Positions 1 through 64,000 of a stretch of DNA of 64,000 bases are shown piece after piece. Every line of letters starts with the position of its first letter. Position 1 is the first letter of the stretch. Under the pieces are notes generated by a model. The model worked only from the letters and a program-made list of their open reading frames with translations. It made no database searches and was not told the origin of the DNA. The DNA is from Limibacillus halophilus (GTDB taxonomy: Bacteria; Pseudomonadota; Alphaproteobacteria; Kiloniellales; CECT-8803). The position numbers and the translations under genes are program-made. Location: NCBI RefSeq assembly GCF_014191775.1, contig NZ_JACHXA010000006.1, positions 1 through 64,000 of the forward strand, in the 5' to 3' direction.

Positions 1-39
1 GAAGATCGGCACCCTCTTTGTGGTTTATCGCCAATCTTC
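1..39. repeat. Imperfect inverted repeat at the left edge
   Basis: Positions 1-10 and 30-39 form inverted arms with one mismatch (GAAGATCGGC against GCCAATCTTC) around a 19-base loop. The sequence to its right, about 40-100, is very AT-rich. The repeat may be the end of a longer structure that starts left of the window, for example a terminator or operator of an upstream gene. No function can be assigned from what is visible. Confidence 0.25.
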
Positions 40-140
40 TTGTATGATTAACCATATAAATAGCGTAATATATTTATATTGTCAATTATTATTGTAGGCC
101 AGACGTGCAGATGACTGCCGCGAAGAACCTCGCGTGAAAT

Positions 141-172
141 GCACAATCGCTATCTTGATAGATTGAAGGTGC
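141..172. repeat. Imperfect hairpin downstream of parA
   Basis: Arms GCAC/GTGC, AATC/GATT and TATC/GATA pair around a two-base loop, with small internal mismatches. The structure lies about 40 bases past the ParA stop codon, so it could help end that transcript. It lacks a U tract on either strand, so it is not a convincing intrinsic terminator. The rest of 1-211 holds no gene that I can see; 40-100 is strongly AT-rich. Confidence 0.3.
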
Positions 173-211
173 TGTTCTTATCGCTTGAAACGTCGCGTGA
201 TCAGCGCCGGT

Positions 212-853
212 TCAAACCCTGGCGGCTTTCAGGATTTCCTTGGCAAGTGCGGCAATCTCTTTGGCCGCCTTGCTGCTCGGCTGCACCTCATTGACCGCAC
301 GGCCCTCCGCAAGCGCGGCGGCGAAAACGACGCGATTGCCGACCCGTGACTTCGCGACCTGGGCACCAAAGGCCTTCATCTCGGCCAGCATCTCGTCGGT
401 CAAATTGGCGCGCGGCGGCACTCGATTCAGCACAAGGAGCACAGGCACTTTCTCCCCGGCGGCCATTTCGAGAGTGGGCCGCGTCGCCCAGACATCCATC
501 GGCGAGGGCTGAACCGGGATCACCACCAGATCGGCGGCGCGAACCGCCACCCTAGCCTCGGTCTCGGCATGCGGGGGACTGTCGATCAGCACAACATCAT
601 GAGAAGCCGCCAGCTTGTCCACCTCATTGCGGGTCCGCCAGCCCTTGACCTGATTGACCAGCAATCCCGCGCCCGCGTCGCCCAGTTGCTGTTCTCGCAA
701 GCGGTACCACATGGTCAGCGATTGCTGCGGATCTATATCCACCACCGCAACCTTCTTGCCCACACGGGTGAAGGCGACGGCGAGATGGGCTGCAAGAGTG
801 GTCTTTCCGGCTCCACCCTTCTGCTGGGCGACGGTAATGACGGTCGCGGTCAT
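212..853 (-). CDS. ParA/MinD-family ATPase (orphan)
   Basis: A 213-residue P-loop ATPase of the ParA/MinD superfamily. The deviant Walker A motif KGGAGKTT lies at residues 12-19. A Walker A' region follows (VAVVDIDPQQS), and a switch segment (VLIDSPPH) lies in the middle. Members position DNA or protein cargo through ATP-driven dimerisation. I chose the ATG at 853 because it puts the P-loop at the family's usual distance from the N terminus; the frame stays open further upstream without similarity. No parB, parS-like repeats or other partition partner is visible nearby, so its cargo is unknown. It is divergent from sua5 across about 190 bp. Confidence 0.85.
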   Translation of the reverse strand: MTATVITVAQQKGGAGKTTLAAHLAVAFTRVGKKVAVVDIDPQQSLTMWYRLREQQLGDAGAGLLVNQVKGWRTRNEVDKLAASHDVVLIDSPPHAETEARVAVRAADLVVIPVQPSPMDVWATRPTLEMAAGEKVPVLLVLNRVPPRANLTDEMLAEMKAFGAQVAKSRVGNRVVFAAALAEGRAVNEVQPSSKAAKEIAALAKEILKAARV

Positions 854-1044
854 GGCCTGCAATCCTCTCGATAGATTTATGCTGCACTGCAATATCATAT
901 CCTGACACAGGGGTGAAGCCACCTGCAAGATGCCTCTGGAGCGCGAAGACTGGGCGCGACAACAAAGGGGCTGCGCAAGCCGAGGCAGCGCGCTAGATTG
1001 CGCCCACCCTAGAAAAAGCAGCGGCAGAAAGACCGAAACGAAGT

Positions 1045-2031
1045 ATGGCGACCAGGATCAGAACAGCCAGCGACGAAGCGATAAGAGAAGCGGCCGCCCT
1101 GTTGCAGCAAGGTGAGCTAGTCGCCTTCCCGACCGAGACGGTCTACGGCTTGGGCGCAGACGCCACTCGTGATTCGGCCGCGGCGCGGATCTTTGAAGCC
1201 AAGCAACGTCCGAGTTTCAACCCCCTGATTGCTCATTTCGTCTCGCTGGAAGACGCGCGGACCCAGGTGGAATTCGACAGCCGGGCTGAAGCGGTTGCCA
1301 ACGCTTTTTGGCCGGGCCCCTTGACACTCGTCCTGCCCCGCCTTGCCAACTGCAGTATCTCCCGCCTTTGCAGCGCGGGGCTGGAGACCCAGGCCGTGCG
1401 GATGCCCGCGCACAACATCGCCCGCGACCTGCTGACGGCCTGCGGCCTGCCTCTCGCGGCACCCAGCGCAAACCTTTCGGGCAGGGTCAGCCCAACGACC
1501 GCGGCACACGTGGCTGCCCAGATCGGGGAAACCTTGACCATGATCCTTGACGGCGGGCCTTGCGGCGTCGGGTTGGAATCGACGGTCCTCGATCTCAGCA
1601 ACCCGCTTGCCCGGCTTTTGCGCCCGGGTGCAATAACCCAGGAAATGCTGATGGAGGTGGTCGGCCCGCTGGAAGTGGTCTCTTCCGATCATGTCCCATC
1701 GGAGGGAGCGGCCCTGACCTCACCAGGCCAGATGATAAGCCACTATGCGCCCACCCTTCCGGTTCGCCTCAATGCGGGTGACGTGGATCAGGATGAGGCC
1801 CTGCTGGCCTTTGGTCCCGACGTCCCGATAGGTGCTGCCCAAACTGTCAACCTCAGCCCAACGGGCGATCTGGTCGAAGCTGCGGCAAGGTTGTTCGACG
1901 CACTCCATTGCCTGGATCAAAAGCCGCTGCGGGCGATCGCGGTTATGCCGATTCCGGAAGAAGGGCTGGGCCGGGCGATCAACGACCGCCTGCGCCGCGC
2001 CGCCGCGCCGCGCCCGCCAGTGCAGGGCTGA
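1045..2031 (+). CDS. L-threonylcarbamoyladenylate synthase (Sua5/TsaC family)
   Basis: A 328-residue protein. The N-terminal YrdC domain (about residues 8-200) makes threonylcarbamoyl-AMP from threonine, bicarbonate and ATP, the first step of the t6A37 modification of ANN-decoding tRNAs. Visible signatures are FPTETVYGLGADA near residue 28, the KQRP stretch near residue 53, and PSANLSG near residue 145. A linker containing SPGQMISHYAP leads into the C-terminal Sua5 domain, so this is the long two-domain Sua5 form, not short TsaC. No strong Shine-Dalgarno precedes the ATG, but the start fits family alignments. It reads in the same direction as the flavoprotein gene that follows. Confidence 0.93.
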   Translation: MATRIRTASDEAIREAAALLQQGELVAFPTETVYGLGADATRDSAAARIFEAKQRPSFNPLIAHFVSLEDARTQVEFDSRAEAVANAFWPGPLTLVLPRLANCSISRLCSAGLETQAVRMPAHNIARDLLTACGLPLAAPSANLSGRVSPTTAAHVAAQIGETLTMILDGGPCGVGLESTVLDLSNPLARLLRPGAITQEMLMEVVGPLEVVSSDHVPSEGAALTSPGQMISHYAPTLPVRLNAGDVDQDEALLAFGPDVPIGAAQTVNLSPTGDLVEAAARLFDALHCLDQKPLRAIAVMPIPEEGLGRAINDRLRRAAAPRPPVQG

Positions 2032-2097
2032 CTTCTTGTTTGGCCATTGGGCTTATCCACTGGAAAACTGTTATCCAAGGACACTAAACTCCCCACC

Positions 2098-3543
2098 ATG
2101 ACAGACCATACCCCCTACCAAGATGACGGACGGCTCAAGCGCCTCAAGGACTCGTTGATTGAGCGGCTTGGACCACAAGCGATCATCGACCAGCCCGACG
2201 ACCTCGTTCCCTACGTCACTGAACGGCGGGGTCGGTACAAACCCCAGACTCCCTTCGTCGTCAGACCCGCGTCGACCCAAGAGGTCTCGGAGACCCTTAA
2301 GCTCTGCACTGCCCTGGAGGTGCCGATCGTGCCACAGGGCGGCAACACAGGGCTGGTGGGCGGTGGCGTGCCCTACGAGGGGCGCGGCGAGGTGATCTTG
2401 AATCTTGGTCGTATGAATAAAATTCGCTCACTCGATCCGGACAACTACAGCATCACCGTTGAGGCAGGTTGCATCCTGCAACGGATCCAAGAGGCGGCGG
2501 CGGACGTCGACAGGCTGTTTCCCCTTAGTCTGGGCGCAGAGGGATCCTGCCAGATCGGGGGCAATCTTTCGACAAACGCCGGCGGTATCCACGTAATCCG
2601 CTATGGGAATATGCGTGACCTCGTGTTGGGGGTGGAAGCGGTTTTACCCGATGGCCGCATCTGGAACGGTCTACGGTCGCTCAGGAAGGACAACACCGGC
2701 TACGACCTGAAACAGCTGTTCATCGGTGGCGAAGGAACCCTGGGCGTGGTCACGGCAGCGGTCCTCAAGCTCTTTGCGCGCCCACGGGAAACCGCCGTCG
2801 CCTTTGTTGCGGTTCAAGGCCCGGAGGCGGCGGTCAAGCTGCTAGGCGATCTTCGGCGCGCATCCGGCGAGGCGGTTCTCGCCTTTGAGATCATCCCGCG
2901 CATTGCCCTCGATTTTGCCTTGAAGCATGTCGCCGGGACCATCGACCCCTTGGGTCAGCCAGCGGCTTGGTACATCCTTGTTGAGTTGGCGGCCGGACGC
3001 CCGGACTCGGGTCTGGGCGACTTGCTGGAAGAGGCTTTATCGGAAGCTTTCGAGTCGGAGCTTGTTTTGGACGCCACCGTCGCCCGCAGTGAAGCACAGG
3101 CACAGCAGATCTGGTTCATCCGCGAGGCCATCGTCGAAGCCCAGAAGCACGAAGGCGGCTCAATCAAGCATGACGTCTCGGTGCCGGTAGCCGCAGTTCC
3201 AAGGTTTCTGGAGTTGGCGACCGCCAAAGTGCGGGAAATGATACCCGGAATTCGCCCTGTGCCCTTCGGACATCTGGGTGACGGCAACATCCACTTCAAC
3301 CTCAGCCAGCCGTTGGGCGCCGACCGGGAGGCCTATCTGGCCCAGTGGGAAGTGGTGAACGAAGAGGTCCATATGATCGTTCATGCATTGGGGGGGTCAA
3401 TTTCCGCCGAACACGGTTTGGGACGCCTGAAGTTGGAAGAGAACAAGCGGTTTAAAGAGCCGATCGAATTGGAGATGATGCGGGCAATCAAGGCCGTCTT
3501 CGATCCCAAGGGGTTGATGAACCCGGGCAAGATGATCGACTAA
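2098..3543 (+). CDS. FAD-binding 2-hydroxyacid dehydrogenase (GlcD/D2HGDH-like)
   Basis: A 481-residue flavoprotein with an N-terminal FAD_binding_4 (PCMH) domain and a C-terminal FAD-oxidase domain. The FAD-binding part has PQGGNTGLVGG and later GGNLSTNAGG. The C-terminal part has FGHLGDGNIHFN, with the metal/substrate histidines, and SAEHGLGRLK. The family oxidises D-2-hydroxyacids (D-lactate, D-2-hydroxyglutarate, glycolate) and passes electrons to a carrier or the respiratory chain. Length and motifs fit D-2-hydroxyglutarate or D-lactate dehydrogenase best, but substrate cannot be fixed from sequence. I chose the ATG at 2098 (MTDHTPYQ); an upstream in-frame start at 2047 lacks family similarity. 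Confidence 0.88.
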   Translation: MTDHTPYQDDGRLKRLKDSLIERLGPQAIIDQPDDLVPYVTERRGRYKPQTPFVVRPASTQEVSETLKLCTALEVPIVPQGGNTGLVGGGVPYEGRGEVILNLGRMNKIRSLDPDNYSITVEAGCILQRIQEAAADVDRLFPLSLGAEGSCQIGGNLSTNAGGIHVIRYGNMRDLVLGVEAVLPDGRIWNGLRSLRKDNTGYDLKQLFIGGEGTLGVVTAAVLKLFARPRETAVAFVAVQGPEAAVKLLGDLRRASGEAVLAFEIIPRIALDFALKHVAGTIDPLGQPAAWYILVELAAGRPDSGLGDLLEEALSEAFESELVLDATVARSEAQAQQIWFIREAIVEAQKHEGGSIKHDVSVPVAAVPRFLELATAKVREMIPGIRPVPFGHLGDGNIHFNLSQPLGADREAYLAQWEVVNEEVHMIVHALGGSISAEHGLGRLKLEENKRFKEPIELEMMRAIKAVFDPKGLMNPGKMID

Positions 3544-3577
3544 GGAATCCTGTGCCGAAACCGCGTCGCGCGGGCCG

Positions 3578-3781
3578 TCACCGACCCTCCTTCTCATCGA
3601 TCTTATCAGTTTCCATACGGTGGGCTTCGATGCGCTGGCTGTCGCGTTGCGCTTCCTGCGCCGCCGCAAGCCGCTCGGCCTTGGTGCGTCCGTGCTTACG
3701 ACGGTTCTCGGCCGCGCGGGCTTCCTGCTCGACTTTCTCACGCCGGCGACGCACCTGTTTCAAGCTAACGATGTTGTTCAT
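3578..3781 (-). CDS. DUF4169 family small basic protein
   Basis: A 67-residue, highly charged, Arg/Lys/Glu-rich helical protein that begins MNNIVSLKQVRRRREK and contains NRRKHGRTKAER. This pattern is typical of DUF4169, a small family of unknown function found almost only in Alphaproteobacteria. It is antisense to its neighbours and convergent with the flavoprotein gene that ends at 3543. I chose the ATG at 3781 because family members start at M-x-x-I-V-x-L. No function can be given. Confidence 0.7.
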   Translation of the reverse strand: MNNIVSLKQVRRRREKVEQEARAAENRRKHGRTKAERLAAAQEAQRDSQRIEAHRMETDKIDEKEGR

Positions 3782-3968
3782 GGCTGCCCCTCCCCGACCG
3801 AGCGCACAATATCCCAGCATTAGGCGCTTTAGGAAGAGCTAAGCACGCCATCGTGACCATACTCTGGACACGCCGGAACCCGGACTATGGTTGTGGAGGA
3901 GACGGCGGCGACGCCATAATGCAGTATGGAACTCACGTCTAGCAGACCACAGAAGGAACGGGATCGGT

Positions 3969-5759
3969 ATGCAGGATTATCGGGCGCCTATCGAGGACAT
4001 GCGCTTTGTCTTGACCGAACTAGCGGGATTGGACCGGATTTCAACGCTTGCCGGTTACGAGGATGCAACCCCGGATCTGGTCGATGCGATCCTTGAGGAA
4101 GCCGCCAAACTGGCCGGTAACGTGCTGTCACCGATCAACCAGTCGGGCGACCTACAGAAGGCACGCTTCGAAAACGGCGTCGTACGCACACCCGACGGGT
4201 TTGCGGGCGCCTACCGCCAATTCGTCGACGGTGGGTGGAACGCCCTGCCCTTCGATCCGGAGTATGGCGGCCAGGGGCTGCCCTGGTTGGTAGCGGCCCC
4301 ACTGACCGAGATGTGGAACAGCGCCAACATGGCCTTCGCGCTTTGCCCGCTGCTGACTCAAGGCGCCGTCGAACTCCTGCAAACACACGGCAGTAAATCG
4401 CAGAAGGACCAGTATCTCGCCAAGCTTATCGCCGGAGAATGGACCGGAACGATGAACTTGACCGAGCCACAGGCCGGCACCGATGTCGGTGCGGTAAAGA
4501 CGCGGGCACAGCCGGAAGGCGACCACTACCGGATCACGGGCCAGAAGATTTACATCACCTATGGTGAGCACGATTTTACCGACAACATCATCCACATGGT
4601 GCTGGCGCGCACGCCGGGCGCACCGGCTGGACCCAAAGGCATCAGCCTTTTCGTGGTACCAAAATTCCTCCTCGACGAAAACGGTAGCCCCGCCAAGCAC
4701 AACGACCTGCGCTGCGTATCCATAGAGCACAAGCTGGGCATCAATGGTTCGCCGACCTGTGTCATGGCCTATGGCGACCATGAAGGCGCTGTTGGTTATC
4801 TGATCGGCGAGGAAAATCGCGGGCTCGAGTACATGTTCACTATGATGAACAACGCCCGCCTGACGGTCGGCATCCAGGGCATCGCCATTGCTGAACGTGC
4901 CTACCAGCAAGCCCGCGCCTTTGCGTTCGAGCGCGTGCAATCCAAGGAAATCGACAAGCCCGGCGGCGGGGCGGCGGCAATCATCAAGCACCCTGACGTG
5001 CGGCGCATGCTGGCGTCGATGAAATGCCAGGTGGAGGCGGCCAGGGCGATCGCCTACCGTGCTTCGGCCGAGTTGGACCTCGCCAAGCGCGCGCCGGAGG
5101 AGAATGCGCGACAAGGCCATCAAGTTGATGGGATCGACCTGCTGACGCCGCTCGTCAAAGCCTGGAGCACGGATTTGGGTGTCGAGATTGCTTCAACCGG
5201 CGTCCAGGTCCACGGCGGCATGGGCTTCATCGAGGAGACCGGGGCGGCGCAGCATTATCGGGATGCACGCATAACGCCCATCTACGAGGGTACCAACGGG
5301 GTCCAGGCCCTGGACCTCGTCGGGCGCAAAATACTGCGCTATAAGGGCGAAACCGCCCGTCGCTTCTGTGCCCGCGTCATCGATGAGACGGCTGCCCTGA
5401 AGGGCTCGGAAAACGTGACCGCGACCGCGCGATCCGTGGGCGAGGCAACCAAGATCCTGGAACAGGCAACGGATTGGCTCGTCGAAACGGGCAGCCGCGA
5501 CCTGCGCAAGGCAGCCGCATCGGCAACGCCCTATCTCAGATTGTTTGCCACGGTTGCCGGCGGTTGGCAGATGGCGATCGCCGCAGCCCGCGCCGAGTCA
5601 AAGCTTGCGAACAGCGACGGCGATCCCGTTTTTATGGCAGCGAAGGTTAAGACGGCCGCCTTCTATGCCGACACGGTCTTGCCTCAGTGCTCAGGCCTGA
5701 TGGTTTCGGCCACCAAGGGCGCGGACAGCACGCTCGCCTTTACGGACGAAGAACTGTAA
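3969..5759 (+). CDS. Acyl-CoA dehydrogenase (DmdC-like, with C-terminal extension)
   Basis: A 596-residue acyl-CoA dehydrogenase. The order is an N-terminal helical domain, a middle beta domain containing MNLTEPQAGTDVG, a C-terminal helical domain, and an extra C-terminal domain of about 120 residues. That long form is typical of DmdC-type enzymes and other Acyl-CoA_dh_C proteins. The catalytic base is probably Glu440 in PIYEGTNG. The reaction is FAD-dependent alpha,beta-dehydrogenation of an acyl-CoA with electron transfer to ETF. DmdC oxidises 3-methylmercaptopropionyl-CoA, but no other dmd genes are visible, so a general fatty-acyl role is equally possible. I chose the ATG at 3969 over the arginine-rich frame upstream. 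Confidence 0.88.
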   Translation: MQDYRAPIEDMRFVLTELAGLDRISTLAGYEDATPDLVDAILEEAAKLAGNVLSPINQSGDLQKARFENGVVRTPDGFAGAYRQFVDGGWNALPFDPEYGGQGLPWLVAAPLTEMWNSANMAFALCPLLTQGAVELLQTHGSKSQKDQYLAKLIAGEWTGTMNLTEPQAGTDVGAVKTRAQPEGDHYRITGQKIYITYGEHDFTDNIIHMVLARTPGAPAGPKGISLFVVPKFLLDENGSPAKHNDLRCVSIEHKLGINGSPTCVMAYGDHEGAVGYLIGEENRGLEYMFTMMNNARLTVGIQGIAIAERAYQQARAFAFERVQSKEIDKPGGGAAAIIKHPDVRRMLASMKCQVEAARAIAYRASAELDLAKRAPEENARQGHQVDGIDLLTPLVKAWSTDLGVEIASTGVQVHGGMGFIEETGAAQHYRDARITPIYEGTNGVQALDLVGRKILRYKGETARRFCARVIDETAALKGSENVTATARSVGEATKILEQATDWLVETGSRDLRKAAASATPYLRLFATVAGGWQMAIAAARAESKLANSDGDPVFMAAKVKTAAFYADTVLPQCSGLMVSATKGADSTLAFTDEEL

Positions 5760-5779
5760 CAGCGCTCAAACCCGGTCGA

Positions 5780-6241
5780 TCAAACCACGTCGCCGGACTT
5801 AAGCTGCTTGACGGCCAGCCGTGCGAGCTCGTCGGCCCGTTCGTTCTCGGGATGTCCGCTGTGGCCCTTCACCCATTCCCATTCGACTGTGTGGGGTGCC
5901 ATGGCCGCCTCCAGGCGCTGCCAAAGGTCCTGGTTCTTGACCGGCTTCTTCGCAGCGGTCTTCCAGCCCTTGGCGCGCCAGCTATGAATCCACTTGGTGA
6001 TACCGTCGCGCAGATAAGTCGAGTCGCTGGTCAGGCGCACCCGTGATGGCCGCTTGAGCGCCTCAAGCGCCACAATCGCCGCCATCATCTCCATGCGGTT
6101 ATTAGTCGTGTCGGGTTCCGAACCGGAAAGTTCCTTCTCATGCGCGTTGTAGCGCAGCACCGCGCCCCAGCCGCCCGGTCCAGGATTACCGCTGCAAGCG
6201 CCGTCGGTAAATATCTCGATCAATGGTTCTTTCACCGTCAT
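5780..6241 (-). CDS. rnhA: Ribonuclease HI
   Basis: A 153-residue RNase H1 that cuts the RNA strand of RNA-DNA hybrids, clearing R-loops and Okazaki primers. The four metal-binding acidic residues are visible as Asp13 ([11 protein letters not shown]), Glu51 (NRMEM), Asp73 (TSDSTYL) and Asp137 (ERADELA). His127 sits in the flexible loop. The start codon overlaps the thrB stop as ATGA, so the two are translationally coupled in the ispH-thrB-rnhA cluster conserved in alphaproteobacteria. A second RNase H, RNase HII, is encoded elsewhere in the window. Confidence 0.97.
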
Positions 6242-7203
6242 CCCAGGCCGTAGGCTCCGGGCCCTTTCACCAGTTGATGGAACCGCAGCTTTCGGCAGTA
6301 TTCTCTTGGGTCCTTGGGCGTGACATATGCCCCCGGCGGGTGATTGAGAATGTCATAGAGCCGCGTGAGCAAAAACCGCAGCGCACTGCCCCGCGCCAGG
6401 ATCGGCAAAGCCGCCAACTCGGCCTCGCTCAAGGGGCGGACACTCTGGTAGGACTGCAGAAGCATGCGGGCCTTGGTCGCATTGAAAGTGCTGGCGTCGC
6501 TCTCGAAGCACCAGGCGTTCAGGCAAACGGCAATCTCGTAGGCCAGGAAGTCATTGCAGGCGAAATAGAAATCGATCACGCCGGAGAGGCGCTCTCCGAC
6601 GAAAAAAACATTGTCCGGAAAGAGGTCCGCATGAATGACACCCTCCGGCAAATCGCTTGGCCAGTTGGCCTCCAGAAAATTCAACTCCTGACGTATCAAG
6701 CCCGCAAGGCCCGGTTCAATTTCATCGGCCCGCCCCTCACAGGTGTCGACAAGCCCGCGCCAGCCATCGAGGGACAGGGCGTTGTCCCGTCTGATCTGAA
6801 AGGATTCACCGGCAAGATGCAATTCCGCCAGGGCCGCGCCAAGCCGCTGGCAGTGCCAGGGGTGAATGCGTTTGGGCCAAAGGCCGTCCAGGAAGGAGAT
6901 TATGGCGGCGGGCCGCCCGCAAAGCTCGCGCAACGCAGAGCCGTCGCGGCCTTTGATTGGGACCGGGCAGGAAATACCGGCTTCCGCCAGATGCTCCATC
7001 AGCCCCAGAAAAAAGGGCAGATCGGCTGGATCAACGCGTTTCTCATAGAGGGTTAGGATGTAGTATCCGCTGGCGGTGTGCAGCACATAATTGGAGTTCT
7101 CAACACCCTCGGCGATGCCTTTCAACGAAAGCATCTCACCGATTTCATACTCCCGCAGAAACGCCTGCAGTTCCTCGTCGGAGACTTCCGTGTAAACCGC
7201 CAT
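6238..7203 (-). CDS. thrB: Homoserine kinase, APH-fold type (ThrB2)
   Basis: A 321-residue aminoglycoside-phosphotransferase-fold kinase of the homoserine kinase type II family. It phosphorylates homoserine to O-phosphohomoserine in threonine synthesis. The Brenner motif [13 protein letters not shown] and the metal site [11 protein letters not shown] are clear. The N terminus [16 protein letters not shown] is characteristic of ThrB in alphaproteobacteria and pseudomonads, and is unrelated to the GHMP-type ThrB of enterics. The gene lies 40 bp downstream of ispH and overlaps rnhA by 4 bp. Confidence 0.95.
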
Positions 7204-7243
7204 GACGTCGCCCGTTCCCTGACCTTTGCTCTATTCGTCTTGC

Positions 7244-8203
7244 TTACTGGTCCGCCCCAGCGCCCTGGAGCACTCTTGGCAGCTTGAAATGTACATCCTC
7301 ACGTGTCTGCACACGCTCCTGCAGGGTCACGTCATAGCGTTCACGGCAGGCGGCAATCATTTCCTCAACCAACACATCCGGCGCTGAAGCGCCGGCCGTT
7401 ATCCCCAAGGTGGAAACACCTTCCAATGCCGCCCAATCAATATCGCTCGCGCGCTGGACCAAGTAAGCCCTGTCACAGCCCGCCCGTTGGGCAACTTCCA
7501 CCAGACGCCGCGAGTTGGATGAATTGGGAGCGCCTACGACAAGCAGTGCATCACACTCCGGCGCCAGCGCCTTGACGGCCTGCTGGCGATTTGTCGTGGC
7601 ATAACAGATATCTTCCTTGCGGGGTGCCTCGATAGCAGGGAAGCGTGCCTGCAGGGCAGCGACGATTTCTGCGGTATCGTCGACCGAGAGCGTCGTCTGC
7701 GTCACGAAAGACAGCCGTTTGCCCGCGGGCGGTTCGAGCCGCGCCACATCTTCGAGGGATTCGACCAACGAGATGGCGCCGGGCGGCAATTGACCCAATG
7801 TACCGACGACTTCAGGGTGCCCGGCATGGCCGATCATCACGATGTGCCGTCCTTGCGCGTGATGGCGCTCGGCCTCCCGATGCACTTTGCTAACCAGCGG
7901 ACAGGTCGCATCGACATACAACAATTCCCGTCGGTCAGCCTCCGCCGGGACCGACTTTGGCACGCCATGCGCAGAGAAGATCACCGGCACGCCACTCGGC
8001 ACTTCATCAAGTTCCTTGACGAAAATCGCGCCCTTGGCTTCCAGCGATTCGACCACGAAACGGTTGTGCACGATCTCATGGCGCACATAGACCGGTGCAC
8101 CATAAACTTCCAGGGCGCGCTCCACGATCAGAATGGCGCGCTCTACGCCTGCACAAAACCCGCGTGGTCCGGCCAGTAAAATCGTGAGCGGCTTACCTTG
8201 CAT
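7244..8203 (-). CDS. ispH: 4-hydroxy-3-methylbut-2-enyl diphosphate reductase (IspH/LytB)
   Basis: A 319-residue [4Fe-4S] reductase that makes IPP and DMAPP in the last step of the MEP isoprenoid pathway. The three cluster-binding cysteines are Cys17 (RGFCAGV), Cys101 (DATCPLV) and Cys200 ([10 protein letters not shown]). The proton-relay Glu131 lies in GHPEV. I chose the ATG at 8203; a TTG directly upstream also stays in frame, but AGGAAGAG is better spaced to the ATG. It is the first gene of the ispH-thrB-rnhA transcription unit. The 187 bp before the next gene should contain its promoter. Confidence 0.97.
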
Positions 8204-8390
8204 CAACTCTTCCTATCGCTCCAAGAGCATGGAACACTATATAAGAACCGTCGGCTCCCCTGTCGTTGCCCTTGTCGTCACACTCTGGCTTTTCTAGAGT
8301 GCGCTGGACAGTCGCCTGGAGTGCCGTCGGCCCGGTCGCTTGAGGACCGCGGGACAGTAAACCAGCCTGGCAGCAGAAGGAAAGAGCAAG

Positions 8391-8630
8391 ATGGCCGATC
8401 CAATCCCCGCCCAGAAGGGTCCTTACAAGGTTTCAGTCGAGGCGGGGCGAAAATACTTCTGGTGCGCTTGCGGGCGCAGCCAGAAACAGCCATTTTGCGA
8501 TGGGTCGCACAAGGGAACGGGATTGAACCCCGTACCTTTTTCGGCTGAACAATCAAAAGACTTGTGGTTTTGCGGCTGCAAGGCGACCAGTAAGCAGCCG
8601 TTTTGCGACGGCACCCACGCGAAGCTTTGA
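8391..8630 (+). CDS. Double CDGSH iron-sulfur domain protein
   Basis: A 79-residue protein made almost entirely of two CDGSH [2Fe-2S]-binding units. The first has CAC followed by PFCDGSH, and the second has CGC followed by PFCDGTH, so both three-Cys-one-His ligand sets are complete. Bacterial double-CDGSH proteins are small soluble electron-transfer or cluster-storage proteins of poorly known role. There is no membrane anchor, unlike mitoNEET. It lies just upstream of a lipoprotein gene on the same strand (14 bp apart), so the two are probably cotranscribed. Confidence 0.88.
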   Translation: MADPIPAQKGPYKVSVEAGRKYFWCACGRSQKQPFCDGSHKGTGLNPVPFSAEQSKDLWFCGCKATSKQPFCDGTHAKL

Positions 8631-8644
8631 AAGGGCCCGGGGCT

Positions 8645-9175
8645 ATGCAGAAACTCTCTCTCGGCGCCTTTGTGGCCCTGGCTTTCCTGGCAGGCTGCTC
8701 TAGCACCGGCATCTTCGAGGACGTCCAGGAAACCCGATCATTTTGCCCAGGGCTTGAACTGGTCGAAGGCGCGCAACGCATCGTCGAATACAAGGGAAGT
8801 GGCCGCGATTTGACGGACGTTTCCCATTTGGTGGTGATTTTGGACGCACAGTTCAGTTGCTTGGCTGATGACGACGAAGTCAGTGGCGACGTGCAGATCC
8901 AGTTCGAAGCGCGGCGCGGCCCGGCAAACGATGGCGTCGGCGCTCCCTTCAGGTACTTCGTCGCCGTAGCCGATTCACAACGCCGTATCCTGGCCCGCCA
9001 GAGCTTTGACGTTCTGGTGCCTTTCGAAGGCAACCGCGGACGTTTTGTTTTCAACGAAACCATCGAGCCGGAAATTCCCTTGGCCAATGAAGGCGACGGT
9101 GCGGGTTACCGAATATTCATCGGCTTGGAAGTGACCCGCGAACAATACCAGGAAAATCTTAGTGATATTCGCTAA
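8645..9175 (+). CDS. Putative lipoprotein
   Basis: A 176-residue protein with a type II signal peptide at residues 1-18 and lipobox LAGC, then SSTGIFEDV, so it should be lipid-anchored on the periplasmic side. The mature part is acidic and predicted beta-rich, and no enzyme motif is visible. I chose the ATG at 8645 because it begins the signal peptide; a longer reading would overlap the CDGSH gene and spoil it. The protein resembles conserved hypothetical lipoproteins of alphaproteobacteria, but no function is known to me. Confidence 0.78.
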   Translation: MQKLSLGAFVALAFLAGCSSTGIFEDVQETRSFCPGLELVEGAQRIVEYKGSGRDLTDVSHLVVILDAQFSCLADDDEVSGDVQIQFEARRGPANDGVGAPFRYFVAVADSQRRILARQSFDVLVPFEGNRGRFVFNETIEPEIPLANEGDGAGYRIFIGLEVTREQYQENLSDIR

Positions 9176-9186
9176 GCGTGTTTTTG

Positions 9187-9214
9187 TTGACTTGTAGAAG
9201 ACCCACGTTAGCCT
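9187..9214 (+). promoter_or_regulatory. Candidate promoter of the gcv operon
   Basis: TTGACT at 9187-9192 and TAGCCT at 9209-9214 are separated by 16 bases, a plausible sigma-70-type pair. Transcription would start near 9221 and run directly into the glycine riboswitch. This is a pattern match only. Confidence 0.35.
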
Positions 9215-9261
9215 AAGCGACGCTGAGTTCGGCTCAAGAGAAGAGTCGGAGTCTCGCCGCG

Positions 9262-9485
9262 AACGCCGCACGGGAGAGACCGGTCAAGACAGGCTAAAAA
9301 ATGACCGGCGCCGAAGGAGCAACCGCCCCGGAAACTCTCAGGCAAAAAGGACCGTGCTGGCTAGGCGCCTCTGGAAAGCAGATGCTGTCCCTTGGGAAGG
9401 GCTGCGTCTCACCGAAGGGGTAAGTCCGGTTTTCGTCTCTCGATGATCCGGGTGATTCTCTCAGGTTTAGGACAGAGGGGGCTGT
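9262..9485 (+). ncRNA. Tandem glycine riboswitch upstream of gcvT
   Basis: Two consecutive glycine aptamers are visible. The first runs from about 9265 to 9356, with GGGAGAGAC, then GCCGAAGGAGCAA, then CTCTCAGGCAAAAAGGACC. The second runs from about 9366 to 9480, with the corresponding ACCGAAGGGGTAA and CTCTCAGG followed by AGGACAGAGG. The short linker and paired architecture match the tandem gcvT-type class. Glycine binding normally turns on the downstream cleavage genes. A hairpin at 9487-9502 (GCCGCC, loop AAGA, GGCGGT) follows and may be part of the expression platform; it lacks a U tract, so control could act on translation. Confidence 0.93.
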
Positions 9486-9545
9486 GGCCGCCAAGAGGCG
9501 GTTGCACCCTCACGTCCGTAAATGCACCTGGGAGGCGTCTTAAAA

Positions 9546-10679
9546 GTGGCGGAACAATCAGAAAACCTGCGGCACACGCCGCTCTATGACCTCAATGTGC
9601 AACTGGGCGGACGCATGGTCCCTTTCGCGGGCTATGCGATGCCCGTGCAGTTCCCGGACGGCATTATCAAAGAACACAACCACGCGCGCGACGCGGCCGG
9701 ACTTTTCGATGTTTCCCATATGGGTCAGGCGATCCTGGAAGGCAGCAACGGCCATGATCCTGCTGTCGCCCTCGAAACCCTGCTAGCCAATGACATTCAA
9801 GCCCTGGCGCCGGGCCGCACCCGTTACAGTCAACTGCTGAACGAACAAGGCGGCATCATGGATGACCTGATGGTGACCCGGCGTGCAGACGGTCCCGGGT
9901 TGTTCCTGGTCGTCAACGCCGCCTGCAAGGACGCTGACCTGGCGCATATCGAGAAACGGCTAGACGGCAAGGCGTCGCTCACCCGAATCGAGGACCGCGC
10001 GTTGTTGGCGTTGCAAGGTCCCGCTGCCGCAGCCGTGTTAGCGCGCTTCGCGCCGGATTGCGGCGCTCTCGTGTTTCTTGAGCAGCGCGCAATGGAGGTT
10101 GCAGGCGTTCCCTGCTTGGTCGGTCGCTTGGGATACACCGGCGAGGACGGCTATGAGATCTCGGTGCCTGAAGCCGAGGCCGAGGGTTTGGCGCGACGCC
10201 TACTGGGCGAACCCGAAGTAAAACCAATTGGCCTGGGGGCTAGAGATTCACTACGGCTGGAAGCCGGATACTGCCTCTACGGGCACGATATCGATACCAC
10301 CACCACGCCGGTCGAGGCGGATCTAGCCTGGAGCATCAGCAAGCGGCGGCGGCAGGAGGGCGGTTTCCCGGGCGACAAGATTATCCTCCAACAGTTCGCC
10401 GATGGGCCTCAGCGCAAGCGTATCGGCCTGCAACCGGAAGGGCGCTCGCCGATTCGCGAAGGCACGCCGCTGGCGGACAGCAGCGGTCAGGAAGTTGGCA
10501 TCGTGACCAGCGGCGGATTCAGCCCTAGCTGCCAGGGACCGGTGGCGATGGGATATCTGCCTCCAGCGCTGGCCACACCCGGGACCGAAGTATCGGCAAT
10601 TGTACGCGGCAAGGCAGTGCCCTGTCGTGTCGTCACCCTGCCATTTGTGCCCAGTCGCACGGTGAGCACAAAAAAGTAA
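9546..10679 (+). CDS. gcvT: Glycine cleavage system T protein (aminomethyltransferase)
   Basis: About 377 residues. GcvT takes the aminomethyl group from lipoyl-GcvH, releases ammonia and makes 5,10-methylene-THF. Typical segments are TPLYDLNVQLGGRMVPFAGY near the N terminus, FDVSHMGQ, and GDKIILQQ in the folate-binding part. I prefer the GTG at 9546, because GGGAGG lies ten bases upstream and family members begin shortly before TPLYDL. An ATG at 9522 is in frame but has no ribosome-binding site. It is the first gene of gcvTHP, controlled by the upstream riboswitch. Confidence 0.95.
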   Translation: MAEQSENLRHTPLYDLNVQLGGRMVPFAGYAMPVQFPDGIIKEHNHARDAAGLFDVSHMGQAILEGSNGHDPAVALETLLANDIQALAPGRTRYSQLLNEQGGIMDDLMVTRRADGPGLFLVVNAACKDADLAHIEKRLDGKASLTRIEDRALLALQGPAAAAVLARFAPDCGALVFLEQRAMEVAGVPCLVGRLGYTGEDGYEISVPEAEAEGLARRLLGEPEVKPIGLGARDSLRLEAGYCLYGHDIDTTTTPVEADLAWSISKRRRQEGGFPGDKIILQQFADGPQRKRIGLQPEGRSPIREGTPLADSSGQEVGIVTSGGFSPSCQGPVAMGYLPPALATPGTEVSAIVRGKAVPCRVVTLPFVPSRTVSTKK

Positions 10680-10715
10680 CCCATCAACCGAAGTCCAAGA
10701 AGCAGAGGAAACGTC

Positions 10716-11090
10716 ATGTCGAGCATCAAGTTTAGCGAAGATCACGAATGGGTCGTTGTCGAAGGCGATATTGGTAAGGTCGGCATCACCAATTACGCGC
10801 AAGAACAACTGGGCGATGTTGTCCATGTCGAATTGCCGGAAGTCGGACGCAGCCTTTCCAAGGGCGACGAGGCGGCCGTGATTGATTCCGTGAAGGCGGC
10901 CAGCGAGGTCTACGCACCGGTTGATGGTGAGATTACGGAGATCAACGAAAGCCTGGCTGACGACTTCAGCAAGGTGAATAGCGACCCTCAGGGCGATGGT
11001 TGGTTCTTCAAGATCAAAATGTCCGACGCCAGCCAGCTTGACGGCCTGATGGATCAGGCCGCCTACGACGACTTTATCGCCGGTCTCTGA
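10716..11090 (+). CDS. gcvH: Glycine cleavage system H protein
   Basis: A 124-residue lipoyl carrier protein that shuttles the methylamine intermediate between GcvP, GcvT and the dihydrolipoamide dehydrogenase. The lipoylated residue is Lys60 in the motif [12 protein letters not shown]. The N terminus (KFSEDHEWV) and C terminus ([10 protein letters not shown]) match the family over full length. It lies 36 bp after gcvT with a good ribosome-binding site (AGAGGAAACGTC). Confidence 0.97.
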
Positions 11091-11137
11091 GCCAGCGCGA
11101 CCGACGCATCGATAACGGGATAATCAGGAGTTCCCGC

Positions 11138-14032
11138 ATGAACACGACTCGCACCAGCCTTCCCAGCCTTGAAGGCCAGGAGGAATTCGCCACCCGCCAT
11201 ATCGGCCCCGACGACAGGGAGGTCGCCGAAATGCTGGCGGTCCTGAAGGTCGACAGCCTGGATGAGCTCATCGAACAGGCCGTGCCCGCCAGCATCCGCA
11301 CCTCCTTGACCGGCGATTTTCCCGACCCCCTGACCGAGCGCCAGGCCCTTGAGCGCCTGAGCGGATACGCCGCCCGCAACAAGGTCGTGAAATCGATGAT
11401 CGGCCTGGGATACCACGATACCGAACTGCCCACCGTCATTTTACGCAACGTGCTCGAGAATCCGGGTTGGTACACGGCCTATACGCCCTACCAGCCTGAA
11501 ATCAGCCAAGGGCGCCTGGAAGCGCTTCTGAATTTTCAAACTATGATCGCCGACCTGACGGGCATGGAACTGGCAAACGCCTCGATGCTCGACGAGGCCA
11601 CGGCGGCGGCGGAGGGAATGACCCTTTGTCATCGTCTCGCCAAGTCGAAAAGCGACCGCTTCTTTGTCGATGCAAGGACGTTGCCGCAGACCATCGCGGT
11701 TCTGGAGACCAGAGCGCAGCCCCTGGGCATCGAACTGATCGTCGGCGACGCCACTAGCGAGTTGGCGAAAACCGAGGTGTTTGGCGTTCTGCTGCAAAAC
11801 CCTGACTTGGATGGCCGGGTGCGTGATCTCAGCGAGACCATAGCCGTGGCTCATGAACAAGGCGCCTTGGCGGTTGTCGCAGCCGATCCGTTGTCGCTGG
11901 TGCTGGTGAAATCACCGGGTGCCATGGGCGCAGATGTCGTGGTCGGAAGCGCCCAGCGATTCGGCGTGCCGATGGGTTTCGGCGGGCCGCATGCGGGTTT
12001 TATGGCAACCAAGGATGACTACAAGCGCTCGCTGCCCGGGCGCATCGTCGGCGTGTCCGTCGACCGCAAGGGTAATCGCGCCCTGCGTCTTGCCCTGCAA
12101 AGCCGGGAGCAGCATATCCGCCGCGAGAAGGCGACCAGCAACATTTGCACGGCTCAGGTTCTCTTGGCAGTGCTGGCGGGTTTCTACGCCACGTATCATG
12201 GGCCGGAAGGCCTGCGCCGCATTGCGGCGCGCGTCCAGCGCCAAGCCAGCATCCTGGCAGCCGGCTTGAAGCGACTAGGGGCCACGCTGGCCAACGACGT
12301 TTTCTTCGACACGCTTGTTGTGGAAGCCGGCGGTGATGCCGACGGCTTCATCGAGCGTGCCTTGGCCGAAGGCATCAATCTTTGCTCACTGGGCGATGGC
12401 AAGGTCGGTATCGCAATCGACGAGACTACCGAACGGCGGCATTTGATGGCCGTCCTTCGGGCCTATGGGAAGGGTGATCCGGATTTCACGGTACTCGATC
12501 TGGACGCAGAGGTGACGGACTCCTTGCCGCAGGACCTCCTCCGAGAAGACGAGATATTGACTCATCCCATCTTCCACGCCTACCGCTCGGAAACCGAGAT
12601 GTTGCGGTACCTGCGATTGCTTCAGGAAAAGGACGTGGCGCTGGATCGCTCGATGATCCCGCTCGGGTCTTGCACCATGAAGCTCAACGCCACCACGGAG
12701 ATGATTCCCATCACCTGGCCGGGTTTTGCCAAGATTCACCCCTTTGCGCCCCTCGATCAAAGCGAAGGATATCGCACGCTGATTGGCGAGTTGGAGGACT
12801 GGCTGGCCAAACTCACGGGATTTGCCGCCGTATCCCTGCAACCCAACGCGGGTAGCCAGGGCGAATATGCCGGGCTGCTGACCATCCGCAAATATCATGA
12901 AAGCCGCGGCGAGGGACAGCGTAACATCTGCCTCATCCCCAGTTCGGCGCACGGCACAAACCCAGCCAGCGCCATCATGGCCGGAATGAGCGTTGTCGTG
13001 GTGAAGTGCGACGACCACGGCAACATCGATGTGGAAGACATGAAAGCCAAGGCGGCAGCCAACAAAGATCGGCTGGCGGCGCTCATGGTCACCTACCCTT
13101 CCACCCACGGCGTGTTCGAGGAAGCCATCGTCGATATCTGCGAGCTGATCCACGAGCATGGCGGTCAGGTCTATATGGACGGAGCCAACCTGAACGCGCT
13201 TCTGGGCATCGCCCAACCAGGCGTGATTGGCGCCGACGTCATGCATATGAATCTGCACAAGACTTTCTGCATACCGCATGGCGGCGGTGGCCCCGGCGTC
13301 GGACCGATTGGTTTGGCCGAACACCTCGCACCCTTTGCCCCGAATCATCCGATGCAAGCGGAAGCCGGCCCGGAGCTTGGTCTCGGCCCCGTTTCAGCCG
13401 CGCCTTGGGGTTCGGCGCTGATCTTGCCGATTTCCTGGGCCTACATCGCCATGATGGGCCGAAGCGGCCTGAAGCAGGCGACAAAGGTCGCCATCCTCAA
13501 TGCGAACTACATCGCCGCACGTCTGGGCGACACCTTCCCGGTGCTTTATACAGGCGCGAACGGCCGCGTTGCCCATGAATGCATTATTGACCTCAGACCT
13601 TTGAAGGATCTGGCGCATGTCAGCAACGAGGACGTTGCCAAGCGCCTCATCGATTATGGTTTCCATGCACCGACCATGTCCTGGCCGGTCCCGGGCACCT
13701 TGATGATCGAACCGACCGAATCAGAGGCGAAGGCAGAGCTTGATCGTTTCTGCGAAGCCATGATCTCGATCCGTGCGGAAGCGGCGAAGATCGAGGCCGG
13801 TGATTGGCCGGAGACGGACAACCCACTGGTCAACGCGCCGCACACTGCCGAGCTGTTGCTGGCGGACGACTGGCAGCACCCCTACAGCCGAAGCGAAGCC
13901 GCCTACCCCGTCAAAGGTTTGCGCGGCGACAAGTATTGGGCACCGGTGGGGCGTGTGGACAACGCCTACGGCGACCGTAATCTGGTGTGTTCCTGTCCGC
14001 CGCTGGACAGCTATCAGGACGCTGCGGAATGA
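11138..14032 (+). CDS. gcvP: Glycine dehydrogenase (decarboxylating), P protein
   Basis: A 964-residue full-length P protein, with both halves fused in one chain. It decarboxylates glycine with PLP and hands the aminomethyl group to GcvH. The PLP lysine is Lys708 in [16 protein letters not shown], near Lys706 of the well-studied enterobacterial enzyme. The N terminus has FATRHIGPD, typical of the family, and a [12 protein letters not shown] segment begins the second half. It is the third gene of the operon, 47 bp after gcvH. No lpd (L protein) is present, as is usual because it is shared with other complexes. Confidence 0.97.
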
Positions 14033-14059
14033 CCTGAAGAAAGGAAAACTGGGGGGCCA

Positions 14060-15112
14060 ATGAAAGTACTGATCGTCGGCCACGTAAAAACGGGAACGAC
14101 GGCGCTTTACACGATTATCAAGGCGGCAATGCCTCAAGCTCACGGTGTGTTCGAGCCACGACACCTGGGCTTCGAGGCTGCGCACAGGCATCTGGTTACG
14201 AAGTACGTCCATCTTCCGACCTATAAGGGAGCCGCCGAGACCTATGACAAGCGCGTCGTTATCGTTCGGGACGGGTTTGATTCACTTATCAGTTGGTTGT
14301 TCTTCGCGCCTTCTTTGAAGCGCGGATTTTCCGATGATGAAAAAGTGCGCGATTATCTGCAGCAGATTGAGATGCTGCGCGCCGGACAGGCTGACTTCAA
14401 AGACCTGGATGCGCTCTTTCAACAAATATCAGGCCGCTCCGGCGCCGCACAGATTTCGCAGCAACAAAAGTTGCTCTGCACGATACACGACGACTTAGAC
14501 GGCAATTGCCATCTCCTGCGCTACGAAGACTTGATCGCGGGCAGGCTGGAAAGCCTGGCCGACTATCTCGGGCTTGATCTGCAAGCCAACCACAAGCCAC
14601 TTCCCTATCTCGGGGAACGCGTGGCGCGCAGCCGCAAGGCAGAGAACTGGAAGCGCTGCTTCTCGCGCCAGGATGTTCGGCACTTCGACCCTTACTACAA
14701 CGAATTCCATAACCGCTATGGCTACAGCCTGTCGGCGGACGATCTTCTTTCCCGCGCCATCACCAAAACCGAGTCCAGTGACTTCGTCCTGGCGCGGATA
14801 AACGGATTCCGCAAAGCCAAACACCTTCCCCTGGTTGGGGAACGCCCAAACGGCTTTGCCGGTGGGGCCGCCTTTGAAAAGGCGCTCGTCGCTTTCAACC
14901 GGGAGGCCGACAAGAGCCGCGGCCTTGAGCACATACAAGAAGCAATCGCTGCTCAACCCGACATCGCTGGATACCATCTGCTTCACAGCCGCATTCTCGC
15001 GAACCAAAGACGATTGCCCGAAGCGCTCGCGGCGATGGACCGCGCGCTGCTGCTTTGCTCCTCGGAAAGCCGACCCGCGCTTTTGGCCGCGAAGGCAAAG
15101 CTGGCGGGTTGA
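14060..15112 (+). CDS. Sulfotransferase-like protein (paralogue A)
   Basis: A 350-residue protein with the nucleotide-binding features of PAPS-dependent sulfotransferases. The 5'-phosphosulfate loop KTGTTAL is at residues 10-16, and a 3'-phosphate-type motif (RDGFDSLISWLFF) lies near residue 70. Residues past about 270 are helical and resemble a TPR-like repeat (EALAAMDRALLL). The substrate is unknown. It begins 27 bp after gcvP on the same strand, so it could be read through from the riboswitch-controlled operon. The convergent gene at 15161-16630 is a clear paralogue with near-identical N-terminal layout. No glycan or lipid biosynthesis genes lie nearby to suggest an acceptor. Confidence 0.72.
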   Translation: MKVLIVGHVKTGTTALYTIIKAAMPQAHGVFEPRHLGFEAAHRHLVTKYVHLPTYKGAAETYDKRVVIVRDGFDSLISWLFFAPSLKRGFSDDEKVRDYLQQIEMLRAGQADFKDLDALFQQISGRSGAAQISQQQKLLCTIHDDLDGNCHLLRYEDLIAGRLESLADYLGLDLQANHKPLPYLGERVARSRKAENWKRCFSRQDVRHFDPYYNEFHNRYGYSLSADDLLSRAITKTESSDFVLARINGFRKAKHLPLVGERPNGFAGGAAFEKALVAFNREADKSRGLEHIQEAIAAQPDIAGYHLLHSRILANQRRLPEALAAMDRALLLCSSESRPALLAAKAKLAG

Positions 15113-15160
15113 CGGGTTCGGGATAGAAACAAGGATCGGATTGGGGCGTCTGGACCTGCC

Positions 15161-16630
15161 TCAATCGGACCGGCTGCGCGCTTCCCAGGCATCTAGTACG
15201 CCTCGTGGCACCGCCTTGCGGGGGTCGAGTTGGGCTGCCTTGTCCGCGGCAGCCAACGCCTCTCGAGGGCGATCGACTTGGGCGAGACTGCGGGCATAGA
15301 CGGCCCAGTGCGCCGCAGCGTCAGGGCTGAGTTCCAAGGCCTTCGAGGCGGCCTGTAACGCATCCCGGTGGCGACTACAGTGCAGCAACACCCGCGCATA
15401 GCCCTGCCAGTATGCGGAGTTGGCCGGAAATCGCCCCAGCAATTCCTCGCAGCACAACAGAGCCTCGTCAAAGGCTTGCTCCCGGATCAGGAGGAAGATC
15501 AACCGGCGCCAGGCGGCTTCCTTGTCTTCAAGCTTGGCAAGGTCCCTATGGAACGCCAGCTCGGCTGCCCTATCACTCCGCTCAACGGCAAGATCGCGCA
15601 ACAAGGCGAGCAAGTCCGTACTTTTGGGAGAAAGGTTGAGCGCAGCCGTCGCCACCGCCTCGGCCGATGCCTTGCGGCCAAGCGCCAGCAAAATTCGCGC
15701 CTTGAGGCGATGATAGCCCGCAATTTCCGGTTCCTGCAGGATTGCCTCGTCGACGAACCCGACCGCCTCTTCCAGGTTCTCCTCTCGCATCAGCGCAAGA
15801 AAGGCCCGCTCGTAATCTCTCGTGCCGGCGAAGCGGCGACTGCCGGGACTATAGGGCGGCAACGCATTCTCCTGGCGAAAGCGGTTGACGACCTTGGTCA
15901 CATAAGCGCCGGTTTCGTCCCACGAGGCAGATCGCGAAGCACCCGAACAAGGTTCCAAGCGGTACCCATAGTGATCATGGAAGCCTTCAAACGCTTCGGA
16001 GAACTTCAGAAAGTCGCGCTGTGAAAAGTACCGTGGCCAATTTTGAATCGATGTGGTGCGTTTAATATAATCTGACCAGCCGACCGCTGGGCCGGCTGCG
16101 CCGACCGGGCGCTCAAGAAACTGCGTCAGGGAATCGTACTGACCGGCCATGATGTCTTCGTAGCGCGCGACCAGATATTTCGATTTGGAAAGGCTGGCCT
16201 GAATATGCAACAGCTTGTCGGAGATATCGCGCAGGTAGGCCAATTGATCGACTTCGCTGATGTCGCTCAACAGGTCGCATAGGTCCGTCACGTCGGCCTT
16301 GCCCGCGCGGAGCTTGTCGATGCAGGCCAAGTACCTGTCGACCGCGGCGTTATCGGTAAAGCCATGGCAGATCGACGGGGCAAAGAACAAAGCGCTGATC
16401 AGGAAGTCGAAGCGATTGCGGACCGCCAGGATCACCCTATCGAAATTCTCTGCGCCGCCGTCATAAGTGAACAGCCGCAGAAACTTGCAAACAAGGCGCT
16501 TATTTCTTTGCGCAAGGTCGCCCAAGGTTATCGGTTCAAAGGCATGCAGGGCAGCGGGAAAACTACCGCAAACAGCATCGAACAATGCCGTTGTCCCGGA
16601 TTTCGGCGTCCCAAGGATGAGAATCTTCAT
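15161..16630 (-). CDS. Sulfotransferase-like protein with TPR repeats (paralogue B)
   Basis: A 489-residue protein. The N-terminal sulfotransferase-like domain (about residues 1-240) has PKSGTTAL at 9-16 and RNRFDFLISALFF near residue 70. The C-terminal half (about 285-480) contains several 34-residue TPR-like helical repeats. These include AYWQGYARVLLHCSRHRDAL and AHWAVYARSLAQVDRPREAL. Many residues align with paralogue A (FLISALFFAPS against SLISWLFFAPS, KLRAGKADVTDL against MLRAGQADFKDL), so the two arose by duplication. It faces paralogue A tail to tail with a 48 bp gap. The TPR part suggests a protein partner or peptide acceptor; the substrate is unknown. Confidence 0.75.
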   Translation of the reverse strand: MKILILGTPKSGTTALFDAVCGSFPAALHAFEPITLGDLAQRNKRLVCKFLRLFTYDGGAENFDRVILAVRNRFDFLISALFFAPSICHGFTDNAAVDRYLACIDKLRAGKADVTDLCDLLSDISEVDQLAYLRDISDKLLHIQASLSKSKYLVARYEDIMAGQYDSLTQFLERPVGAAGPAVGWSDYIKRTTSIQNWPRYFSQRDFLKFSEAFEGFHDHYGYRLEPCSGASRSASWDETGAYVTKVVNRFRQENALPPYSPGSRRFAGTRDYERAFLALMREENLEEAVGFVDEAILQEPEIAGYHRLKARILLALGRKASAEAVATAALNLSPKSTDLLALLRDLAVERSDRAAELAFHRDLAKLEDKEAAWRRLIFLLIREQAFDEALLCCEELLGRFPANSAYWQGYARVLLHCSRHRDALQAASKALELSPDAAAHWAVYARSLAQVDRPREALAAADKAAQLDPRKAVPRGVLDAWEARSRSD

Positions 16631-16792
16631 CCAGCCCCCCTCGGCACGGCAATACTATTGCTCGCACCTTCAAGCGCGCCGCTCTTCGGCGGTTCTTTGC
16701 GCTTAACCTATGGATACAGCATCATGGAAGCACAGCCCTCTGGCGGTGGCAACCGCTTGTACCCGCCGGCTCGCTTCAAAATAACGCGATAA

Positions 16793-16829
16793 GAAAAAAG
16801 AAAACGCGGCCCGGAGAAAGCCGCGTTCT
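16793..16829 (-). terminator. Intrinsic terminator of the F0 ATP synthase operon
   Basis: An 8-bp GC-rich stem (16803-16810 with 16820-16827, AACGCGGC/GCCGCGTT) closes a nine-base loop. Read on the minus strand it is followed by a U-rich tract (complement of 16793-16802). It lies 28 bases past the atpF stop codon, so it should end the atpIBEF'F transcript. Confidence 0.85.
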
Positions 16830-16856
16830 TAACCTGCTACCCTTGTACAAGCGAGA

Positions 16857-17339
16857 TCAGTTCAGCTTGGATCCCAGGCCCGCAATGCTGTCATCGACCA
16901 GCTTGCCCGCATCCTTGTCGGTTAGCTTGCTTTCGACCAGCTTGGCAGTCGCAGCGATAGCCAGATCAACTGCTTGGTCCCTGACTTCACGCAGCGCATG
17001 CTGTTCGGCCTGCGCAATTTTATCGAGGGCCTGCTGCTCGCGACGCACCAGTTGCTCCTTGAGGTCGGCCTCGGCTTTCTTCGCGAGACGCTGGGCTTCC
17101 TGCTTGGCGTGATCGACGATCTGCTCGGCCTCGGCCAGAGCATCGCGCTGTTTGCGCTTGTAGTCGGCCAACAGCGCTTGCGCTTCCTCACGCAAGCTAC
17201 GGGCCTCATCGAGCTCGTTACGAATCTTCTCGGAGCGCTGATCAAGCGAATCCAGGAGCGGACGCATACCTTTCCAGACCGCCAGGCCAATAAAGATGAC
17301 CAGCGCGGCTGCAACCCAGAATTCCGGAGAGCTAAACAT
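16857..17339 (-). CDS. atpF: F0F1 ATP synthase subunit b
   Basis: A 160-residue subunit of the F0 peripheral stalk. One N-terminal membrane helix (FWVAAALVIFIGLAVW) is followed by a long charged coiled coil (about residues 30-140), which holds the F1 catalytic head against rotation. It is the last gene of the F0 operon, 35 bp after b'. The presence of both b and b' is usual for alphaproteobacteria and photosynthetic bacteria. It is distinguished from b' by the FSSPEFWVAAALV start. Confidence 0.95.
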   Translation of the reverse strand: MFSSPEFWVAAALVIFIGLAVWKGMRPLLDSLDQRSEKIRNELDEARSLREEAQALLADYKRKQRDALAEAEQIVDHAKQEAQRLAKKAEADLKEQLVRREQQALDKIAQAEQHALREVRDQAVDLAIAATAKLVESKLTDKDAGKLVDDSIAGLGSKLN

Positions 17340-17374
17340 CTCTACCTTCCTCTATCGACCCGACGCGGCAGGCA

Positions 17375-17857
17375 TCAACCCTGCACCGCGGCAACGGCCT
17401 TCTCAGCGTCCTTTGCCGTCACACTCTTGCCCAACAAACGCTCGGTCGCTGCCATCGACGCTTCAACCGCAACGGTCTGAAGTTCGGACAGCGCTTCTGC
17501 TTTGGCGCGGGCAATCCGGTCCTCGGCTTCCTTCGTCTGCGCGTTCAGTTTAGCGCCAAAGTCGGCATGTCGCTTGGCGCTATCCGCCTGGACCTTGTCC
17601 GCCGCCTTCTTAAGCTCGGCCTGCGCCTCACCCCGCGCTTTGGCCACGGCCGCCTCATATTCCTCGAGAACGGCTTCGGCGCTTCTCTTCAGCTCTTCAG
17701 CCTTGCGCAGATCGTCTTCAACCTTCGCCTGGCGCTCTTCCAACACCTCGCCGATCCTGGGGATCGCGACTTTGGATAGCAGCAGGTAAAGACCCACGAA
17801 AACGATGGTGAGCCAGAAAATCTGGCTGGCAAACCACTCAGGATTAAATTGCGGCAT
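17375..17857 (-). CDS. atpG: F0F1 ATP synthase subunit b' (b-type)
   Basis: A 160-residue second b-type stalk subunit. The N terminus MPQFNPEWFASQIFWLTIVF precedes a long coiled coil rich in Ala, Glu and Lys. It forms a heterodimer with AtpF in alphaproteobacterial enzymes. A GTG lies directly before the ATG at 17857; the AGGAG upstream is better spaced to the ATG. The symbol atpG is used for b' in several alphaproteobacteria; others call it atpF' or atpX. Confidence 0.94.
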   Translation of the reverse strand: MPQFNPEWFASQIFWLTIVFVGLYLLLSKVAIPRIGEVLEERQAKVEDDLRKAEELKRSAEAVLEEYEAAVAKARGEAQAELKKAADKVQADSAKRHADFGAKLNAQTKEAEDRIARAKAEALSELQTVAVEASMAATERLLGKSVTAKDAEKAVAAVQG

Positions 17858-17976
17858 CACGCACTCCTGACAACGAGAACGTCGAACGGCATTGCGTCAA
17901 CAGCCCTGCGGCGGCTCAACCGGCGACGTTCGATTTGAAACGTCGGGCGAGCCCGCCGGGCCATCAGCGCCACCGA

Positions 17977-18204
17977 TCAAACGACGAAGAGAGCGATCAG
18001 AGCAACGATCAACGCGAAGAGCGCGATAGCTTCCGTAACGGCAAAGCCGATCCAGATGTTTGCGCCGATCTCTTCCTTCGAAGCGGGGTTGCGCGCAATG
18101 GCCTGCATGTAGCTGGCCCACACGTTGCCCACACCGATACCGGCGCCGATCATGCCGATAGCGGCGAGTCCCGCACCGATTACTTTAGCTGCTTCTACTT
18201 CCAT
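17977..18204 (-). CDS. atpE: F0F1 ATP synthase subunit c
   Basis: A 75-residue proteolipid made of two membrane helices joined by the polar loop ARNPASKEEIG. It forms the rotating c ring. The proton-binding carboxylate is Glu58 in the second helix (AVTEAIALFALIV). Helix 1 carries the glycine-rich GAGIGVGN packing motif. Its translation signal is strong, as expected for the subunit needed in most copies. Confidence 0.97.
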   Translation of the reverse strand: MEVEAAKVIGAGLAAIGMIGAGIGVGNVWASYMQAIARNPASKEEIGANIWIGFAVTEAIALFALIVALIALFVV

Positions 18205-18286
18205 GGTCCCTACTCCTTGCCTGGCAGGCGGAACAGTTAAACACGAAGGGCATTTGCCCCCAAGTGACGATACTCAACAACGATCA

Positions 18287-19027
18287 TTAGTGTAGATGGA
18301 TCGCGTCATGCAGATAGATGCAGGTCAAAATCGTAAAGACATAGGCCTGCAACACTGCAACCAGGACTTCCAAGGCGGTGATGCCGACGAGAACCGCCAG
18401 CGGCACGACACCGAAGAAACCCATCATAATCACGAAGCCGGCCATGACCTTCAGCAGCGTGTGCCCCACCAACATGTTGGCGAAGAGACGCACTGAAAGA
18501 CTGATCGGCCGCGATAAATAGGAAACCAGCTCGATCGGCACCAGAATGACGGCGGTCCAAAGCGGCGCACCTTCAGGAAAGAAGAGCCGCAGGAAATGCG
18601 CGCCATGACGGACAATGCCGATGACCGTCACCGCTACAAAGATGACCGACGCCAGGGCGAAGTTCACGATCAGGTGGCTGGTAAAGGTAAAAGAACCCGG
18701 GATCAGACCCTGCACATTACCGATCAGCAGGAACATGAATAGGGTAAAGATAAAGGGAAAGTACTTGCGACCTTCCGAGCCAACATTGTCGCGCACCATA
18801 TTGGCGACGACCTGGTAAAGCATTTCCGCCACCGATTGCCAGCGGCCGGGCACCAAAGCGCGGCCGCGCATGGACAGAATCAGCAGAGCGCTGGAAATCA
18901 GCGCTGCGATCACCATCCACATGGAGGAATTGGTGAAGGAGAGATTCAGTCCCCCGACATGAATCGGCACCAGGGAAACAATCTCAAACTGGTGAATTGG
19001 ATCGATGCCGCCGCCTTCAACTGCCAC
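18287..19027 (-). CDS. atpB: F0F1 ATP synthase subunit a
   Basis: A 246-residue membrane protein with five to six membrane helices that provides the proton half-channels next to the c ring. The essential arginine lies in the motif SLSVRLFANMLVGH. The N terminus is IDPIHQFEIVSLVPI, common in alphaproteobacterial AtpB. The start codon is GTG, nine bases after the atpI stop, so translation is probably coupled. Confidence 0.96.
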   Translation of the reverse strand: MAVEGGGIDPIHQFEIVSLVPIHVGGLNLSFTNSSMWMVIAALISSALLILSMRGRALVPGRWQSVAEMLYQVVANMVRDNVGSEGRKYFPFIFTLFMFLLIGNVQGLIPGSFTFTSHLIVNFALASVIFVAVTVIGIVRHGAHFLRLFFPEGAPLWTAVILVPIELVSYLSRPISLSVRLFANMLVGHTLLKVMAGFVIMMGFFGVVPLAVLVGITALEVLVAVLQAYVFTILTCIYLHDAIHLH

Positions 19028-19036
19028 GAGACACCC

Positions 19037-19393
19037 TCACCTTCTCTCGTCGCCCCCGACCCGCATTTCGCGCTCTTCGCGAATTCGCCGGTCGTAGTCT
19101 CTGGCGACCCTGATAACATTCATAAAGGCAGCACCTGATCCCAAGATGAAGAAAACGATCAACATCCAAGGCGTACTGCCCCACCACTGGTCGAGTCCGA
19201 TACCGATCCCGACCCCGACGGCCAGCGAGACGATCATTTCGACGACGATGCGGAACCCCACACCCATGCCGCGCGAATTAAGCCGTCCGCCCGCACCTGC
19301 GCCACGAGTCCGGCCTTCCAGCCGTTCCTTGGCACTTTGCAGCCGCGAATCAAATGACGTACGCGACTGACTTTCTTTGGGCTGCTTCCCCAT
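19037..19393 (-). CDS. atpI: ATP synthase assembly protein AtpI/AtpZ family
   Basis: A 118-residue protein with a charged N-terminal half and two membrane helices (VVEMIVSLAVGVGIGIGLD and MLIVFFILGSGAAFMNVI) joined by DQWWGSTPW. AtpI helps assemble the c ring. I chose the ATG at 19393 because AAGGAG lies just upstream; the frame remains open for 25 more codons without similarity. It is the first gene of the F0 operon. Confidence 0.88.
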   Translation of the reverse strand: MGKQPKESQSRTSFDSRLQSAKERLEGRTRGAGAGGRLNSRGMGVGFRIVVEMIVSLAVGVGIGIGLDQWWGSTPWMLIVFFILGSGAAFMNVIRVARDYDRRIREEREMRVGGDERR

Positions 19394-19497
19394 CCACTCC
19401 TTCGAGCGGCCTTGCGACCCTTCGGAAAGGATTGCCGCCCCCGCCTCTGACAGACACCAAACTAGCACCTGCCAATCGCCTCATCAAAGGCGCGCGA

Positions 19498-19526
19498 ACC
19501 TTACGGAGAGGCCTACCCCCTGTCAA
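19498..19526 (-). promoter_or_regulatory. Candidate promoter of the F0 operon
   Basis: On the minus strand a perfect -35 TTGACA (complement of 19521-19526) and TAAGGT (complement of 19498-19503) are separated by 17 bases. It lies about 105 bp before the atpI start, in the gap between smc and atpI. No other function is seen in that gap (19394-19631). Confidence 0.5.
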
Positions 19527-19631
19527 GACCCAAAGGCCGCCACTCAGAACTGCCCGAAAATGGCTGAAATCCGGGCAAAAACCACCAAAAAAGCCGACTG
19601 CGACATGACAGCCCAAGAGCCCTTTTCAAGC

Positions 19632-22600
19632 TCACGCAGTTTCGCGCAGCGCCTCTGCTGCCTCAAGATCAACGGACACAAACTGAGACACACCACGTTC
19701 GGCCATTGTGACACCAAACAGACGATCCACGCGAGCCATTGTCATACGGTGGTGGGTGACGACGAGAAAGCGCGTCTCGGTCTGCTCCGCCAACTCCGCA
19801 ACAAGGGAGCAGAATCGATCCACATTCGCATCGTCCAAAGGCGCGTCCACCTCGTCCAGAACACAGATTGGCGCCGGATTCGTGAGGAAGCAGGCGAACA
19901 ACAACGACAAAGCCGTCAAGGCCTGCTCGCCGCCGGAAAGCAGGGACATGACCTGCAAACGTTTACCCGGAGGGCTTGCCATGATCTCCAAGCCTGCTTC
20001 CAAGGGGTCATCGGCCTCCGTCAGGGCGAGATGCGCTCGCCCGCCGCCGAACAAGCGCACGAAGAGTTCCTGGAAATGCTCATTGACCTGCTCGAACGCC
20101 TTGAGGAGGCGTGCCCGACCCTCCTTGTTGAGACTTGAGATACCCTGGCGCAACCTGCCGATGGCGGCGATCAGGTCATCCCGTTCGTTCTGCATCCCCT
20201 CAATCTGCTCCTGCAGCTCGGCGGCTTCCGATTCGGCCCGCAGGTTTACCGGGCCGATGTTCTCGCGCTCCCTTTGCAAACGCTGCAGGCGACTTTCGAT
20301 CTCGTGACGGGGCGGCAACTCCTGACCTGGGTCAAATTCGGCCACTTCCAGCAGCGATTCGACACGCGCCTCCAAGCGCTCTTCAACCCGCAGTTCCAGG
20401 GTCTTTACCGTGGCCTGCGCCTGTTCGAGCAATCCTTCGGCACGAACTCGGTCTTCCCGGGCCGTTCCCAGATCGGCCTCCGCCGCCTTCACGCCGCGGT
20501 CCGCCTCGGCCTGAGCCGACTCGCCCAACGCCAACGCGTCCGCGGCCTCGCGTCGGCCCTGTTCGGCGACCTCTATCTTCTCCACCAACAGCCCGCGGCG
20601 CTCCGCCAACCCTTCCGGTCGGGTTTGCAGCCTCGCCAATTCGGCCTCGCCCTTCTGGCGACGTTCGCTCAACTCGGCCAAGTGCCGGGCCGCCGCCTCG
20701 GTCCTATCAATCCAGCCCTTGCGCTCGCTTTCGATGGATTGCAGTCGGTAGCGACGCTGCCCAGCCTCTGCCGTCAGACGGTTCAGAGTCGCCAAAGCCT
20801 CGCTTTGCCGGGCCCGGCGCTCCGCCAGGTCCGCACGCAAATCGCTCGCCCGCGCCCGCTCGGCGGCTAAATCCGGCAGCTCCTTGTGATCCGACCGAGC
20901 CATCGAGAGAGCCTGGCTGGTTTCTTCCTGCTCAGCCAGCAATCGTGCCTGCTGCTCTTCTAGGTTGGCCAGGCGAGCCGCCAGAGCCGAGGCTTGCTGA
21001 GCCAACCGATTCTCCGCCTGCCGGGCTTCGCCGACCTGCCGGAAGGCGGCGCGTTGCTCTTCCCTCAGCTCTTTCTCCTTCTCAACCACGGCTGCGACTT
21101 TCGCGCCGGCTGCCTTGAACCGCTGCTCCGCGGTCGTGACAGTCTGAAGGGCCACCTCGATCTCCCCGCGCACTTCACCAAGCCGATTGCGTTGCTGCAG
21201 GCGTTGCGCGGCCGTCGTGGGCGCACCCTGTCGCAACGTGTAGCCATCCCAGCGCCAGAGATCGCCATCGCGAGTCACCAACCGCTGGCCTGGCTGGAGT
21301 GCCGATTGAAGGCGTCGGCCGGTTGCCTTATCCGCAACCACGCCGATCTGCGACAACGCCCGGGTCAAGGCCTTTGGGCCCTTCACCCGGCCGGATAGAG
21401 GTTCGGCACCCTGCGGCAAGGCAGGCGGCCTATCCAATGGCGGCAATTCAAGCCAATGCGCGGGTGCCGCCTCGTCGCCAGAGGCGTCAAGCTCGTCGCC
21501 CAGCGCCACGCCCAGCGCCATCTCAAATCCGGCCGCGACCTTGACGGTGTGGATCAAGGGCGCCCAGATATCGCCTTCATCCGGTTCAACCAAAGCTGCC
21601 AGCGCGGCGGCCTCGGCCTCGCGCTTTTCCAGATCACGGCGCAGGGTCTCGAAAGCCTCCCGCTCCTTGGTTTCCGAAGCACGCACTTCCAGTGCTTCCA
21701 CCTCGATCCGTTCAACCATTTTCTCCAGGTCCGCAAGGCGCCGCTCCGCCGTCTCGCGTGCTTGCACCGCCGCCGCCAAGGCGCCCTCTGGCAGGGTGTC
21801 CGCAGCGACCCTTTCGCGCTGCGCCTCGGTCTCCTCGCGTTGCCGGGTTAGTCTTGCCAACCGAGTTGCCAGTTCGTCGATCCTACGCTCCAGCGCTCCC
21901 GCACGCTCGGCATCGGCGGCGATCCGCTGATTGAGCGCACCCAACTTTTCTTCCGTTTCCGCTGCCTCGACGGTGACTTTCTCCAAGTGTTCGCGGGCCG
22001 CCTTCTCTGCCTCGGCCTCGCCGGAGGAAGCGTCTTGAAGTGCTGTAACTTCCAGATCCAGGCGCTGCTGCGCCTCGGCTGCGTCCGCCGTGACAGCCTG
22101 CGCCCTCTGGGAATCCTGATCCAACTGCTCCAGACGCTCTCGCGCCGCTTGCACCGCCTCGGCCAGTTGCTGCTCCTCGCGCTGCAGGCTGTCACGCTCC
22201 AGTACCAAGCGCTGCAGTGCCGCAGCGGCTTCCGCCTCGGCCTGACGAAGCAACGGCAGCTTGGACGCGATATCGGCTTGAAGACTGCTACGGCGGGCAG
22301 CTTCCTCGGTGAGGCTTACAACACGCTCGCGAGCCGCCTCCAAGCGCTCCTCAGCCCGCCCCAGTTCCGCGGTCGCCGCCTCCGCGTCCAAATGCAGCAA
22401 CAGCGCTTCGGTGCGGCGCAACTGCTCGGCGATGTTGCGATATCGGCTGGCTTGGCGAACCTGCTTCTTCAGCCCGGCAAGCTGGGCTTCCAGAGCGCCA
22501 ATCACATCATCGAGACGCTCCAGATTGGTTTCGGCGGCGCGCAGTCGAAGCTCTGCTTCGTGACGGCGCGAATGCAACCCGGTGATCCCCGCCGCCTCTT

Positions 22601-23093
22601 CGAGCAGAATACGCCGATCCGTGGCTTTGGAGGAAATGATGGCACTGACACGGCCCTGGCTAACCATTGCCGTCGAATGAGCACCGGTGGCTAGGTCTGC
22701 GAAAAGCAGTTGCACGTCGCGCGCGCGTACCTCCTTGCCATTAACCCTGTAGTTGGAGCCGGAATTGCGCTGAATGCGCCGCACGATTTCCAGTTCGGTG
22801 CTGTCGTTGAACTGCGGCGGAGCGCTGCGATCGCTATTGTCGATGGTCAGGGCGACCTCGGCCAAATTGCGTGCCGGGCGGCTTGACGTACCGGCGAAGA
22901 TCATGTCGTCCATTTCGCCGCCGCGCATCCGCTTGGCGGAAGTCTCGCCCATGACCCAGCGCAGAGCCTCGACCAGGTTCGATTTTCCACAGCCGTTCGG
23001 ACCGACGACACCAGTCATTCCTGGCTCGATCACGACCTCCGTCGGATCGACGAAGGATTTGAAACCGGAAAGGCGCAGCTTGGTGAAATGCAC
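19632..23093 (-). CDS. smc: Chromosome segregation protein SMC
   Basis: A 1,153-residue condensin core ATPase that compacts and separates sister chromosomes. The head is split. Walker A GPNGCGKSN is near residue 35, and the ABC signature LLSGGEQALTALSLL and Walker B ICVLDEVDAPLDD are near residues 1040-1080. Between them are two long coiled coils rich in Glu, Arg, Ala and Leu around a hinge at about residues 500-640. The start is GTG with AAGGA five bases upstream. It lies 126 bp downstream of the dsbA-like gene. Partners scpA and scpB are not in this window. Confidence 0.97.
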   Translation of the reverse strand: MHFTKLRLSGFKSFVDPTEVVIEPGMTGVVGPNGCGKSNLVEALRWVMGETSAKRMRGGEMDDMIFAGTSSRPARNLAEVALTIDNSDRSAPPQFNDSTELEIVRRIQRNSGSNYRVNGKEVRARDVQLLFADLATGAHSTAMVSQGRVSAIISSKATDRRILLEEAAGITGLHSRRHEAELRLRAAETNLERLDDVIGALEAQLAGLKKQVRQASRYRNIAEQLRRTEALLLHLDAEAATAELGRAEERLEAARERVVSLTEEAARRSSLQADIASKLPLLRQAEAEAAAALQRLVLERDSLQREEQQLAEAVQAARERLEQLDQDSQRAQAVTADAAEAQQRLDLEVTALQDASSGEAEAEKAAREHLEKVTVEAAETEEKLGALNQRIAADAERAGALERRIDELATRLARLTRQREETEAQRERVAADTLPEGALAAAVQARETAERRLADLEKMVERIEVEALEVRASETKEREAFETLRRDLEKREAEAAALAALVEPDEGDIWAPLIHTVKVAAGFEMALGVALGDELDASGDEAAPAHWLELPPLDRPPALPQGAEPLSGRVKGPKALTRALSQIGVVADKATGRRLQSALQPGQRLVTRDGDLWRWDGYTLRQGAPTTAAQRLQQRNRLGEVRGEIEVALQTVTTAEQRFKAAGAKVAAVVEKEKELREEQRAAFRQVGEARQAENRLAQQASALAARLANLEEQQARLLAEQEETSQALSMARSDHKELPDLAAERARASDLRADLAERRARQSEALATLNRLTAEAGQRRYRLQSIESERKGWIDRTEAAARHLAELSERRQKGEAELARLQTRPEGLAERRGLLVEKIEVAEQGRREAADALALGESAQAEADRGVKAAEADLGTAREDRVRAEGLLEQAQATVKTLELRVEERLEARVESLLEVAEFDPGQELPPRHEIESRLQRLQRERENIGPVNLRAESEAAELQEQIEGMQNERDDLIAAIGRLRQGISSLNKEGRARLLKAFEQVNEHFQELFVRLFGGGRAHLALTEADDPLEAGLEIMASPPGKRLQVMSLLSGGEQALTALSLLFACFLTNPAPICVLDEVDAPLDDANVDRFCSLVAELAEQTETRFLVVTHHRMTMARVDRLFGVTMAERGVSQFVSVDLEAAEALRETA

Positions 23094-23219
23094 CCTGATC
23101 CTTCTCCTGTCTCTAGCCTCGTTGCCGCTTCATCCCGCTTCTCCCGTAAGGTGCGGTCGCTGCTTCACCAAGAACGCCAGAGACAATGAGACGCCGCCGG
23201 GACGGGCGGCATCCCCTCC

Positions 23220-23849
23220 TCAGGTTTTGGGCGCAACGCCTTCCAGGATTTTCTCGAGATCCTCAAATGACCGACCCCCGCGATAGACCTCACCGCCGAT
23301 GACGAAACTCGGTGTCGCCTCGATCTTATAGGTCTCCTGTGCATGCTTGAGTTTTTCAAGGATCCGATTTAACTGCGCTTCGTCCTGCAGACAGGCGTCG
23401 AAACGCTCGCGGCTCATGCCGCCGATTTTCGCCAGGGACGCCAGTTCTTCCAAGGGATTCTCCGCCCGAGACCACCGCGCCTGCTGTTGGTAAAGCATGT
23501 CGACAAACGCGAAATAAGCTCTGTCACCATCGAAACAGTGGGCAATCATCGCTCCGGTCAAAGCGACCCGGTCCAGCGGATAATCGCGGTACACCAAACG
23601 CGCCCGGCCGTCCTTGATCCAACTATCCTTGAGCGGTGGCAGCGTATCAGAATGGAACCTGGCGCAGTGCGGACAGGTCAGTGACGCGTACTCAATGATC
23701 GTGACCGGCGCAGCAGGGTCGCCCAAAATACGATCATCCTCGAAAACCTGCTCTTCCGCCCGTGCCGGATTCGGCATCAAGAAGGCACCACCACCCACCG
23801 CGAGGGTCGCCAGTGCCGCCGTTCCCAACATGATCTGCCGTCTTTTCAT
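23220..23849 (-). CDS. DsbA-family thiol oxidoreductase
   Basis: A 209-residue exported thioredoxin-fold protein. An N-terminal signal peptide (residues 1-32) begins KRRQIML, a weak twin-arginine pattern, and ends PARAEE. The active site CPHC is at Cys59-Cys62, and the cis-proline segment is EATPSFVIGG. It resembles the DsbA/ScsC/BdbD-like 'DsbA family protein' of alphaproteobacteria; whether it oxidises or isomerises disulfides cannot be told. It sits between the DUF721 gene and smc, a conserved order. AGGTGA precedes the ATG. Confidence 0.9.
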   Translation of the reverse strand: MKRRQIMLGTAALATLAVGGGAFLMPNPARAEEQVFEDDRILGDPAAPVTIIEYASLTCPHCARFHSDTLPPLKDSWIKDGRARLVYRDYPLDRVALTGAMIAHCFDGDRAYFAFVDMLYQQQARWSRAENPLEELASLAKIGGMSRERFDACLQDEAQLNRILEKLKHAQETYKIEATPSFVIGGEVYRGGRSFEDLEKILEGVAPKT

Positions 23850-23891
23850 CGTTCACCTACCATATATTGTGGATGCTATTCCGGTTCAGGA

Positions 23892-23942
23892 GATTCCTCA
23901 AGACGAGTCTTATCCACAGGAATTCCCCTCTTAAAGAGGGAA
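23892..23942 (-). promoter_or_regulatory. Leader of dsbA-smc with DnaA box and two GANTC sites
   Basis: The gap between the DUF721 gene and the dsbA-like gene holds two CcrM sites, GATTC (23892-23896) and GAGTC (23905-23909). A perfect DnaA box TTATCCACA follows directly (23910-23918). A bulged inverted repeat (TTCCCCTCTT/AAGAGGGAA) follows at 23922-23942. CcrM methylation and DnaA are cell-cycle regulators in alphaproteobacteria, so the combination upstream of smc may time its expression. This is a motif-level inference. Confidence 0.4.
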
Positions 23943-23986
23943 TGGGGCAGGTTTGCGGCAGGTTTGCAACTTAACTCTTCGCGAGG

Positions 23987-24529
23987 TCACCGCCGCGCGA
24001 GCAGTTGGCGGCCCAAGCGTTCCAGCGACGCCCGTAACTCGGGATTCTCCACCTCCGAAAGAAGAGCCTGCAGCTTTTGCTCCTCCACAGGCGTCAACGG
24101 CCTGGATGCTTTCGCCTTTTCCCAGGGGTCTGGATTGCCTCTACCCTCGGATTTCGAGCGCTGTCCCGGTAAAGGGCCTGTCTGAAGGCGGAGCTTAGCA
24201 ACCGCACCGTAACCGAAATACCCGTTGATCCGCTCTAGCACGACATCTTGACTATGGCTCAGTTCCGCTGCCCAGGCGCCGGATTCCACCCGCAGGGTCA
24301 AGACAGCATCGCGACGAATCTCCCGGTCCGGAAACCGCAGAGACACCGGCAAGCAATGGCGCGCGGTTTCCTCACCGACAATGCTGGGCCAATCGGTCAG
24401 GAAAGCCGCAAAGGCGCGGCCTTTACTGCCCAATGCCTTTCGGGCGATGCCCGCTCCCGCCGCACCAAGGCTGCGCCAGCCGCCGCCGCGTCGCTTCGAT
24501 AATCCGCTGTTTCCGAACTTTTCGGTCAC
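23987..24529 (-). CDS. DUF721 (DciA-like) protein
   Basis: A 180-residue protein with a DUF721 domain over about residues 25-120, recognisable from WPSIVGEETARHCLPVSL and the VLTLRVESGAWAAEL strand. DciA proteins of this family load the replicative helicase in bacteria that lack DnaC or DnaI. The alphaproteobacterial members are less studied, so the role is inferred. The C-terminal region has a basic linker and a short helix (LTPVEEQKLQALLSEV). The start is GTG. It is divergent from mutY with 47 bp between the starts. Confidence 0.78.
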   Translation of the reverse strand: MTEKFGNSGLSKRRGGGWRSLGAAGAGIARKALGSKGRAFAAFLTDWPSIVGEETARHCLPVSLRFPDREIRRDAVLTLRVESGAWAAELSHSQDVVLERINGYFGYGAVAKLRLQTGPLPGQRSKSEGRGNPDPWEKAKASRPLTPVEEQKLQALLSEVENPELRASLERLGRQLLARR

Positions 24530-24576
24530 CCTTGGCCTTTCCCTGGAACCGCGCCGCCCCCATTATTGCCAGCGAC

Positions 24577-25662
24577 ATGGAAAGCGCCACAAGCAATACC
24601 ACAATGACCAAGAACAACCGGGATCTTCCTGGTGCGCTGCTGGCTTGGTACAACCGTCATGCCCGACGCCTGCCCTGGCGTGCGCCGCCGGGCGCGAAAC
24701 CGGATCCTTACCGGGTCTGGCTAAGCGAGATCATGCTTCAGCAAACCACTGTTGTTACCGTTGGTCCCTACTTCGAGCGTTTCGTCGCGCGCTGGCCAAG
24801 TGTTCAGGCGTTGGCCGCCAGCCCCCTAGAGGAGATTCTGACCGAATGGGCCGGGCTCGGTTACTACGCCCGTGCGCGCAACTTGCACCGGGCGGCGCAG
24901 ATGGTCACCGACAAGTTCGATGGACGTTTCCCCGACGACGAAGCCGGTCTCAAATCACTGCCCGGCATCGGCGACTATACCGCTGCCGCCATCGCGGCCA
25001 TTGCCTTTGATCGCCCGGCGGCGGTCCTGGATGGGAATATCGAGCGCGTCACTTCCCGACTCTATGCGATCACGGAGCCCTTGCCAGGCGTCAAGCCGGT
25101 ATTGCGCCGTCTCGTCGCCGAGATCACCCCCCGGCAAAGACCAGGTGATTTCGCCCAGGCCATGATGGACCTTGGCGCGATGGTCTGTCAGCCGGCGCGA
25201 CCGCGGTGCCTGCTCTGCCCCCTTGTCCGGTTTTGCGAAGGAAGCGCCCAGGGAATTGCCGCCGAGCTACCACGAAAGGCCGCGAAGAAGGCACGACCGA
25301 CACGCCATGGCATCGCCTTTTGGATCACCGACGAGCAAGGCCGCGTACTCCTACGCAAACGCCCGGAAAAAGGCCTGCTGGGATCGATGACGGAAATTCC
25401 CTCAACAGATTGGCGGGAAGACAAGCCCAGTCAGAATGCAGCGGCAAACGCCGCCCCCTTGGCTCTGGACTGGAGCCCCTTGCAAGGTCGGGTAAGGCAC
25501 GTCTTCACCCACTTCAGCCTGGAGCTGGAAATCTGGAGCGCTGACGTGGAAGGGTCGGCGGCGCCGGAAGGCACCTTCTGGTGCCGCCTCGACGATCTCG
25601 GCAATCAAGCGTTACCCAGCCTGATGCGCAAGATCGTCAAGCACGTGCTGACGGCAAAGTAA
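24577..25662 (+). CDS. mutY: Adenine DNA glycosylase MutY
   Basis: A 361-residue base-excision enzyme that removes adenine mispaired with 8-oxoguanine. The HhH-GPD core has LSEIMLQQT with catalytic Glu51, LPGIGDYTA as the helix-hairpin-helix, and Asp152 in VLDGNIERV. The [4Fe-4S] ligands follow the pattern C-x6-C-x2-C-x5-C (CQPARPRCLLCPLVRFC). The C-terminal NUDIX-like domain (about 235-360) recognises 8-oxoG. The start at 24577 is a choice; the ATG at 24604 is an alternative and neither has a clear ribosome-binding site. Confidence 0.95.
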   Translation: MESATSNTTMTKNNRDLPGALLAWYNRHARRLPWRAPPGAKPDPYRVWLSEIMLQQTTVVTVGPYFERFVARWPSVQALAASPLEEILTEWAGLGYYARARNLHRAAQMVTDKFDGRFPDDEAGLKSLPGIGDYTAAAIAAIAFDRPAAVLDGNIERVTSRLYAITEPLPGVKPVLRRLVAEITPRQRPGDFAQAMMDLGAMVCQPARPRCLLCPLVRFCEGSAQGIAAELPRKAAKKARPTRHGIAFWITDEQGRVLLRKRPEKGLLGSMTEIPSTDWREDKPSQNAAANAAPLALDWSPLQGRVRHVFTHFSLELEIWSADVEGSAAPEGTFWCRLDDLGNQALPSLMRKIVKHVLTAK

Positions 25663-25674
25663 CTGCCGGATCGT

Positions 25675-26845
<1,171 letters not shown>

Positions 26846-26867
<22 letters not shown>

Positions 26868-27472
26868 TCAAAAACCGGTCGAAAAGAACGGCGATGTGCC
26901 AAGGTTGCGCCCTTGGATTTTAACGCTGCTAGATGGTCCGCCGTGCCATAGCCGCGATTGCGTTCCCAGCCATAACCCGGGAACTGCTCCGCCAAACGAT
27001 CCATCTCCAGATCGCGCGTTACCTTCGCGACAATCGAGGCCGCGGCAATGGAGAGGCTTCGACTGTCGCCTTTGACCACGGTATCGGCGGGAGATCCCAT
27101 TTCCGGCGGCAAGCGGTTCCCGTCGATCAGTAAAGCCGCAGGTCTGCATGGCAGGGAGGCAACCGCGCGGCGCATCGCCAGAAACGTGGCCTGGAGTATG
27201 TTAATGCGATCAATTTCCTCGACAGATGCCTGCCCGACCCCGACGCAGGCATTCCCTTGGAGAAATTGGTTCAAGCTTTCCCGCTTGCTGGGGCTCAACT
27301 TCTTGCTGTCATTCAACTGGGCAAGGAGCCGTGGGTCGAGCACCGCGATATCCAGAATGACCGCGGCGGCCACAACCGGTCCGGCCAAAGGCCCGCGTCC
27401 AGCTTCATCCACACCCGCCACTGGCGACAGGCCGCGTTCGATCCAAACCTCTTCGAGACGATAATCGGGCAT
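26846..27472 (-). CDS. rnhB: Ribonuclease HII
   Basis: A 208-residue RNase H2 that removes single ribonucleotides and RNA primers from DNA. The acidic site is visible in VDEAGRGPLAGPV (Asp-Glu), in LIDGNRLP, and in the KVTRD segment. YGWERNRGYGT provides the 5'-RNA/DNA junction tyrosine context. The start overlaps the antiporter stop as TGATG, so translation is coupled. The adjacent downstream gene is ccrM, a common alphaproteobacterial pairing. Confidence 0.95.
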
Positions 27473-28929
27473 CAGAAGGGAATTGGGGGCAGCCCGCTAG
27501 CGGCGTCCTTCGCTCGGGCCTCGTCATCCAGGTTGTCGTATTTCGGGTCATCGTCACGGTCTTCCGATTTAACGGAAGAATTCCAGCCGAACAGCGCAGA
27601 GAGCCGCGCGACCAGCTTCAATATTTCGCTACGCTCTGGCTGCAGGATCAGGCGAAACAACTCGCGGCCCGACGAAACGCCAGCCAGGGAGTAGCGCAGT
27701 GTTCGGCGCGCCACCACCATCCAAGCCGGAGAAAAAACGAGACTGAGCACCGTAACCGCCACGATCAGGCGATAGGTTTCGTCGCCCAAAAGTCCAAAGG
27801 CCAAGGCCAGAGCCCCGAGCACGAAAGCAAATTCGCCTATCTGACCGAGCAGAGCACCCGGCACCACCGCGCACTCCCAGGATTCTCCCAGCAGACGCAG
27901 GAAAGCGATGTTGGCCGCCGTCTTGACGAGCAAGACCAGCAGTACGAGCAGGCAGACCAACAGCAGATTGTCGACGATGAAATCAAGATCGATCAGCAAG
28001 CCGATCGACAGGAAGAAAACCATGACCAGGATGGATTGCACGGGCAGGATGCTTTGCTGCATCTCGTGGCTGGAGCGTGAGTTGCCGATAACGAGCCCCG
28101 CCAAGAAAGCGCCATAGGCCGTGGAAAGACCAATCAGTCCTGAAATCGCGGCGGCGGCAAAGCAAAAGGTGATGCCGCCCAAGACCCTCAGATCCGGGTT
28201 CTTGGTAATAATCGCACTGAAAGGCAGTTGCACCGGGCCGCGACGCAAAAGAACGAACACCAGCACCGCCATGATGCCCAGAGCCAGAATCAGCTTTCCG
28301 GCAATGCCCCAACCAAGCCCATCGCCGCTACCGAACGCGGCGATCACCAGCATCATGGGGACCACCGCCAGATCCTGGGCGATCAGGACACCAACGGCGA
28401 TCTGCCCGCTGCGTTCCTCAAGGTCACCGAGATCCTCAAGCATTTTGATTGCAACTGCCGTCGAGGAGAGCGAGAGGACGAAGGCCAACACAAGCGTCTC
28501 CGGCGTATCCCATCCGAGGATAAAGCCCACAAGAAACGCCGCCGCAAGGCCCAGCGTCAGTTGCAATCCGAAGGTTCCAAAGGCAATTCGCCACAACTGG
28601 CTGAAGGTCTTGAGCGAAAGCTCCATGCCGACCAGAAACAGCAACAGGATAACCCCCAATTCGGCCATGAACTGGATCAGTTCCCGGTTTTCAACCAGTC
28701 CCAGCGCCGAAGGGCCCATCACAAGCCCCGCCAGAATGTAACCGACAGCGGCAGGCTGCTTGATCCTGGCCAGCAATACCCCGCATGCCAAAGCGATCAC
28801 CACGACGATCGCAAGGCCGGTCAGATGTCCAAGTGCGGCGCCATGGTCCATCGCAGCGCCAGCAGCATCAACCGCATTGGCCGCAGCTTGTTCGCCGGTA
28901 ATGGTAGGCGTGATCCCCGATTCACTCAT
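27472..28929 (-). CDS. CPA2-type cation:proton antiporter (KefB/GerN-like)
   Basis: A 485-residue membrane protein with about 12-13 helices of the Na+/H+ exchanger (CPA2) family. Landmarks are GYILAGLVMGPSALG, FLVGMELSL, and LSLSSTAVAIKMLEDLG followed by GQIAVGVLIAQDLAVVP. It lacks a long RCK/TrkA-N domain; only a short charged tail of about 75 residues follows the last helix. Substrate (K+ or Na+) is not clear. The ATG at 28929 is chosen; a GTG two codons upstream is also in frame. It heads the antiporter-rnhB-ccrM set. Confidence 0.88.
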   Translation of the reverse strand: MSESGITPTITGEQAAANAVDAAGAAMDHGAALGHLTGLAIVVVIALACGVLLARIKQPAAVGYILAGLVMGPSALGLVENRELIQFMAELGVILLLFLVGMELSLKTFSQLWRIAFGTFGLQLTLGLAAAFLVGFILGWDTPETLVLAFVLSLSSTAVAIKMLEDLGDLEERSGQIAVGVLIAQDLAVVPMMLVIAAFGSGDGLGWGIAGKLILALGIMAVLVFVLLRRGPVQLPFSAIITKNPDLRVLGGITFCFAAAAISGLIGLSTAYGAFLAGLVIGNSRSSHEMQQSILPVQSILVMVFFLSIGLLIDLDFIVDNLLLVCLLVLLVLLVKTAANIAFLRLLGESWECAVVPGALLGQIGEFAFVLGALALAFGLLGDETYRLIVAVTVLSLVFSPAWMVVARRTLRYSLAGVSSGRELFRLILQPERSEILKLVARLSALFGWNSSVKSEDRDDDPKYDNLDDEARAKDAASGLPPIPF

Positions 28930-29005
28930 GGCCACAGCCTAGCATGGCCCGTCGCATCCATTGAACCGGATTTACGCAGAGAAAGGTAAAAGGCGCCGCC
29001 TTGGG

Positions 29006-29356
29006 TCAGTGCATCCGAGATCCGTTGGGTACTGGCTTGTCGGCAGCCAGCAATACCACTGCGCCATTCTCGTCAGCCAGTCCCAGCACAAGTACCTCGC
29101 TCATGAACTTGCCGATCTGCTTAGCCGGGAAATTAACGACGCCCAGAACCTGTCGGCCCGGCAGCTCCTCGGGCTTGTAATGCACCGTAATCTGGGCGCT
29201 CGTCTTGCGTTCGCCAATCTCAGGGCCGAAGTCAATCCACAACTTGATCGCCGGCTTTCGGGCCTCGGGATAGGGCTCGGTCCGTAGTATCGTCCCCACA
29301 CGAATATCCACCTTGAGAAAATCGTCGAAGCCGATCAGTTTATCCTCGTCGTTCAT
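29006..29356 (-). CDS. csaA: CsaA-like tRNA-binding protein
   Basis: A 116-residue single OB-fold protein of the EMAP/tRNA-binding domain family. [12 protein letters not shown] at the N terminus and the core [34 protein letters not shown] are the family hallmarks. CsaA proteins form dimers and bind tRNA or act as secretion chaperones; the true cellular role is uncertain. It stands alone between two minus-strand genes, with a terminator just upstream that isolates it from the peroxiredoxin transcript. Confidence 0.88.
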
Positions 29357-29420
29357 CGCAGCTGTCCCTGACGTTCTTGGGTTTGCTCGCCAGCCTTAGA
29401 CAAAGCTTCGGCATTGCTCA

Positions 29421-29455
29421 AGAAAAAGGCGGCCCCTCGCGGCAACCGCCTTTCT
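29421..29455 (-). terminator. Intrinsic terminator after the peroxiredoxin gene
   Basis: The stem AAAGGCGG/CCGCCTTT (29425-29432 with 29446-29453) encloses a 13-base loop and is followed on the minus strand by TTTTTCT. It lies 26 bases past the peroxiredoxin stop codon. The A-rich left arm gives the minus strand a clear U tract; the other strand has a weaker one. Confidence 0.8.
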
Positions 29456-29478
29456 CGTCGCTTGCAATCCGAGCGGGC

Positions 29479-29961
29479 TTAGAGTTGGGCGAGAACCGCC
29501 TCGGCGCTCGACACTTCAAAAGCGCCCGGCGCCTCTTCGACCGCTATCCAGGTCACCACGCCCTTGTCGGCGATCAAGGCAAAACGACGGCAGCGAACTC
29601 CGAGACCCGCGACCGACAGATCGGCCTCCAGCCCCAGAGCCTTGGTGAATGCCGCCAAACCGTCGGCCAAGGTTTCGACTTTGCCTTCCGCCGCTTGTGA
29701 TTCGGCCCAGGCTTTCATCACGAAGGCATCGTTGACGGAAAGGCAGACAATCTTATCAACGCCCTTGGCCTTCAAGGCATCGTACTGTGCGACAAAGCCC
29801 GGCAAATGCTTAGCCGAGCAGGTCGGTGTGTAGGCCCCCGGCAGACCAAACAATGCAACTTTTCCACCGGCGAATAGCTCGCCGGTCGAGACATCTTCCA
29901 AGCCATTGGCGCCCAGATGCTTAACCGTAACGTCCGGGATCGCGTCACCTACCTTGATCAT
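29479..29961 (-). CDS. Prx5-type peroxiredoxin
   Basis: A 160-residue thiol peroxidase of the Prx5/AHP family that reduces hydroperoxides. The peroxidatic cysteine is Cys48 in PGAYTPTCSAKHLPGF, with the Thr of the PxxxTxxC site present. Further cysteines (near residues 73 and 124) may be resolving, or the enzyme may rely on glutaredoxin as many Prx5 proteins do. No signal peptide is seen, so it is cytoplasmic. It appears to be transcribed alone, with a terminator behind it. Confidence 0.92.
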   Translation of the reverse strand: MIKVGDAIPDVTVKHLGANGLEDVSTGELFAGGKVALFGLPGAYTPTCSAKHLPGFVAQYDALKAKGVDKIVCLSVNDAFVMKAWAESQAAEGKVETLADGLAAFTKALGLEADLSVAGLGVRCRRFALIADKGVVTWIAVEEAPGAFEVSSAEAVLAQL

Positions 29962-30094
29962 CCTAAGTTCCCCTCTCTACAAAACGCTAAAACTGAAAAC
30001 GACTGGTCGCTGCCCTTTGGAGGCGCACCCATCTATAAACAGGCCACACCAAGTTTAGGTCCAGGACCACCAAAAGGTACAGACCGGTCAACAC

Positions 30095-32233
30095 TCATCC
30101 GCCCCGCGCCTGGCGCAACCCTTCAAGCACGGCATCATCGGTCAAAAGCTCGGGCAAGGGTATCCCCTGCGGCGCAGCGGGTCCGTAAACCACGTTAAAT
30201 GGAATCCCGTAACGCCCAAAGGACTCTAGAAAGGCCGCTATCTTTTCGTCCGGATTGGTCCAGTCGGCCTGCAAGGCAACAACACCCTCCGCCCGCAAGG
30301 CATCCAGAACCGGAGATCTTCCCAGCACCAGGGTCTTGTTAACTTGACAGGTGATACACCAATCAGCCGTCACATCGACGAAAACAACCTTCTTGTCAGC
30401 CACCAGTTCGGCGATTTCCACCTGCTTGAAATCACCCCAGAGATCGTCGGCTGCTACAGCCTCCCGACCCCCGGGCCTGGGCATCATGGCACTGACCATT
30501 ACCACCAGAAGAGCAAGCGCCGCCACGCTTGGCAGCGCGAGGCCCCGACGCAAACGGCCCGCGCGTGATCGCCAGATTACAAAACCGATCAGCAGCAACA
30601 GGATTCCTACAATCGCCGCCGCATAGAGATCGATCTGCGCTGCCATCACCGAAAGCAGCCACAAGGCAGTACCGGCCAGCGCAAACCCGAGAAGTCGCCG
30701 CAGTGTGATCATCCAGGGCCCCGGCTTGGGCAGACGCGTAGCAAGTCGTGGAAGCGCCGCGACAAGCAAATAAGGTAACGCCAGGCCGACGCCCAATGCT
30801 GCGAAGATCAGAAGAATCTCGGCCGGTCCTCGGGCCAGCGCGAAGCCCACGGCAGTGCCCAGGAATGGCGCCGAACAGGGTGTCGCCAGCAAGGTCGCAA
30901 AGGCTCCCGTCATGAAGTGGCCGACGACCCCCTCATGCCGTGCCCCGGCCGCCACCTTGCCCATAGAGGATGGGAGGGGAATTTCAAAGAACCCGAAGAG
31001 ATTGCAGGCAAAGAGCGTAAGCAGGAACGCCATGACTGCGAGGAAAATCGGCTGCTGAAACTGGATGCCCCAGCCGACGGCCAAGCCCGCCTGTTTCAAC
31101 CCAATGGCCAGAAATGCCAGCAACAAGAAAGAGGTCACGATGCCAGCCGAGGACGCCAGAAAACCCATGCGTACGGCGCGTGTTTCCCGACCGCTTTGCT
31201 TCGCCACCGATAAGAGCTTGATGGAAAGGACCGGCAAGACGCAGGGCATCACATTGAGAATCAAACCGCCGAGCAGAGCCATGCCGAGAATGGTCCAGAG
31301 CCCAAAAGATGCAAATTCGGTCGTGGGCGCCGCCAATACGCCCGACACCTCCGTGCCCGCGCCAAAGCGCGCCAACCAGCTTCGTTCCAGTCCCCGGTCT
31401 CCATCCATTACCGTCAAAGTGAGTCGTTTACCGTCCAGAACACCTTCGGCGAGACTGCCTTTTCCAACAGTCACCTTTATCAGAGCCTGGCGGTCTGCAT
31501 CACTGAGCGTCACCTCAGGCTTGCCATAGAAAAACCCCGGCGGGCCTTCGACGAGCAGATCGGGTCGCTCCAATGGTTGGTCGGAACGCAGCGTCGCCTC
31601 GATGATCGGCGCATTGAGGGTCCCGGCCAAGGCAAGGGTCTCCAAGGTGAGCCCGTCAGATTCTGACCCCGGCACCTGACTTTCGTATTGCTTGATCAGC
31701 AGATTATCCAAAACCTCCCCACCGTCACCCGACGGAAGGGTCAAATCCAATACCGCACTCTGCGGGACGCAAATTTCCGAGCAGGTGAGATAGTCGACGC
31801 TGCCAACCAACTGCGTTGCCTGACCGGGGTTCTGTAAGGTGACGGTCAAGGGAAAGATTACTTCATCGCCATACCCGAAGGTCTGTAACCCAAAGAGCTC
31901 GAATCTATGAGGCAGCGGCCAAGCCATCTCAACGGCGGCGACATTGTTCGAACCGCTCCAATCAACCTGCGGCGGATAGCCCGCATCACCCGGTGATCGC
32001 CAGTAGATCTTCCATCCGGGCTGCATCTCGAAGTGAAGGCCGGCGGCGAAGTCGCCCGTATCGCCAACGCTGTCGACACCCGTGATCAGCCGTACCCGAC
32101 CCTGCTCGTTGGCGGCCCAGGGGCTGCTGGCCGCTTGGGGATTCCCGGCGAACAGCATAACCAAAAGCCCCGAGAAGAGGGCTGACATCCAAAAGGAGCC
32201 CGATAATAAGCTGCGCATTGCCGTGGTAGTCAC
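30095..32233 (-). CDS. DsbD/ScsB-family membrane thiol reductase
   Basis: A 712-residue protein. After a signal peptide (about residues 15-35), an N-terminal periplasmic DsbD-alpha-like domain carries YLTCSEICVPQ. About eight membrane helices follow, with NVMPCVLPVLSIK and ATPCSAPFLGTA supplying the two intramembrane cysteines. A C-terminal thioredoxin domain has the active site DWCITCQ. The large N-terminal domain resembles ScsB-type proteins rather than short CcdA. It should move electrons from cytoplasmic thioredoxin to periplasmic partners. The GTG at 32233 is preferred because AAGGA lies six bases upstream. Confidence 0.9.
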   Translation of the reverse strand: MTTTAMRSLLSGSFWMSALFSGLLVMLFAGNPQAASSPWAANEQGRVRLITGVDSVGDTGDFAAGLHFEMQPGWKIYWRSPGDAGYPPQVDWSGSNNVAAVEMAWPLPHRFELFGLQTFGYGDEVIFPLTVTLQNPGQATQLVGSVDYLTCSEICVPQSAVLDLTLPSGDGGEVLDNLLIKQYESQVPGSESDGLTLETLALAGTLNAPIIEATLRSDQPLERPDLLVEGPPGFFYGKPEVTLSDADRQALIKVTVGKGSLAEGVLDGKRLTLTVMDGDRGLERSWLARFGAGTEVSGVLAAPTTEFASFGLWTILGMALLGGLILNVMPCVLPVLSIKLLSVAKQSGRETRAVRMGFLASSAGIVTSFLLLAFLAIGLKQAGLAVGWGIQFQQPIFLAVMAFLLTLFACNLFGFFEIPLPSSMGKVAAGARHEGVVGHFMTGAFATLLATPCSAPFLGTAVGFALARGPAEILLIFAALGVGLALPYLLVAALPRLATRLPKPGPWMITLRRLLGFALAGTALWLLSVMAAQIDLYAAAIVGILLLLIGFVIWRSRAGRLRRGLALPSVAALALLVVMVSAMMPRPGGREAVAADDLWGDFKQVEIAELVADKKVVFVDVTADWCITCQVNKTLVLGRSPVLDALRAEGVVALQADWTNPDEKIAAFLESFGRYGIPFNVVYGPAAPQGIPLPELLTDDAVLEGLRQARGG

Positions 32234-32370
32234 TTTGCTTCCTTGACGCTAAACTATGGCTGGTCAGTGTTATGTAACAACACGCCCTGCGCTGTCAGGT
32301 CACTTTTTTGCGTGTTGCGCCGGAAGGATGGAGAATTATCTAGGTAAAAGACAGTGACGGATCGACGCGC

Positions 32371-32979
32371 ATGACGGACCAGCAAGAAAACCAAAAGACG
32401 GACAAAGCCCAAGGCAATTCAAAGAACACCGGTTTGACCGGTCAACTTTTGATTGCCATGCCCGGCATGTCCGACCCGCGTTTCAATCGCAGTGTCGTCT
32501 ACATTTGCGCCCACAACGCCGACGGGGCCATGGGCCTTGTGATCAACAAGGCGGTCGATGAACTGACCTTCGATGATCTGCTGGAGCAATTCGAGATCGA
32601 GAATCAAGCGGCATCCGACGCGATTTCCATCCACTTCGGCGGTCCGGTCGAGACGCGAAGAGGGTTTGTGCTGCATAGCCCGGATTATCTAAGAGAAGGT
32701 TCGCTACAGGTGGACGAACACGTAGCCCTGACCGCCACCGTCCAGATACTCCAGGATATTGCCGCTGGAGCCGGCCCGCGCTTCAAACTCTTGGCTTTGG
32801 GATATTCAGGCTGGGGGCCGGGCCAGCTTGATGCGGAGATACAACAGAACGCCTGGTTAAATGTAGCTGCCGACGACGCCTTGGTTTTCGGGCCGGACAT
32901 TGCCGCCAAATGGGAGTCGGCGATCCGGAAACTTGGCGTTGAACCCTCGATGCTATCCGGTAGCGCCGGACACGCTTGA
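32371..32979 (+). CDS. YqgE/AlgH family protein
   Basis: A 202-residue protein of the UPF0301 (YqgE/AlgH) family. GQLLIAMPGMSDPRF, GAMGLVINK, HFGGPVETRRGFVLH and GYSGWGPGQLDAEI are all characteristic. AlgH was linked to alginate gene control in pseudomonads, but the biochemical role is unknown. The N-terminal 20 residues are polar and variable, as in other members. It is divergent from the DsbD-like gene across 137 bp. Confidence 0.93.
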   Translation: MTDQQENQKTDKAQGNSKNTGLTGQLLIAMPGMSDPRFNRSVVYICAHNADGAMGLVINKAVDELTFDDLLEQFEIENQAASDAISIHFGGPVETRRGFVLHSPDYLREGSLQVDEHVALTATVQILQDIAAGAGPRFKLLALGYSGWGPGQLDAEIQQNAWLNVAADDALVFGPDIAAKWESAIRKLGVEPSMLSGSAGHA

Positions 32980-32984
32980 CCTAA

Positions 32985-33647
32985 TCACGATTCCGCTGGA
33001 AGGACTCGCCAGACGACGGCGTTTCGCAGGTCGCTGTCTTCAAGCTCGCGCGTGGTTTGAACGGCATAGGTGTTCACACGCTCCAAGCCGGTTTTTGGCA
33101 AATAACTTCGCCCCGGGTCGCCGAGAAGCACCACGGCTCCAGCGCTCGCCAGCGCCTGAAGCCAAGCGAAGAAGCGGGCTGCGGGCGCTTGTTCATAGCA
33201 GATGTCGCCGGCAAGAACGACCGCCCAGGCCGGGTCGATCCGCCCGACCAGGTCATCGGAAATAACGGTGAGCCCGACGTCATTGGCGGCGGCATTCAAC
33301 GTGATGGCCGCCAAGGCAAAGGGATCAATGTCATTGGCCGTTACGTGACGAGCCCCCGCCATGCATGCGGCTATGGCAACCACGCCGGACCCGGAAGCGA
33401 AATCCAAAACATTACGTCCCTTGACGATCTCCGGATGGTCGAGAATGTGGCGGGCCAAGCCCTGCCCGCCGGCCCAGGCAAAAGCCCAGAACGGTGGCGG
33501 CACGCCCTCGGCCTCCAAAGCTATCTCGCTTGCCTGCCACAGAGGCAGCACTTCGCTGGCAAGGTGCAGGCGCAATTCGGGCAAGAGTGCGGGGGCTTCT
33601 AGAATGGTGTTGGCAAGAACGAAGGCGCGGGGAGCCTGTGCGCTCAT
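32985..33647 (-). CDS. SAM-dependent methyltransferase, ETFB/NNT1-like
   Basis: A 220-residue class I methyltransferase. The SAM motif is VLDFASGSGVVAIAA, followed by ANDIDPFA, and GDICYE takes the place of the post-IV motif. The layout and the PPFWAFAWAGGQGLARHIL segment match electron-transfer-flavoprotein-beta lysine methyltransferase (METTL20-like) proteins, often labelled L11-methyltransferase-like. Its target is inferred only. The ATG overlaps the ubiA stop as ATGA, so the gene is translationally coupled to ubiA. A longer reading to 33767 runs into ubiA and lacks similarity. Confidence 0.83.
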   Translation of the reverse strand: MSAQAPRAFVLANTILEAPALLPELRLHLASEVLPLWQASEIALEAEGVPPPFWAFAWAGGQGLARHILDHPEIVKGRNVLDFASGSGVVAIAACMAGARHVTANDIDPFALAAITLNAAANDVGLTVISDDLVGRIDPAWAVVLAGDICYEQAPAARFFAWLQALASAGAVVLLGDPGRSYLPKTGLERVNTYAVQTTRELEDSDLRNAVVWRVLPAES

Positions 33648-34579
33648 GCTGCTACGACGGGCGACAGCATGATGCCCAGCCACAGGATGAGTCCGAAATA
33701 ACGGTTCGATTTGAACCGCAGCAGGCAGTTGTCGGGATTGTCGATATCGAGCGTCCAGACCTGCCAACCGGCCTGCAAGGCGACGCCCACCACCGCCAGC
33801 CAGAAAGGCCAGCCCAGACCGGTCAGGCCGCCCGCCACCGCCATCAACAGTACCGCGACAGCATAAAATCCAGCGACCCAGGGCCGTGTCCGGTCACCCA
33901 GCTTCAAGGCCGAGGACTTGATTCCCACCAGCACATCATCCTCGCGGTCCTGGTGCGCGTAGATGGTGTCATAGCCAAGGGTCCAGGCAAGGCTGCCCAA
34001 ATAGAGGACCACCGGCGGCCAAGCCAGGCTGTCGGTTACCGCCGCCCAGCCCATCAGGGCACCCCAATTGAAAGTGAGGCCGAGAAATGCCTGCGGCCAG
34101 TAGGTCACCCGTTTCATCAAGGGATAGGCGACGATCAAGGCAATCGAAGAAACACCCAGCAAGATCGCGGTGGCAGTCAACTGCAACAGGATAAGCAAGC
34201 CCAGCAGCAGTAGGATGCCCAGGAAAAACAGGGCTTGGCGCGGTGTGACCTGCCCGCTGGGCAAGGGACGCAAGGCCGTCCGAGCCACCTTGCCATCAAG
34301 ATCGCGATCCCAAAGGTCGTTGATGACGCAGCCCGCGCCGCGCATCACGACGGCACCCACGCCAAAAAGCAACAGCAGCCAGACGTCGGGCGGGCGCGCC
34401 TCCTGCGCCGTCGCTAGCGACAGACTCCAAGCCCCCGGCCAAAAAAGCAACCAAGCGCCGATCGGACGATCGAAACGGGTCAGGCGCAAATAAGGATGAA
34501 ACATGCGCGGCAAAACCCGGAAAGACCAGTGATCGCCAACGATGTCACTTGCACTGCTTGAAGGGTTGGGCACACTCAT
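33644..34579 (-). CDS. ubiA: 4-hydroxybenzoate polyprenyltransferase
   Basis: A 311-residue membrane prenyltransferase with about eight helices that attaches the isoprenoid tail to 4-hydroxybenzoate in ubiquinone synthesis. The two aspartate-rich motifs are NDLWDRDLDGKVART and YDTIYAHQDREDD. GRPIGAWLLFWPGAWSL-like text near the N terminus (RPIGAWLLFWP) is typical. It is divergent from rsmE with 48 bp between the starts and coupled to the downstream methyltransferase gene. Confidence 0.95.
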   Translation of the reverse strand: MSVPNPSSSASDIVGDHWSFRVLPRMFHPYLRLTRFDRPIGAWLLFWPGAWSLSLATAQEARPPDVWLLLLFGVGAVVMRGAGCVINDLWDRDLDGKVARTALRPLPSGQVTPRQALFFLGILLLLGLLILLQLTATAILLGVSSIALIVAYPLMKRVTYWPQAFLGLTFNWGALMGWAAVTDSLAWPPVVLYLGSLAWTLGYDTIYAHQDREDDVLVGIKSSALKLGDRTRPWVAGFYAVAVLLMAVAGGLTGLGWPFWLAVVGVALQAGWQVWTLDIDNPDNCLLRFKSNRYFGLILWLGIMLSPVVAA

Positions 34580-34627
34580 GGCCTAATCTCTAACCCCGAA
34601 GCGGGGTCTAAGGAAAGTCGCGCGACC

Positions 34628-35392
34628 ATGTCCAGCGAAAAGATTGCAACCAGATTGTACATCGAGCAAGACCTGCGGGCGGGCGCAACCATCGGCCTTG
34701 ATCATTCCCAGGCTCATTTCTTGCGCAGCGTACTGCGATTAGAGGCTGGTGTTAGTCTGGGCGTTTTCAATGGACGGGACGGCGAGTGGCGCGCAGAGAT
34801 AGAGGCGATTGGCAAGGGATGGGTGTCCTTGTTGGTCCACGAACAGCGCCGGCCCCAAGAACGAAGCCAGGATCTCTGGTTGGTGTTTGCGCCGGTAAAG
34901 CGCGCGCGAATCGATTTCATCGCCGAGAAGGCAACCGAGTTGGGCGTTTCCCGACTCCAGCCCGTGTTGACCCGTTATACCGATGTCTCCCGCGTCAATT
35001 GCGATCGCTTGGCCGCCACCACGAAAGAAGCAGCGGAACAATGCGAGCGCCTGGACCTGCCCGATGTAAGGGAGCCGATTACATTGCCGCGCTTGCTGGA
35101 GACCTGGCCCAGCGAGCGGCGGCTCTTATTGTGCGCCGAAGCCGGCGATGCCACACCCATAACCGAAGCGCTGCAAAAGATCGCTGGGGCGCCTGGGCCT
35201 CTCGCAGCCATGACGGGACCGGAGGGCGGCTTTGCGCCAACTGAACTTGACGCGCTGATGCAACTCCCATTTGTTACTCCTGTAAGTCTCGGGCCGCGCA
35301 TTCTTAGGGCCGATACGGCGGCGCTTGCCGCGTTGACCTGTTGTCAATCGATGCTGGGCGACTGGAAACGTCGACCCGCATTTCGGACGTGA
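34628..35392 (+). CDS. rsmE: 16S rRNA (uracil1498-N3)-methyltransferase
   Basis: A 254-residue SPOUT-class methyltransferase that modifies U1498 in 16S rRNA. The N-terminal PUA-like domain (about 1-75) contains HFLRSVLRL. The C-terminal trefoil-knot has EKATELGVSRLQPVLT, TGPEGGFAPTEL and LGPRILRADTAALAAL, which bind SAM. It reads toward gshA; rsmE-gshA adjacency is frequent in alphaproteobacteria. AAGGAAAG lies upstream of the ATG. Confidence 0.95.
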   Translation: MSSEKIATRLYIEQDLRAGATIGLDHSQAHFLRSVLRLEAGVSLGVFNGRDGEWRAEIEAIGKGWVSLLVHEQRRPQERSQDLWLVFAPVKRARIDFIAEKATELGVSRLQPVLTRYTDVSRVNCDRLAATTKEAAEQCERLDLPDVREPITLPRLLETWPSERRLLLCAEAGDATPITEALQKIAGAPGPLAAMTGPEGGFAPTELDALMQLPFVTPVSLGPRILRADTAALAALTCCQSMLGDWKRRPAFRT

Positions 35393-35498
35393 GGTTGATG
35401 CCTGAGACCGCATAACCATATTGCAACGACCGGCTTGGCGTTCTTCGCTCGGGACCGGACTGCTCACCAGCAACCTTTCGGGAGCCAAGAACCCGCCA

Positions 35499-36863
35499 AT
35501 GTCCGCACCTCCACAAGCCAAGGGCGAGCCCGTAACGTCTAAGAGCCAATTGATCGAGTATCTGTCGGAGGGCTGTAAACCCAAAGATCAGTGGCGAATT
35601 GGTACCGAGCACGAAAAATTCGTCTACCGGTTAAGCGATCTCCAACGCCTGCCTCATGACGGCGAGCAGTCGATTCGCGCCCTCCTTGAAGGCCTAATCT
35701 CGTTTGGCTGGGAAGGAATCACCGAAAACGGCAACCTCATCGCCCTGAAGATGGGCGCGTGCAACATCACGCTGGAGCCGGGCGGTCAGCTTGAACTCTC
35801 CGGCGCGCCCGTGGAAAACCTGCATCAGACCTGCAGCGAAGTGCACAGCCACCTCGATCAAGTCAAGCAGATCGCCGAGCCGCTAGGCATCGGACTGCTG
35901 GGAATGGGCTTCGATCCCAAGTGGAAACGCGAGGACGTTCCCTGGATGCCAAAAGGCCGCTACGCGATCATGAAGAAGCAGATGCAGCGGCGCGGCAAAC
36001 TTGGTCTCGACATGATGCTGCGCACCAGCACCGTGCAGGTGAACCTCGACTTCGATAGCGAAGCCGACATGGTGCAGAAGTTTCGCGTCAGCCTGGCGCT
36101 GCAGCCCGTGGCGACGGCACTCTTTGCGAACTCGCCTTTCACCGAGGGTAAAGCCAACGGCTTCTTGAGCTATCGCAGCCATATCTGGACCGATACCGAC
36201 CCGGACCGCTGCGGCATCCTGCCCTTCGTTTTCGAAGATGGCATGGGTTTCGAGCGCTACGTCGATCACGTTCTCGACGTACCGATGTATTTTGTCTATC
36301 GCGACGGTGCTTACATTGATGCCGCGGGCCAGTCCTTCCGCGATTTTCTCGAGGGTAAATTACCGGCTTTGCCCGGGGAAATTCCAGCCATATCCGATTG
36401 GGCGGACCACCTAACCACCTTGTTCCCCGAAGTCCGCTTGAAACGCTTTCTGGAGATGCGCGGTGCCGATGGCGGCCCATGGCGCTCGCTCTGTGCCCTG
36501 CCCGCTTTGTGGGTCGGCCTGCTCTATGACAGCGACAGCCAACAGGCGGCTTGGGACCTGATCAAGGATTGGACGCCGCAAGAGCACCAAAACCTGCGCG
36601 ACGAGGTGCCGCGACGGGCGCTCAAGACTCCCTTCCGAAAGGGAACCTTGCAGGATCTGGCCTTGCAAATTCTGGAAATATCCGAGGAAGGACTCGCGCG
36701 GCGTGCAAGGATCAGCGGCACAGGCGAAGATGAGCGCCAGTACCTCTGGACCTTGCGGGAGATCGCGGAAAGCGGCGTAACGCCCGCCGAACGCAAGCTG
36801 CAGGAGTTCGAGGAAACCTGGCATGGCGATATCGATCCAGTGTTCCGGGTCCACGCCTACTGA
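35499..36863 (+). CDS. gshA: Glutamate-cysteine ligase (plant/alphaproteobacterial type)
   Basis: A 454-residue GCS2-type ligase that makes gamma-glutamylcysteine in the first step of glutathione synthesis. The family landmarks are [34 protein letters not shown] (split here by position), [11 protein letters not shown], and [20 protein letters not shown]. The similarity is to plant chloroplast and alphaproteobacterial enzymes, not to enterobacterial GshA. I chose the ATG at 35499 since the region before it lacks similarity. The 3' end overlaps the convergent oxidoreductase gene by 7 bp. No gshB is in the window. Confidence 0.93.
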
Positions 36864-37945
36864 TTTTTGCCGGCTGCGAATCGGTCCGGACCGAAGGGTG
36901 CAAGCAGAACGTCGCGCCTACCGGTCAGGATTTCCGATGCGGCGAAACTCCCAATGGCCGGGGCCAGTGTGATGCCGGAGTGCATTGTTGCCAGATAGAG
37001 GCCGGCGATGCTCTGTGGCCGCCCGACCACCGGAAAGCCTTCGCCAGGCGTGGGTCTATGGCCCAGGCTGAAGTGGTCGAATTCCAAGGTCTCACCGGAG
37101 CGCAGCAGATTCTTCAGTTGGTCGAAGACAGCGCGTGCCGATGCCAGAGCGTCCTCGCCCGGATCGCTTCCGCCGAAATCATCGCCCGCGATAACACGCC
37201 CGTCTGCGGTCTGGCGCAGATGCATCTCCGGCGCCATGACAAGGCCGTTCAACAATCTGGAGTGCGGCTTCGAAACGACCAATAACCCTGGAGGAGCCGT
37301 CATCGGTATTTCGATACCCATCGGGGCCGCGAGCTCGGGCGTTGCGACCCCTGCGGCCAACACAACCTCGTCGGCATCGATCATGCCGCCGTTGGTTTCG
37401 ACTCCAACGAGTTTGCCGGCCCGCTCCACCAGATTCAGGACCGGCTGTCGGGTAATGATCTCTGCGCCTCGGCTTTTTGCCGCCGCCAGCAAGGCCAGGG
37501 TCGCGGCCAGTGGCTCTACGGCGCCTTCCTCCGCAACATGAAGAGCCCGTTCGGGCGGCGAAGCGAGTTGTGGCTCGATGCGCTGCGCTTCGAGCGCGCC
37601 GACACGCGCTACGCCGTAACCCCAGGCGCTGTGTTGTCTGGCATAGGCGTCGAGTTCGTCTGTCGGCATGTCCCAGATCAGGCCGCCACCCCAGGCAACG
37701 GTAATCCCCGGCACATCCCTCTCCAGGTCATGCCACATCGCCATGGAGCGATGCCGCAAGCGGAAATATGGCTCGGGGTTTCCCCAACTCGCATTGATCC
37801 AGGCCCAGGAACTGCGGGTCGCAAGCCCCCCGGCCTCACCGGCTTCGATCACGACCGGTTGGGCGCCCGACCGAGATAGGTGCCACGCGATGGACGCCCC
37901 AACGATGCCGGACCCTACGATCGCTATCTTAGGAGTGCGCGCCAA
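36857..37945 (-). CDS. FAD-dependent amino-acid-oxidase-like oxidoreductase (DAO family)
   Basis: About 362 residues. It has an N-terminal Rossmann FAD site ([21 protein letters not shown]), a [17 protein letters not shown] segment, and a C-terminal [11 protein letters not shown] loop, as in D-amino-acid dehydrogenase and glycine-oxidase-like proteins. The substrate is unknown. The start is uncertain: the TTG at 37945 follows AGGGAA by about seven bases and begins ten bases after the pcnB stop. A GTG at 37993 would overlap pcnB. No partner is visible, so it may be in the pcnB-NUDIX-DUF1285 unit as its last gene. Confidence 0.82.
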
Positions 37946-37955
37946 GTTGCGTTCC

Positions 37956-39203
37956 CTATCCCACCGCCAGCAGTTCTCTGGATTTTGCGACACAGGCTGC
38001 CTTGTCGGGCCTGAAATCCTCGGCGATCCACCAGTCCTCGACCTTCTTCAGCAAGCGCCCCATTTCCGGACCCGGCGCCACTCCCAAAGCCAGCAAGTCT
38101 TCACCCGAAAGGGGAAGCCGTGTGTCATCGTCCCAGTCATGAATGACGTCGAGCGCTTCAGTCAAAGCAGTCAGCGAGACCCTTTGACGAGCGGCTGCCA
38201 GTAAGCATATCGCCAACGCGTCCGATCGGCCCGTCCGGTAACAGAGCACTCGCAACGTCGCCGCACTGGCCGGCAGAGACGGTGTAACCGGGGGTGCAAC
38301 AAGCAGCGCGAGGCGTTGGCTTTCCTGATTGGAGAATCGCATGCGCCTTGCAAGATCAATCGCCCCGTCTCTTTGGGACGGCAACAACGCTGCCAGCCGG
38401 ACGAGGGCGTCTGGCTCGTCCGGCTCCACGCCGAACGCTCTCTCCAATCCCAGGACCGCTATGAGATCCGAAAGGCCCACCGGTTGCGGCAAGAGGCGCG
38501 CCAGCACGCCATGGCGCACCATCAACTCGAGGGCCGGGGCCGGATCCCTTGCCGCCATGAGCTTCAAGAGTTCGCTACGCAACCGCTCGCCAGAAAGACT
38601 TTCGATACCTGCAAGCTCGGCCTCGATAGCAGCCAGCGTTTCCGGATCCGGAGCAACCCGTCCATAGAGTGCCAAGAAGCGGAAAAAACGCAGGATCCGC
38701 AAATAGTCCTCGCGAATGCGCTGCGCCGCCTGCCCAACAAACCTGATGACACCGGCAAGAAGATCGGCGCGTCCGCCGAAGGGATCGTATAGCAAGCCTT
38801 CCGGGGTTAGTGACATGGCATTGATGGTCAGGTCGCGCCGGGCAGCGTCAGCGGTCCAATCCCGGGTAAAGGCAACCGTTGCATGGCGGCCAAAGGTTTC
38901 CACATCGCGGCGCAATGTCGTGATCTCGAATGCCCGTTTTCCTATGACGGCGGTTACGGTCCCGTGCTCCAGGCCGGTCGCAACGGCCTTGATACCGGCC
39001 GCATTCAGTAGTGCCAACACCCTTTCGGGCACGGCGTCCGTCGCAATATCAATATCTTTGACCGGACGGTGAGCCAGCGTATCCCGCACGCACCCGCCGA
39101 CAAAACGCGCCTCGGCACCCGCTGCCCGCAACACCTCAACTACCTGTCGGGCAGGCCCGGCGGTCATCCATTCCTCGGGAGCGATCGTTTCGACAGGCTC
39201 CAT
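37956..39203 (-). CDS. CCA tRNA nucleotidyltransferase / poly(A) polymerase family
   Basis: A 415-residue class II nucleotidyltransferase. The catalytic head (about 20-150) has FVGGCVRD, DIDIAT, and RRDLTINAMSL; the neck and body helices follow (RIREDYLRILRFFRF). It should add or repair the 3' CCA of tRNA; PcnB-like polyadenylation cannot be excluded from sequence. It lies downstream of the NUDIX gene (31 bp), an order conserved in alphaproteobacteria. The flavoprotein gene follows closely. Confidence 0.93.
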   Translation of the reverse strand: MEPVETIAPEEWMTAGPARQVVEVLRAAGAEARFVGGCVRDTLAHRPVKDIDIATDAVPERVLALLNAAGIKAVATGLEHGTVTAVIGKRAFEITTLRRDVETFGRHATVAFTRDWTADAARRDLTINAMSLTPEGLLYDPFGGRADLLAGVIRFVGQAAQRIREDYLRILRFFRFLALYGRVAPDPETLAAIEAELAGIESLSGERLRSELLKLMAARDPAPALELMVRHGVLARLLPQPVGLSDLIAVLGLERAFGVEPDEPDALVRLAALLPSQRDGAIDLARRMRFSNQESQRLALLVAPPVTPSLPASAATLRVLCYRTGRSDALAICLLAAARQRVSLTALTEALDVIHDWDDDTRLPLSGEDLLALGVAPGPEMGRLLKKVEDWWIAEDFRPDKAACVAKSRELLAVG

Positions 39204-39234
39204 AGCAGACGCAGGTCCTTATGGGTTGTGGCCA

Positions 39235-39900
39235 CTAATCCTCGCGGAGAATCTCCGCCAGATTAGATAGCATGCCAGCGGTCGCTCCCCAGATGTAATG
39301 CTTCTCATAGGGATAGACGTAGAAAAATCGTGTACGACCCTGCCATACACGGCTGTGAACCTCGCGATTTGCAGGATCCAGGAAATAGCGCAGCGGCACC
39401 TCGAAAGCCTCCGCCACTTCAAAAGCGTCCAGCTTTAGTTTGAAGGGTGTGGCTACCAGCCCCACGACCGGCGTCACCTCGAAACCGGTACGGGTGATGT
39501 AGGTGTCCAATCGCCCGACAACCTCGATTCCATCCGGCGGTAGCCCGATCTCCTCTTCCGTCTCCCGCAAGGCGGCCGCATCCGGATCGGCGTCACTGTC
39601 TTCGATGCGCCCGCCGGGAAAGGAAATTTGACCGGCGTGATCGCGGAGATGGTCAGCGCGCTTGGTAAGCAGAACGGTTGGCAACTGATCCCGGCGCTGA
39701 ACTATCGGTACCAGCACAGCGGCGCCTATCAGCGTGCCCGCCGGAGGATAGAAATCCTTGTTCAGATCGTGGTCGCCTCTCGGAAGGTCGGTACTCGGAT
39801 GACCACGACTGGGGTGATCCTCCTCCACGCTTTGGGGCGCGCGTCGGGTGAAACGTACGCGCGGTCGCGACAGACGCTTCACGATCTCCTCGGGGGTCAC
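39235..39900 (-). CDS. NUDIX hydrolase, CoA pyrophosphatase-like
   Basis: A 221-residue protein with a full Nudix box, from GGRIEDSDADPDAAALRE through TEEEIGL at about residues 95-120. The preceding LTKRADHLRDHAGQISFPGG is the CoA-specific pattern, so CoA or acyl-CoA diphosphate cleavage is likely. The N-terminal 50 residues are variable. The GTG start overlaps the DUF1285 stop as GTGA. It is the second gene in DUF1285-NUDIX-CCA transferase. Confidence 0.9.
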   Translation of the reverse strand: MTPEEIVKRLSRPRVRFTRRAPQSVEEDHPSRGHPSTDLPRGDHDLNKDFYPPAGTLIGAAVLVPIVQRRDQLPTVLLTKRADHLRDHAGQISFPGGRIEDSDADPDAAALRETEEEIGLPPDGIEVVGRLDTYITRTGFEVTPVVGLVATPFKLKLDAFEVAEAFEVPLRYFLDPANREVHSRVWQGRTRFFYVYPYEKHYIWGATAGMLSNLAEILRED

Positions 39901-40400
39901 GCTTCGCTCTCCCCAAGATCAAAAAACACGCCGCCGCTCCACACACCTAGACGCCCGTCGCTTTGCGGGCTGGGTTCGGCAAGGTCGGCCAATTGATAAA
40001 AAACCGATCGGGCGATGAGCGCTTCCAGACCCGGCCTCATCCGTACATAGGGGCTTGGCTCGCCGGTATCCCGATTCTCAACGACGCGAATCGGGTGTGC
40101 GGGGCCCGCCACAATCCATTCGTCGATGTTGCTGCGAAACCGGAGCTGACGATCTCGGCCGCTCCCCTGGACTTCCAACTCCACCGCAACGAAGGGGGCA
40201 TCTTCGACCTGAATACGCGTCTCCTCCACCGGCGTCTTGAGCCAATAATCACCAGCGTCATCGCGACTCAGAATCGTCGCGAACAGCTTAACCAGAGCCA
40301 TTCTATCTATGGGTGTGCCCTTATAGAACCAGGTTCCATCACGTGCGATTCGCATGTCGATATCGCCGCGAAAAAACGGGCCTTTCTTTGCCTGAGTCAT
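39897..40400 (-). CDS. DUF1285 family protein
   Basis: A 167-residue soluble protein. RIARDGTWFYKGTPIDR near residue 20, LVKLFATILSRDDAG and DYWLKTPVE are hallmarks of DUF1285, a family of unknown function seen in proteobacteria. A structural representative shows paired beta-sheet domains, without a known activity. It is first in the minus-strand unit and divergent from the moxR gene over 138 bp. Confidence 0.9.
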   Translation of the reverse strand: MTQAKKGPFFRGDIDMRIARDGTWFYKGTPIDRMALVKLFATILSRDDAGDYWLKTPVEETRIQVEDAPFVAVELEVQGSGRDRQLRFRSNIDEWIVAGPAHPIRVVENRDTGEPSPYVRMRPGLEALIARSVFYQLADLAEPSPQSDGRLGVWSGGVFFDLGESEA

Positions 40401-40538
40401 GCCCGGTTGGAACCTCCTTTAATCAACTCTTGGCGACCAAGGCGACTAATGCGCCCCCTTTTAGCCATCTTCGCTTAAGAATATGGTGAAGACTGACGCA
40501 AGCAAACAGGGGCAAGATAAACGAGTGGGAGGCCGAGC

Positions 40539-41567
40539 GTGAAGACAAGTGATTATTCGGACGACACCAATGGCCCAGAGGGTCTCGTGAAGGAAAACCT
40601 CGTGAAGGATGTAGAGACACTGGGAAACAAGCTGCGGCTTGTTCGCCAAGCTGTCGGCGAGGTCATCTTCGGTCAGGAACAGGTTGTCGAGCGCACCCTC
40701 ATAACATTGCTCGCCGGTGGACACGCCCTCTTGATCGGCGTGCCCGGGCTCGCCAAGACGCGATTGGTCGAGACGCTGGGCACCGTCTTCGGGCTGGACG
40801 ATAAACGTATTCAGTGCACGCCCGACCTGATGCCGGCGGATATACTTGGCTCTGAGGTATTGGAGACCGATGAGGCCGGCCGGCGCAGCTTCCGCTTCAT
40901 CCCCGGACCGGTATTCTGTCAGCTTCTCATGGCCGACGAGATAAACCGCGCCAGCCCGCGCACCCAGTCGGCTTTGCTCCAGGCGATGCAGGAACAGCGC
41001 GTCACGGTTGCTGGGCAGGCACATGGTCTGCCGACGCCCTTTCATGTGCTGGCGACCCAGAATCCGCTCGAACAGGAAGGCACCTACCCGCTACCCGAGG
41101 CGCAGCTCGATCGCTTTTTTATGGAGATCGACGTCGACCATCCGGATCTGGCCGCCGAGCGGCAAATGCTACTCGAAACGACGGGCGCGGAACAGAAGCA
41201 ACCAAAGGCCGTCATGACACCCGCCGAACTGATCGCGGCACAGGCGCTGGTGCGCCGGGTGCCGGTTGGCGACAAGGTGGTCGATGCAATTCTTTCCATC
41301 GTGCGATCGGGCAGGCCGGAGCACAGCGAATTGGAGGAAGTTCGAAATCAAGTGGCTTGGGGTCCCGGACCGCGCGCCAGCCAGGCATTGATGCTGGCGG
41401 TGCGTGCCGCTGCCGTCATGGACGGTCGCTATGCACCCTCCATCGACGATGTGGTGACCCTGACCCCGCCGGTGCTGCGCCATCGCATGGCACTCAGTTT
41501 CACTGCGAGAGCGGAAGGTGTGACCTTGGATGACATCATCGGGCGCCTCTTGGCGCCACACCGCTGA
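40539..41567 (+). CDS. MoxR-family AAA+ ATPase
   Basis: A 342-residue AAA+ protein. Walker A is GVPGLAKT, Walker B is LLMADEINRA, and the sensor region ATQNPLEQEGTYPLPEAQLDRF is typical of MoxR. MoxR proteins act as chaperone-like ATPases with partners that carry von Willebrand A domains. The start is GTG with GGGAGG six bases upstream. It leads a four-gene unit with DUF58, DUF4159 and a membrane protein. Confidence 0.94.
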   Translation: MKTSDYSDDTNGPEGLVKENLVKDVETLGNKLRLVRQAVGEVIFGQEQVVERTLITLLAGGHALLIGVPGLAKTRLVETLGTVFGLDDKRIQCTPDLMPADILGSEVLETDEAGRRSFRFIPGPVFCQLLMADEINRASPRTQSALLQAMQEQRVTVAGQAHGLPTPFHVLATQNPLEQEGTYPLPEAQLDRFFMEIDVDHPDLAAERQMLLETTGAEQKQPKAVMTPAELIAAQALVRRVPVGDKVVDAILSIVRSGRPEHSELEEVRNQVAWGPGPRASQALMLAVRAAAVMDGRYAPSIDDVVTLTPPVLRHRMALSFTARAEGVTLDDIIGRLLAPHR

Positions 41568-41576
41568 CGGGACGAC

Positions 41577-42485
41577 GTGGATAAGCGGCACACCAGAGAG
41601 GGTGTCGGGCGCGAGGCGCTTCGCTTGCGCCAGCAGAGCGAACAGGCTGCGTCTCGGCTGCCTGCATTGCTACTGAATGCAGAGCGGGTCGCTTCCACCG
41701 TCGCGCAGGGCGTTCACGGGCGCCGCAGGGTTGGACAGGGGGAGACCTTCTGGCAGTTCCGACAGTACGAACAGGGTGACTCGCTGCAACAACTCGACTG
41801 GCGGCAATCCGCCAAGAGCGACCGACTTTACATCCGCGAGCAGGAATGGGAGGCGGCGCAATCCGCCTGGCTCTGGGTCGATGCTTCCGCCTCCATGGAT
41901 TGGCGTTCCCTCGATACTCTGCCGTTCAAGAGCGAACGGGCCAAGCTGTTAATGATGGCCCTGGCCGTGTTGTCGATCCGCGCCGGGGAGCGCGTGGCCT
42001 TGCTGGGCAGCAATCAGTCGCCGCGTAGCGGTCGGGGCGCGCTCATGAACTTGGCCAGCCAACTGTCTGTTGTAGCCGACCGCGGCCTGCCGCCTCTGCG
42101 GCACCTTCCCCGCAACGCCCAGTTGGTTTTTTGCAGCGATTTCCTGATGCCATATGACGACCTTGAGCAGCGCCTTCGTCACTTTTTAGCGTCCGGTCTG
42201 CGTGGCCATCTTGTGCAGATTTTGGATCCGGCTGAACTTGCGTTGCCCTACCAGGGGCGCACAAGGTTCGAGGGTTTGGAGGGCGAGGAAAGCTGGCTTT
42301 TGTCGCGCGTCGAGGCCGTCCGTCCCCGCTACATAGAACGCCTAAAGAGATTGCGCGAAAGCTTGGTTGATTTCTGCGCCGCGGCCGGTTGGGGCTATAG
42401 CTTGCATGTTACCGAACGAGCACCCGAAACTACACTGCTAGCGCTGCATCAAGCACTTTCGGCCAATCGGCGGATGTTCTTCTGA
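41577..42485 (+). CDS. DUF58 protein
   Basis: A 302-residue soluble protein. The DUF58 signature is VHGRRRVGQGETFWQFRQY, followed by QGDSLQQLDWRQSAKSDRLYIRE. Part of the C-terminal half resembles a VWA fold: VDASASMDW at about residue 101 is MIDAS-like (D-x-S-x-S). The usual partner is MoxR, located nine bases upstream. The stop overlaps the next start as TGATG. The start is GTG. Confidence 0.92.
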   Translation: MDKRHTREGVGREALRLRQQSEQAASRLPALLLNAERVASTVAQGVHGRRRVGQGETFWQFRQYEQGDSLQQLDWRQSAKSDRLYIREQEWEAAQSAWLWVDASASMDWRSLDTLPFKSERAKLLMMALAVLSIRAGERVALLGSNQSPRSGRGALMNLASQLSVVADRGLPPLRHLPRNAQLVFCSDFLMPYDDLEQRLRHFLASGLRGHLVQILDPAELALPYQGRTRFEGLEGEESWLLSRVEAVRPRYIERLKRLRESLVDFCAAAGWGYSLHVTERAPETTLLALHQALSANRRMFF

Positions 42486-45271
42486 TGTTGAACCTCGGCA
42501 TCATCGCTTTCGCGCAACCCTGGGTGCTGCTGGGATTGGGCGCATTGCCGGTGCTATGGCTGTTACTCCGTGTCACGCCGCCTGCACCCAAACGCCAGCT
42601 TTTCCCGGCGCTGCGGTTGCTTCTTGGTCTCAAGCCAACGGAGGAAACGCCGGCCCGCACGCCCTGGTGGCTGCTGGCGCTGCGCATGCTGATTGCCGCA
42701 TTGCTGGTTGTCGCCGCTGCCGAGCCGCTATTCAACCCCAGCGCGTGGCTCGCCGGGCGCGGCCCGCTGCTGCTGGTCATCGACGACGGTTGGTCCGCGG
42801 CACCGCGATGGGAGGACCGGGTCACGTCCTGGAACCAGTTGATTGAACGCGCGGAGCGGCAGCAGCGCCAAGTCATTCTGGCAACGACGGCTGAGGATAC
42901 CGGTGGCCAAACGGGCCTGATCAGCGACCAACTCAGCCCCGCGCAGGCCCGCGAACGTCTGTCGGCATTGCAGCCCAAGCCCTGGCCCGTAAACCGGCGC
43001 GCATTGCTGGAATCCCTAACCGGCCTGGCACTACAGGCGGGGACGCAGGCCTTCTGGTTGAGCGATGGATTGGCAAGCGACGGCGCCGCCGAACTGGCAA
43101 CGACGCTCCAGAGGTTGGGATCCCTGACTCTGATCAGTGACCCACCGACCGTACTCGCCAAGACCCTGTTGCCGCCCGAGCACGGCGCACAGAATTTGGG
43201 CGCCATCGTGCGCCGCAGCGTGATCGGCGCGGCGGAAACGGTTGCGGTTGAAGCCTATGCGGAAAACGGCCGACTCCTTGGACGATCGGAAGCGCTGTTC
43301 GAACCCGACGCGGGCGAGGTTAGTGTTTCCTTCGATTTGCCGATCGAACTGCGTAATGAGGCTGTGCGGCTTTCGCTGGCTTCCGCTGGCGGGCGAAGCG
43401 CAGCGGGTGTCGCGCTACTCGACGAACGTTGGCGGCGCAGGCCGGTAGGGCTATTCTCGCCTGACCGACTGGCGGCCGACAAACCTCTGTTGGGAGAGCT
43501 TTTCTTCCTCGAAAAGGCGTTGGCGCCCTTCTCCGAGTTACGGCGCGGCAGCATCGAGGAATTATTGTCGCGCGATCTCTCTATGCTGATCCTCGCCGAT
43601 AGCGGCACGCTCAGCCCGGAGGAACACGACACGCTGGTTGATTGGGTCGAAGCGGGCGGCTTGCTGGTTCGCTTCTCCGGCCCCCGGCTCCTGGATGCCG
43701 TCGCTGCAACCGGTGGCAGCCCACAAGCCCTACTGCTTCCCGTTCGGCTGCGCCCTGGGGATCGGTTGTTGACCGGTTCCCTGGCTTGGGGACAGAGCGG
43801 GACATTGGCCGATTTCCCGCCGGACAGCCCGTTCCACGGCCTGGCAGGAAGCACGGAGGTTTCCATCGGACGCCAAGTGCTTGCAGAGCCCTCGTTGGAT
43901 CTGGCCAACAAGACCTGGGCACGATTGGAAGACGGCACGCCACTGGTGACTTCCGCTCCGCAAGGCGAAGGCAGATTGGTGCTCTTCCACACCTCCGCCA
44001 ACAGTAGCTGGAGCAATCTTCCACTTTCCGGGCTGTTCGTCGATATGTTGCGACGGATCGTCGAGGTCAGCGAAGGCGTCGAAGCCTCGGCAGAAGGGAC
44101 ATCCCTGCCGCCTATTCAGTTGCTCAATGGCTTCGGCCACGTCGTTTCGCCCTGGTCGGAGGCTGGCGAACTGACCGACCCCGCGACGAAACCATCTGCT
44201 GCCACACCACCGGGGCTATACGGTTTGCAGGGGGAGCGGCGCGCCGTCAATCTTGGACCGAACCTGAGCGAGCTGGCACCCTTCGAGGTCACAGCCGCCG
44301 GCGTCATCCAAGAAACTTATCAGCGGGATCAGGAAACGAACCTGTTGACGCCCCTGTTAACGGCGGCGCTGCTCCTGGCCACTCTCGATCTTCTGATTGC
44401 GTTGCTGCTGCGCGGTCTGGTGCAAAAACCTCGATTCCTGACTGCCGCGGGCTCGACCGGCGCCGTCCTCGGATTTGCTTTGCTGGTTTCCCTGCCCTTT
44501 GGCGCCTTGGCCCAGCAAAGTATTTACGAGGGAACCCCGCAAGACCCGGAGCTCTTTGCGTTGGAAGCCTCTAACGAGACACGGCTCGCCTATGTTCTGA
44601 CGGGCGTGCCGTCTATCGACAGGGTCAGTGAAGCCGGATTGACTGGCCTGACGCTGGTGTTGCGCCAGCGCACTTCGATCACCGCGGCCGCACCCTTTGC
44701 TGTACAGCTCGGCAGGGACGAACTGGCTTTTTTCCCCCTGCTCTATTGGCCGGTTACCCGCGAGCAACGGCCGTTGGATGCCACGGCCAGACAGGCCGTT
44801 GCCGACTACATGCGCAACGGCGGCACCATCGTCTTCGATTTGCAGGAGGAACGGGTTGGGCGCGGATTGGGCGGTCTGCTGACACCCGGCGAAGCGGCAC
44901 TTCGGGCCATAACCGCCGGTCTGGACCTGCCGCCACTTGCCCCGATAGACCCCGACCACGTGCTAACCAAAGCCTTCTATCTGTTGCAGGATTTTCCGGG
45001 ACGCTTGCAGGGTGGCCTGCCCTGGGTCGAAAACGTCGGCGAAGAGCAGAACGACGGCGTTGCCTCACTCATCATCACAAGCGGCGATTGGGCGGGCGCT
45101 TGGGCCATCGATGACCGCGGCGCCCCGATCCTTCCGGTTACACCCGGGGGCGAGCGCCAACGCGAGATGGCCTATCGGGTCGGCGTCAATTTGGTGATGT
45201 ATGCGCTGACCGGGAACTACAAGGCCGATCAGGTTCATGTCCCCTTCATTCTGGAAAGGCTGGGACAGTGA
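42485..45271 (+). CDS. DUF4159 membrane protein with BatA-like N terminus
   Basis: A 928-residue protein. Residues 1-85 hold two membrane helices of the BatA/Aerotolerance-regulator N-terminal type (AQPWVLLGLGALPVLWLLLRV, LRMLIAALLVVAAAEPLF). A large central domain of about 500 residues follows, then helices near 620-670. The C-terminal DUF4159 domain (about 685-925) contains FFPLLYWPVT, VADYMRNGGTIVFDLQ and VGVNLVMYALTGNYKADQVH. DUF4159 is related to glutamine-amidotransferase-like folds and its function is unknown. Start and stop codons overlap those of both neighbours. Confidence 0.88.
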   Translation: MLNLGIIAFAQPWVLLGLGALPVLWLLLRVTPPAPKRQLFPALRLLLGLKPTEETPARTPWWLLALRMLIAALLVVAAAEPLFNPSAWLAGRGPLLLVIDDGWSAAPRWEDRVTSWNQLIERAERQQRQVILATTAEDTGGQTGLISDQLSPAQARERLSALQPKPWPVNRRALLESLTGLALQAGTQAFWLSDGLASDGAAELATTLQRLGSLTLISDPPTVLAKTLLPPEHGAQNLGAIVRRSVIGAAETVAVEAYAENGRLLGRSEALFEPDAGEVSVSFDLPIELRNEAVRLSLASAGGRSAAGVALLDERWRRRPVGLFSPDRLAADKPLLGELFFLEKALAPFSELRRGSIEELLSRDLSMLILADSGTLSPEEHDTLVDWVEAGGLLVRFSGPRLLDAVAATGGSPQALLLPVRLRPGDRLLTGSLAWGQSGTLADFPPDSPFHGLAGSTEVSIGRQVLAEPSLDLANKTWARLEDGTPLVTSAPQGEGRLVLFHTSANSSWSNLPLSGLFVDMLRRIVEVSEGVEASAEGTSLPPIQLLNGFGHVVSPWSEAGELTDPATKPSAATPPGLYGLQGERRAVNLGPNLSELAPFEVTAAGVIQETYQRDQETNLLTPLLTAALLLATLDLLIALLLRGLVQKPRFLTAAGSTGAVLGFALLVSLPFGALAQQSIYEGTPQDPELFALEASNETRLAYVLTGVPSIDRVSEAGLTGLTLVLRQRTSITAAAPFAVQLGRDELAFFPLLYWPVTREQRPLDATARQAVADYMRNGGTIVFDLQEERVGRGLGGLLTPGEAALRAITAGLDLPPLAPIDPDHVLTKAFYLLQDFPGRLQGGLPWVENVGEEQNDGVASLIITSGDWAGAWAIDDRGAPILPVTPGGERQREMAYRVGVNLVMYALTGNYKADQVHVPFILERLGQ

Positions 45272-47373
45272 TGAGCGACGCTCTCAGCCTTTCTTTCTCG
45301 CCGTTGCTGCCATGGCCCTGGCTTTTGATCTTGGGCGCGCTATCGCTCGGCGTCACGGCGCTCTGCCTCTTACGCCAGGTGCGCGGCAGCCTGCCCCGCA
45401 CCCTGTTCGCGCTGCTGTTGCTGATTGCTTTGGCGAACCCCTCGCTGATCGCCGAGCAACGCGAGGGGCTTCCCAACGTTGTCCTGATGATTCTGGATGA
45501 AACGCCAAGCCAGCAGGTCGCGCCCCGGCCCGATCAGTTGCAGGAAGCCGAGGCCTATTTGCAGGCGCAGTTCGATACCTTGCCAAACCTGGAGGTCCGA
45601 ACCCTTCGGCTGGAAAGCGACCTTGGTCAGGACAATGACGGAACGCGTCTCGCCCCGGCTTTGCGGCGGGCGTTGGGTGAAGTGCCGCAGGGCCAACTGG
45701 CAGGCGTATTCCTGGTGAGCGACGGACGTATCCATGACGTGGATGCAGTGCAGGGCCTGCTGGGTGAGGAAGCGCCTCTGCAGGTGCTGCTCACCGGACA
45801 GCGCGGCGAAGGCGACCGGCGCATCACGATCACCCAAGCCCCTGCTTACAGCCTGGTGGACCAGGAGCAGAAGATCACCCTCAGGGTAGATGATCTTTCG
45901 GGGGACGAGGCCGGGCAAACAGCGGCCATGCCCCCCGGCGGACAAGCGCTTGTTCACCTGCGTCAGGCAGGAATGCCACCCCGGAGTTTCCTAGTGCCTT
46001 TGGGCAAGGAGTCGGATGTCTCCTTCACCTTGGACCGGCGTGGCCGCAGCATTTTGGAAATCGAGGTGGACCCTGGGCCTGACGAGCTTTCCCTCATCAA
46101 CAATCGAGCGGCGGTGGAAGTACAGGGGGTTCGCGAAAGACTGCGGGTGCTGCTGGTGTCGGGCGAACCGCATGCCGGTGAGCGCGCTTGGCGAAACCTG
46201 CTGAAGTCCGACCCTTCAATTGATCTCGTCCACTTCACAATTCTAAGACCCCCGGAAAAACAGGACGGAACGCCGATCCGCGAACTTTCGCTGATCGCCT
46301 TCCCGACTCGCGAACTCTTCGAGGTCAAGCTGAAGGAGTTCGACCTGATCATTTTCGACCGCTACCAGAGACGCGGCGTGTTGCCGCAACTCTATCTGGC
46401 CAATGTCGCCCAGTACGTAGAGGAAGGCGGCGCGCTGCTGGAGGCTGTTGGACCGGCTTTCGCCACGCCTTTGTCGCTCTACCGTACGCCGCTGGGCGCG
46501 GTCCTTCCGGGCGAACCGAGCGGGCGCATTCTCCAGCAACGCTTCACCCCGCGCCTGACCGCTACGGGCTTGCGCCATCCCGTGACCACCGGGCTACCGG
46601 GCGTGGCGTCGGCCCAGGAGGTTCCTACCTGGGGCGACTGGTTGCGACAGATCGATTTGGATAGCCGCCGGGGCGAGGTGGTGATGAGCGGAATCGAACA
46701 GAAACCCTTATTGATCCTGGATCGTGTTGGCAGCGGCCGCGTCGCCCAGCTTGCCAGCGATCACATTTGGCTTTGGGCACGCGGCTACGACGGCGGAGGA
46801 CCGCAGCGTGAGTTAACGCGGCGGATTGCTCACTGGCTGATGAAGGAGCCGGAGCTGGAAGAGGAAGACCTGCGCGCCAAAATCGAGGGCGCAACCCTAT
46901 CTATCGAGCGCCGCTCCCTGACCGTGGCGGCGCGCAGGATTCAAGTCGTCGCGCCGGACGGCACAGAGACATCCTTGGTTATCGAGCCCGACGAAAAAGG
47001 CGCGATGCAGGTCGAACTACCTGTCAGTCAGCCTGGTCTCTACAGAGTCAACGACGGCGATCTTCAGGTCCTGGCGACCGCTGGCCCCTTGAACCCGCTG
47101 GAATACAGGGACTTGCGCCGTGATCAAAGGACCCTGGCGCCCTTGATAGCGGCGACGGGGGGACGCGAGACAACGCTCGACCAAGCGGATTGGCCGAACG
47201 TGCGTATGGTTTCCCCGGGCCGCGACCGCAGCGGTCGCGACTGGCTAGGCATCGTTGACCGGGCAGCCTTCCGGGTTACGGGAATTGACCGCACCCCCCT
47301 GCTGCCCGGCCTCTTGTTATTGCTATTGAGTATCAGCGCCCTTGCCTGGGCTTGGCAGCGTGAGGGACGTTGA
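45271..47373 (+). CDS. Membrane protein of the MoxR operon (amidotransferase-like fold)
   Basis: A 700-residue protein with two N-terminal membrane helices (LLILGALSLGVTALCLL, LFALLLLIALANPSLI), a large extracytoplasmic region, and a final helix (LLPGLLLLLLSISALAWAW). The middle part shows VLLVSGEPHAGERAWRNLLKSD, FDLIIFDRYQRRGVLP, and YVEEGGALLEAVGP. These suggest a class I amidotransferase-like fold, but the catalytic Cys is not evident, so it is probably non-enzymatic. It is the last gene of the unit, and its ATG overlaps the preceding stop as TGATG. It overlaps the convergent GNAT gene by 41 bp. Confidence 0.82.
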   Translation: MSDALSLSFSPLLPWPWLLILGALSLGVTALCLLRQVRGSLPRTLFALLLLIALANPSLIAEQREGLPNVVLMILDETPSQQVAPRPDQLQEAEAYLQAQFDTLPNLEVRTLRLESDLGQDNDGTRLAPALRRALGEVPQGQLAGVFLVSDGRIHDVDAVQGLLGEEAPLQVLLTGQRGEGDRRITITQAPAYSLVDQEQKITLRVDDLSGDEAGQTAAMPPGGQALVHLRQAGMPPRSFLVPLGKESDVSFTLDRRGRSILEIEVDPGPDELSLINNRAAVEVQGVRERLRVLLVSGEPHAGERAWRNLLKSDPSIDLVHFTILRPPEKQDGTPIRELSLIAFPTRELFEVKLKEFDLIIFDRYQRRGVLPQLYLANVAQYVEEGGALLEAVGPAFATPLSLYRTPLGAVLPGEPSGRILQQRFTPRLTATGLRHPVTTGLPGVASAQEVPTWGDWLRQIDLDSRRGEVVMSGIEQKPLLILDRVGSGRVAQLASDHIWLWARGYDGGGPQRELTRRIAHWLMKEPELEEEDLRAKIEGATLSIERRSLTVAARRIQVVAPDGTETSLVIEPDEKGAMQVELPVSQPGLYRVNDGDLQVLATAGPLNPLEYRDLRRDQRTLAPLIAATGGRETTLDQADWPNVRMVSPGRDRSGRDWLGIVDRAAFRVTGIDRTPLLPGLLLLLLSISALAWAWQREGR

Positions 47374-47887
47374 GCCGGGCCGAGGCATCGACCGCTGGCG
47401 CGATCAGACCCGAGACACCCTTCAAAGCGCCCTGGCGCAATTCAAAGACCTGGAAGCGATCCGGCTCGACCGGACCCGGGAGCCGCAACTTTCGGGCCCC
47501 GGCGTTCTCGAATCCATAGGGGCCGTAATATTCAGGCGCGCCCACAACCAAGCAAAGCCGATGGCGCTGGCGTTTGGCGGCGGCCAGACTATGCCGCACC
47601 AATGCCCGGCCAATTCCCCGGCCTTGCAAGGACGGCTCAACGGCGAGTGGCCCGAGAAGAATTGCCGGCGTTGCCGCCTTGCCGATCACAATCGGCCAAT
47701 AGCGGATCGATCCCAGCAATTGCTTATCAGGATCAACCGCCACAAACGACAGCGCCACAACCGGCTCATAACCGTCGCGCAACCGGTAAACGGTTTTGGA
47801 TTTACGCTCGGGCCCAAAGGTCCGTTCCAGAAGAATATCAATCCGGCCCGCATCCTGCGGCCGTTCGGCAATGATTTCAAAACTCAT
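47333..47887 (-). CDS. GNAT N-acetyltransferase
   Basis: A 184-residue acetyltransferase. The acetyl-CoA loop is VEPSLQGRGIGRALVRHSL, and VVGAPEYYGPYGFENAG is typical of the 'predicted N-acetyltransferase YhbS' group. The substrate is unknown. I chose the ATG at 47887 because the 56 codons upstream are polar and do not match the family. An ATG at 47980 is an alternative. The 283 bp to the next gene (47888-48170) holds no convincing feature. Confidence 0.82.
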   Translation of the reverse strand: MSFEIIAERPQDAGRIDILLERTFGPERKSKTVYRLRDGYEPVVALSFVAVDPDKQLLGSIRYWPIVIGKAATPAILLGPLAVEPSLQGRGIGRALVRHSLAAAKRQRHRLCLVVGAPEYYGPYGFENAGARKLRLPGPVEPDRFQVFELRQGALKGVSGLIAPAVDASARLNVPHAAKPRQGR

Positions 47888-48170
47888 AGCATTAGAACTC
47901 CAGCGTGACTCTTGACGATTCGTCGGCGTCGTTCCGCTTTGCGGCGGTCGGTCACTGTCTTGCTGTCTGGTGTTCGTCATCTCCGCTTTCTTGGGAGTGA
48001 CCCGGCTTGGATGTATTCCGGCGCATTCGACGAGCAGACGCACCGCCACCCGCAAAGGGAGGCGTCAGGATCGTCGTCGTAGTCGTTGCCGAGTCAGCAT
48101 GGATCATGCCTCTGATAATCTTGATGGTTTTCTCCTACCACAAGCTTAGGATCGCCGCCAACACGTAACT

Positions 48171-49091
48171 TCACCGAACGGCGCCGCGACGAAGCTGCGA
48201 GAAGGCATCGATACCGCCAGCCGTTGCCACCAGCACGCAGCCGATCAACTCGCGAAAACCAAAGGGTTCGTCCGTCAGGATCGCAGCGGACACCGTTGCA
48301 AAAATCACCTCCGTCATCATCAACAGCATGGCGCGCCCCGGCTCGAGTTTTTTGGTTGCCCAGAACACAACGATTGCCGCCGGTATGAACCAAATCACCG
48401 CGCTGATCGCCGCCACGCCCATCGCGGCGGTGATCTGGCGGCCGGTCGGCGTTGCCCCCAATTCGGGGTCGAGCAACAAAAACAGCGCAAGCAGCGTCGC
48501 CACGACGTAAGCGACCCCGCTTTGCGACGGACCGCCAATCCCCGGCGTCATCCGGGAGAACAAGGCGGCAAGAGCAAAAGCGATTCCGGCGAAAAGGCCG
48601 AACCAGTCGCCGGTTTGCTGCGGCAAGGGCAACCCGTCCTGCAACCCCAACACAACCGCCGCGCCAAGGAGACCACAGAAAATTGCGAGTATGCGTAGCG
48701 GCCCGACACGGTCTTTCAGGAAAAGGCGTCCCAGGATGCTGGCCCACACCGGTGATAGGTAAAAGAGCAGAATCACGCGAACAACCTCGCCGGTTAGGAT
48801 CGCCGCACCCCACAGCATCAACGCCGCACCAAAGAAGAAAGCGGAAGCCCAGGCCAGCCGGGCTTCCCAGGTGAAGGGGAGCGGACGCAGCCAAAACGCA
48901 GGCAGCATGAAGACCGCCGCTGCGCCGTAGAGCAGGATATTCACCCAACCCGGCGCCAAGTCGTACTCCGCTATCCATCGGATCGGCAGCCAGGAGGTTC
49001 CCCAAAGAAGCGCCGCGAACAAAAGGGCCCCCGGCGCCATCCAGGAGGAAGCCTGACGGCCGTCGCCAGTCGGGTGCTTGCCTGCGGTCAT
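48171..49091 (-). CDS. EamA/DMT-family transporter
   Basis: A 306-residue membrane protein with about ten helices arranged as two EamA repeats. LLFAALLWGTSWLPIRW opens the first repeat. FLSPVWASILGRLFLKDRV and EPFGFRELIGCVLVATAGG are the usual repeat ends. The substrate is not known, though family members export amino acids or metabolites. The start at 49091 follows the lysR stop by ten bases, so the two are probably cotranscribed and the regulator may control this exporter. Confidence 0.88.
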   Translation of the reverse strand: MTAGKHPTGDGRQASSWMAPGALLFAALLWGTSWLPIRWIAEYDLAPGWVNILLYGAAAVFMLPAFWLRPLPFTWEARLAWASAFFFGAALMLWGAAILTGEVVRVILLFYLSPVWASILGRLFLKDRVGPLRILAIFCGLLGAAVVLGLQDGLPLPQQTGDWFGLFAGIAFALAALFSRMTPGIGGPSQSGVAYVVATLLALFLLLDPELGATPTGRQITAAMGVAAISAVIWFIPAAIVVFWATKKLEPGRAMLLMMTEVIFATVSAAILTDEPFGFRELIGCVLVATAGGIDAFSQLRRGAVR

Positions 49092-49101
49092 ACCTGCTCC
49101 A

Positions 49102-50025
49102 TCATGGCAATCCTTCTTCCCAAAAGGGCCTGCCACCAAACCGCGCGGCGAGGAAATCAATAAATACCCGGACCTTCGGAGAGAGGTTGCGGGCTGCTGG
49201 ATACACCGCATGAACAGCCGTGTCGGCTTCATCCTGCCAGTCGCAGAGGATTGGAAGCAAGCGCCCCTGGCGCAGAGCGGTTCCCGCCATGAAGCTGGGC
49301 AGCAGTCCAATACCCAACCCGGCTTCGCAGGCCTGCAACAACGCTTCGCCGTGATTCGCCCGAAGACGGCCTGAAACCGTTACCTGCCGCCGCTCGCCCT
49401 TTGCGTTCCGAAACTTCCAGCGCTCGCCGGAGGCCTGGTACCTATATAGCAAGCAATGATGATCCCGCAGGTCGCGCGGATCCTCCGGCAAGGTCCTGCG
49501 CCGGAGGTAATCGGGACTGGCGCAGAGATATCGACGACTGGGCGCCAGGCGGCGCGACACGAGACTGGAGTCGTCCAATTCGCCGATCCGGATTGCCAGG
49601 TCGATCGCGGACTCTACCAAGTTTATCATCTGATCGTTCAACGTGAGATCGATGGAGATTTCCGGATAGCGATGCATGAACGCAGGCAAGAGCGGTGCAA
49701 TCTGGCGCGCGCCAAAAGAAGCCGGAACGTCCAGGCGCAGCAGGCCGCGCGGCGCTTCGGCCAAGGGTCTCAGGGTCGCCTCAGCCTGCTCGGCCTCGTC
49801 CAGTATGGTCCGACAACGCGCATAAAGCGCCTCTCCCGCTTCCGTCATCGAAAGACGGCGCGTGCTACGGTTGAGCAGGCGGAGCCCCAAGGCATTCTCC
49901 AGGGACGCAACGCGTTTTGAAACCACAGCCTTGGATTGGTCAAGCGCGCGGGCCGCACCGGTGAAACTGCCTTCGTCGACGACAGCGGCAAAAACTGCCA
50001 TTTCAGTCAGGCGATCGAGATTCAT
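49102..50025 (-). CDS. LysR-family transcriptional regulator
   Basis: A 307-residue regulator. The N-terminal winged helix-turn-helix is AVFAAVVDEGSFTGAARALDQSKAVVSKRVASLE (given here in family form), and the C-terminal effector domain starts near residue 88. The closest style is the AaeR/CrgA-like subgroup. I chose the ATG at 50025 with AGGTGA five bases upstream. It is divergent from wrbA and lies upstream of the EamA gene; an inverted repeat covers its leader. It may respond to a quinone or electrophile, but this is an inference from context. Confidence 0.92.
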   Translation of the reverse strand: MNLDRLTEMAVFAAVVDEGSFTGAARALDQSKAVVSKRVASLENALGLRLLNRSTRRLSMTEAGEALYARCRTILDEAEQAEATLRPLAEAPRGLLRLDVPASFGARQIAPLLPAFMHRYPEISIDLTLNDQMINLVESAIDLAIRIGELDDSSLVSRRLAPSRRYLCASPDYLRRRTLPEDPRDLRDHHCLLYRYQASGERWKFRNAKGERRQVTVSGRLRANHGEALLQACEAGLGIGLLPSFMAGTALRQGRLLPILCDWQDEADTAVHAVYPAARNLSPKVRVFIDFLAARFGGRPFWEEGLP

Positions 50026-50047
50026 ATTGTTCACCTATAGAAACAAT
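50026..50047. promoter_or_regulatory. Inverted repeat between lysR and wrbA
   Basis: ATTGTT (50026-50031) and AACAAT (50042-50047) are perfect arms separated by ten bases, and include a T-N11-A pattern typical of LysR boxes. The repeat begins at the base next to the lysR start codon and covers its ribosome-binding site, so autoregulation is plausible. The remaining gap to wrbA is AT-rich around 50048-50080. Confidence 0.45.
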
Positions 50048-50157
50048 TATGTTCGATTTTAACCACTAATACATTAATAGCCAAGCCCCCATCTGTGATC
50101 GTGAAGGCGGTTACCACACCGTCACTATCCTTGGATTACACTGAAAGGAAGCCGATC

Positions 50158-50760
50158 ATGACGAAGGTTCTGGTTCTCTATTATTCCTCTTACGGCCACA
50201 TCGAGACGATGGCGGACGCCATCGCGACAGGTGCGCGGGGCGTGGCCGACACCGAAGTGACGATCAAACGTGTGCCCGAGCTTGTTCCGGCGAACATTGC
50301 CGCCCAGTCCGGAATGAAAGTCGAGCAGGACGCGGAGATCGCAAAGCCGCATGAGCTGGCGGATTATGACGCGATCATCTTCGGGACACCGACGCGCTTC
50401 GGCAATATGGCCTCGCAGATGCGAAACTTCCTCGACCAGACCGGCGGCCTTTGGGCCAAAGGCGCTTTAGTGGGCAAAGTCGGAAGCGCATTCGCGTCGA
50501 CGGCCACCCAGCACGGCGGCCAGGAGACGACCTTGACATCATTCCATACGACTCTGTTCCATCACGGCATGGTGGTTGTGGGTGTGCCCTACTCAGTTCC
50601 GGAGTTAGGAAACATGACGGAAATTTCCGGTGGTACGCCTTACGGTGCGACGACGCTTGCAGGCGGCGATGGATCACGCCAGCCGTCGGAAAACGAACTT
50701 GCCATCGCCCGGGCTCAGGGTCGCCATGTGGCCGAGATCGCCAAGAAGCTGGCTGCCTGA
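50158..50760 (+). CDS. wrbA: NAD(P)H:quinone oxidoreductase WrbA
   Basis: A 200-residue flavodoxin-like FMN protein. The FMN loop is [15 protein letters not shown] and the second is [36 protein letters not shown] and the [11 protein letters not shown] insert are typical of WrbA. It makes two-electron quinone reductions and so avoids semiquinone radicals. I chose the ATG at 50158 behind AAAGGAAG. It is followed by pirin at 38 bp, forming a stress-type pair opposite lysR. Confidence 0.95.
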
Positions 50761-50798
50761 AGGCAACAGCTCAAAGAGCAGAAGAGGAGTCCCTAACA

Positions 50799-51503
50799 AT
50801 GTTAGACCTACGATCTTTCGACACCCTGGGACGTTTCCGGAATGACTGGTTGAACGCTCGGCATCATTTCAGTTTCGGCAGTTATTATGATCCGAAGCGG
50901 AGCGGACTTGGCGCATTGCTGGTCTGGAACGATGACACCATCGCCCCCGGCACCGGCTTTGATCTACACGGCCATCGGGACATGGAGATCATCACCTATG
51001 TCCGCAAAGGTGCCATCACCCACCGCGACCATCTCGGAAACACGGGACGGACAGAGGCGGGTGATGTCCAGGTCATGTCGGCAGGCAAGGGAATCCAGCA
51101 TGCCGAGTTCAATCTGGAGGATGAGGAAACAGAACTGTTTCAGATCTGGATCATGCCCAATCAGCAAGGGGTTGAGCCACGTTGGGAACAGCGCCAATTT
51201 CCCAAATCCAGTCGATCTGCCGGCCTGGTAGCCCTGGCCTCCGGACGTAACGGGGACGAAGACGCCCTACGGATACACCAGGACGCGGCGGTCCTAGCGG
51301 CCAGCTTGGGCAACGGGCAAACGGTTCGTCACCAACTTACGGCCGGCCGCGTTGCTTATCTTGTCCCCTCTACCGGGCGCCTGACCGTTAATGGAAAGCC
51401 GGTGGAGACGCGCGATGGCCTGGCCGTACGCGGACCGGAGACTCTCGAGATCACTGCCGTAGACGACAGCGAAGTGGTTCTCGTCGACGCGCCGGAGGTT
51501 TGA
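50799..51503 (+). CDS. Pirin family bicupin protein
   Basis: A 234-residue bicupin. The metal-binding residues are His57 and His59 (GFDLHGHRDMEI), His101 (GIQHAEFN) and Glu103. YDPKRSGLGALLVWNDD is the usual N-terminal text. Members such as YhhW are quercetinase-like iron proteins; the cellular role is uncertain. I chose the ATG at 50799, with GAGGAG about nine bases upstream. The upstream in-frame extension overlaps wrbA and should be ignored. Confidence 0.93.
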   Translation: MLDLRSFDTLGRFRNDWLNARHHFSFGSYYDPKRSGLGALLVWNDDTIAPGTGFDLHGHRDMEIITYVRKGAITHRDHLGNTGRTEAGDVQVMSAGKGIQHAEFNLEDEETELFQIWIMPNQQGVEPRWEQRQFPKSSRSAGLVALASGRNGDEDALRIHQDAAVLAASLGNGQTVRHQLTAGRVAYLVPSTGRLTVNGKPVETRDGLAVRGPETLEITAVDDSEVVLVDAPEV

Positions 51504-51603
51504 TGGCGTCTTGAACGGAACGATCCATGGAAGCACCAAGGGGGGCTCGCGCAGCGACGCCTGGGCGGTTATCCTCTTGGTGTGATCCAATGGAAAGGAC
51601 TTC

Positions 51604-54042
51604 ATGGTGCGCGCGGCCAGACTGCTTCCCACCCTCGCGGTTTTCATCCTCCTGCTAACGCTGGCGATTCAACCAAGCCATGCACAGCAACTCAACGACA
51701 TACGTCAGACCCTGGCCGACCGGAGCGGTTCGCTAAACGAAATCGATGACGATCTCGCAAAGCAGCCCCTTACAGACAAGCTCGCTGGGCAGATTCGAGA
51801 CCAGGTGGAACGGACGCTTGATGACCTGAACGGCGTCAAAGACGACATCCGCCGTTTGCTGGCACCCGTGCGCACGCAATTGGCGGCAATGGGACCCGCA
51901 CCCGAGGAAGGACAACCGGCGGAAACGGGACAGGTCGCACGTGAACGCGATCGGCTGAATGAAAGAGCTGCGGAGTTGGAGGGGTTGCTACGCCAAGGCG
52001 ATACGATACAGGCGCGCGCGGAAGTCGTGCTACGGCAACTCTCACTCGAACGCAGCGCCACGGTTGCGGCGGAACTCTTGCAGCGCGGTCCCTCGCCTCT
52101 TTCATTGGAGGTCTGGCGCAAGGGCCTGCAGGAAGCATCCGCCATCGCGTCGGAGCTAGCCCATCGGCCAGTCCTCTGGTGGCAGGCTGCGCGACCGGCA
52201 GTTGTCGGCTGGAAGCCTTACTTGACCGTATTGTTGGCTTTGATCATTACCTTGGCCTTGGGCGCGTTGATACGCCACCGGCTCAAGGCTCGCTACGGTC
52301 AGCGCTCGGATATTGAAACGCCCAGCTATCCAAGGGCCGTCATGGCCGCGGCGATCGTGGGGCTGACAGACAGTCTGATCCCCGCCGCCAGCGCCTATGT
52401 TCTGCTCTTGCTGTTGCACCAGACCGGTTTGGTTCCCGACGAATCGGCGCCGCTGGCGCGCGGTATCGCCATGGCAATTATCTTTTACAGTATCGTGGGT
52501 CAGTGCGCGCGTGCCGTATTGGCGCCGCAGAAGCCGCAATGGGCGATTGTGCCGTTGGACGCAGACCGGGCCCGAAAGGCCGGATTCCACACGAAGCTAC
52601 TCGTGGCATGGTTGTCGCTGGGAACGGCAATCTGGATCGCAACCGAGCCGTTTCGGCCGGCATCGGCGGAAGTCTCCATGCTCTTCGCATTACTGGGCAA
52701 CGGAATCACGGCGTTCTTCCTGCTTCCTTTCCTGGGAAATTGGCTCTGGAAGCAAGAGAAGCCATCTGAGAGCGGTGAAGGAGAAAATCCCGGTACCAGC
52801 CATCTGCCCTTACTGCGCCTTTTCATAATTCTGGCTGTTGCCGCTATCCCGCTATCCGCCCTGTTTGGCTATGCCAACCTTTCCTATCAGATCGCCAGCG
52901 GGGTGGTTCTGACGGCAATACTGATTGGCGGACTGCTTTTGGCACGCACAATGTCCAATGCCTTCGTCAACGCGATTTTTGCCCCGGCAGGAAAGGGCGG
53001 CTGGATATCAAATCAGCTGGAGATCACGGAAAACGGCAGCCAATCGATCGGCTTCTGGTTCGGGTTGCTGATCGATTTCGGGCTGCTTCTCCTAGGTTTG
53101 CCGCTGCTGCTGCTCGTCTGGGGCGTACCCGAGACGGTCATCGCTTACGGCGCTGCGGAGTTTATGCAGGGATTCACCGTGGGCGGTATGACCTTCCAAC
53201 CCGTTTCACTTTTCTGGGCGGTGGTGATCTTTGCTTTGGCGCTCATCGCTTTCCGGTTCCTGCGGAAACTTCTTAATCAACGCGTACTGTCGCGCACCCG
53301 GTTGGATGTTGGCGCCCGCCACTCGATATCCGCGGCTCTAGGTTATGTTGGCTTCTTCATCGCCTTGATGCTGGCCGTTGCCACCATGGGGCTTGACCTG
53401 TCGAACATAGCGATCATTGCCGGTGCCCTGTCGGTCGGCATAGGCTTTGGTTTACAAAACGTGGTGAACAATTTCGTCTCCGGGCTTTTGCTGTTGATTG
53501 AGCGGCCCATCAAGGTCGGGGATTGGATTGTCGTCGGTGGCTACGAGGGTACAGTAAAGCGCATCTCGGTTCGCTCCACGGAGTTGGAAACGTTCGACCG
53601 TGCGGAAGTCATCGTTCCAAACTCGGAGCTGGTATCCGCGCCCGTGGTCAACTGGACCCACAAAACCCGGATCGTGCGCGTGACGATCCCGGTCGGCGTC
53701 GCCTATGGTTCCGACACCCGGCTTGTTGAAAAGCTGCTTCTGGATTGCGCCAAAGACCACCCGGATGTGCTCAGCTATCCAGCGCCGTTCGTCGTTTTCA
53801 TGGCCTTCGGGGATTCGTCGCTCGATTTCCAGCTACGCGTTTACGCCCGTGACACCAATTACTTCATTACAGTCACCAGCGACCTGCACTTTGCCATCGA
53901 TAAGGCCTTCCGCGAAAACAACGTGGAGATTCCCTTCCCGCAGCGTGATCTGCATGTGAAGAATCCAGAAAGGGTCGTAGAAGTCCTTCGTAACGGCAGC
54001 AAGAAACAAAGCGAGATTCCGCCACAAGGCAGCGACGACTGA
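51604..54042 (+). CDS. Large MscS-family mechanosensitive channel with DUF3772
   Basis: An 812-residue membrane protein. A signal peptide (residues 1-27, ending SHAQQ) leads into a periplasmic DUF3772 domain rich in coiled coil (about 30-165). Some nine or ten membrane helices follow. The MscS core near residues 575-780 has the pore helix IIAGALSVGIGFGLQNVVNNFVSGLLLL, then ERPIKVGDWIVVGGYEGTVKRI. The cytoplasmic end has VPNSELVSAPVVNWT. It is a member of the KefA/MscK-like large MscS group that opens on hypo-osmotic shock. It lies 100 bp past pirin and is probably separate. Confidence 0.93.
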   Translation: MVRAARLLPTLAVFILLLTLAIQPSHAQQLNDIRQTLADRSGSLNEIDDDLAKQPLTDKLAGQIRDQVERTLDDLNGVKDDIRRLLAPVRTQLAAMGPAPEEGQPAETGQVARERDRLNERAAELEGLLRQGDTIQARAEVVLRQLSLERSATVAAELLQRGPSPLSLEVWRKGLQEASAIASELAHRPVLWWQAARPAVVGWKPYLTVLLALIITLALGALIRHRLKARYGQRSDIETPSYPRAVMAAAIVGLTDSLIPAASAYVLLLLLHQTGLVPDESAPLARGIAMAIIFYSIVGQCARAVLAPQKPQWAIVPLDADRARKAGFHTKLLVAWLSLGTAIWIATEPFRPASAEVSMLFALLGNGITAFFLLPFLGNWLWKQEKPSESGEGENPGTSHLPLLRLFIILAVAAIPLSALFGYANLSYQIASGVVLTAILIGGLLLARTMSNAFVNAIFAPAGKGGWISNQLEITENGSQSIGFWFGLLIDFGLLLLGLPLLLLVWGVPETVIAYGAAEFMQGFTVGGMTFQPVSLFWAVVIFALALIAFRFLRKLLNQRVLSRTRLDVGARHSISAALGYVGFFIALMLAVATMGLDLSNIAIIAGALSVGIGFGLQNVVNNFVSGLLLLIERPIKVGDWIVVGGYEGTVKRISVRSTELETFDRAEVIVPNSELVSAPVVNWTHKTRIVRVTIPVGVAYGSDTRLVEKLLLDCAKDHPDVLSYPAPFVVFMAFGDSSLDFQLRVYARDTNYFITVTSDLHFAIDKAFRENNVEIPFPQRDLHVKNPERVVEVLRNGSKKQSEIPPQGSDD

Positions 54043-54061
54043 CCAATTCGTTGTAATGCCG

Positions 54062-54439
54062 TCAGAGGTGAGGTGCGATCTTTGCGTCGTAAACACCCAG
54101 GTTCTCGCTCGCCTTCGGGCCGTCGCACCCTTCCGCCTTGACGGTCTTCTTCGATTCCTGCTTAGCCGCATCGATCAACGAAAGCTGTTTGCCGATGGCG
54201 ACCTTGTTACCGGTTTGGGCGGAAATGATCGCCGTAACCTTTTCGTTCAGCCCCTCATCTTCCAGCTTGCGACAGTTTCTCGTGATATCGAAAGCGCGGT
54301 AAAGGTCCTGAAACATTGCCTCGGCCTGGTCTTGGGTCATGGATTGCACTTGATCGGCATCGCTGGTCTGCGCACTGGCCGCCAAGGGCCAAGTCGTCAT
54401 GAACGTCATCATCAGCAGGCCCCGGATTATAAATTTCAC
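54062..54439 (-). CDS. Small exported protein of unknown function
   Basis: A 125-residue protein with a signal peptide (FIIRGLLMMTFMTTWPLAASAQ) and mature start at about residue 24. The mature part is helical and carries two cysteines (NCRK and EGCDG), likely joined as a disulfide. The start is GTG with AAGGAG six bases upstream, a strong signal. I do not recognise a family. It is convergent with the MscS gene and lies 12 bp downstream of the DUF924 gene on the same strand. Confidence 0.72.
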   Translation of the reverse strand: MKFIIRGLLMMTFMTTWPLAASAQTSDADQVQSMTQDQAEAMFQDLYRAFDITRNCRKLEDEGLNEKVTAIISAQTGNKVAIGKQLSLIDAAKQESKKTVKAEGCDGPKASENLGVYDAKIAPHL

Positions 54440-54451
54440 GGTCCACTCCTT

Positions 54452-55000
54452 TTAAAACGACGCATGGGGATCATTCGCCAGGAAATCCATTTCTTCGGTC
54501 GTCGTGATTCGTCCTAGCGCTTCGTTACGGTGCGGAAATCTCCCAAACCGCTCAATGATAACCTTATGCCAGACAGCGTATTGCAGCCAGTCGGGGTTTT
54601 CATCCAAGGCCGCGATCAGGGCACAGGAACGTTCTTGCGCCCCAAGTGTCTCACTATGTTCGAAAGGCAGATATAGAAAGAGCCGTTCTTTTTGCCGCAA
54701 CCCGCGGTCGAATCCTCTATCAACTGCCTCTTCAGCGACCTCCAAGGCCGACGCGTCGCCAGCAAATGCCTGAGCCGTGCCACGATGAAGGTTGCGTGGC
54801 ACCTGGTCCAGCAACAACACCAGGGCCAGGGCACCGCGCGGGCTGCCACGCCAACCGTCCAGCGCTCCCGCGAACGCCAGCCTCGACAAATCGCCAAGCC
54901 GTAGCGCGACACGATCATCGAACTGCTTGTCGCCTGCAAACCAGAAAGGCTCATTCTCGGGGGAGAACCAGAAATCAAGGACATGTTCGATCCGGCTCAT
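54452..55000 (-). CDS. DUF924 family protein
   Basis: A 182-residue helical protein. VLDFWFSPENEPFWF at the N terminus, LVLLLDQVPRNLHRGTAQAF and FLYLPFEHSE are the characteristic segments of DUF924. The family has a TPR-like helical fold and no known biochemical role. It probably shares a transcript with the small exported protein that follows. Confidence 0.92.
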   Translation of the reverse strand: MSRIEHVLDFWFSPENEPFWFAGDKQFDDRVALRLGDLSRLAFAGALDGWRGSPRGALALVLLLDQVPRNLHRGTAQAFAGDASALEVAEEAVDRGFDRGLRQKERLFLYLPFEHSETLGAQERSCALIAALDENPDWLQYAVWHKVIIERFGRFPHRNEALGRITTTEEMDFLANDPHASF

Positions 55001-55098
55001 GCCTAATCCTTGAAGGTCCCGTGAGCGAACGTCGCGTAGAATTTACGCGTCGCGGCTCTATAGTACTGGGATTTGACGCTTGCCAATCTTACAAAAAA

Positions 55099-55290
55099 TT
55101 ACGTAATTGCTGCGTTCAAATTCGTCCAGCGCACATTAATAAAGCCGCTAACCGCTCCAATAATCAGAATCACCGTTGCAGCGATCATCCCGATCAAGAT
55201 CGAATATTCGATCAAAGAGGCGCCGCTCGAATCACCGGCAAACCTACTCAGCGTGCTTTTCAATGCCGGTCCAAGTGCCCTCATCCGCAT
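55099..55290 (-). CDS. Flp/Fap-type IVb pilin (orphan)
   Basis: A 63-residue pilin precursor. The processing site is G|ASLIEYSIL, with Glu at +5 and Tyr at +6 as in Flp pilins, followed by a membrane helix (LIGMIAATVILIIGAVSGFI). The C-terminal tail is short. I chose the ATG at 55290 with GGAG six bases upstream; a GTG at 55302 is also in frame. No tad, cpa or prepilin peptidase genes are present, so assembly would depend on genes elsewhere. Its leader and that of the neighbouring kinase share an AT-rich gap. Confidence 0.8.
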   Translation of the reverse strand: MRMRALGPALKSTLSRFAGDSSGASLIEYSILIGMIAATVILIIGAVSGFINVRWTNLNAAIT

Positions 55291-55600
55291 GTCCGACTCC
55301 ACTTCATCTCACGTCACGTTGCTTTTCCCGGAGCTTTTGCCCAGTGCCCCGCGTATTTTCTTGGTTAGTATTACAATTATTAAACACAGCGTAAACCGAA
55401 ACTGTAAACAAACCGTTTAGAAGCCTAAAATTTAATAACAATTTTTTGGAGTCTAATTTTACTCATCCTAGCGACTCCAAGAACGGATCCTCGACGTCCT
55501 CCCGCTACCCTTGCAATCTCCGGTGTGTCGGTCAATCAAGGGCGGACCACTTACATTTATGGTAGTCTGTTACGCCACAGAGATTTCTATGGGTTGCGAA
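55291..55600. other. AT-rich intergenic region without a gene
   Basis: The gap between the pilin and the hybrid kinase (55291-55667) is noticeably AT-rich, particularly 55360-55470. It should hold the divergent promoters of the two genes. On the minus strand TTTACG, 17 bases and AATACT form a possible pilin promoter. I see no open frame with similarity and no clear structured RNA. Confidence 0.4.
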
Positions 55601-55629
55601 TTGTCTGGACCTATGACAACCAATAAAAT
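55601..55629 (+). promoter_or_regulatory. Candidate promoter of the hybrid kinase
   Basis: TTGTCT (55601-55606), 17 bases, then TAAAAT (55624-55629) resemble a sigma-70 promoter. The predicted transcript would start near 55636, giving a leader of about 30 bases before the TTG start. Confidence 0.4.
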
Positions 55630-55667
55630 CGGTACAATCAACAACGACTGCGCGGATAAGGATCAAT

Positions 55668-58600
55668 TTGGCGAGCAACAAACGTAAAGCAGTTATTTCC
55701 GAAAAGAGGGAGAAGGCCCGACGCTGGCCTGAGGACGCGCGGCTCGCAACTTTGCAGGATTTTGACATTTTCGGCTCTGAACCCGATGTCGAGTTCGAAG
55801 GTTTGGCCCAAATAGCCGCGCATCTCTGCGATGCGCCGATAGGTTTGATCGTTTTTTCTGACGGCAACCGGCAGTGGATCAAAGCCAGTGTAGGGTGGAG
55901 CGCGCCGGCATTGAAGTCAGCCGCGTCCAGCGGACAATCGATACTGTTCAGCCAGGATATCCAGATCCTCGACGATTCCGGTAAAGACGGGACCTTCCGT
56001 AAAACGCCGTTCTACGCCGCAGATAAGGACTTGCGGTTTTATGTGGGTGTGCCGCTACTGGCTGGAGATTGTCTCCCGCTCGGGATGCTTTGCGTTTTGG
56101 ACTACAAGTCCCGAAGCCTGAAAAGTTCTCAAAAAACAGCGCTGCGAGCCGTGGCCGACCAAGTGATGACCTTGCTGAATCGTCGAAAGGATCAGCAGCG
56201 ATTACATAGTGTCATCGATAGCGTTCCTGACATTTTCATGATCCTTGCGAGCGACGGCACCATTGGCTTCCTGAACGATCAAGCCACCACCTTCCTGGGC
56301 TGCGGCAAGGCAGAAGGCATTGGAAGACACCTGGTGGAAATGCCGGTTTTCAAAGATGAGCTGGCGCTCGCTTCTAAGTTTTCCGAAGTGCTGGAGACGC
56401 CGACGCCAACACGGTTCGAGGTGGCCCTGAAAACCAGCGGCGCCTGGCTCGAAGTGGCCACCAGCAGCGCGCCTGCGGGTCTTGTGATTCAGATACGCGA
56501 CATCACAGACAGCAAGCGCACTGATTTTCAGGACGCGACCGCAAGTCGGGCCTTGGAATTGGTTTCTTCCGGCGCCACGCTGGAAGAGGTCCTCGATTCC
56601 ATCGCCCGGGCGGTCGATCAGCTCATGCCGGGCGTCAGCTCCTCTATATTATTGCTCGACCCCGACGGTATCCATGTCAGACACGGAGCAGCCCCCAGGT
56701 TGCCGGATTCCTATAACAAAGCGCTCCATGGGTTAGCCATCGGCCCGCGCACCGGGTCCTGTGGCACTGCCATGTACCGCCGGGAACCGGTGATCGTAAC
56801 GGATATAGCGAACGATCCACTTTGGGAGGATTACAAGGACTTAGCCGTGCCTCACGGTTTACGGGCTTGCTGGTCCATTCCAGTCATTGCATCGAATGGC
56901 GAAGTTGTCGCGTCCTTCGCTCTCTACTGGAACGAGCCGAAAGCGCCGAAAGCCGCCGACCATGTAATGGTAGAGCGCTACGCCAATCTCGTAGCTGTCG
57001 CCGTGGAGCGCCACCGCAAGGACCATGCGCTCAAAGAGAGCGAACTGCGGTTTCGCGAGATTGCGGAAACCATAGGTGAGGTGTTTTGGATCAGCAGCCC
57101 GAAGGCAGATGAAATTTACTACGTCAGCCCGTTGTATGAAAAGTTCTGGGGCCAAAGCTGCGAAGAGCTGTACCGCAACCCGATGATCTGGGTCGACGCC
57201 ATCCACGAAGACGACCGGCCGCAGGTCGACCCTGCGCCTCAGGAATTTCCAAATGGCAGCTATGACGCGCAATACCGGGTCGTCAGACCGGACGGTTCAA
57301 CGATCTGGATTCAGGACCGCCATTTTCCGGTCTACGATTCACAAGGGACACTCCTTCGAGTGGTCGGTGTCGTTACCGACATAACCGAGCAAAAGATGGC
57401 TGCCGAGCGACTGAAGCTCCAGGAAGAGCGGTATCGGCTCGCCGCCAAGATTGTCAGCGATGTCATTTGGGATCGGGATATCGCCAGCAACACGGTCTGG
57501 TGGAGCGACGGGCTTCCAGAGGTATTCGGTCATGATTGGTCCGATCCCCACACAAGCAGGCAGTTGTGGAGGGAGCACGTTCATCCCGATGATCGCGAGC
57601 GCGTTTTCAAGGAGTTGCAAGACTTGGTCGAGAACGACGCCGGGTTCTGGTCCATGGAGTACCGCTTGCGCCGAGCCGACGGAAAGTATGTAAACGTCTC
57701 AAACGATATCGTCATTATCCGCGATAAAAACGGCAAGGCGGTTCGGATGCTCGGCTGCACGACCGACATCACCGAACGAAAGGTCATGGAAGAACAGGTT
57801 CGTCAGTCCCAACGGCTTGAAGCGGTTGGACAGATCACCGGCGGCGTCGCTCACGATTTCAATAATTTACTGACCGTGATCTTGAGCAACGCCGAAGAAC
57901 TGGAGGAGAATCTCCCCCCGAGCTCTTCCCTTCAGGCGCTTGCGGAACTGACACGCATTGCCGCGGAGCGAGGCGCAGAACTGATCAGCAGCTTGCTGGC
58001 CTTTTCTCGCCAACAACCGCTCAACCCTAAACCAACGGATGTCAATGCTCTCATTTCAAACATGGCGAACCTGCTAAGACGGGCATTGGGCGCACAGATC
58101 TCTATTTCCATGCGCCTGAACGGAAGTCCCGCCCAAGCCATGGTCGACAGCCCTCAACTCGAAAGCGCGATTCTGAACCTTTGCATCAACGCCCGAGACG
58201 CCATGCCGGAAGGCGGCGAGTTGATCATAGAAACCGAAAACGTTTCTGCCGCATCGGACGCGGTTCTCCAGAAAGCCAACCTACAAACCGGCGACTATCT
58301 GCTTCTTTCGGTGACCGATAACGGCTCGGGCATGGACGCGCAAACACTTGCCCATGCCTTCGAACCCTTCTTCACGACCAAGGAAGTCGGGAAGGGCAGC
58401 GGTCTGGGTCTCAGTATGGTTTATGGGTTCGTGAAACAATCCAAGGGACACATTGACGTTCAATCAAAACCCGCCAAGGGAACCCGTACAAGGCTCTACT
58501 TCCCCCTTGCGCAAGGTGATGCGCCGCAAAGGACGCATCAGACACGCAGGCCCAGAAGTGCTGCGGGGACCGAGAGGATTTTGTTGGTGGAAGATGATGA

Positions 58601-58937
58601 TCTGGTACGCCGAAACGTTTGCAGCCAACTGACGCTGCTGGGCTACGACGTGACCAGTGTTGCCGATGGCCATCAAGCTTTGCGAAAACTCGAGGAAGGT
58701 CGCTTCAATCTATTGTTTACGGACTTGGTTATGCCAGGCGGAGTTAGTGGTCAGAAACTTGCCACGGAGGCAAGACGCCTGGACCCGGCACTGCCAATAA
58801 TCTTTAGCTCGGGGTACTCCGAAGACGCTGTTGTGGGTAAAAGGGGTCTGGAAACCGGCGTTCATTTGCTGGCCAAGCCATATCGCCGCCATCAGCTTGC
58901 CGAAACGGTTCGCAAGGCCCTCGACACCGGCACGTAG
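55668..58937 (+). CDS. Multi-sensor hybrid histidine kinase
   Basis: A 1,089-residue protein without membrane helices. In order: GAF (about 35-170), PAS (185-285), GAF (300-455), two PAS_3/PAC units (about 470-600 and 600-735), HisKA with His729 (GGVAHDFNNLL), HATPase (NARDAMPEGG, DNGSGM, GKGSGLGL), and a receiver domain with Asp1019 (TDLVMPGG). The HDFNN H box is of the HWE/NtrB-like orphan hybrid type. It may sense a soluble or redox cue, but the ligand is unknown. The start is TTG with AAGGA five bases upstream. No separate response regulator lies nearby. Confidence 0.93.
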   Translation: MASNKRKAVISEKREKARRWPEDARLATLQDFDIFGSEPDVEFEGLAQIAAHLCDAPIGLIVFSDGNRQWIKASVGWSAPALKSAASSGQSILFSQDIQILDDSGKDGTFRKTPFYAADKDLRFYVGVPLLAGDCLPLGMLCVLDYKSRSLKSSQKTALRAVADQVMTLLNRRKDQQRLHSVIDSVPDIFMILASDGTIGFLNDQATTFLGCGKAEGIGRHLVEMPVFKDELALASKFSEVLETPTPTRFEVALKTSGAWLEVATSSAPAGLVIQIRDITDSKRTDFQDATASRALELVSSGATLEEVLDSIARAVDQLMPGVSSSILLLDPDGIHVRHGAAPRLPDSYNKALHGLAIGPRTGSCGTAMYRREPVIVTDIANDPLWEDYKDLAVPHGLRACWSIPVIASNGEVVASFALYWNEPKAPKAADHVMVERYANLVAVAVERHRKDHALKESELRFREIAETIGEVFWISSPKADEIYYVSPLYEKFWGQSCEELYRNPMIWVDAIHEDDRPQVDPAPQEFPNGSYDAQYRVVRPDGSTIWIQDRHFPVYDSQGTLLRVVGVVTDITEQKMAAERLKLQEERYRLAAKIVSDVIWDRDIASNTVWWSDGLPEVFGHDWSDPHTSRQLWREHVHPDDRERVFKELQDLVENDAGFWSMEYRLRRADGKYVNVSNDIVIIRDKNGKAVRMLGCTTDITERKVMEEQVRQSQRLEAVGQITGGVAHDFNNLLTVILSNAEELEENLPPSSSLQALAELTRIAAERGAELISSLLAFSRQQPLNPKPTDVNALISNMANLLRRALGAQISISMRLNGSPAQAMVDSPQLESAILNLCINARDAMPEGGELIIETENVSAASDAVLQKANLQTGDYLLLSVTDNGSGMDAQTLAHAFEPFFTTKEVGKGSGLGLSMVYGFVKQSKGHIDVQSKPAKGTRTRLYFPLAQGDAPQRTHQTRRPRSAAGTERILLVEDDDLVRRNVCSQLTLLGYDVTSVADGHQALRKLEEGRFNLLFTDLVMPGGVSGQKLATEARRLDPALPIIFSSGYSEDAVVGKRGLETGVHLLAKPYRRHQLAETVRKALDTGT

Positions 58938-59065
58938 GGAACCGAAGGGTTGACGCCGGGTCAGCTTCCTACGGCACTGTGACTCCAAAGCGCGGCATCG
59001 GATTTTCCATACCGCGAAGAGAATACTCTCCCAGCGCCCGCCAGTCGGCCGACCTCGCCGATGCA

Positions 59066-59101
59066 GGCCTGTCCCTGTGATGATCATCTCAGGGACAGGC
59101 C
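59066..59101. repeat. Near-perfect 36-bp palindrome (probable bidirectional terminator)
   Basis: The arms GGCCTGTCCCTG (59066-59077) and CAGGGACAGGCC (59090-59101) are perfect 12-bp complements. The central GATGATCATC (59079-59088) is itself palindromic, so only one T/T pair breaks the symmetry. It lies between two convergent genes, 14 bases past the NmrA-like stop codon, and probably ends transcripts in both directions. It has no U tract, so another role (protein binding, mobile repeat) is possible. The rest of 58938-59114 holds nothing recognisable. Confidence 0.6.
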
Positions 59102-59114
59102 CTTGCCAACTCCT

Positions 59115-59942
59115 TCAAGCTGCGGCTTTCCAGAACCCCTCCGCGGCCGATGCCCGGCAGAAATCCGCGAAGTCACGGGGCTCCCGCCCGAGGGCCCTTT
59201 GCACACCATCACCCAGGAACTGGTTCCGTCCGTCCAGTGTTTGACGGCATATCTCCGTCAGGATGTCGGCAATGAAGGCTCCGCTGATCGCGACCATGGA
59301 TGCGCGGAATGACTCCAGGGAGATTGCGCGGTAGTCGATCTTGCGCCCCAAGACAGAAGAGACCTCGGCTGCGGCGTCCGCGAAGCTCAGTAACCGCGGA
59401 CCCGTCACTTCATAAAGCTCACCCGCATGACCCTCCTCGGTTAAGGCAGCGACTGCTACATCGGCGATATCGTCGGCATCGACGATTGGCTCAAGCATCT
59501 CGCCCGCCGGAAGAGCGATCGCGCCGCCGAGAAGATGCGGGAGCAGATAGCCCTCGGTGAAGTTCTGAGCAAACCACGCGCACCGAACCAAGGTATACGC
59601 CACACCGCTGTCCGCAACGATGGCCTCGCAACGCTGTGCATGCAGTTCTCCGCGACCCGATAGGAGGACGAGACGTTGGACGCCCGCTTCGGCGGCAATC
59701 TTCGTTAGCGCCTCGATCTTTTCCGCCGCGCCCGGGAACGCGAGGTCGGGAAAGTAGGAAATGTAGATGGCTTTAGTGCCGGCAACAGCAGCGCGCCACC
59801 CCTCCGGCCTGTCCCAGTCAAAAGGTAGCTTGGCTTGGCGCGATCCTTCACGCACCACCTCCCCACGGACTCGCAGTCGCTTGCCGATACGAGAGCCGGT
59901 CTTGCCGGTAGAGCCGATAATGAGAATTGGCTGAGTGGACAT
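59115..59942 (-). CDS. NmrA-like NAD(P)-binding protein
   Basis: A 275-residue atypical short-chain dehydrogenase-fold protein. The dinucleotide site IIGSTGKTGSRIGKRL is at the N terminus, and the layout matches NmrA/QOR2-like proteins. The usual Ser-Tyr-Lys catalytic triad is not evident. These proteins act as redox sensors or NAD(P)H-dependent reductases of quinones and small electrophiles. It is divergent from a TetR gene, with operator-like repeats in between, which suggests control by that repressor. Confidence 0.85.
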   Translation of the reverse strand: MSTQPILIIGSTGKTGSRIGKRLRVRGEVVREGSRQAKLPFDWDRPEGWRAAVAGTKAIYISYFPDLAFPGAAEKIEALTKIAAEAGVQRLVLLSGRGELHAQRCEAIVADSGVAYTLVRCAWFAQNFTEGYLLPHLLGGAIALPAGEMLEPIVDADDIADVAVAALTEEGHAGELYEVTGPRLLSFADAAAEVSSVLGRKIDYRAISLESFRASMVAISGAFIADILTEICRQTLDGRNQFLGDGVQRALGREPRDFADFCRASAAEGFWKAAA

Positions 59943-60006
59943 TGCTGTTCTCCTTCAGGTTTCCAATTGAGCGGGAGCGCTACCGCATCTCCCCTTCCCA
60001 ACGAAC

Positions 60007-60062
60007 TTTACACGATGTAAATTGACACCATGACAATTAGGTGGAGGTTTACACGGTGTCAA
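60007..60062. promoter_or_regulatory. Three TetR-type operator-like repeats
   Basis: A perfect 15-bp palindrome TTTACACGATGTAAA (60007-60021) is followed directly by TTGACACCATGACAA (60022-60036). A third copy, TTTACACGGTGTCAA (60048-60062), covers the TetR start codon. All three fit the consensus TTKACA-N3-TGTMAA, the second with a mismatch. They occupy the 113 bp between the NmrA-like and TetR genes and are the natural binding sites of the TetR product, which would then repress both genes. Confidence 0.65.
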
Positions 60063-60661
60063 GTAAAATTGGCGATACGCAAACCAGAATTTTGGCTTCA
60101 ACCTGGGAACTCCTTGAAAATGCGAGAGGAAAAGAAGTGCGTATGGCCGATATTGCCAAGCACGCAAAGGTCAGCCGTCAGGCCCTTTATCTCCATTTTC
60201 CCTCGCGCAGAGACCTCTTGATCGCGACAACGCACTACATCGACAAGATGAAGGACGTGGACGCCAGGTTAGCCGCCAGCCGCTCGGCGAAGAACGGGCG
60301 GGATCGGCTCAATGCCTTTATCGAGGCCTGGGGAAACTATATTCCCGAAATTCACGGTCTCGCGCGGGAGTTAATGGCCATGAGCGACAGGGATGAGGCC
60401 GCCAAACTTGCCTGGAACGAGCGAATGACTGCCCTGCGCCAAGGATGCCATGCCGCGGTGATGGCTTTGCGCCGGGATGGGTGCCTCTCTCCTGAGCACA
60501 CTGTCGAGACGGCAACGGATATTCTTTGCGCGCTGGTCTCGGTGAGAAACTGGGAGTACTTCACGATTGACCGCAATTGGTCTCAACGAACCTACGTCAC
60601 GAAGATGAAGACCGTCGCCAAACAACTTCTCGTCGGTCAGGCATCACCCGAGTTACCCTGA
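60056..60661 (+). CDS. TetR-family transcriptional repressor
   Basis: A 201-residue regulator. The helix-turn-helix MADIAKHAKVSRQALYLHFPS (split by position) lies at about residues 30-50, and the ligand domain follows. I chose the GTG at 60056 since GGAGG lies eight bases upstream; a GTG at 60041 is in frame. The protein probably senses a small molecule handled by the NmrA-like product. It is divergent from that gene with three repeats between them. Confidence 0.9.
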   Translation: MSSKIGDTQTRILASTWELLENARGKEVRMADIAKHAKVSRQALYLHFPSRRDLLIATTHYIDKMKDVDARLAASRSAKNGRDRLNAFIEAWGNYIPEIHGLARELMAMSDRDEAAKLAWNERMTALRQGCHAAVMALRRDGCLSPEHTVETATDILCALVSVRNWEYFTIDRNWSQRTYVTKMKTVAKQLLVGQASPELP

Positions 60662-60698
60662 CGCCGCCACGCTCACCCACCAATGTCCGATAATGACG

Positions 60699-61538
60699 TC
60701 ATGTGATGGTGGAATGCTTGAGAATGGCCGCGACAATTGCTTCTGGACGGTCTTCTTGCACAAGGTGCCCGGAATCCGGAATCAGGGTGCAGGGACGATT
60801 GGAAATCAGCGTTGCTAGTTGCTGCCCTGTCTCAGATGGAATCCATTCGTCTTTTTCACCCCACAGAACAGACACCGGACAGTCCATGGCGTCATATAGG
60901 CCCTGAACCTCGTCGGTGTAACTCTGGTCCATTTGTGCGATTTGCCGATAAAAGGCGGCCTGGCCAACCGGCCCCAACCACGGCGCGCTGTAGATCTCGA
61001 CCGCCTCTTCCGACAAGGGATTGAATGCTGCGGTTTGCAAGTACGCCCTCAACAATGCCTGGTGCATGTATTCCGGCATGCCTGAAAAGGCCGCCTCGTG
61101 ATCACGCACATGTTGAACGAAGGGTGATCCCCATGGGGCCAATGCAACAGCGTCGAAGATTGTCAAAGCCGCGTAGCGCAAACCATTGAGATAATAGGCA
61201 CGCAGAGCCGTCGCGCCGCCAAAATCATGAGCAAGCACATGTGGTCGATCCAGATTCCACTCATTGAACATTGCGGCAAGCACTCGGTTTTGAACGGCGA
61301 GCGATACATCTTGATCGTCTCGCATTTCAGACTGCCCGTAACCAACGAGGTCAAAAAAGTAAACCGTATACAGATCGACAAGGTGCGGCACGACCCTGCG
61401 CCAGACCTGTGAGGAGAAGGGCGTGCCGTGGATGGCGACCAAGGGTGGGCCATTTCCCAGCTGTCCCCATCTAACGGCATTGCCTTCAATGACCGAAGTA
61501 TTTGGTAGGTCCAACATAGTTGCGGGCCTCACTGTCAT
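60699..61538 (-). CDS. Alpha/beta hydrolase with aspartate nucleophile (dehalogenase/epoxide hydrolase type)
   Basis: A 279-residue alpha/beta hydrolase. The oxyanion segment is IHGTPF, and the nucleophile elbow is AHDFGG with Asp105 in place of serine. LWGEKDEWIP supplies the acid, and SGHLVQEDRPE supplies the histidine. An Asp nucleophile is typical of haloalkane and fluoroacetate dehalogenases and epoxide hydrolases, so C-X bond or epoxide hydrolysis is likely. The halide-binding residues cannot be judged. It is divergent from an ArsR-type gene. Confidence 0.82.
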   Translation of the reverse strand: MTVRPATMLDLPNTSVIEGNAVRWGQLGNGPPLVAIHGTPFSSQVWRRVVPHLVDLYTVYFFDLVGYGQSEMRDDQDVSLAVQNRVLAAMFNEWNLDRPHVLAHDFGGATALRAYYLNGLRYAALTIFDAVALAPWGSPFVQHVRDHEAAFSGMPEYMHQALLRAYLQTAAFNPLSEEAVEIYSAPWLGPVGQAAFYRQIAQMDQSYTDEVQGLYDAMDCPVSVLWGEKDEWIPSETGQQLATLISNRPCTLIPDSGHLVQEDRPEAIVAAILKHSTIT

Positions 61539-61573
61539 ATTTACATATAGCTAACTGACTATATAATGACAGT
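61531..61573. promoter_or_regulatory. Nested inverted repeats between hydrolase and ArsR genes
   Basis: Perfect outer arms ACTGTCAT (61531-61538) and ATGACAGT (61566-61573) include both start codons. Inner arms ATATAG (61545-61550) and CTATAT (61559-61564) are separated by eight bases in the AT-rich gap. The gap is only 27 bp, so both promoters must overlap. An ArsR-type repressor binding here could shut off both genes. Confidence 0.45.
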
Positions 61574-61889
61574 CATGGATCGATCAATGCAGATAAAAGC
61601 AATGGCCAGCGAGACCCGCATGAAAATTTTGCAGCTCCTGGTCAAGCCGCAAACGCATTTCGGGCAGCAGTGGTCTGCTGATCCTGTTGAATTCGGGGTT
61701 TGTATGACACTGATAGCGGAAGCTTTGGAAGTAGCCCAACCAACCGCTAGTCGACACTTGGAGATACTTAGGCAGGCGGGTTTCATCTCCGTTCGTAAGC
61801 ACCAAAAGTGGTCTTACTGCAAACGAAATGAAGACGTCATTCAAGACTACTTAGCTTGGTTGGGACGGGCATTGTCAGCGGCTGGTTGA
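61566..61889 (+). CDS. ArsR-family (winged helix) regulator
   Basis: A 107-residue winged-helix protein. MASETRMKILQLLV is the opening helix, and the recognition region is AEALEVAQPTASRHLEILRQAGFI. Cys46 (FGVCMTL) lies where metal-sensing ArsR proteins often differ, but a full metal site is not evident. ATG at 61566 and 61575 are both possible; neither has a clear ribosome-binding site. It probably regulates the divergent hydrolase. Confidence 0.85.
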   Translation: MTVMDRSMQIKAMASETRMKILQLLVKPQTHFGQQWSADPVEFGVCMTLIAEALEVAQPTASRHLEILRQAGFISVRKHQKWSYCKRNEDVIQDYLAWLGRALSAAG

Positions 61890-61928
61890 ATCTACCAAAC
61901 CAACCAATACTAGTGCCTTTCCAGAAAA

Positions 61929-61948
61929 TGGCTGGGGCGGCAGGATTC
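61929..61948 (-). other. tRNA 3'-end fragment, probable attachment site (attL)
   Basis: Read on the minus strand this is GAATCCTGCCGCCCCAGCCA, the last 20 bases of a tRNA: T-stem 3' side, acceptor 3' strand CGCCCCA, discriminator G, then CCA. The acceptor and discriminator fit a tRNA-Gln (5' end would be TGGGGCG). The sequence diverges at once toward the tRNA body, so it is not a gene. Together with the recombinase at 62059 it looks like the displaced 3' end left when an element integrated into a tRNA gene. Confidence 0.65.
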
Positions 61949-62058
61949 TCAGCCATGAAAATGAATCCCCTTACGTGCCAATAACTTATTGATCTTTATG
62001 ATCATTTCAATGAGAAAGTGTTACGACGAACTGTCACTTACTCTAGCTACGAGAGATC

Positions 62059-63747
62059 ATGTCACTAGCCACAAATTTAGTACGACGTGGGTCGGTCTAC
62101 TATGTCCGGGTCACGGTGCCGGCAGACCTTCAGGAAATATTTGGGAAAAGGGAGATCGCACGATCTCTGCACACCAAGGACCCCATGGAGGCTCGCAAAC
62201 GTTCGTTCTCGGTGTTGGATGAAATCTATCAGAATTTTGAAGCGGCGCGACAGCGTCGCTGCCCAAGCGATGAGGCCATAAAAAAGGCGGTCTGGTCTTT
62301 CTTTAAAAGGGAACTGGTGATCGACGAGATTGAACGACAGCAAAACCGGGGAAGCGAGAGTCTGCTCGAGAGAAACAAATTGTTTCGAGACCCGGAAATG
62401 GCAGCTTTGAGAAAGCACCTTGCAGAAGGAGAGACGGCATTAGTCGAATGGGCGGCGGACGAAATTATCAAAAGGAATAAGTTTCTAATCTCGAAAGAAA
62501 GTCGAGGCTATGAGCAGCTCTGCCATCTGATTGCAAAAGCGAAAATTGAAGCACTTCGGTTAGCGAAAGAGCGAGATCAAGGTATTTTCGAAGGGTCGCC
62601 GAACCCTGAGATGGTTGCGCAGCCATCAAAGGAAGAAACAGGCCAATCAGCGCCTCCGGGCCGATCGCTTGCAAACCTGTTTGAGCTTTATGCACGAGAG
62701 AAGGCTGAAACGATCAAGGCCGACACTCTCGATCAAAACCGCAAAGCCGTTGCCCTATTTTTTGAATTCGTCGGCAGGAGCTCCGGAGCAGACACTCTAA
62801 CGCGCAAGAACGTAGCCGCCTGGAAAGACGCTTTGAACGCCTGGCCAAGAAAGGCAGCAGAAATCACTGAACTGAAGGGTCTCGACTTTCGAGCAACGAT
62901 CGAGGTCAATCGTGCCCTCGGGCGGCCGACGATCTCACAGAGGACGATCAACAAGTATCTCACGGCCTTGAGTGGTTTTTGCCGGTGGCTTCGGTATAGG
63001 GGTGACATCAACGATAACCCTGTAGAGGGAAACCTCACTTCACTCAGAAGAGATCGGCAGGAAATTGCGCCCTATTCATCCGAGCAACTGAAAACCATCT
63101 TCAATTCCCCTCTTTTCACCGGTTGTCTTTCGGATGCCAAAGAGCATGAAAGTGGCAACCATCTAGTGCTTGATCACCGCTTCTGGCTCCCGTTGCTATC
63201 ACTCTTTTCCGGTGCTCGTCTGGGCGAACTTTGCCAACTGCTCGTGGAGGATGTCCGGGAAGAAAGCGGAACCTGGATCATTCATATCACCACCGATGGA
63301 GACGAAGCGAAGCGGCTCAAGACGAAGAACGCCTATCGGGTCGTACCTCTCCATTCCGAACTTATCCGTTTAGGGTTCTTGCGGCATGTCTCCACTCAAA
63401 ATAAGCGAAGCGCGAGGCGGCTCTTCCCGGAGATTAAACCCGATGCCCGCGGCTTCCTCTCAGGCTTCCCCAGTCGATGGTATGGCCGTTATACGAAGCG
63501 AATAGGCGTAAAGGAGGACAAATCTCTCAATTTTCACTCCTACCGTCATTCGTTCATCGATGCACTTCGGAGAGCAGGCTACTTCAAGGAGGCCTACCAA
63601 CCGCTGATCGGCCATGCCGGAGCAACCGTAACCGACCGCTATGGACGCCTGCCCGACGGTACTCTTGCTAAACGCCTCGAGATGGTAGAAGCCGTCTCCT
63701 ATCCTGATCTTGACCTTTCACACCTTTATGATTCCGAAAATGTATAG
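62059..63747 (+). CDS. Tyrosine-type site-specific recombinase (integrase)
   Basis: A 562-residue phage-type integrase. An N-terminal DUF6538-like region (LVRRGSVYYVRVTVPADLQ) is followed by a helical stretch, a SAM-like core-binding domain (about 215-330), and the catalytic domain. The catalytic residues are Arg387 (GARLGEL), His493 and Arg496 (HSYRHSF), His519 (IGHAG), and the nucleophile Tyr528 (DRYG); a Lys in RLKTKNAYR completes the set. It starts 110 bp right of the tRNA-like fragment and reads away from it. It belongs to the element that should extend past the window. Confidence 0.93.
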   Translation: MSLATNLVRRGSVYYVRVTVPADLQEIFGKREIARSLHTKDPMEARKRSFSVLDEIYQNFEAARQRRCPSDEAIKKAVWSFFKRELVIDEIERQQNRGSESLLERNKLFRDPEMAALRKHLAEGETALVEWAADEIIKRNKFLISKESRGYEQLCHLIAKAKIEALRLAKERDQGIFEGSPNPEMVAQPSKEETGQSAPPGRSLANLFELYAREKAETIKADTLDQNRKAVALFFEFVGRSSGADTLTRKNVAAWKDALNAWPRKAAEITELKGLDFRATIEVNRALGRPTISQRTINKYLTALSGFCRWLRYRGDINDNPVEGNLTSLRRDRQEIAPYSSEQLKTIFNSPLFTGCLSDAKEHESGNHLVLDHRFWLPLLSLFSGARLGELCQLLVEDVREESGTWIIHITTDGDEAKRLKTKNAYRVVPLHSELIRLGFLRHVSTQNKRSARRLFPEIKPDARGFLSGFPSRWYGRYTKRIGVKEDKSLNFHSYRHSFIDALRRAGYFKEAYQPLIGHAGATVTDRYGRLPDGTLAKRLEMVEAVSYPDLDLSHLYDSENV

Positions 63748-63842
63748 ATGGGCACTGCTTGGCAAGTTGGCCTCGATCTCACGTACGGGCGGCAAATTGC
63801 TTGCACATCGGGCGCCCCATAAATCATCTGCGACGAGAGATC

Positions 63843-63968
63843 ATGAGTAAATTGAACCGAGGTCTTGGTCGGAAAATCGATCGCGTACTTTATCTTGAAT
63901 CCATCAAACGATCAGGCTTGCCCGCCGCACCTCATCTCCATGGAATGCTGGAGATAGCCCCTGAATAA
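63843..63968 (+). CDS. Small hypothetical protein after the integrase
   Basis: A 41-residue frame beginning MSKLNRGLGRKIDRVLYLES, basic at its N terminus. The 13 bp ACGAGAGATCATG at its start (63833-63845) is the same as at the integrase start (62049-62061), which supports translation from this ATG. No similarity is recognised. If real it belongs to the integrated element. The last 32 bp of the window hold nothing recognisable. Confidence 0.35.
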   Translation: MSKLNRGLGRKIDRVLYLESIKRSGLPAAPHLHGMLEIAPE

Positions 63969-64000
63969 TCATCAGCGGTACATAGTATATTGCTGCCTGG

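Follow-up and report, generated by a model that had tools for sequence, protein, structure and literature searches.

The right end of the window, a 64,000-nucleotide stretch of the Limibacillus halophilus genome, in all likelihood (probability of about 0.93) contains the start of a genomic island of ~33.5 kb, which would have been inserted by tyrosine recombinase-mediated site-specific integration at the 3′ end of the tRNA-Gln(TTG) gene adjacent to ispE. Two 26-bp repeats, an intact tRNA gene at the right end, a displaced tRNA fragment at the left end, the catalytic residues of the integrase, relatives free of the element, and the gene content are directly observed. Excision, mobility, restriction activity, and the catabolic substrate are predictions from sequence. 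The integrase gene is located at the fragment end of the element rather than beside the intact tRNA gene, and this reversed layout recurs in a clade of alphaproteobacterial integrases.

The window corresponds to bases 1 to 64000 of contig C6 (223,715 bp), and contig and window coordinates are equal. The minus strand of positions 61929 to 61948 reads GAATCCTGCCGCCCCAGCCA, the exact 3′ end of a tRNA-Gln, CCA included. No tRNA body follows this fragment, as stated in an earlier note on this DNA, nor is one present elsewhere in the window. The 20-mer occurs at a single site in the window, even with up to 3 mismatches (chance expectation of 0.04), and exactly twice in the whole genome (3.48-Mb assembly, 18 contigs), both times on the minus strand, at C6:61929-61948 and C6:95423-95442. 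The second copy is the terminus of an intact tRNA-Gln(TTG) gene identified by ARAGORN (Table 1). The direct repeat extends over 26 bp (AGAAAATGGCTGGGGCGGCAGGATTC), of which 20 bp belong to the tRNA and 6 bp lie outside it; searching C6:60001-98000 for its 17-bp core with up to 3 mismatches did not reveal a third copy, such as a tandem array of elements would contain internally. The displaced fragment has the same orientation as the intact tRNA gene, at the opposite end of an element that measures ~33.5 kb from repeat to repeat.

The earlier note had proposed that the 20 bp were the displaced 3′ end of a tRNA gene, that the intact gene lay to the right of the window with most of the cargo, and that a search for a second copy on that side would put this to the test. 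The search returned a copy on the same strand, 33.5 kb to the right, as the 3′ terminus of an intact tRNA-Gln(TTG) gene. Since the second copy terminates an intact tRNA gene and synteny agrees (see below), the fragment is the displaced 3′ end, and the window holds the left boundary of an element that reaches C6:95416/95442. A chance resemblance of 20 to 26 bp to a tRNA end, involving no integration, would draw on the shortness of the repeat and on nothing else. This explanation, the probability of which is practically nil, is refuted by the exact 26-bp match, the restriction of the 20-mer to two copies in 3.48 Mb, their proper orientation, the presence of an integrase gene at a distance of 110 bp, and a break of synteny at the expected place.

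Table 1. Features of the element and of its chromosomal flank, in coordinates of the window and of contig C6
Feature	Position	Strand	Remark
Chromosomal left-flank genes, outside the element	45115..55042		Homologues follow ispE-tRNA-Gln in order in element-free relatives
Left attachment site: 26-bp repeat holding the displaced 3′-terminal 20 bp of tRNA-Gln	61923..61948	-	Second copy at C6:95417-95442
Element, in-window part	61949..64000		Extends to C6:95416/95442
Tyrosine recombinase (integrase), 562 aa	62059..63747	+	DUF6538 N-terminal arm and Phage_integrase catalytic domain
YeiH-like exporter	C6:64820-65818	-	
Enoyl-CoA hydratase (ECH)	C6:65906-66820	-	
CoA-transferase III	C6:66678-67886	-	
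Rieske oxygenase	C6:67883-69091	-	
VanB-like reductase	C6:69049-70026	-	
DctP, TRAP solute-binding protein	C6:70297-71412	-	
LysR regulator	C6:71624-72568	+	Divergent
DctM	C6:72593-73975	-	
DctQ	C6:73966-74634	-	
GIY-YIG protein	C6:75900-76304	+	
HsdM	C6:77003-78718	+	
HsdS	C6:78715-79983	+	
ORF of no known family	C6:79980-80810	+	
ORF of no known family	C6:80807-81640	+	
GmrSD_N/AlbA_2 protein, 711 aa	C6:81694-83829 (L004:1694-3826)	+	PADLOC HEC-05
HsdR	C6:83831-87079	+	
About seven ORFs of no known family	C6:87313-94986		
Intact tRNA-Gln	C6:95423-95497	-	

The arrangement TPR gene, ispE, tRNA-Gln is conserved across the taxonomic order of the host. We read the DNA downstream of the ispE-linked tRNA-Gln gene in 26 relatives, none of them congeneric, a comparison that bears on gene-level collinearity only. 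In element-free relatives, homologues of the window genes located at 45 to 55 kb follow the tRNA gene in the same order, at distances of 4 to 20 kb in L052, L051, L054, L044, L045, L027, L029, and L049, among others. In L052, for example, the homologue of 54455-55042 is found at 8.5 to 9.1 kb from the tRNA gene and that of 45115-47370 at 17.7 to 19.9 kb; in L049, the former is found at 4.3 kb. In L. halophilus, the same genes are ~40 kb from the tRNA gene, with the 33.5-kb element in between. The comparison with genomes lacking the insert, which the earlier note had advocated, thus agrees with an insertion at the level of gene order in these other genera. In the closest relative compared, from the same family (G001), the contig stops 0.66 kb beyond the tRNA gene. 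Approximately 7 kb of additional, nonconserved DNA separates the element from the conserved left flank, indicating that this side was already variable. The same tRNA-Gln gene is a reused target, since a different, unrelated integrase gene is located directly behind it in G015 (L030). In G022 (L053), a second exact tRNA-Gln 3′ end is present 1 kb behind the intact gene (positions 180-199 and 1234-1253); it is probably a scar left when another element integrated at this site.

The recombinase gene starts 110 bp to the right of the fragment, as the earlier note had indicated. The protein comprises a DUF6538 domain (residues 6 to 65) and a Phage_integrase domain (residues 381 to 530). Because the catalytic residues are all present (R387, K421/K423, H493, R496, H519, and Y528, the presumed nucleophile), the integrase looks active. 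No excisionase was recognized in the element. The integrase gene is located just inside the displaced-fragment end, and the intact tRNA gene is found 31.7 kb beyond its 3′ end. The window's element does not show the usual layout, in which the intact tRNA gene directly precedes the integrase gene and the latter reads away from it.

Searches of genome and viral contigs with single integrase sequences returned no relatives, but a four-row alignment did retrieve some. The sample comprised 73 loci obtained with this four-member alignment, two plasmid loci, and G154. With a threshold of at most 2 mismatches to a reference 17-mer, an inverted tRNA 3′ end was detected upstream of the integrase gene in 47 loci, including the window, which belong to an alphaproteobacterial clade and represent many genera. 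The layout is reversed in all (47/47) of the clade integrases that retain the 5′ flank. The integrase gene starts 126 to 202 bp from the inverted tRNA end, which in nearly all loci is located 124 to 165 bp ahead of the start codon. In the control, 20-base shuffles of the same upstream stretches rarely reached 5 to 6 mismatches. Of 41 genomes searched, 30 contain a second, same-strand copy 7.5 to 30 kb away, always 3′ of the integrase gene. All but one of these distal copies (29/30) end an intact tRNA gene, for tRNA-Gln (TTG or CTG) in 26 cases and for tRNA-Pro in 3 cases; the remaining copy is truncated where its contig stops. The same layout is present in G154 (tRNA-Gln TTG, 15.7 kb) and in Sinorhizobium meliloti pSymB (tRNA-Gln CTG, 18.4 kb). 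Both ends were verified in 32 elements, including that of the window (29 Gln and 3 Pro). The clade relatives are mostly 16 to 30 kb long. The nearest relative, from Magnetospirillum moscoviense (50% identity), has lost the 5′ end of the integrase gene together with the fragment, and a tRNA-Gln gene is still present on the 3′ side.

Five loci (L104, L106, L109, L118, and L119) have a fragment other than that of tRNA-Gln, TGGTCGGAGCGAGAGGA or TGGTCGGGGAGACAGGA. In L109, L118, and L119, an intact tRNA-Pro gene forms the far copy, indicating that the target was switched and the reversed polarity kept. Paracoccus versutus pTAV4 (L063/L075) carries a clade integrase gene with an inverted tRNA-Gln end. 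No second tRNA-Gln end was found on this 1.74-Mb replicon, where the element may occupy a secondary site or may have lost the tRNA end, unless the latter is located on another replicon.

Distant relatives of the integrase display the usual layout, with a gene for tRNA-Glu, -Gln, -Lys, -Arg, -Ala, -Ser, -Met, -Tyr, -Leu, -Thr, or others shortly before the integrase gene, which reads away from the intact tRNA gene. This opposite arrangement, together with the unrelated integrase that occupies the same tRNA-Gln gene in G015, could suggest that the fragment and the integrase gene of the window originate from different elements and that their proximity is an accident of decay. The occurrence of the same layout in 47 clade members from many genera, with a matching intact tRNA gene verified at the far end in 32, largely refutes this explanation, which we hold to be very improbable.

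Only 2 changes of layout are required on a maximum-likelihood tree built from 78 integrases. L120, which has the usual layout, branches with weak support near the base of the reversed group. Deep relations in the tree are unsure because the quick tree contains many long branches. A tree constrained to unite the reversed rows and L079 had a likelihood above that of the free quick tree (+40.65; p-AU of 0.865). Thus, the reversed layout may have arisen only once, a scenario that this comparison does not reject.

We propose that the attP site of the circular island would contain a copy of the tRNA 3′ end ~130 bp before the integrase start codon and pointing in the opposite direction. Upon recombination with the chromosomal tRNA-Gln gene, the island's copy would complete the tRNA, and the original last 20 bp of the host tRNA gene would be pushed to the left end, beside the integrase gene. 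Host DNA and this displaced fragment would then lie upstream of the integrase gene. Because attP would point opposite to the integrase gene, the latter would be located at the fragment end, and transcription of the tRNA gene would enter the island at its other end. Extending this scheme to the clade, we tentatively suggest, with somewhat less than even confidence, that a large alphaproteobacterial group of DUF6538 integrases inherits a reversed polarity of the attachment site, with attP ~130 bp before the integrase gene and the 3′ end of tRNA-Gln, rarely tRNA-Pro, inverted, such that the displaced fragment always marks the integrase end of the element and the intact tRNA gene the far end. These integrases would serve satellite-like elements carrying head genes as well as defense and catabolic islands, and the polarity, which would keep integrase expression apart from tRNA read-through, would be a previously unrecognized heritable trait of the integrase.

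According to the description of Islander (Hudson, Lau, and Williams; PMC4383910), tRNA islands of 2 to 200 kb contain a tyrosine integrase gene and are bounded on one side by an intact tRNA gene and on the opposite side by a displaced 3′ fragment of like orientation. The filters described therein ignore the position of the integrase gene and would let such elements pass; polarity is not discussed (PMC4383910). The window's element shares the intact tRNA gene, the displaced fragment, the internal tyrosine integrase gene, and the length but differs by the location of the integrase gene at the fragment end; it is otherwise an ordinary cargo island, a member of a well-known kind. A search of open-access texts with a few phrases returned no description of an integrase gene at the tRNA-distal end, which is weak evidence of novelty. 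To the extent of this narrow search, the clade-wide reversed layout is undescribed, and specialists may know single cases. For members of this DUF6538 clade, the island is to be sought downstream of the integrase gene, over up to 30 kb, with the intact tRNA gene at the far end. Expecting the intact tRNA gene beside the integrase gene would lead to misreading the fragment as the insertion site or to searching the wrong side. Integrases that are related yet oppositely arranged at one kind of target also offer a clean comparative system for studying the evolution of the orientation of the attachment site relative to the integrase gene and for asking whether this orientation affects integrase expression.

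The island's identity, ends, and cargo can now be read (Table 1), answering the question of the cargo that the earlier note had left open. The best solved relative of the Rieske oxygenase is dicamba O-demethylase, and those of DctP are ketoacid-binding proteins. The cassette encoding the reductase, Rieske oxygenase, CoA-transferase, and ECH is also present on a conjugative plasmid of Paraburkholderia graminis (L196), next to a gene for S-(hydroxymethyl)glutathione dehydrogenase, and on a Bradyrhizobium conjugative plasmid (L197), where an MFS transporter replaces the TRAP transporter. This cassette is a mobile catabolic module, with transporters that differ between plasmids. The Rieske protein was detected in 4 of the 385 sampled alphaproteobacterial genomes, counting that of the window (E ≤ 1e-80), a rarity in keeping with accessory cargo. 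Because a gene for a formaldehyde-detoxifying dehydrogenase adjoins the plasmid cassette, oxidative demethylation is suggested as the reaction performed by the oxygenase/reductase pair, as a lead rather than a result. The TRAP transporter would import an organic acid, which the pair would oxidize, probably by demethylation, before CoA activation and hydration. An organosulfonate substrate, considered on the basis of the YeiH-like exporter and the TRAP transporter, found no support in a literature search and was dropped in favor of demethylation.

HsdM, HsdS, and HsdR are all present and near full length, as is usual for type I restriction-modification (R-M) systems. The putative system differs by three extra genes between hsdS and hsdR, one of them encoding the GmrSD_N and AlbA_2 domains and the two others belonging to no known family. 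The locus, with its GmrSD-like nuclease gene, would defend the cell against incoming DNA. Any benefit of the cargo to the cell is predicted from protein domains only. The seven or so ORFs at 87 to 95 kb gave no match to Pfam, NCBIfam, PHROGs, or PADLOC where scanned, save one sub-threshold NCBIfam match, and comparison of two of them with solved structures gave no convincing match. One ORF of 281 codons (C6:~88832-89677) is very AT-rich (GC of 0.41, 0.28, and 0.30 at the three codon positions), unlike the rest of the element, and matches no family.

Relaxase and type IV secretion genes, the hallmarks of integrative conjugative elements, were not detected by Pfam among the scanned ORFs of the element, about seven of which have no match in any library. 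Genes for phage heads or packaging, expected in a prophage or capsid-forming satellite, were likewise not detected by Pfam, nor by PHROGs in the ten ORFs scanned, and tblastn searches of the window's element with the portal, capsid, and terminase proteins of clade relatives gave no match. Because no transfer or packaging genes were recognized, movement between cells would need a helper.

The GC content of the element is mostly ~0.51 to 0.55, reaching 0.59 to 0.61 at 77 to 80 kb (hsdM and hsdS) and falling to 0.37 at 89 to 90 kb. This unevenness, the predominant length of 16 to 30 kb in the clade, and the occurrence of the catabolic cassette by itself on plasmids would fit a composite island, in which a shorter, integrase-bearing element first entered the tRNA-Gln gene and subsequently gained the catabolic cluster, the R-M locus, and the AT-rich gene by other routes, the 33.5 kb never having moved as one unit. 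Against this history, which we consider unlikely but by no means negligible, the element contains neither a third tRNA-end fragment nor, among the scanned ORFs, a second integrase or transposase domain, and clade members of 24 to 30 kb with diverse cargo exist.

The cargo of other clade members was surveyed in 48 loci (the 47 reversed loci and L079). Portal, capsid, or terminase homologues were found downstream of the integrase gene in 26 of these loci versus none of 26 loci with the usual layout. The 18-kb element of Sinirhodobacter populi (L081) contains genes for an integrase, a portal, a protease-capsid, the small and large terminase subunits, and one minor tail protein, and is similar to a capsid-forming satellite or to the head-module remnant of a prophage. 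The 26 clade loci share with capsid-forming phage-inducible chromosomal islands (cfPICIs) and such remnants a short length and portal, protease-capsid, and terminase genes directly after the integrase gene, a likeness of gene content alone, whereas the window's element lacks head genes. Sinorhizobium meliloti USDA1021 pSymB is reported to carry a phage-related sequence, USDA1021-013 (PMC11476347), which, judging from strain and replicon, is probably the pSymB element found here (L064). Its integrase is 36% identical to that of the window (tblastn). As in the window's element, a tRNA-Gln fragment is located upstream of the integrase gene (135 bp) and the intact tRNA gene on its 3′ side, but phage portal, capsid, and terminase genes follow the integrase gene in L064. 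Elements of ~18 kb in which tRNA-Gln repeats enclose integrase, portal, protease-capsid, and terminase genes (L081 and 25 other clade loci; L199) could possibly form a family of alphaproteobacterial capsid-forming satellites. Other clade members carry defense-like cargo: in L095, genes for a sigma-70-like protein, an HSP90-like ATPase, Z1, and AIPR are located behind the integrase gene (12360-21526). Z1 is also present in L096 and L102, and hsd homologues are present in L087 and L108.
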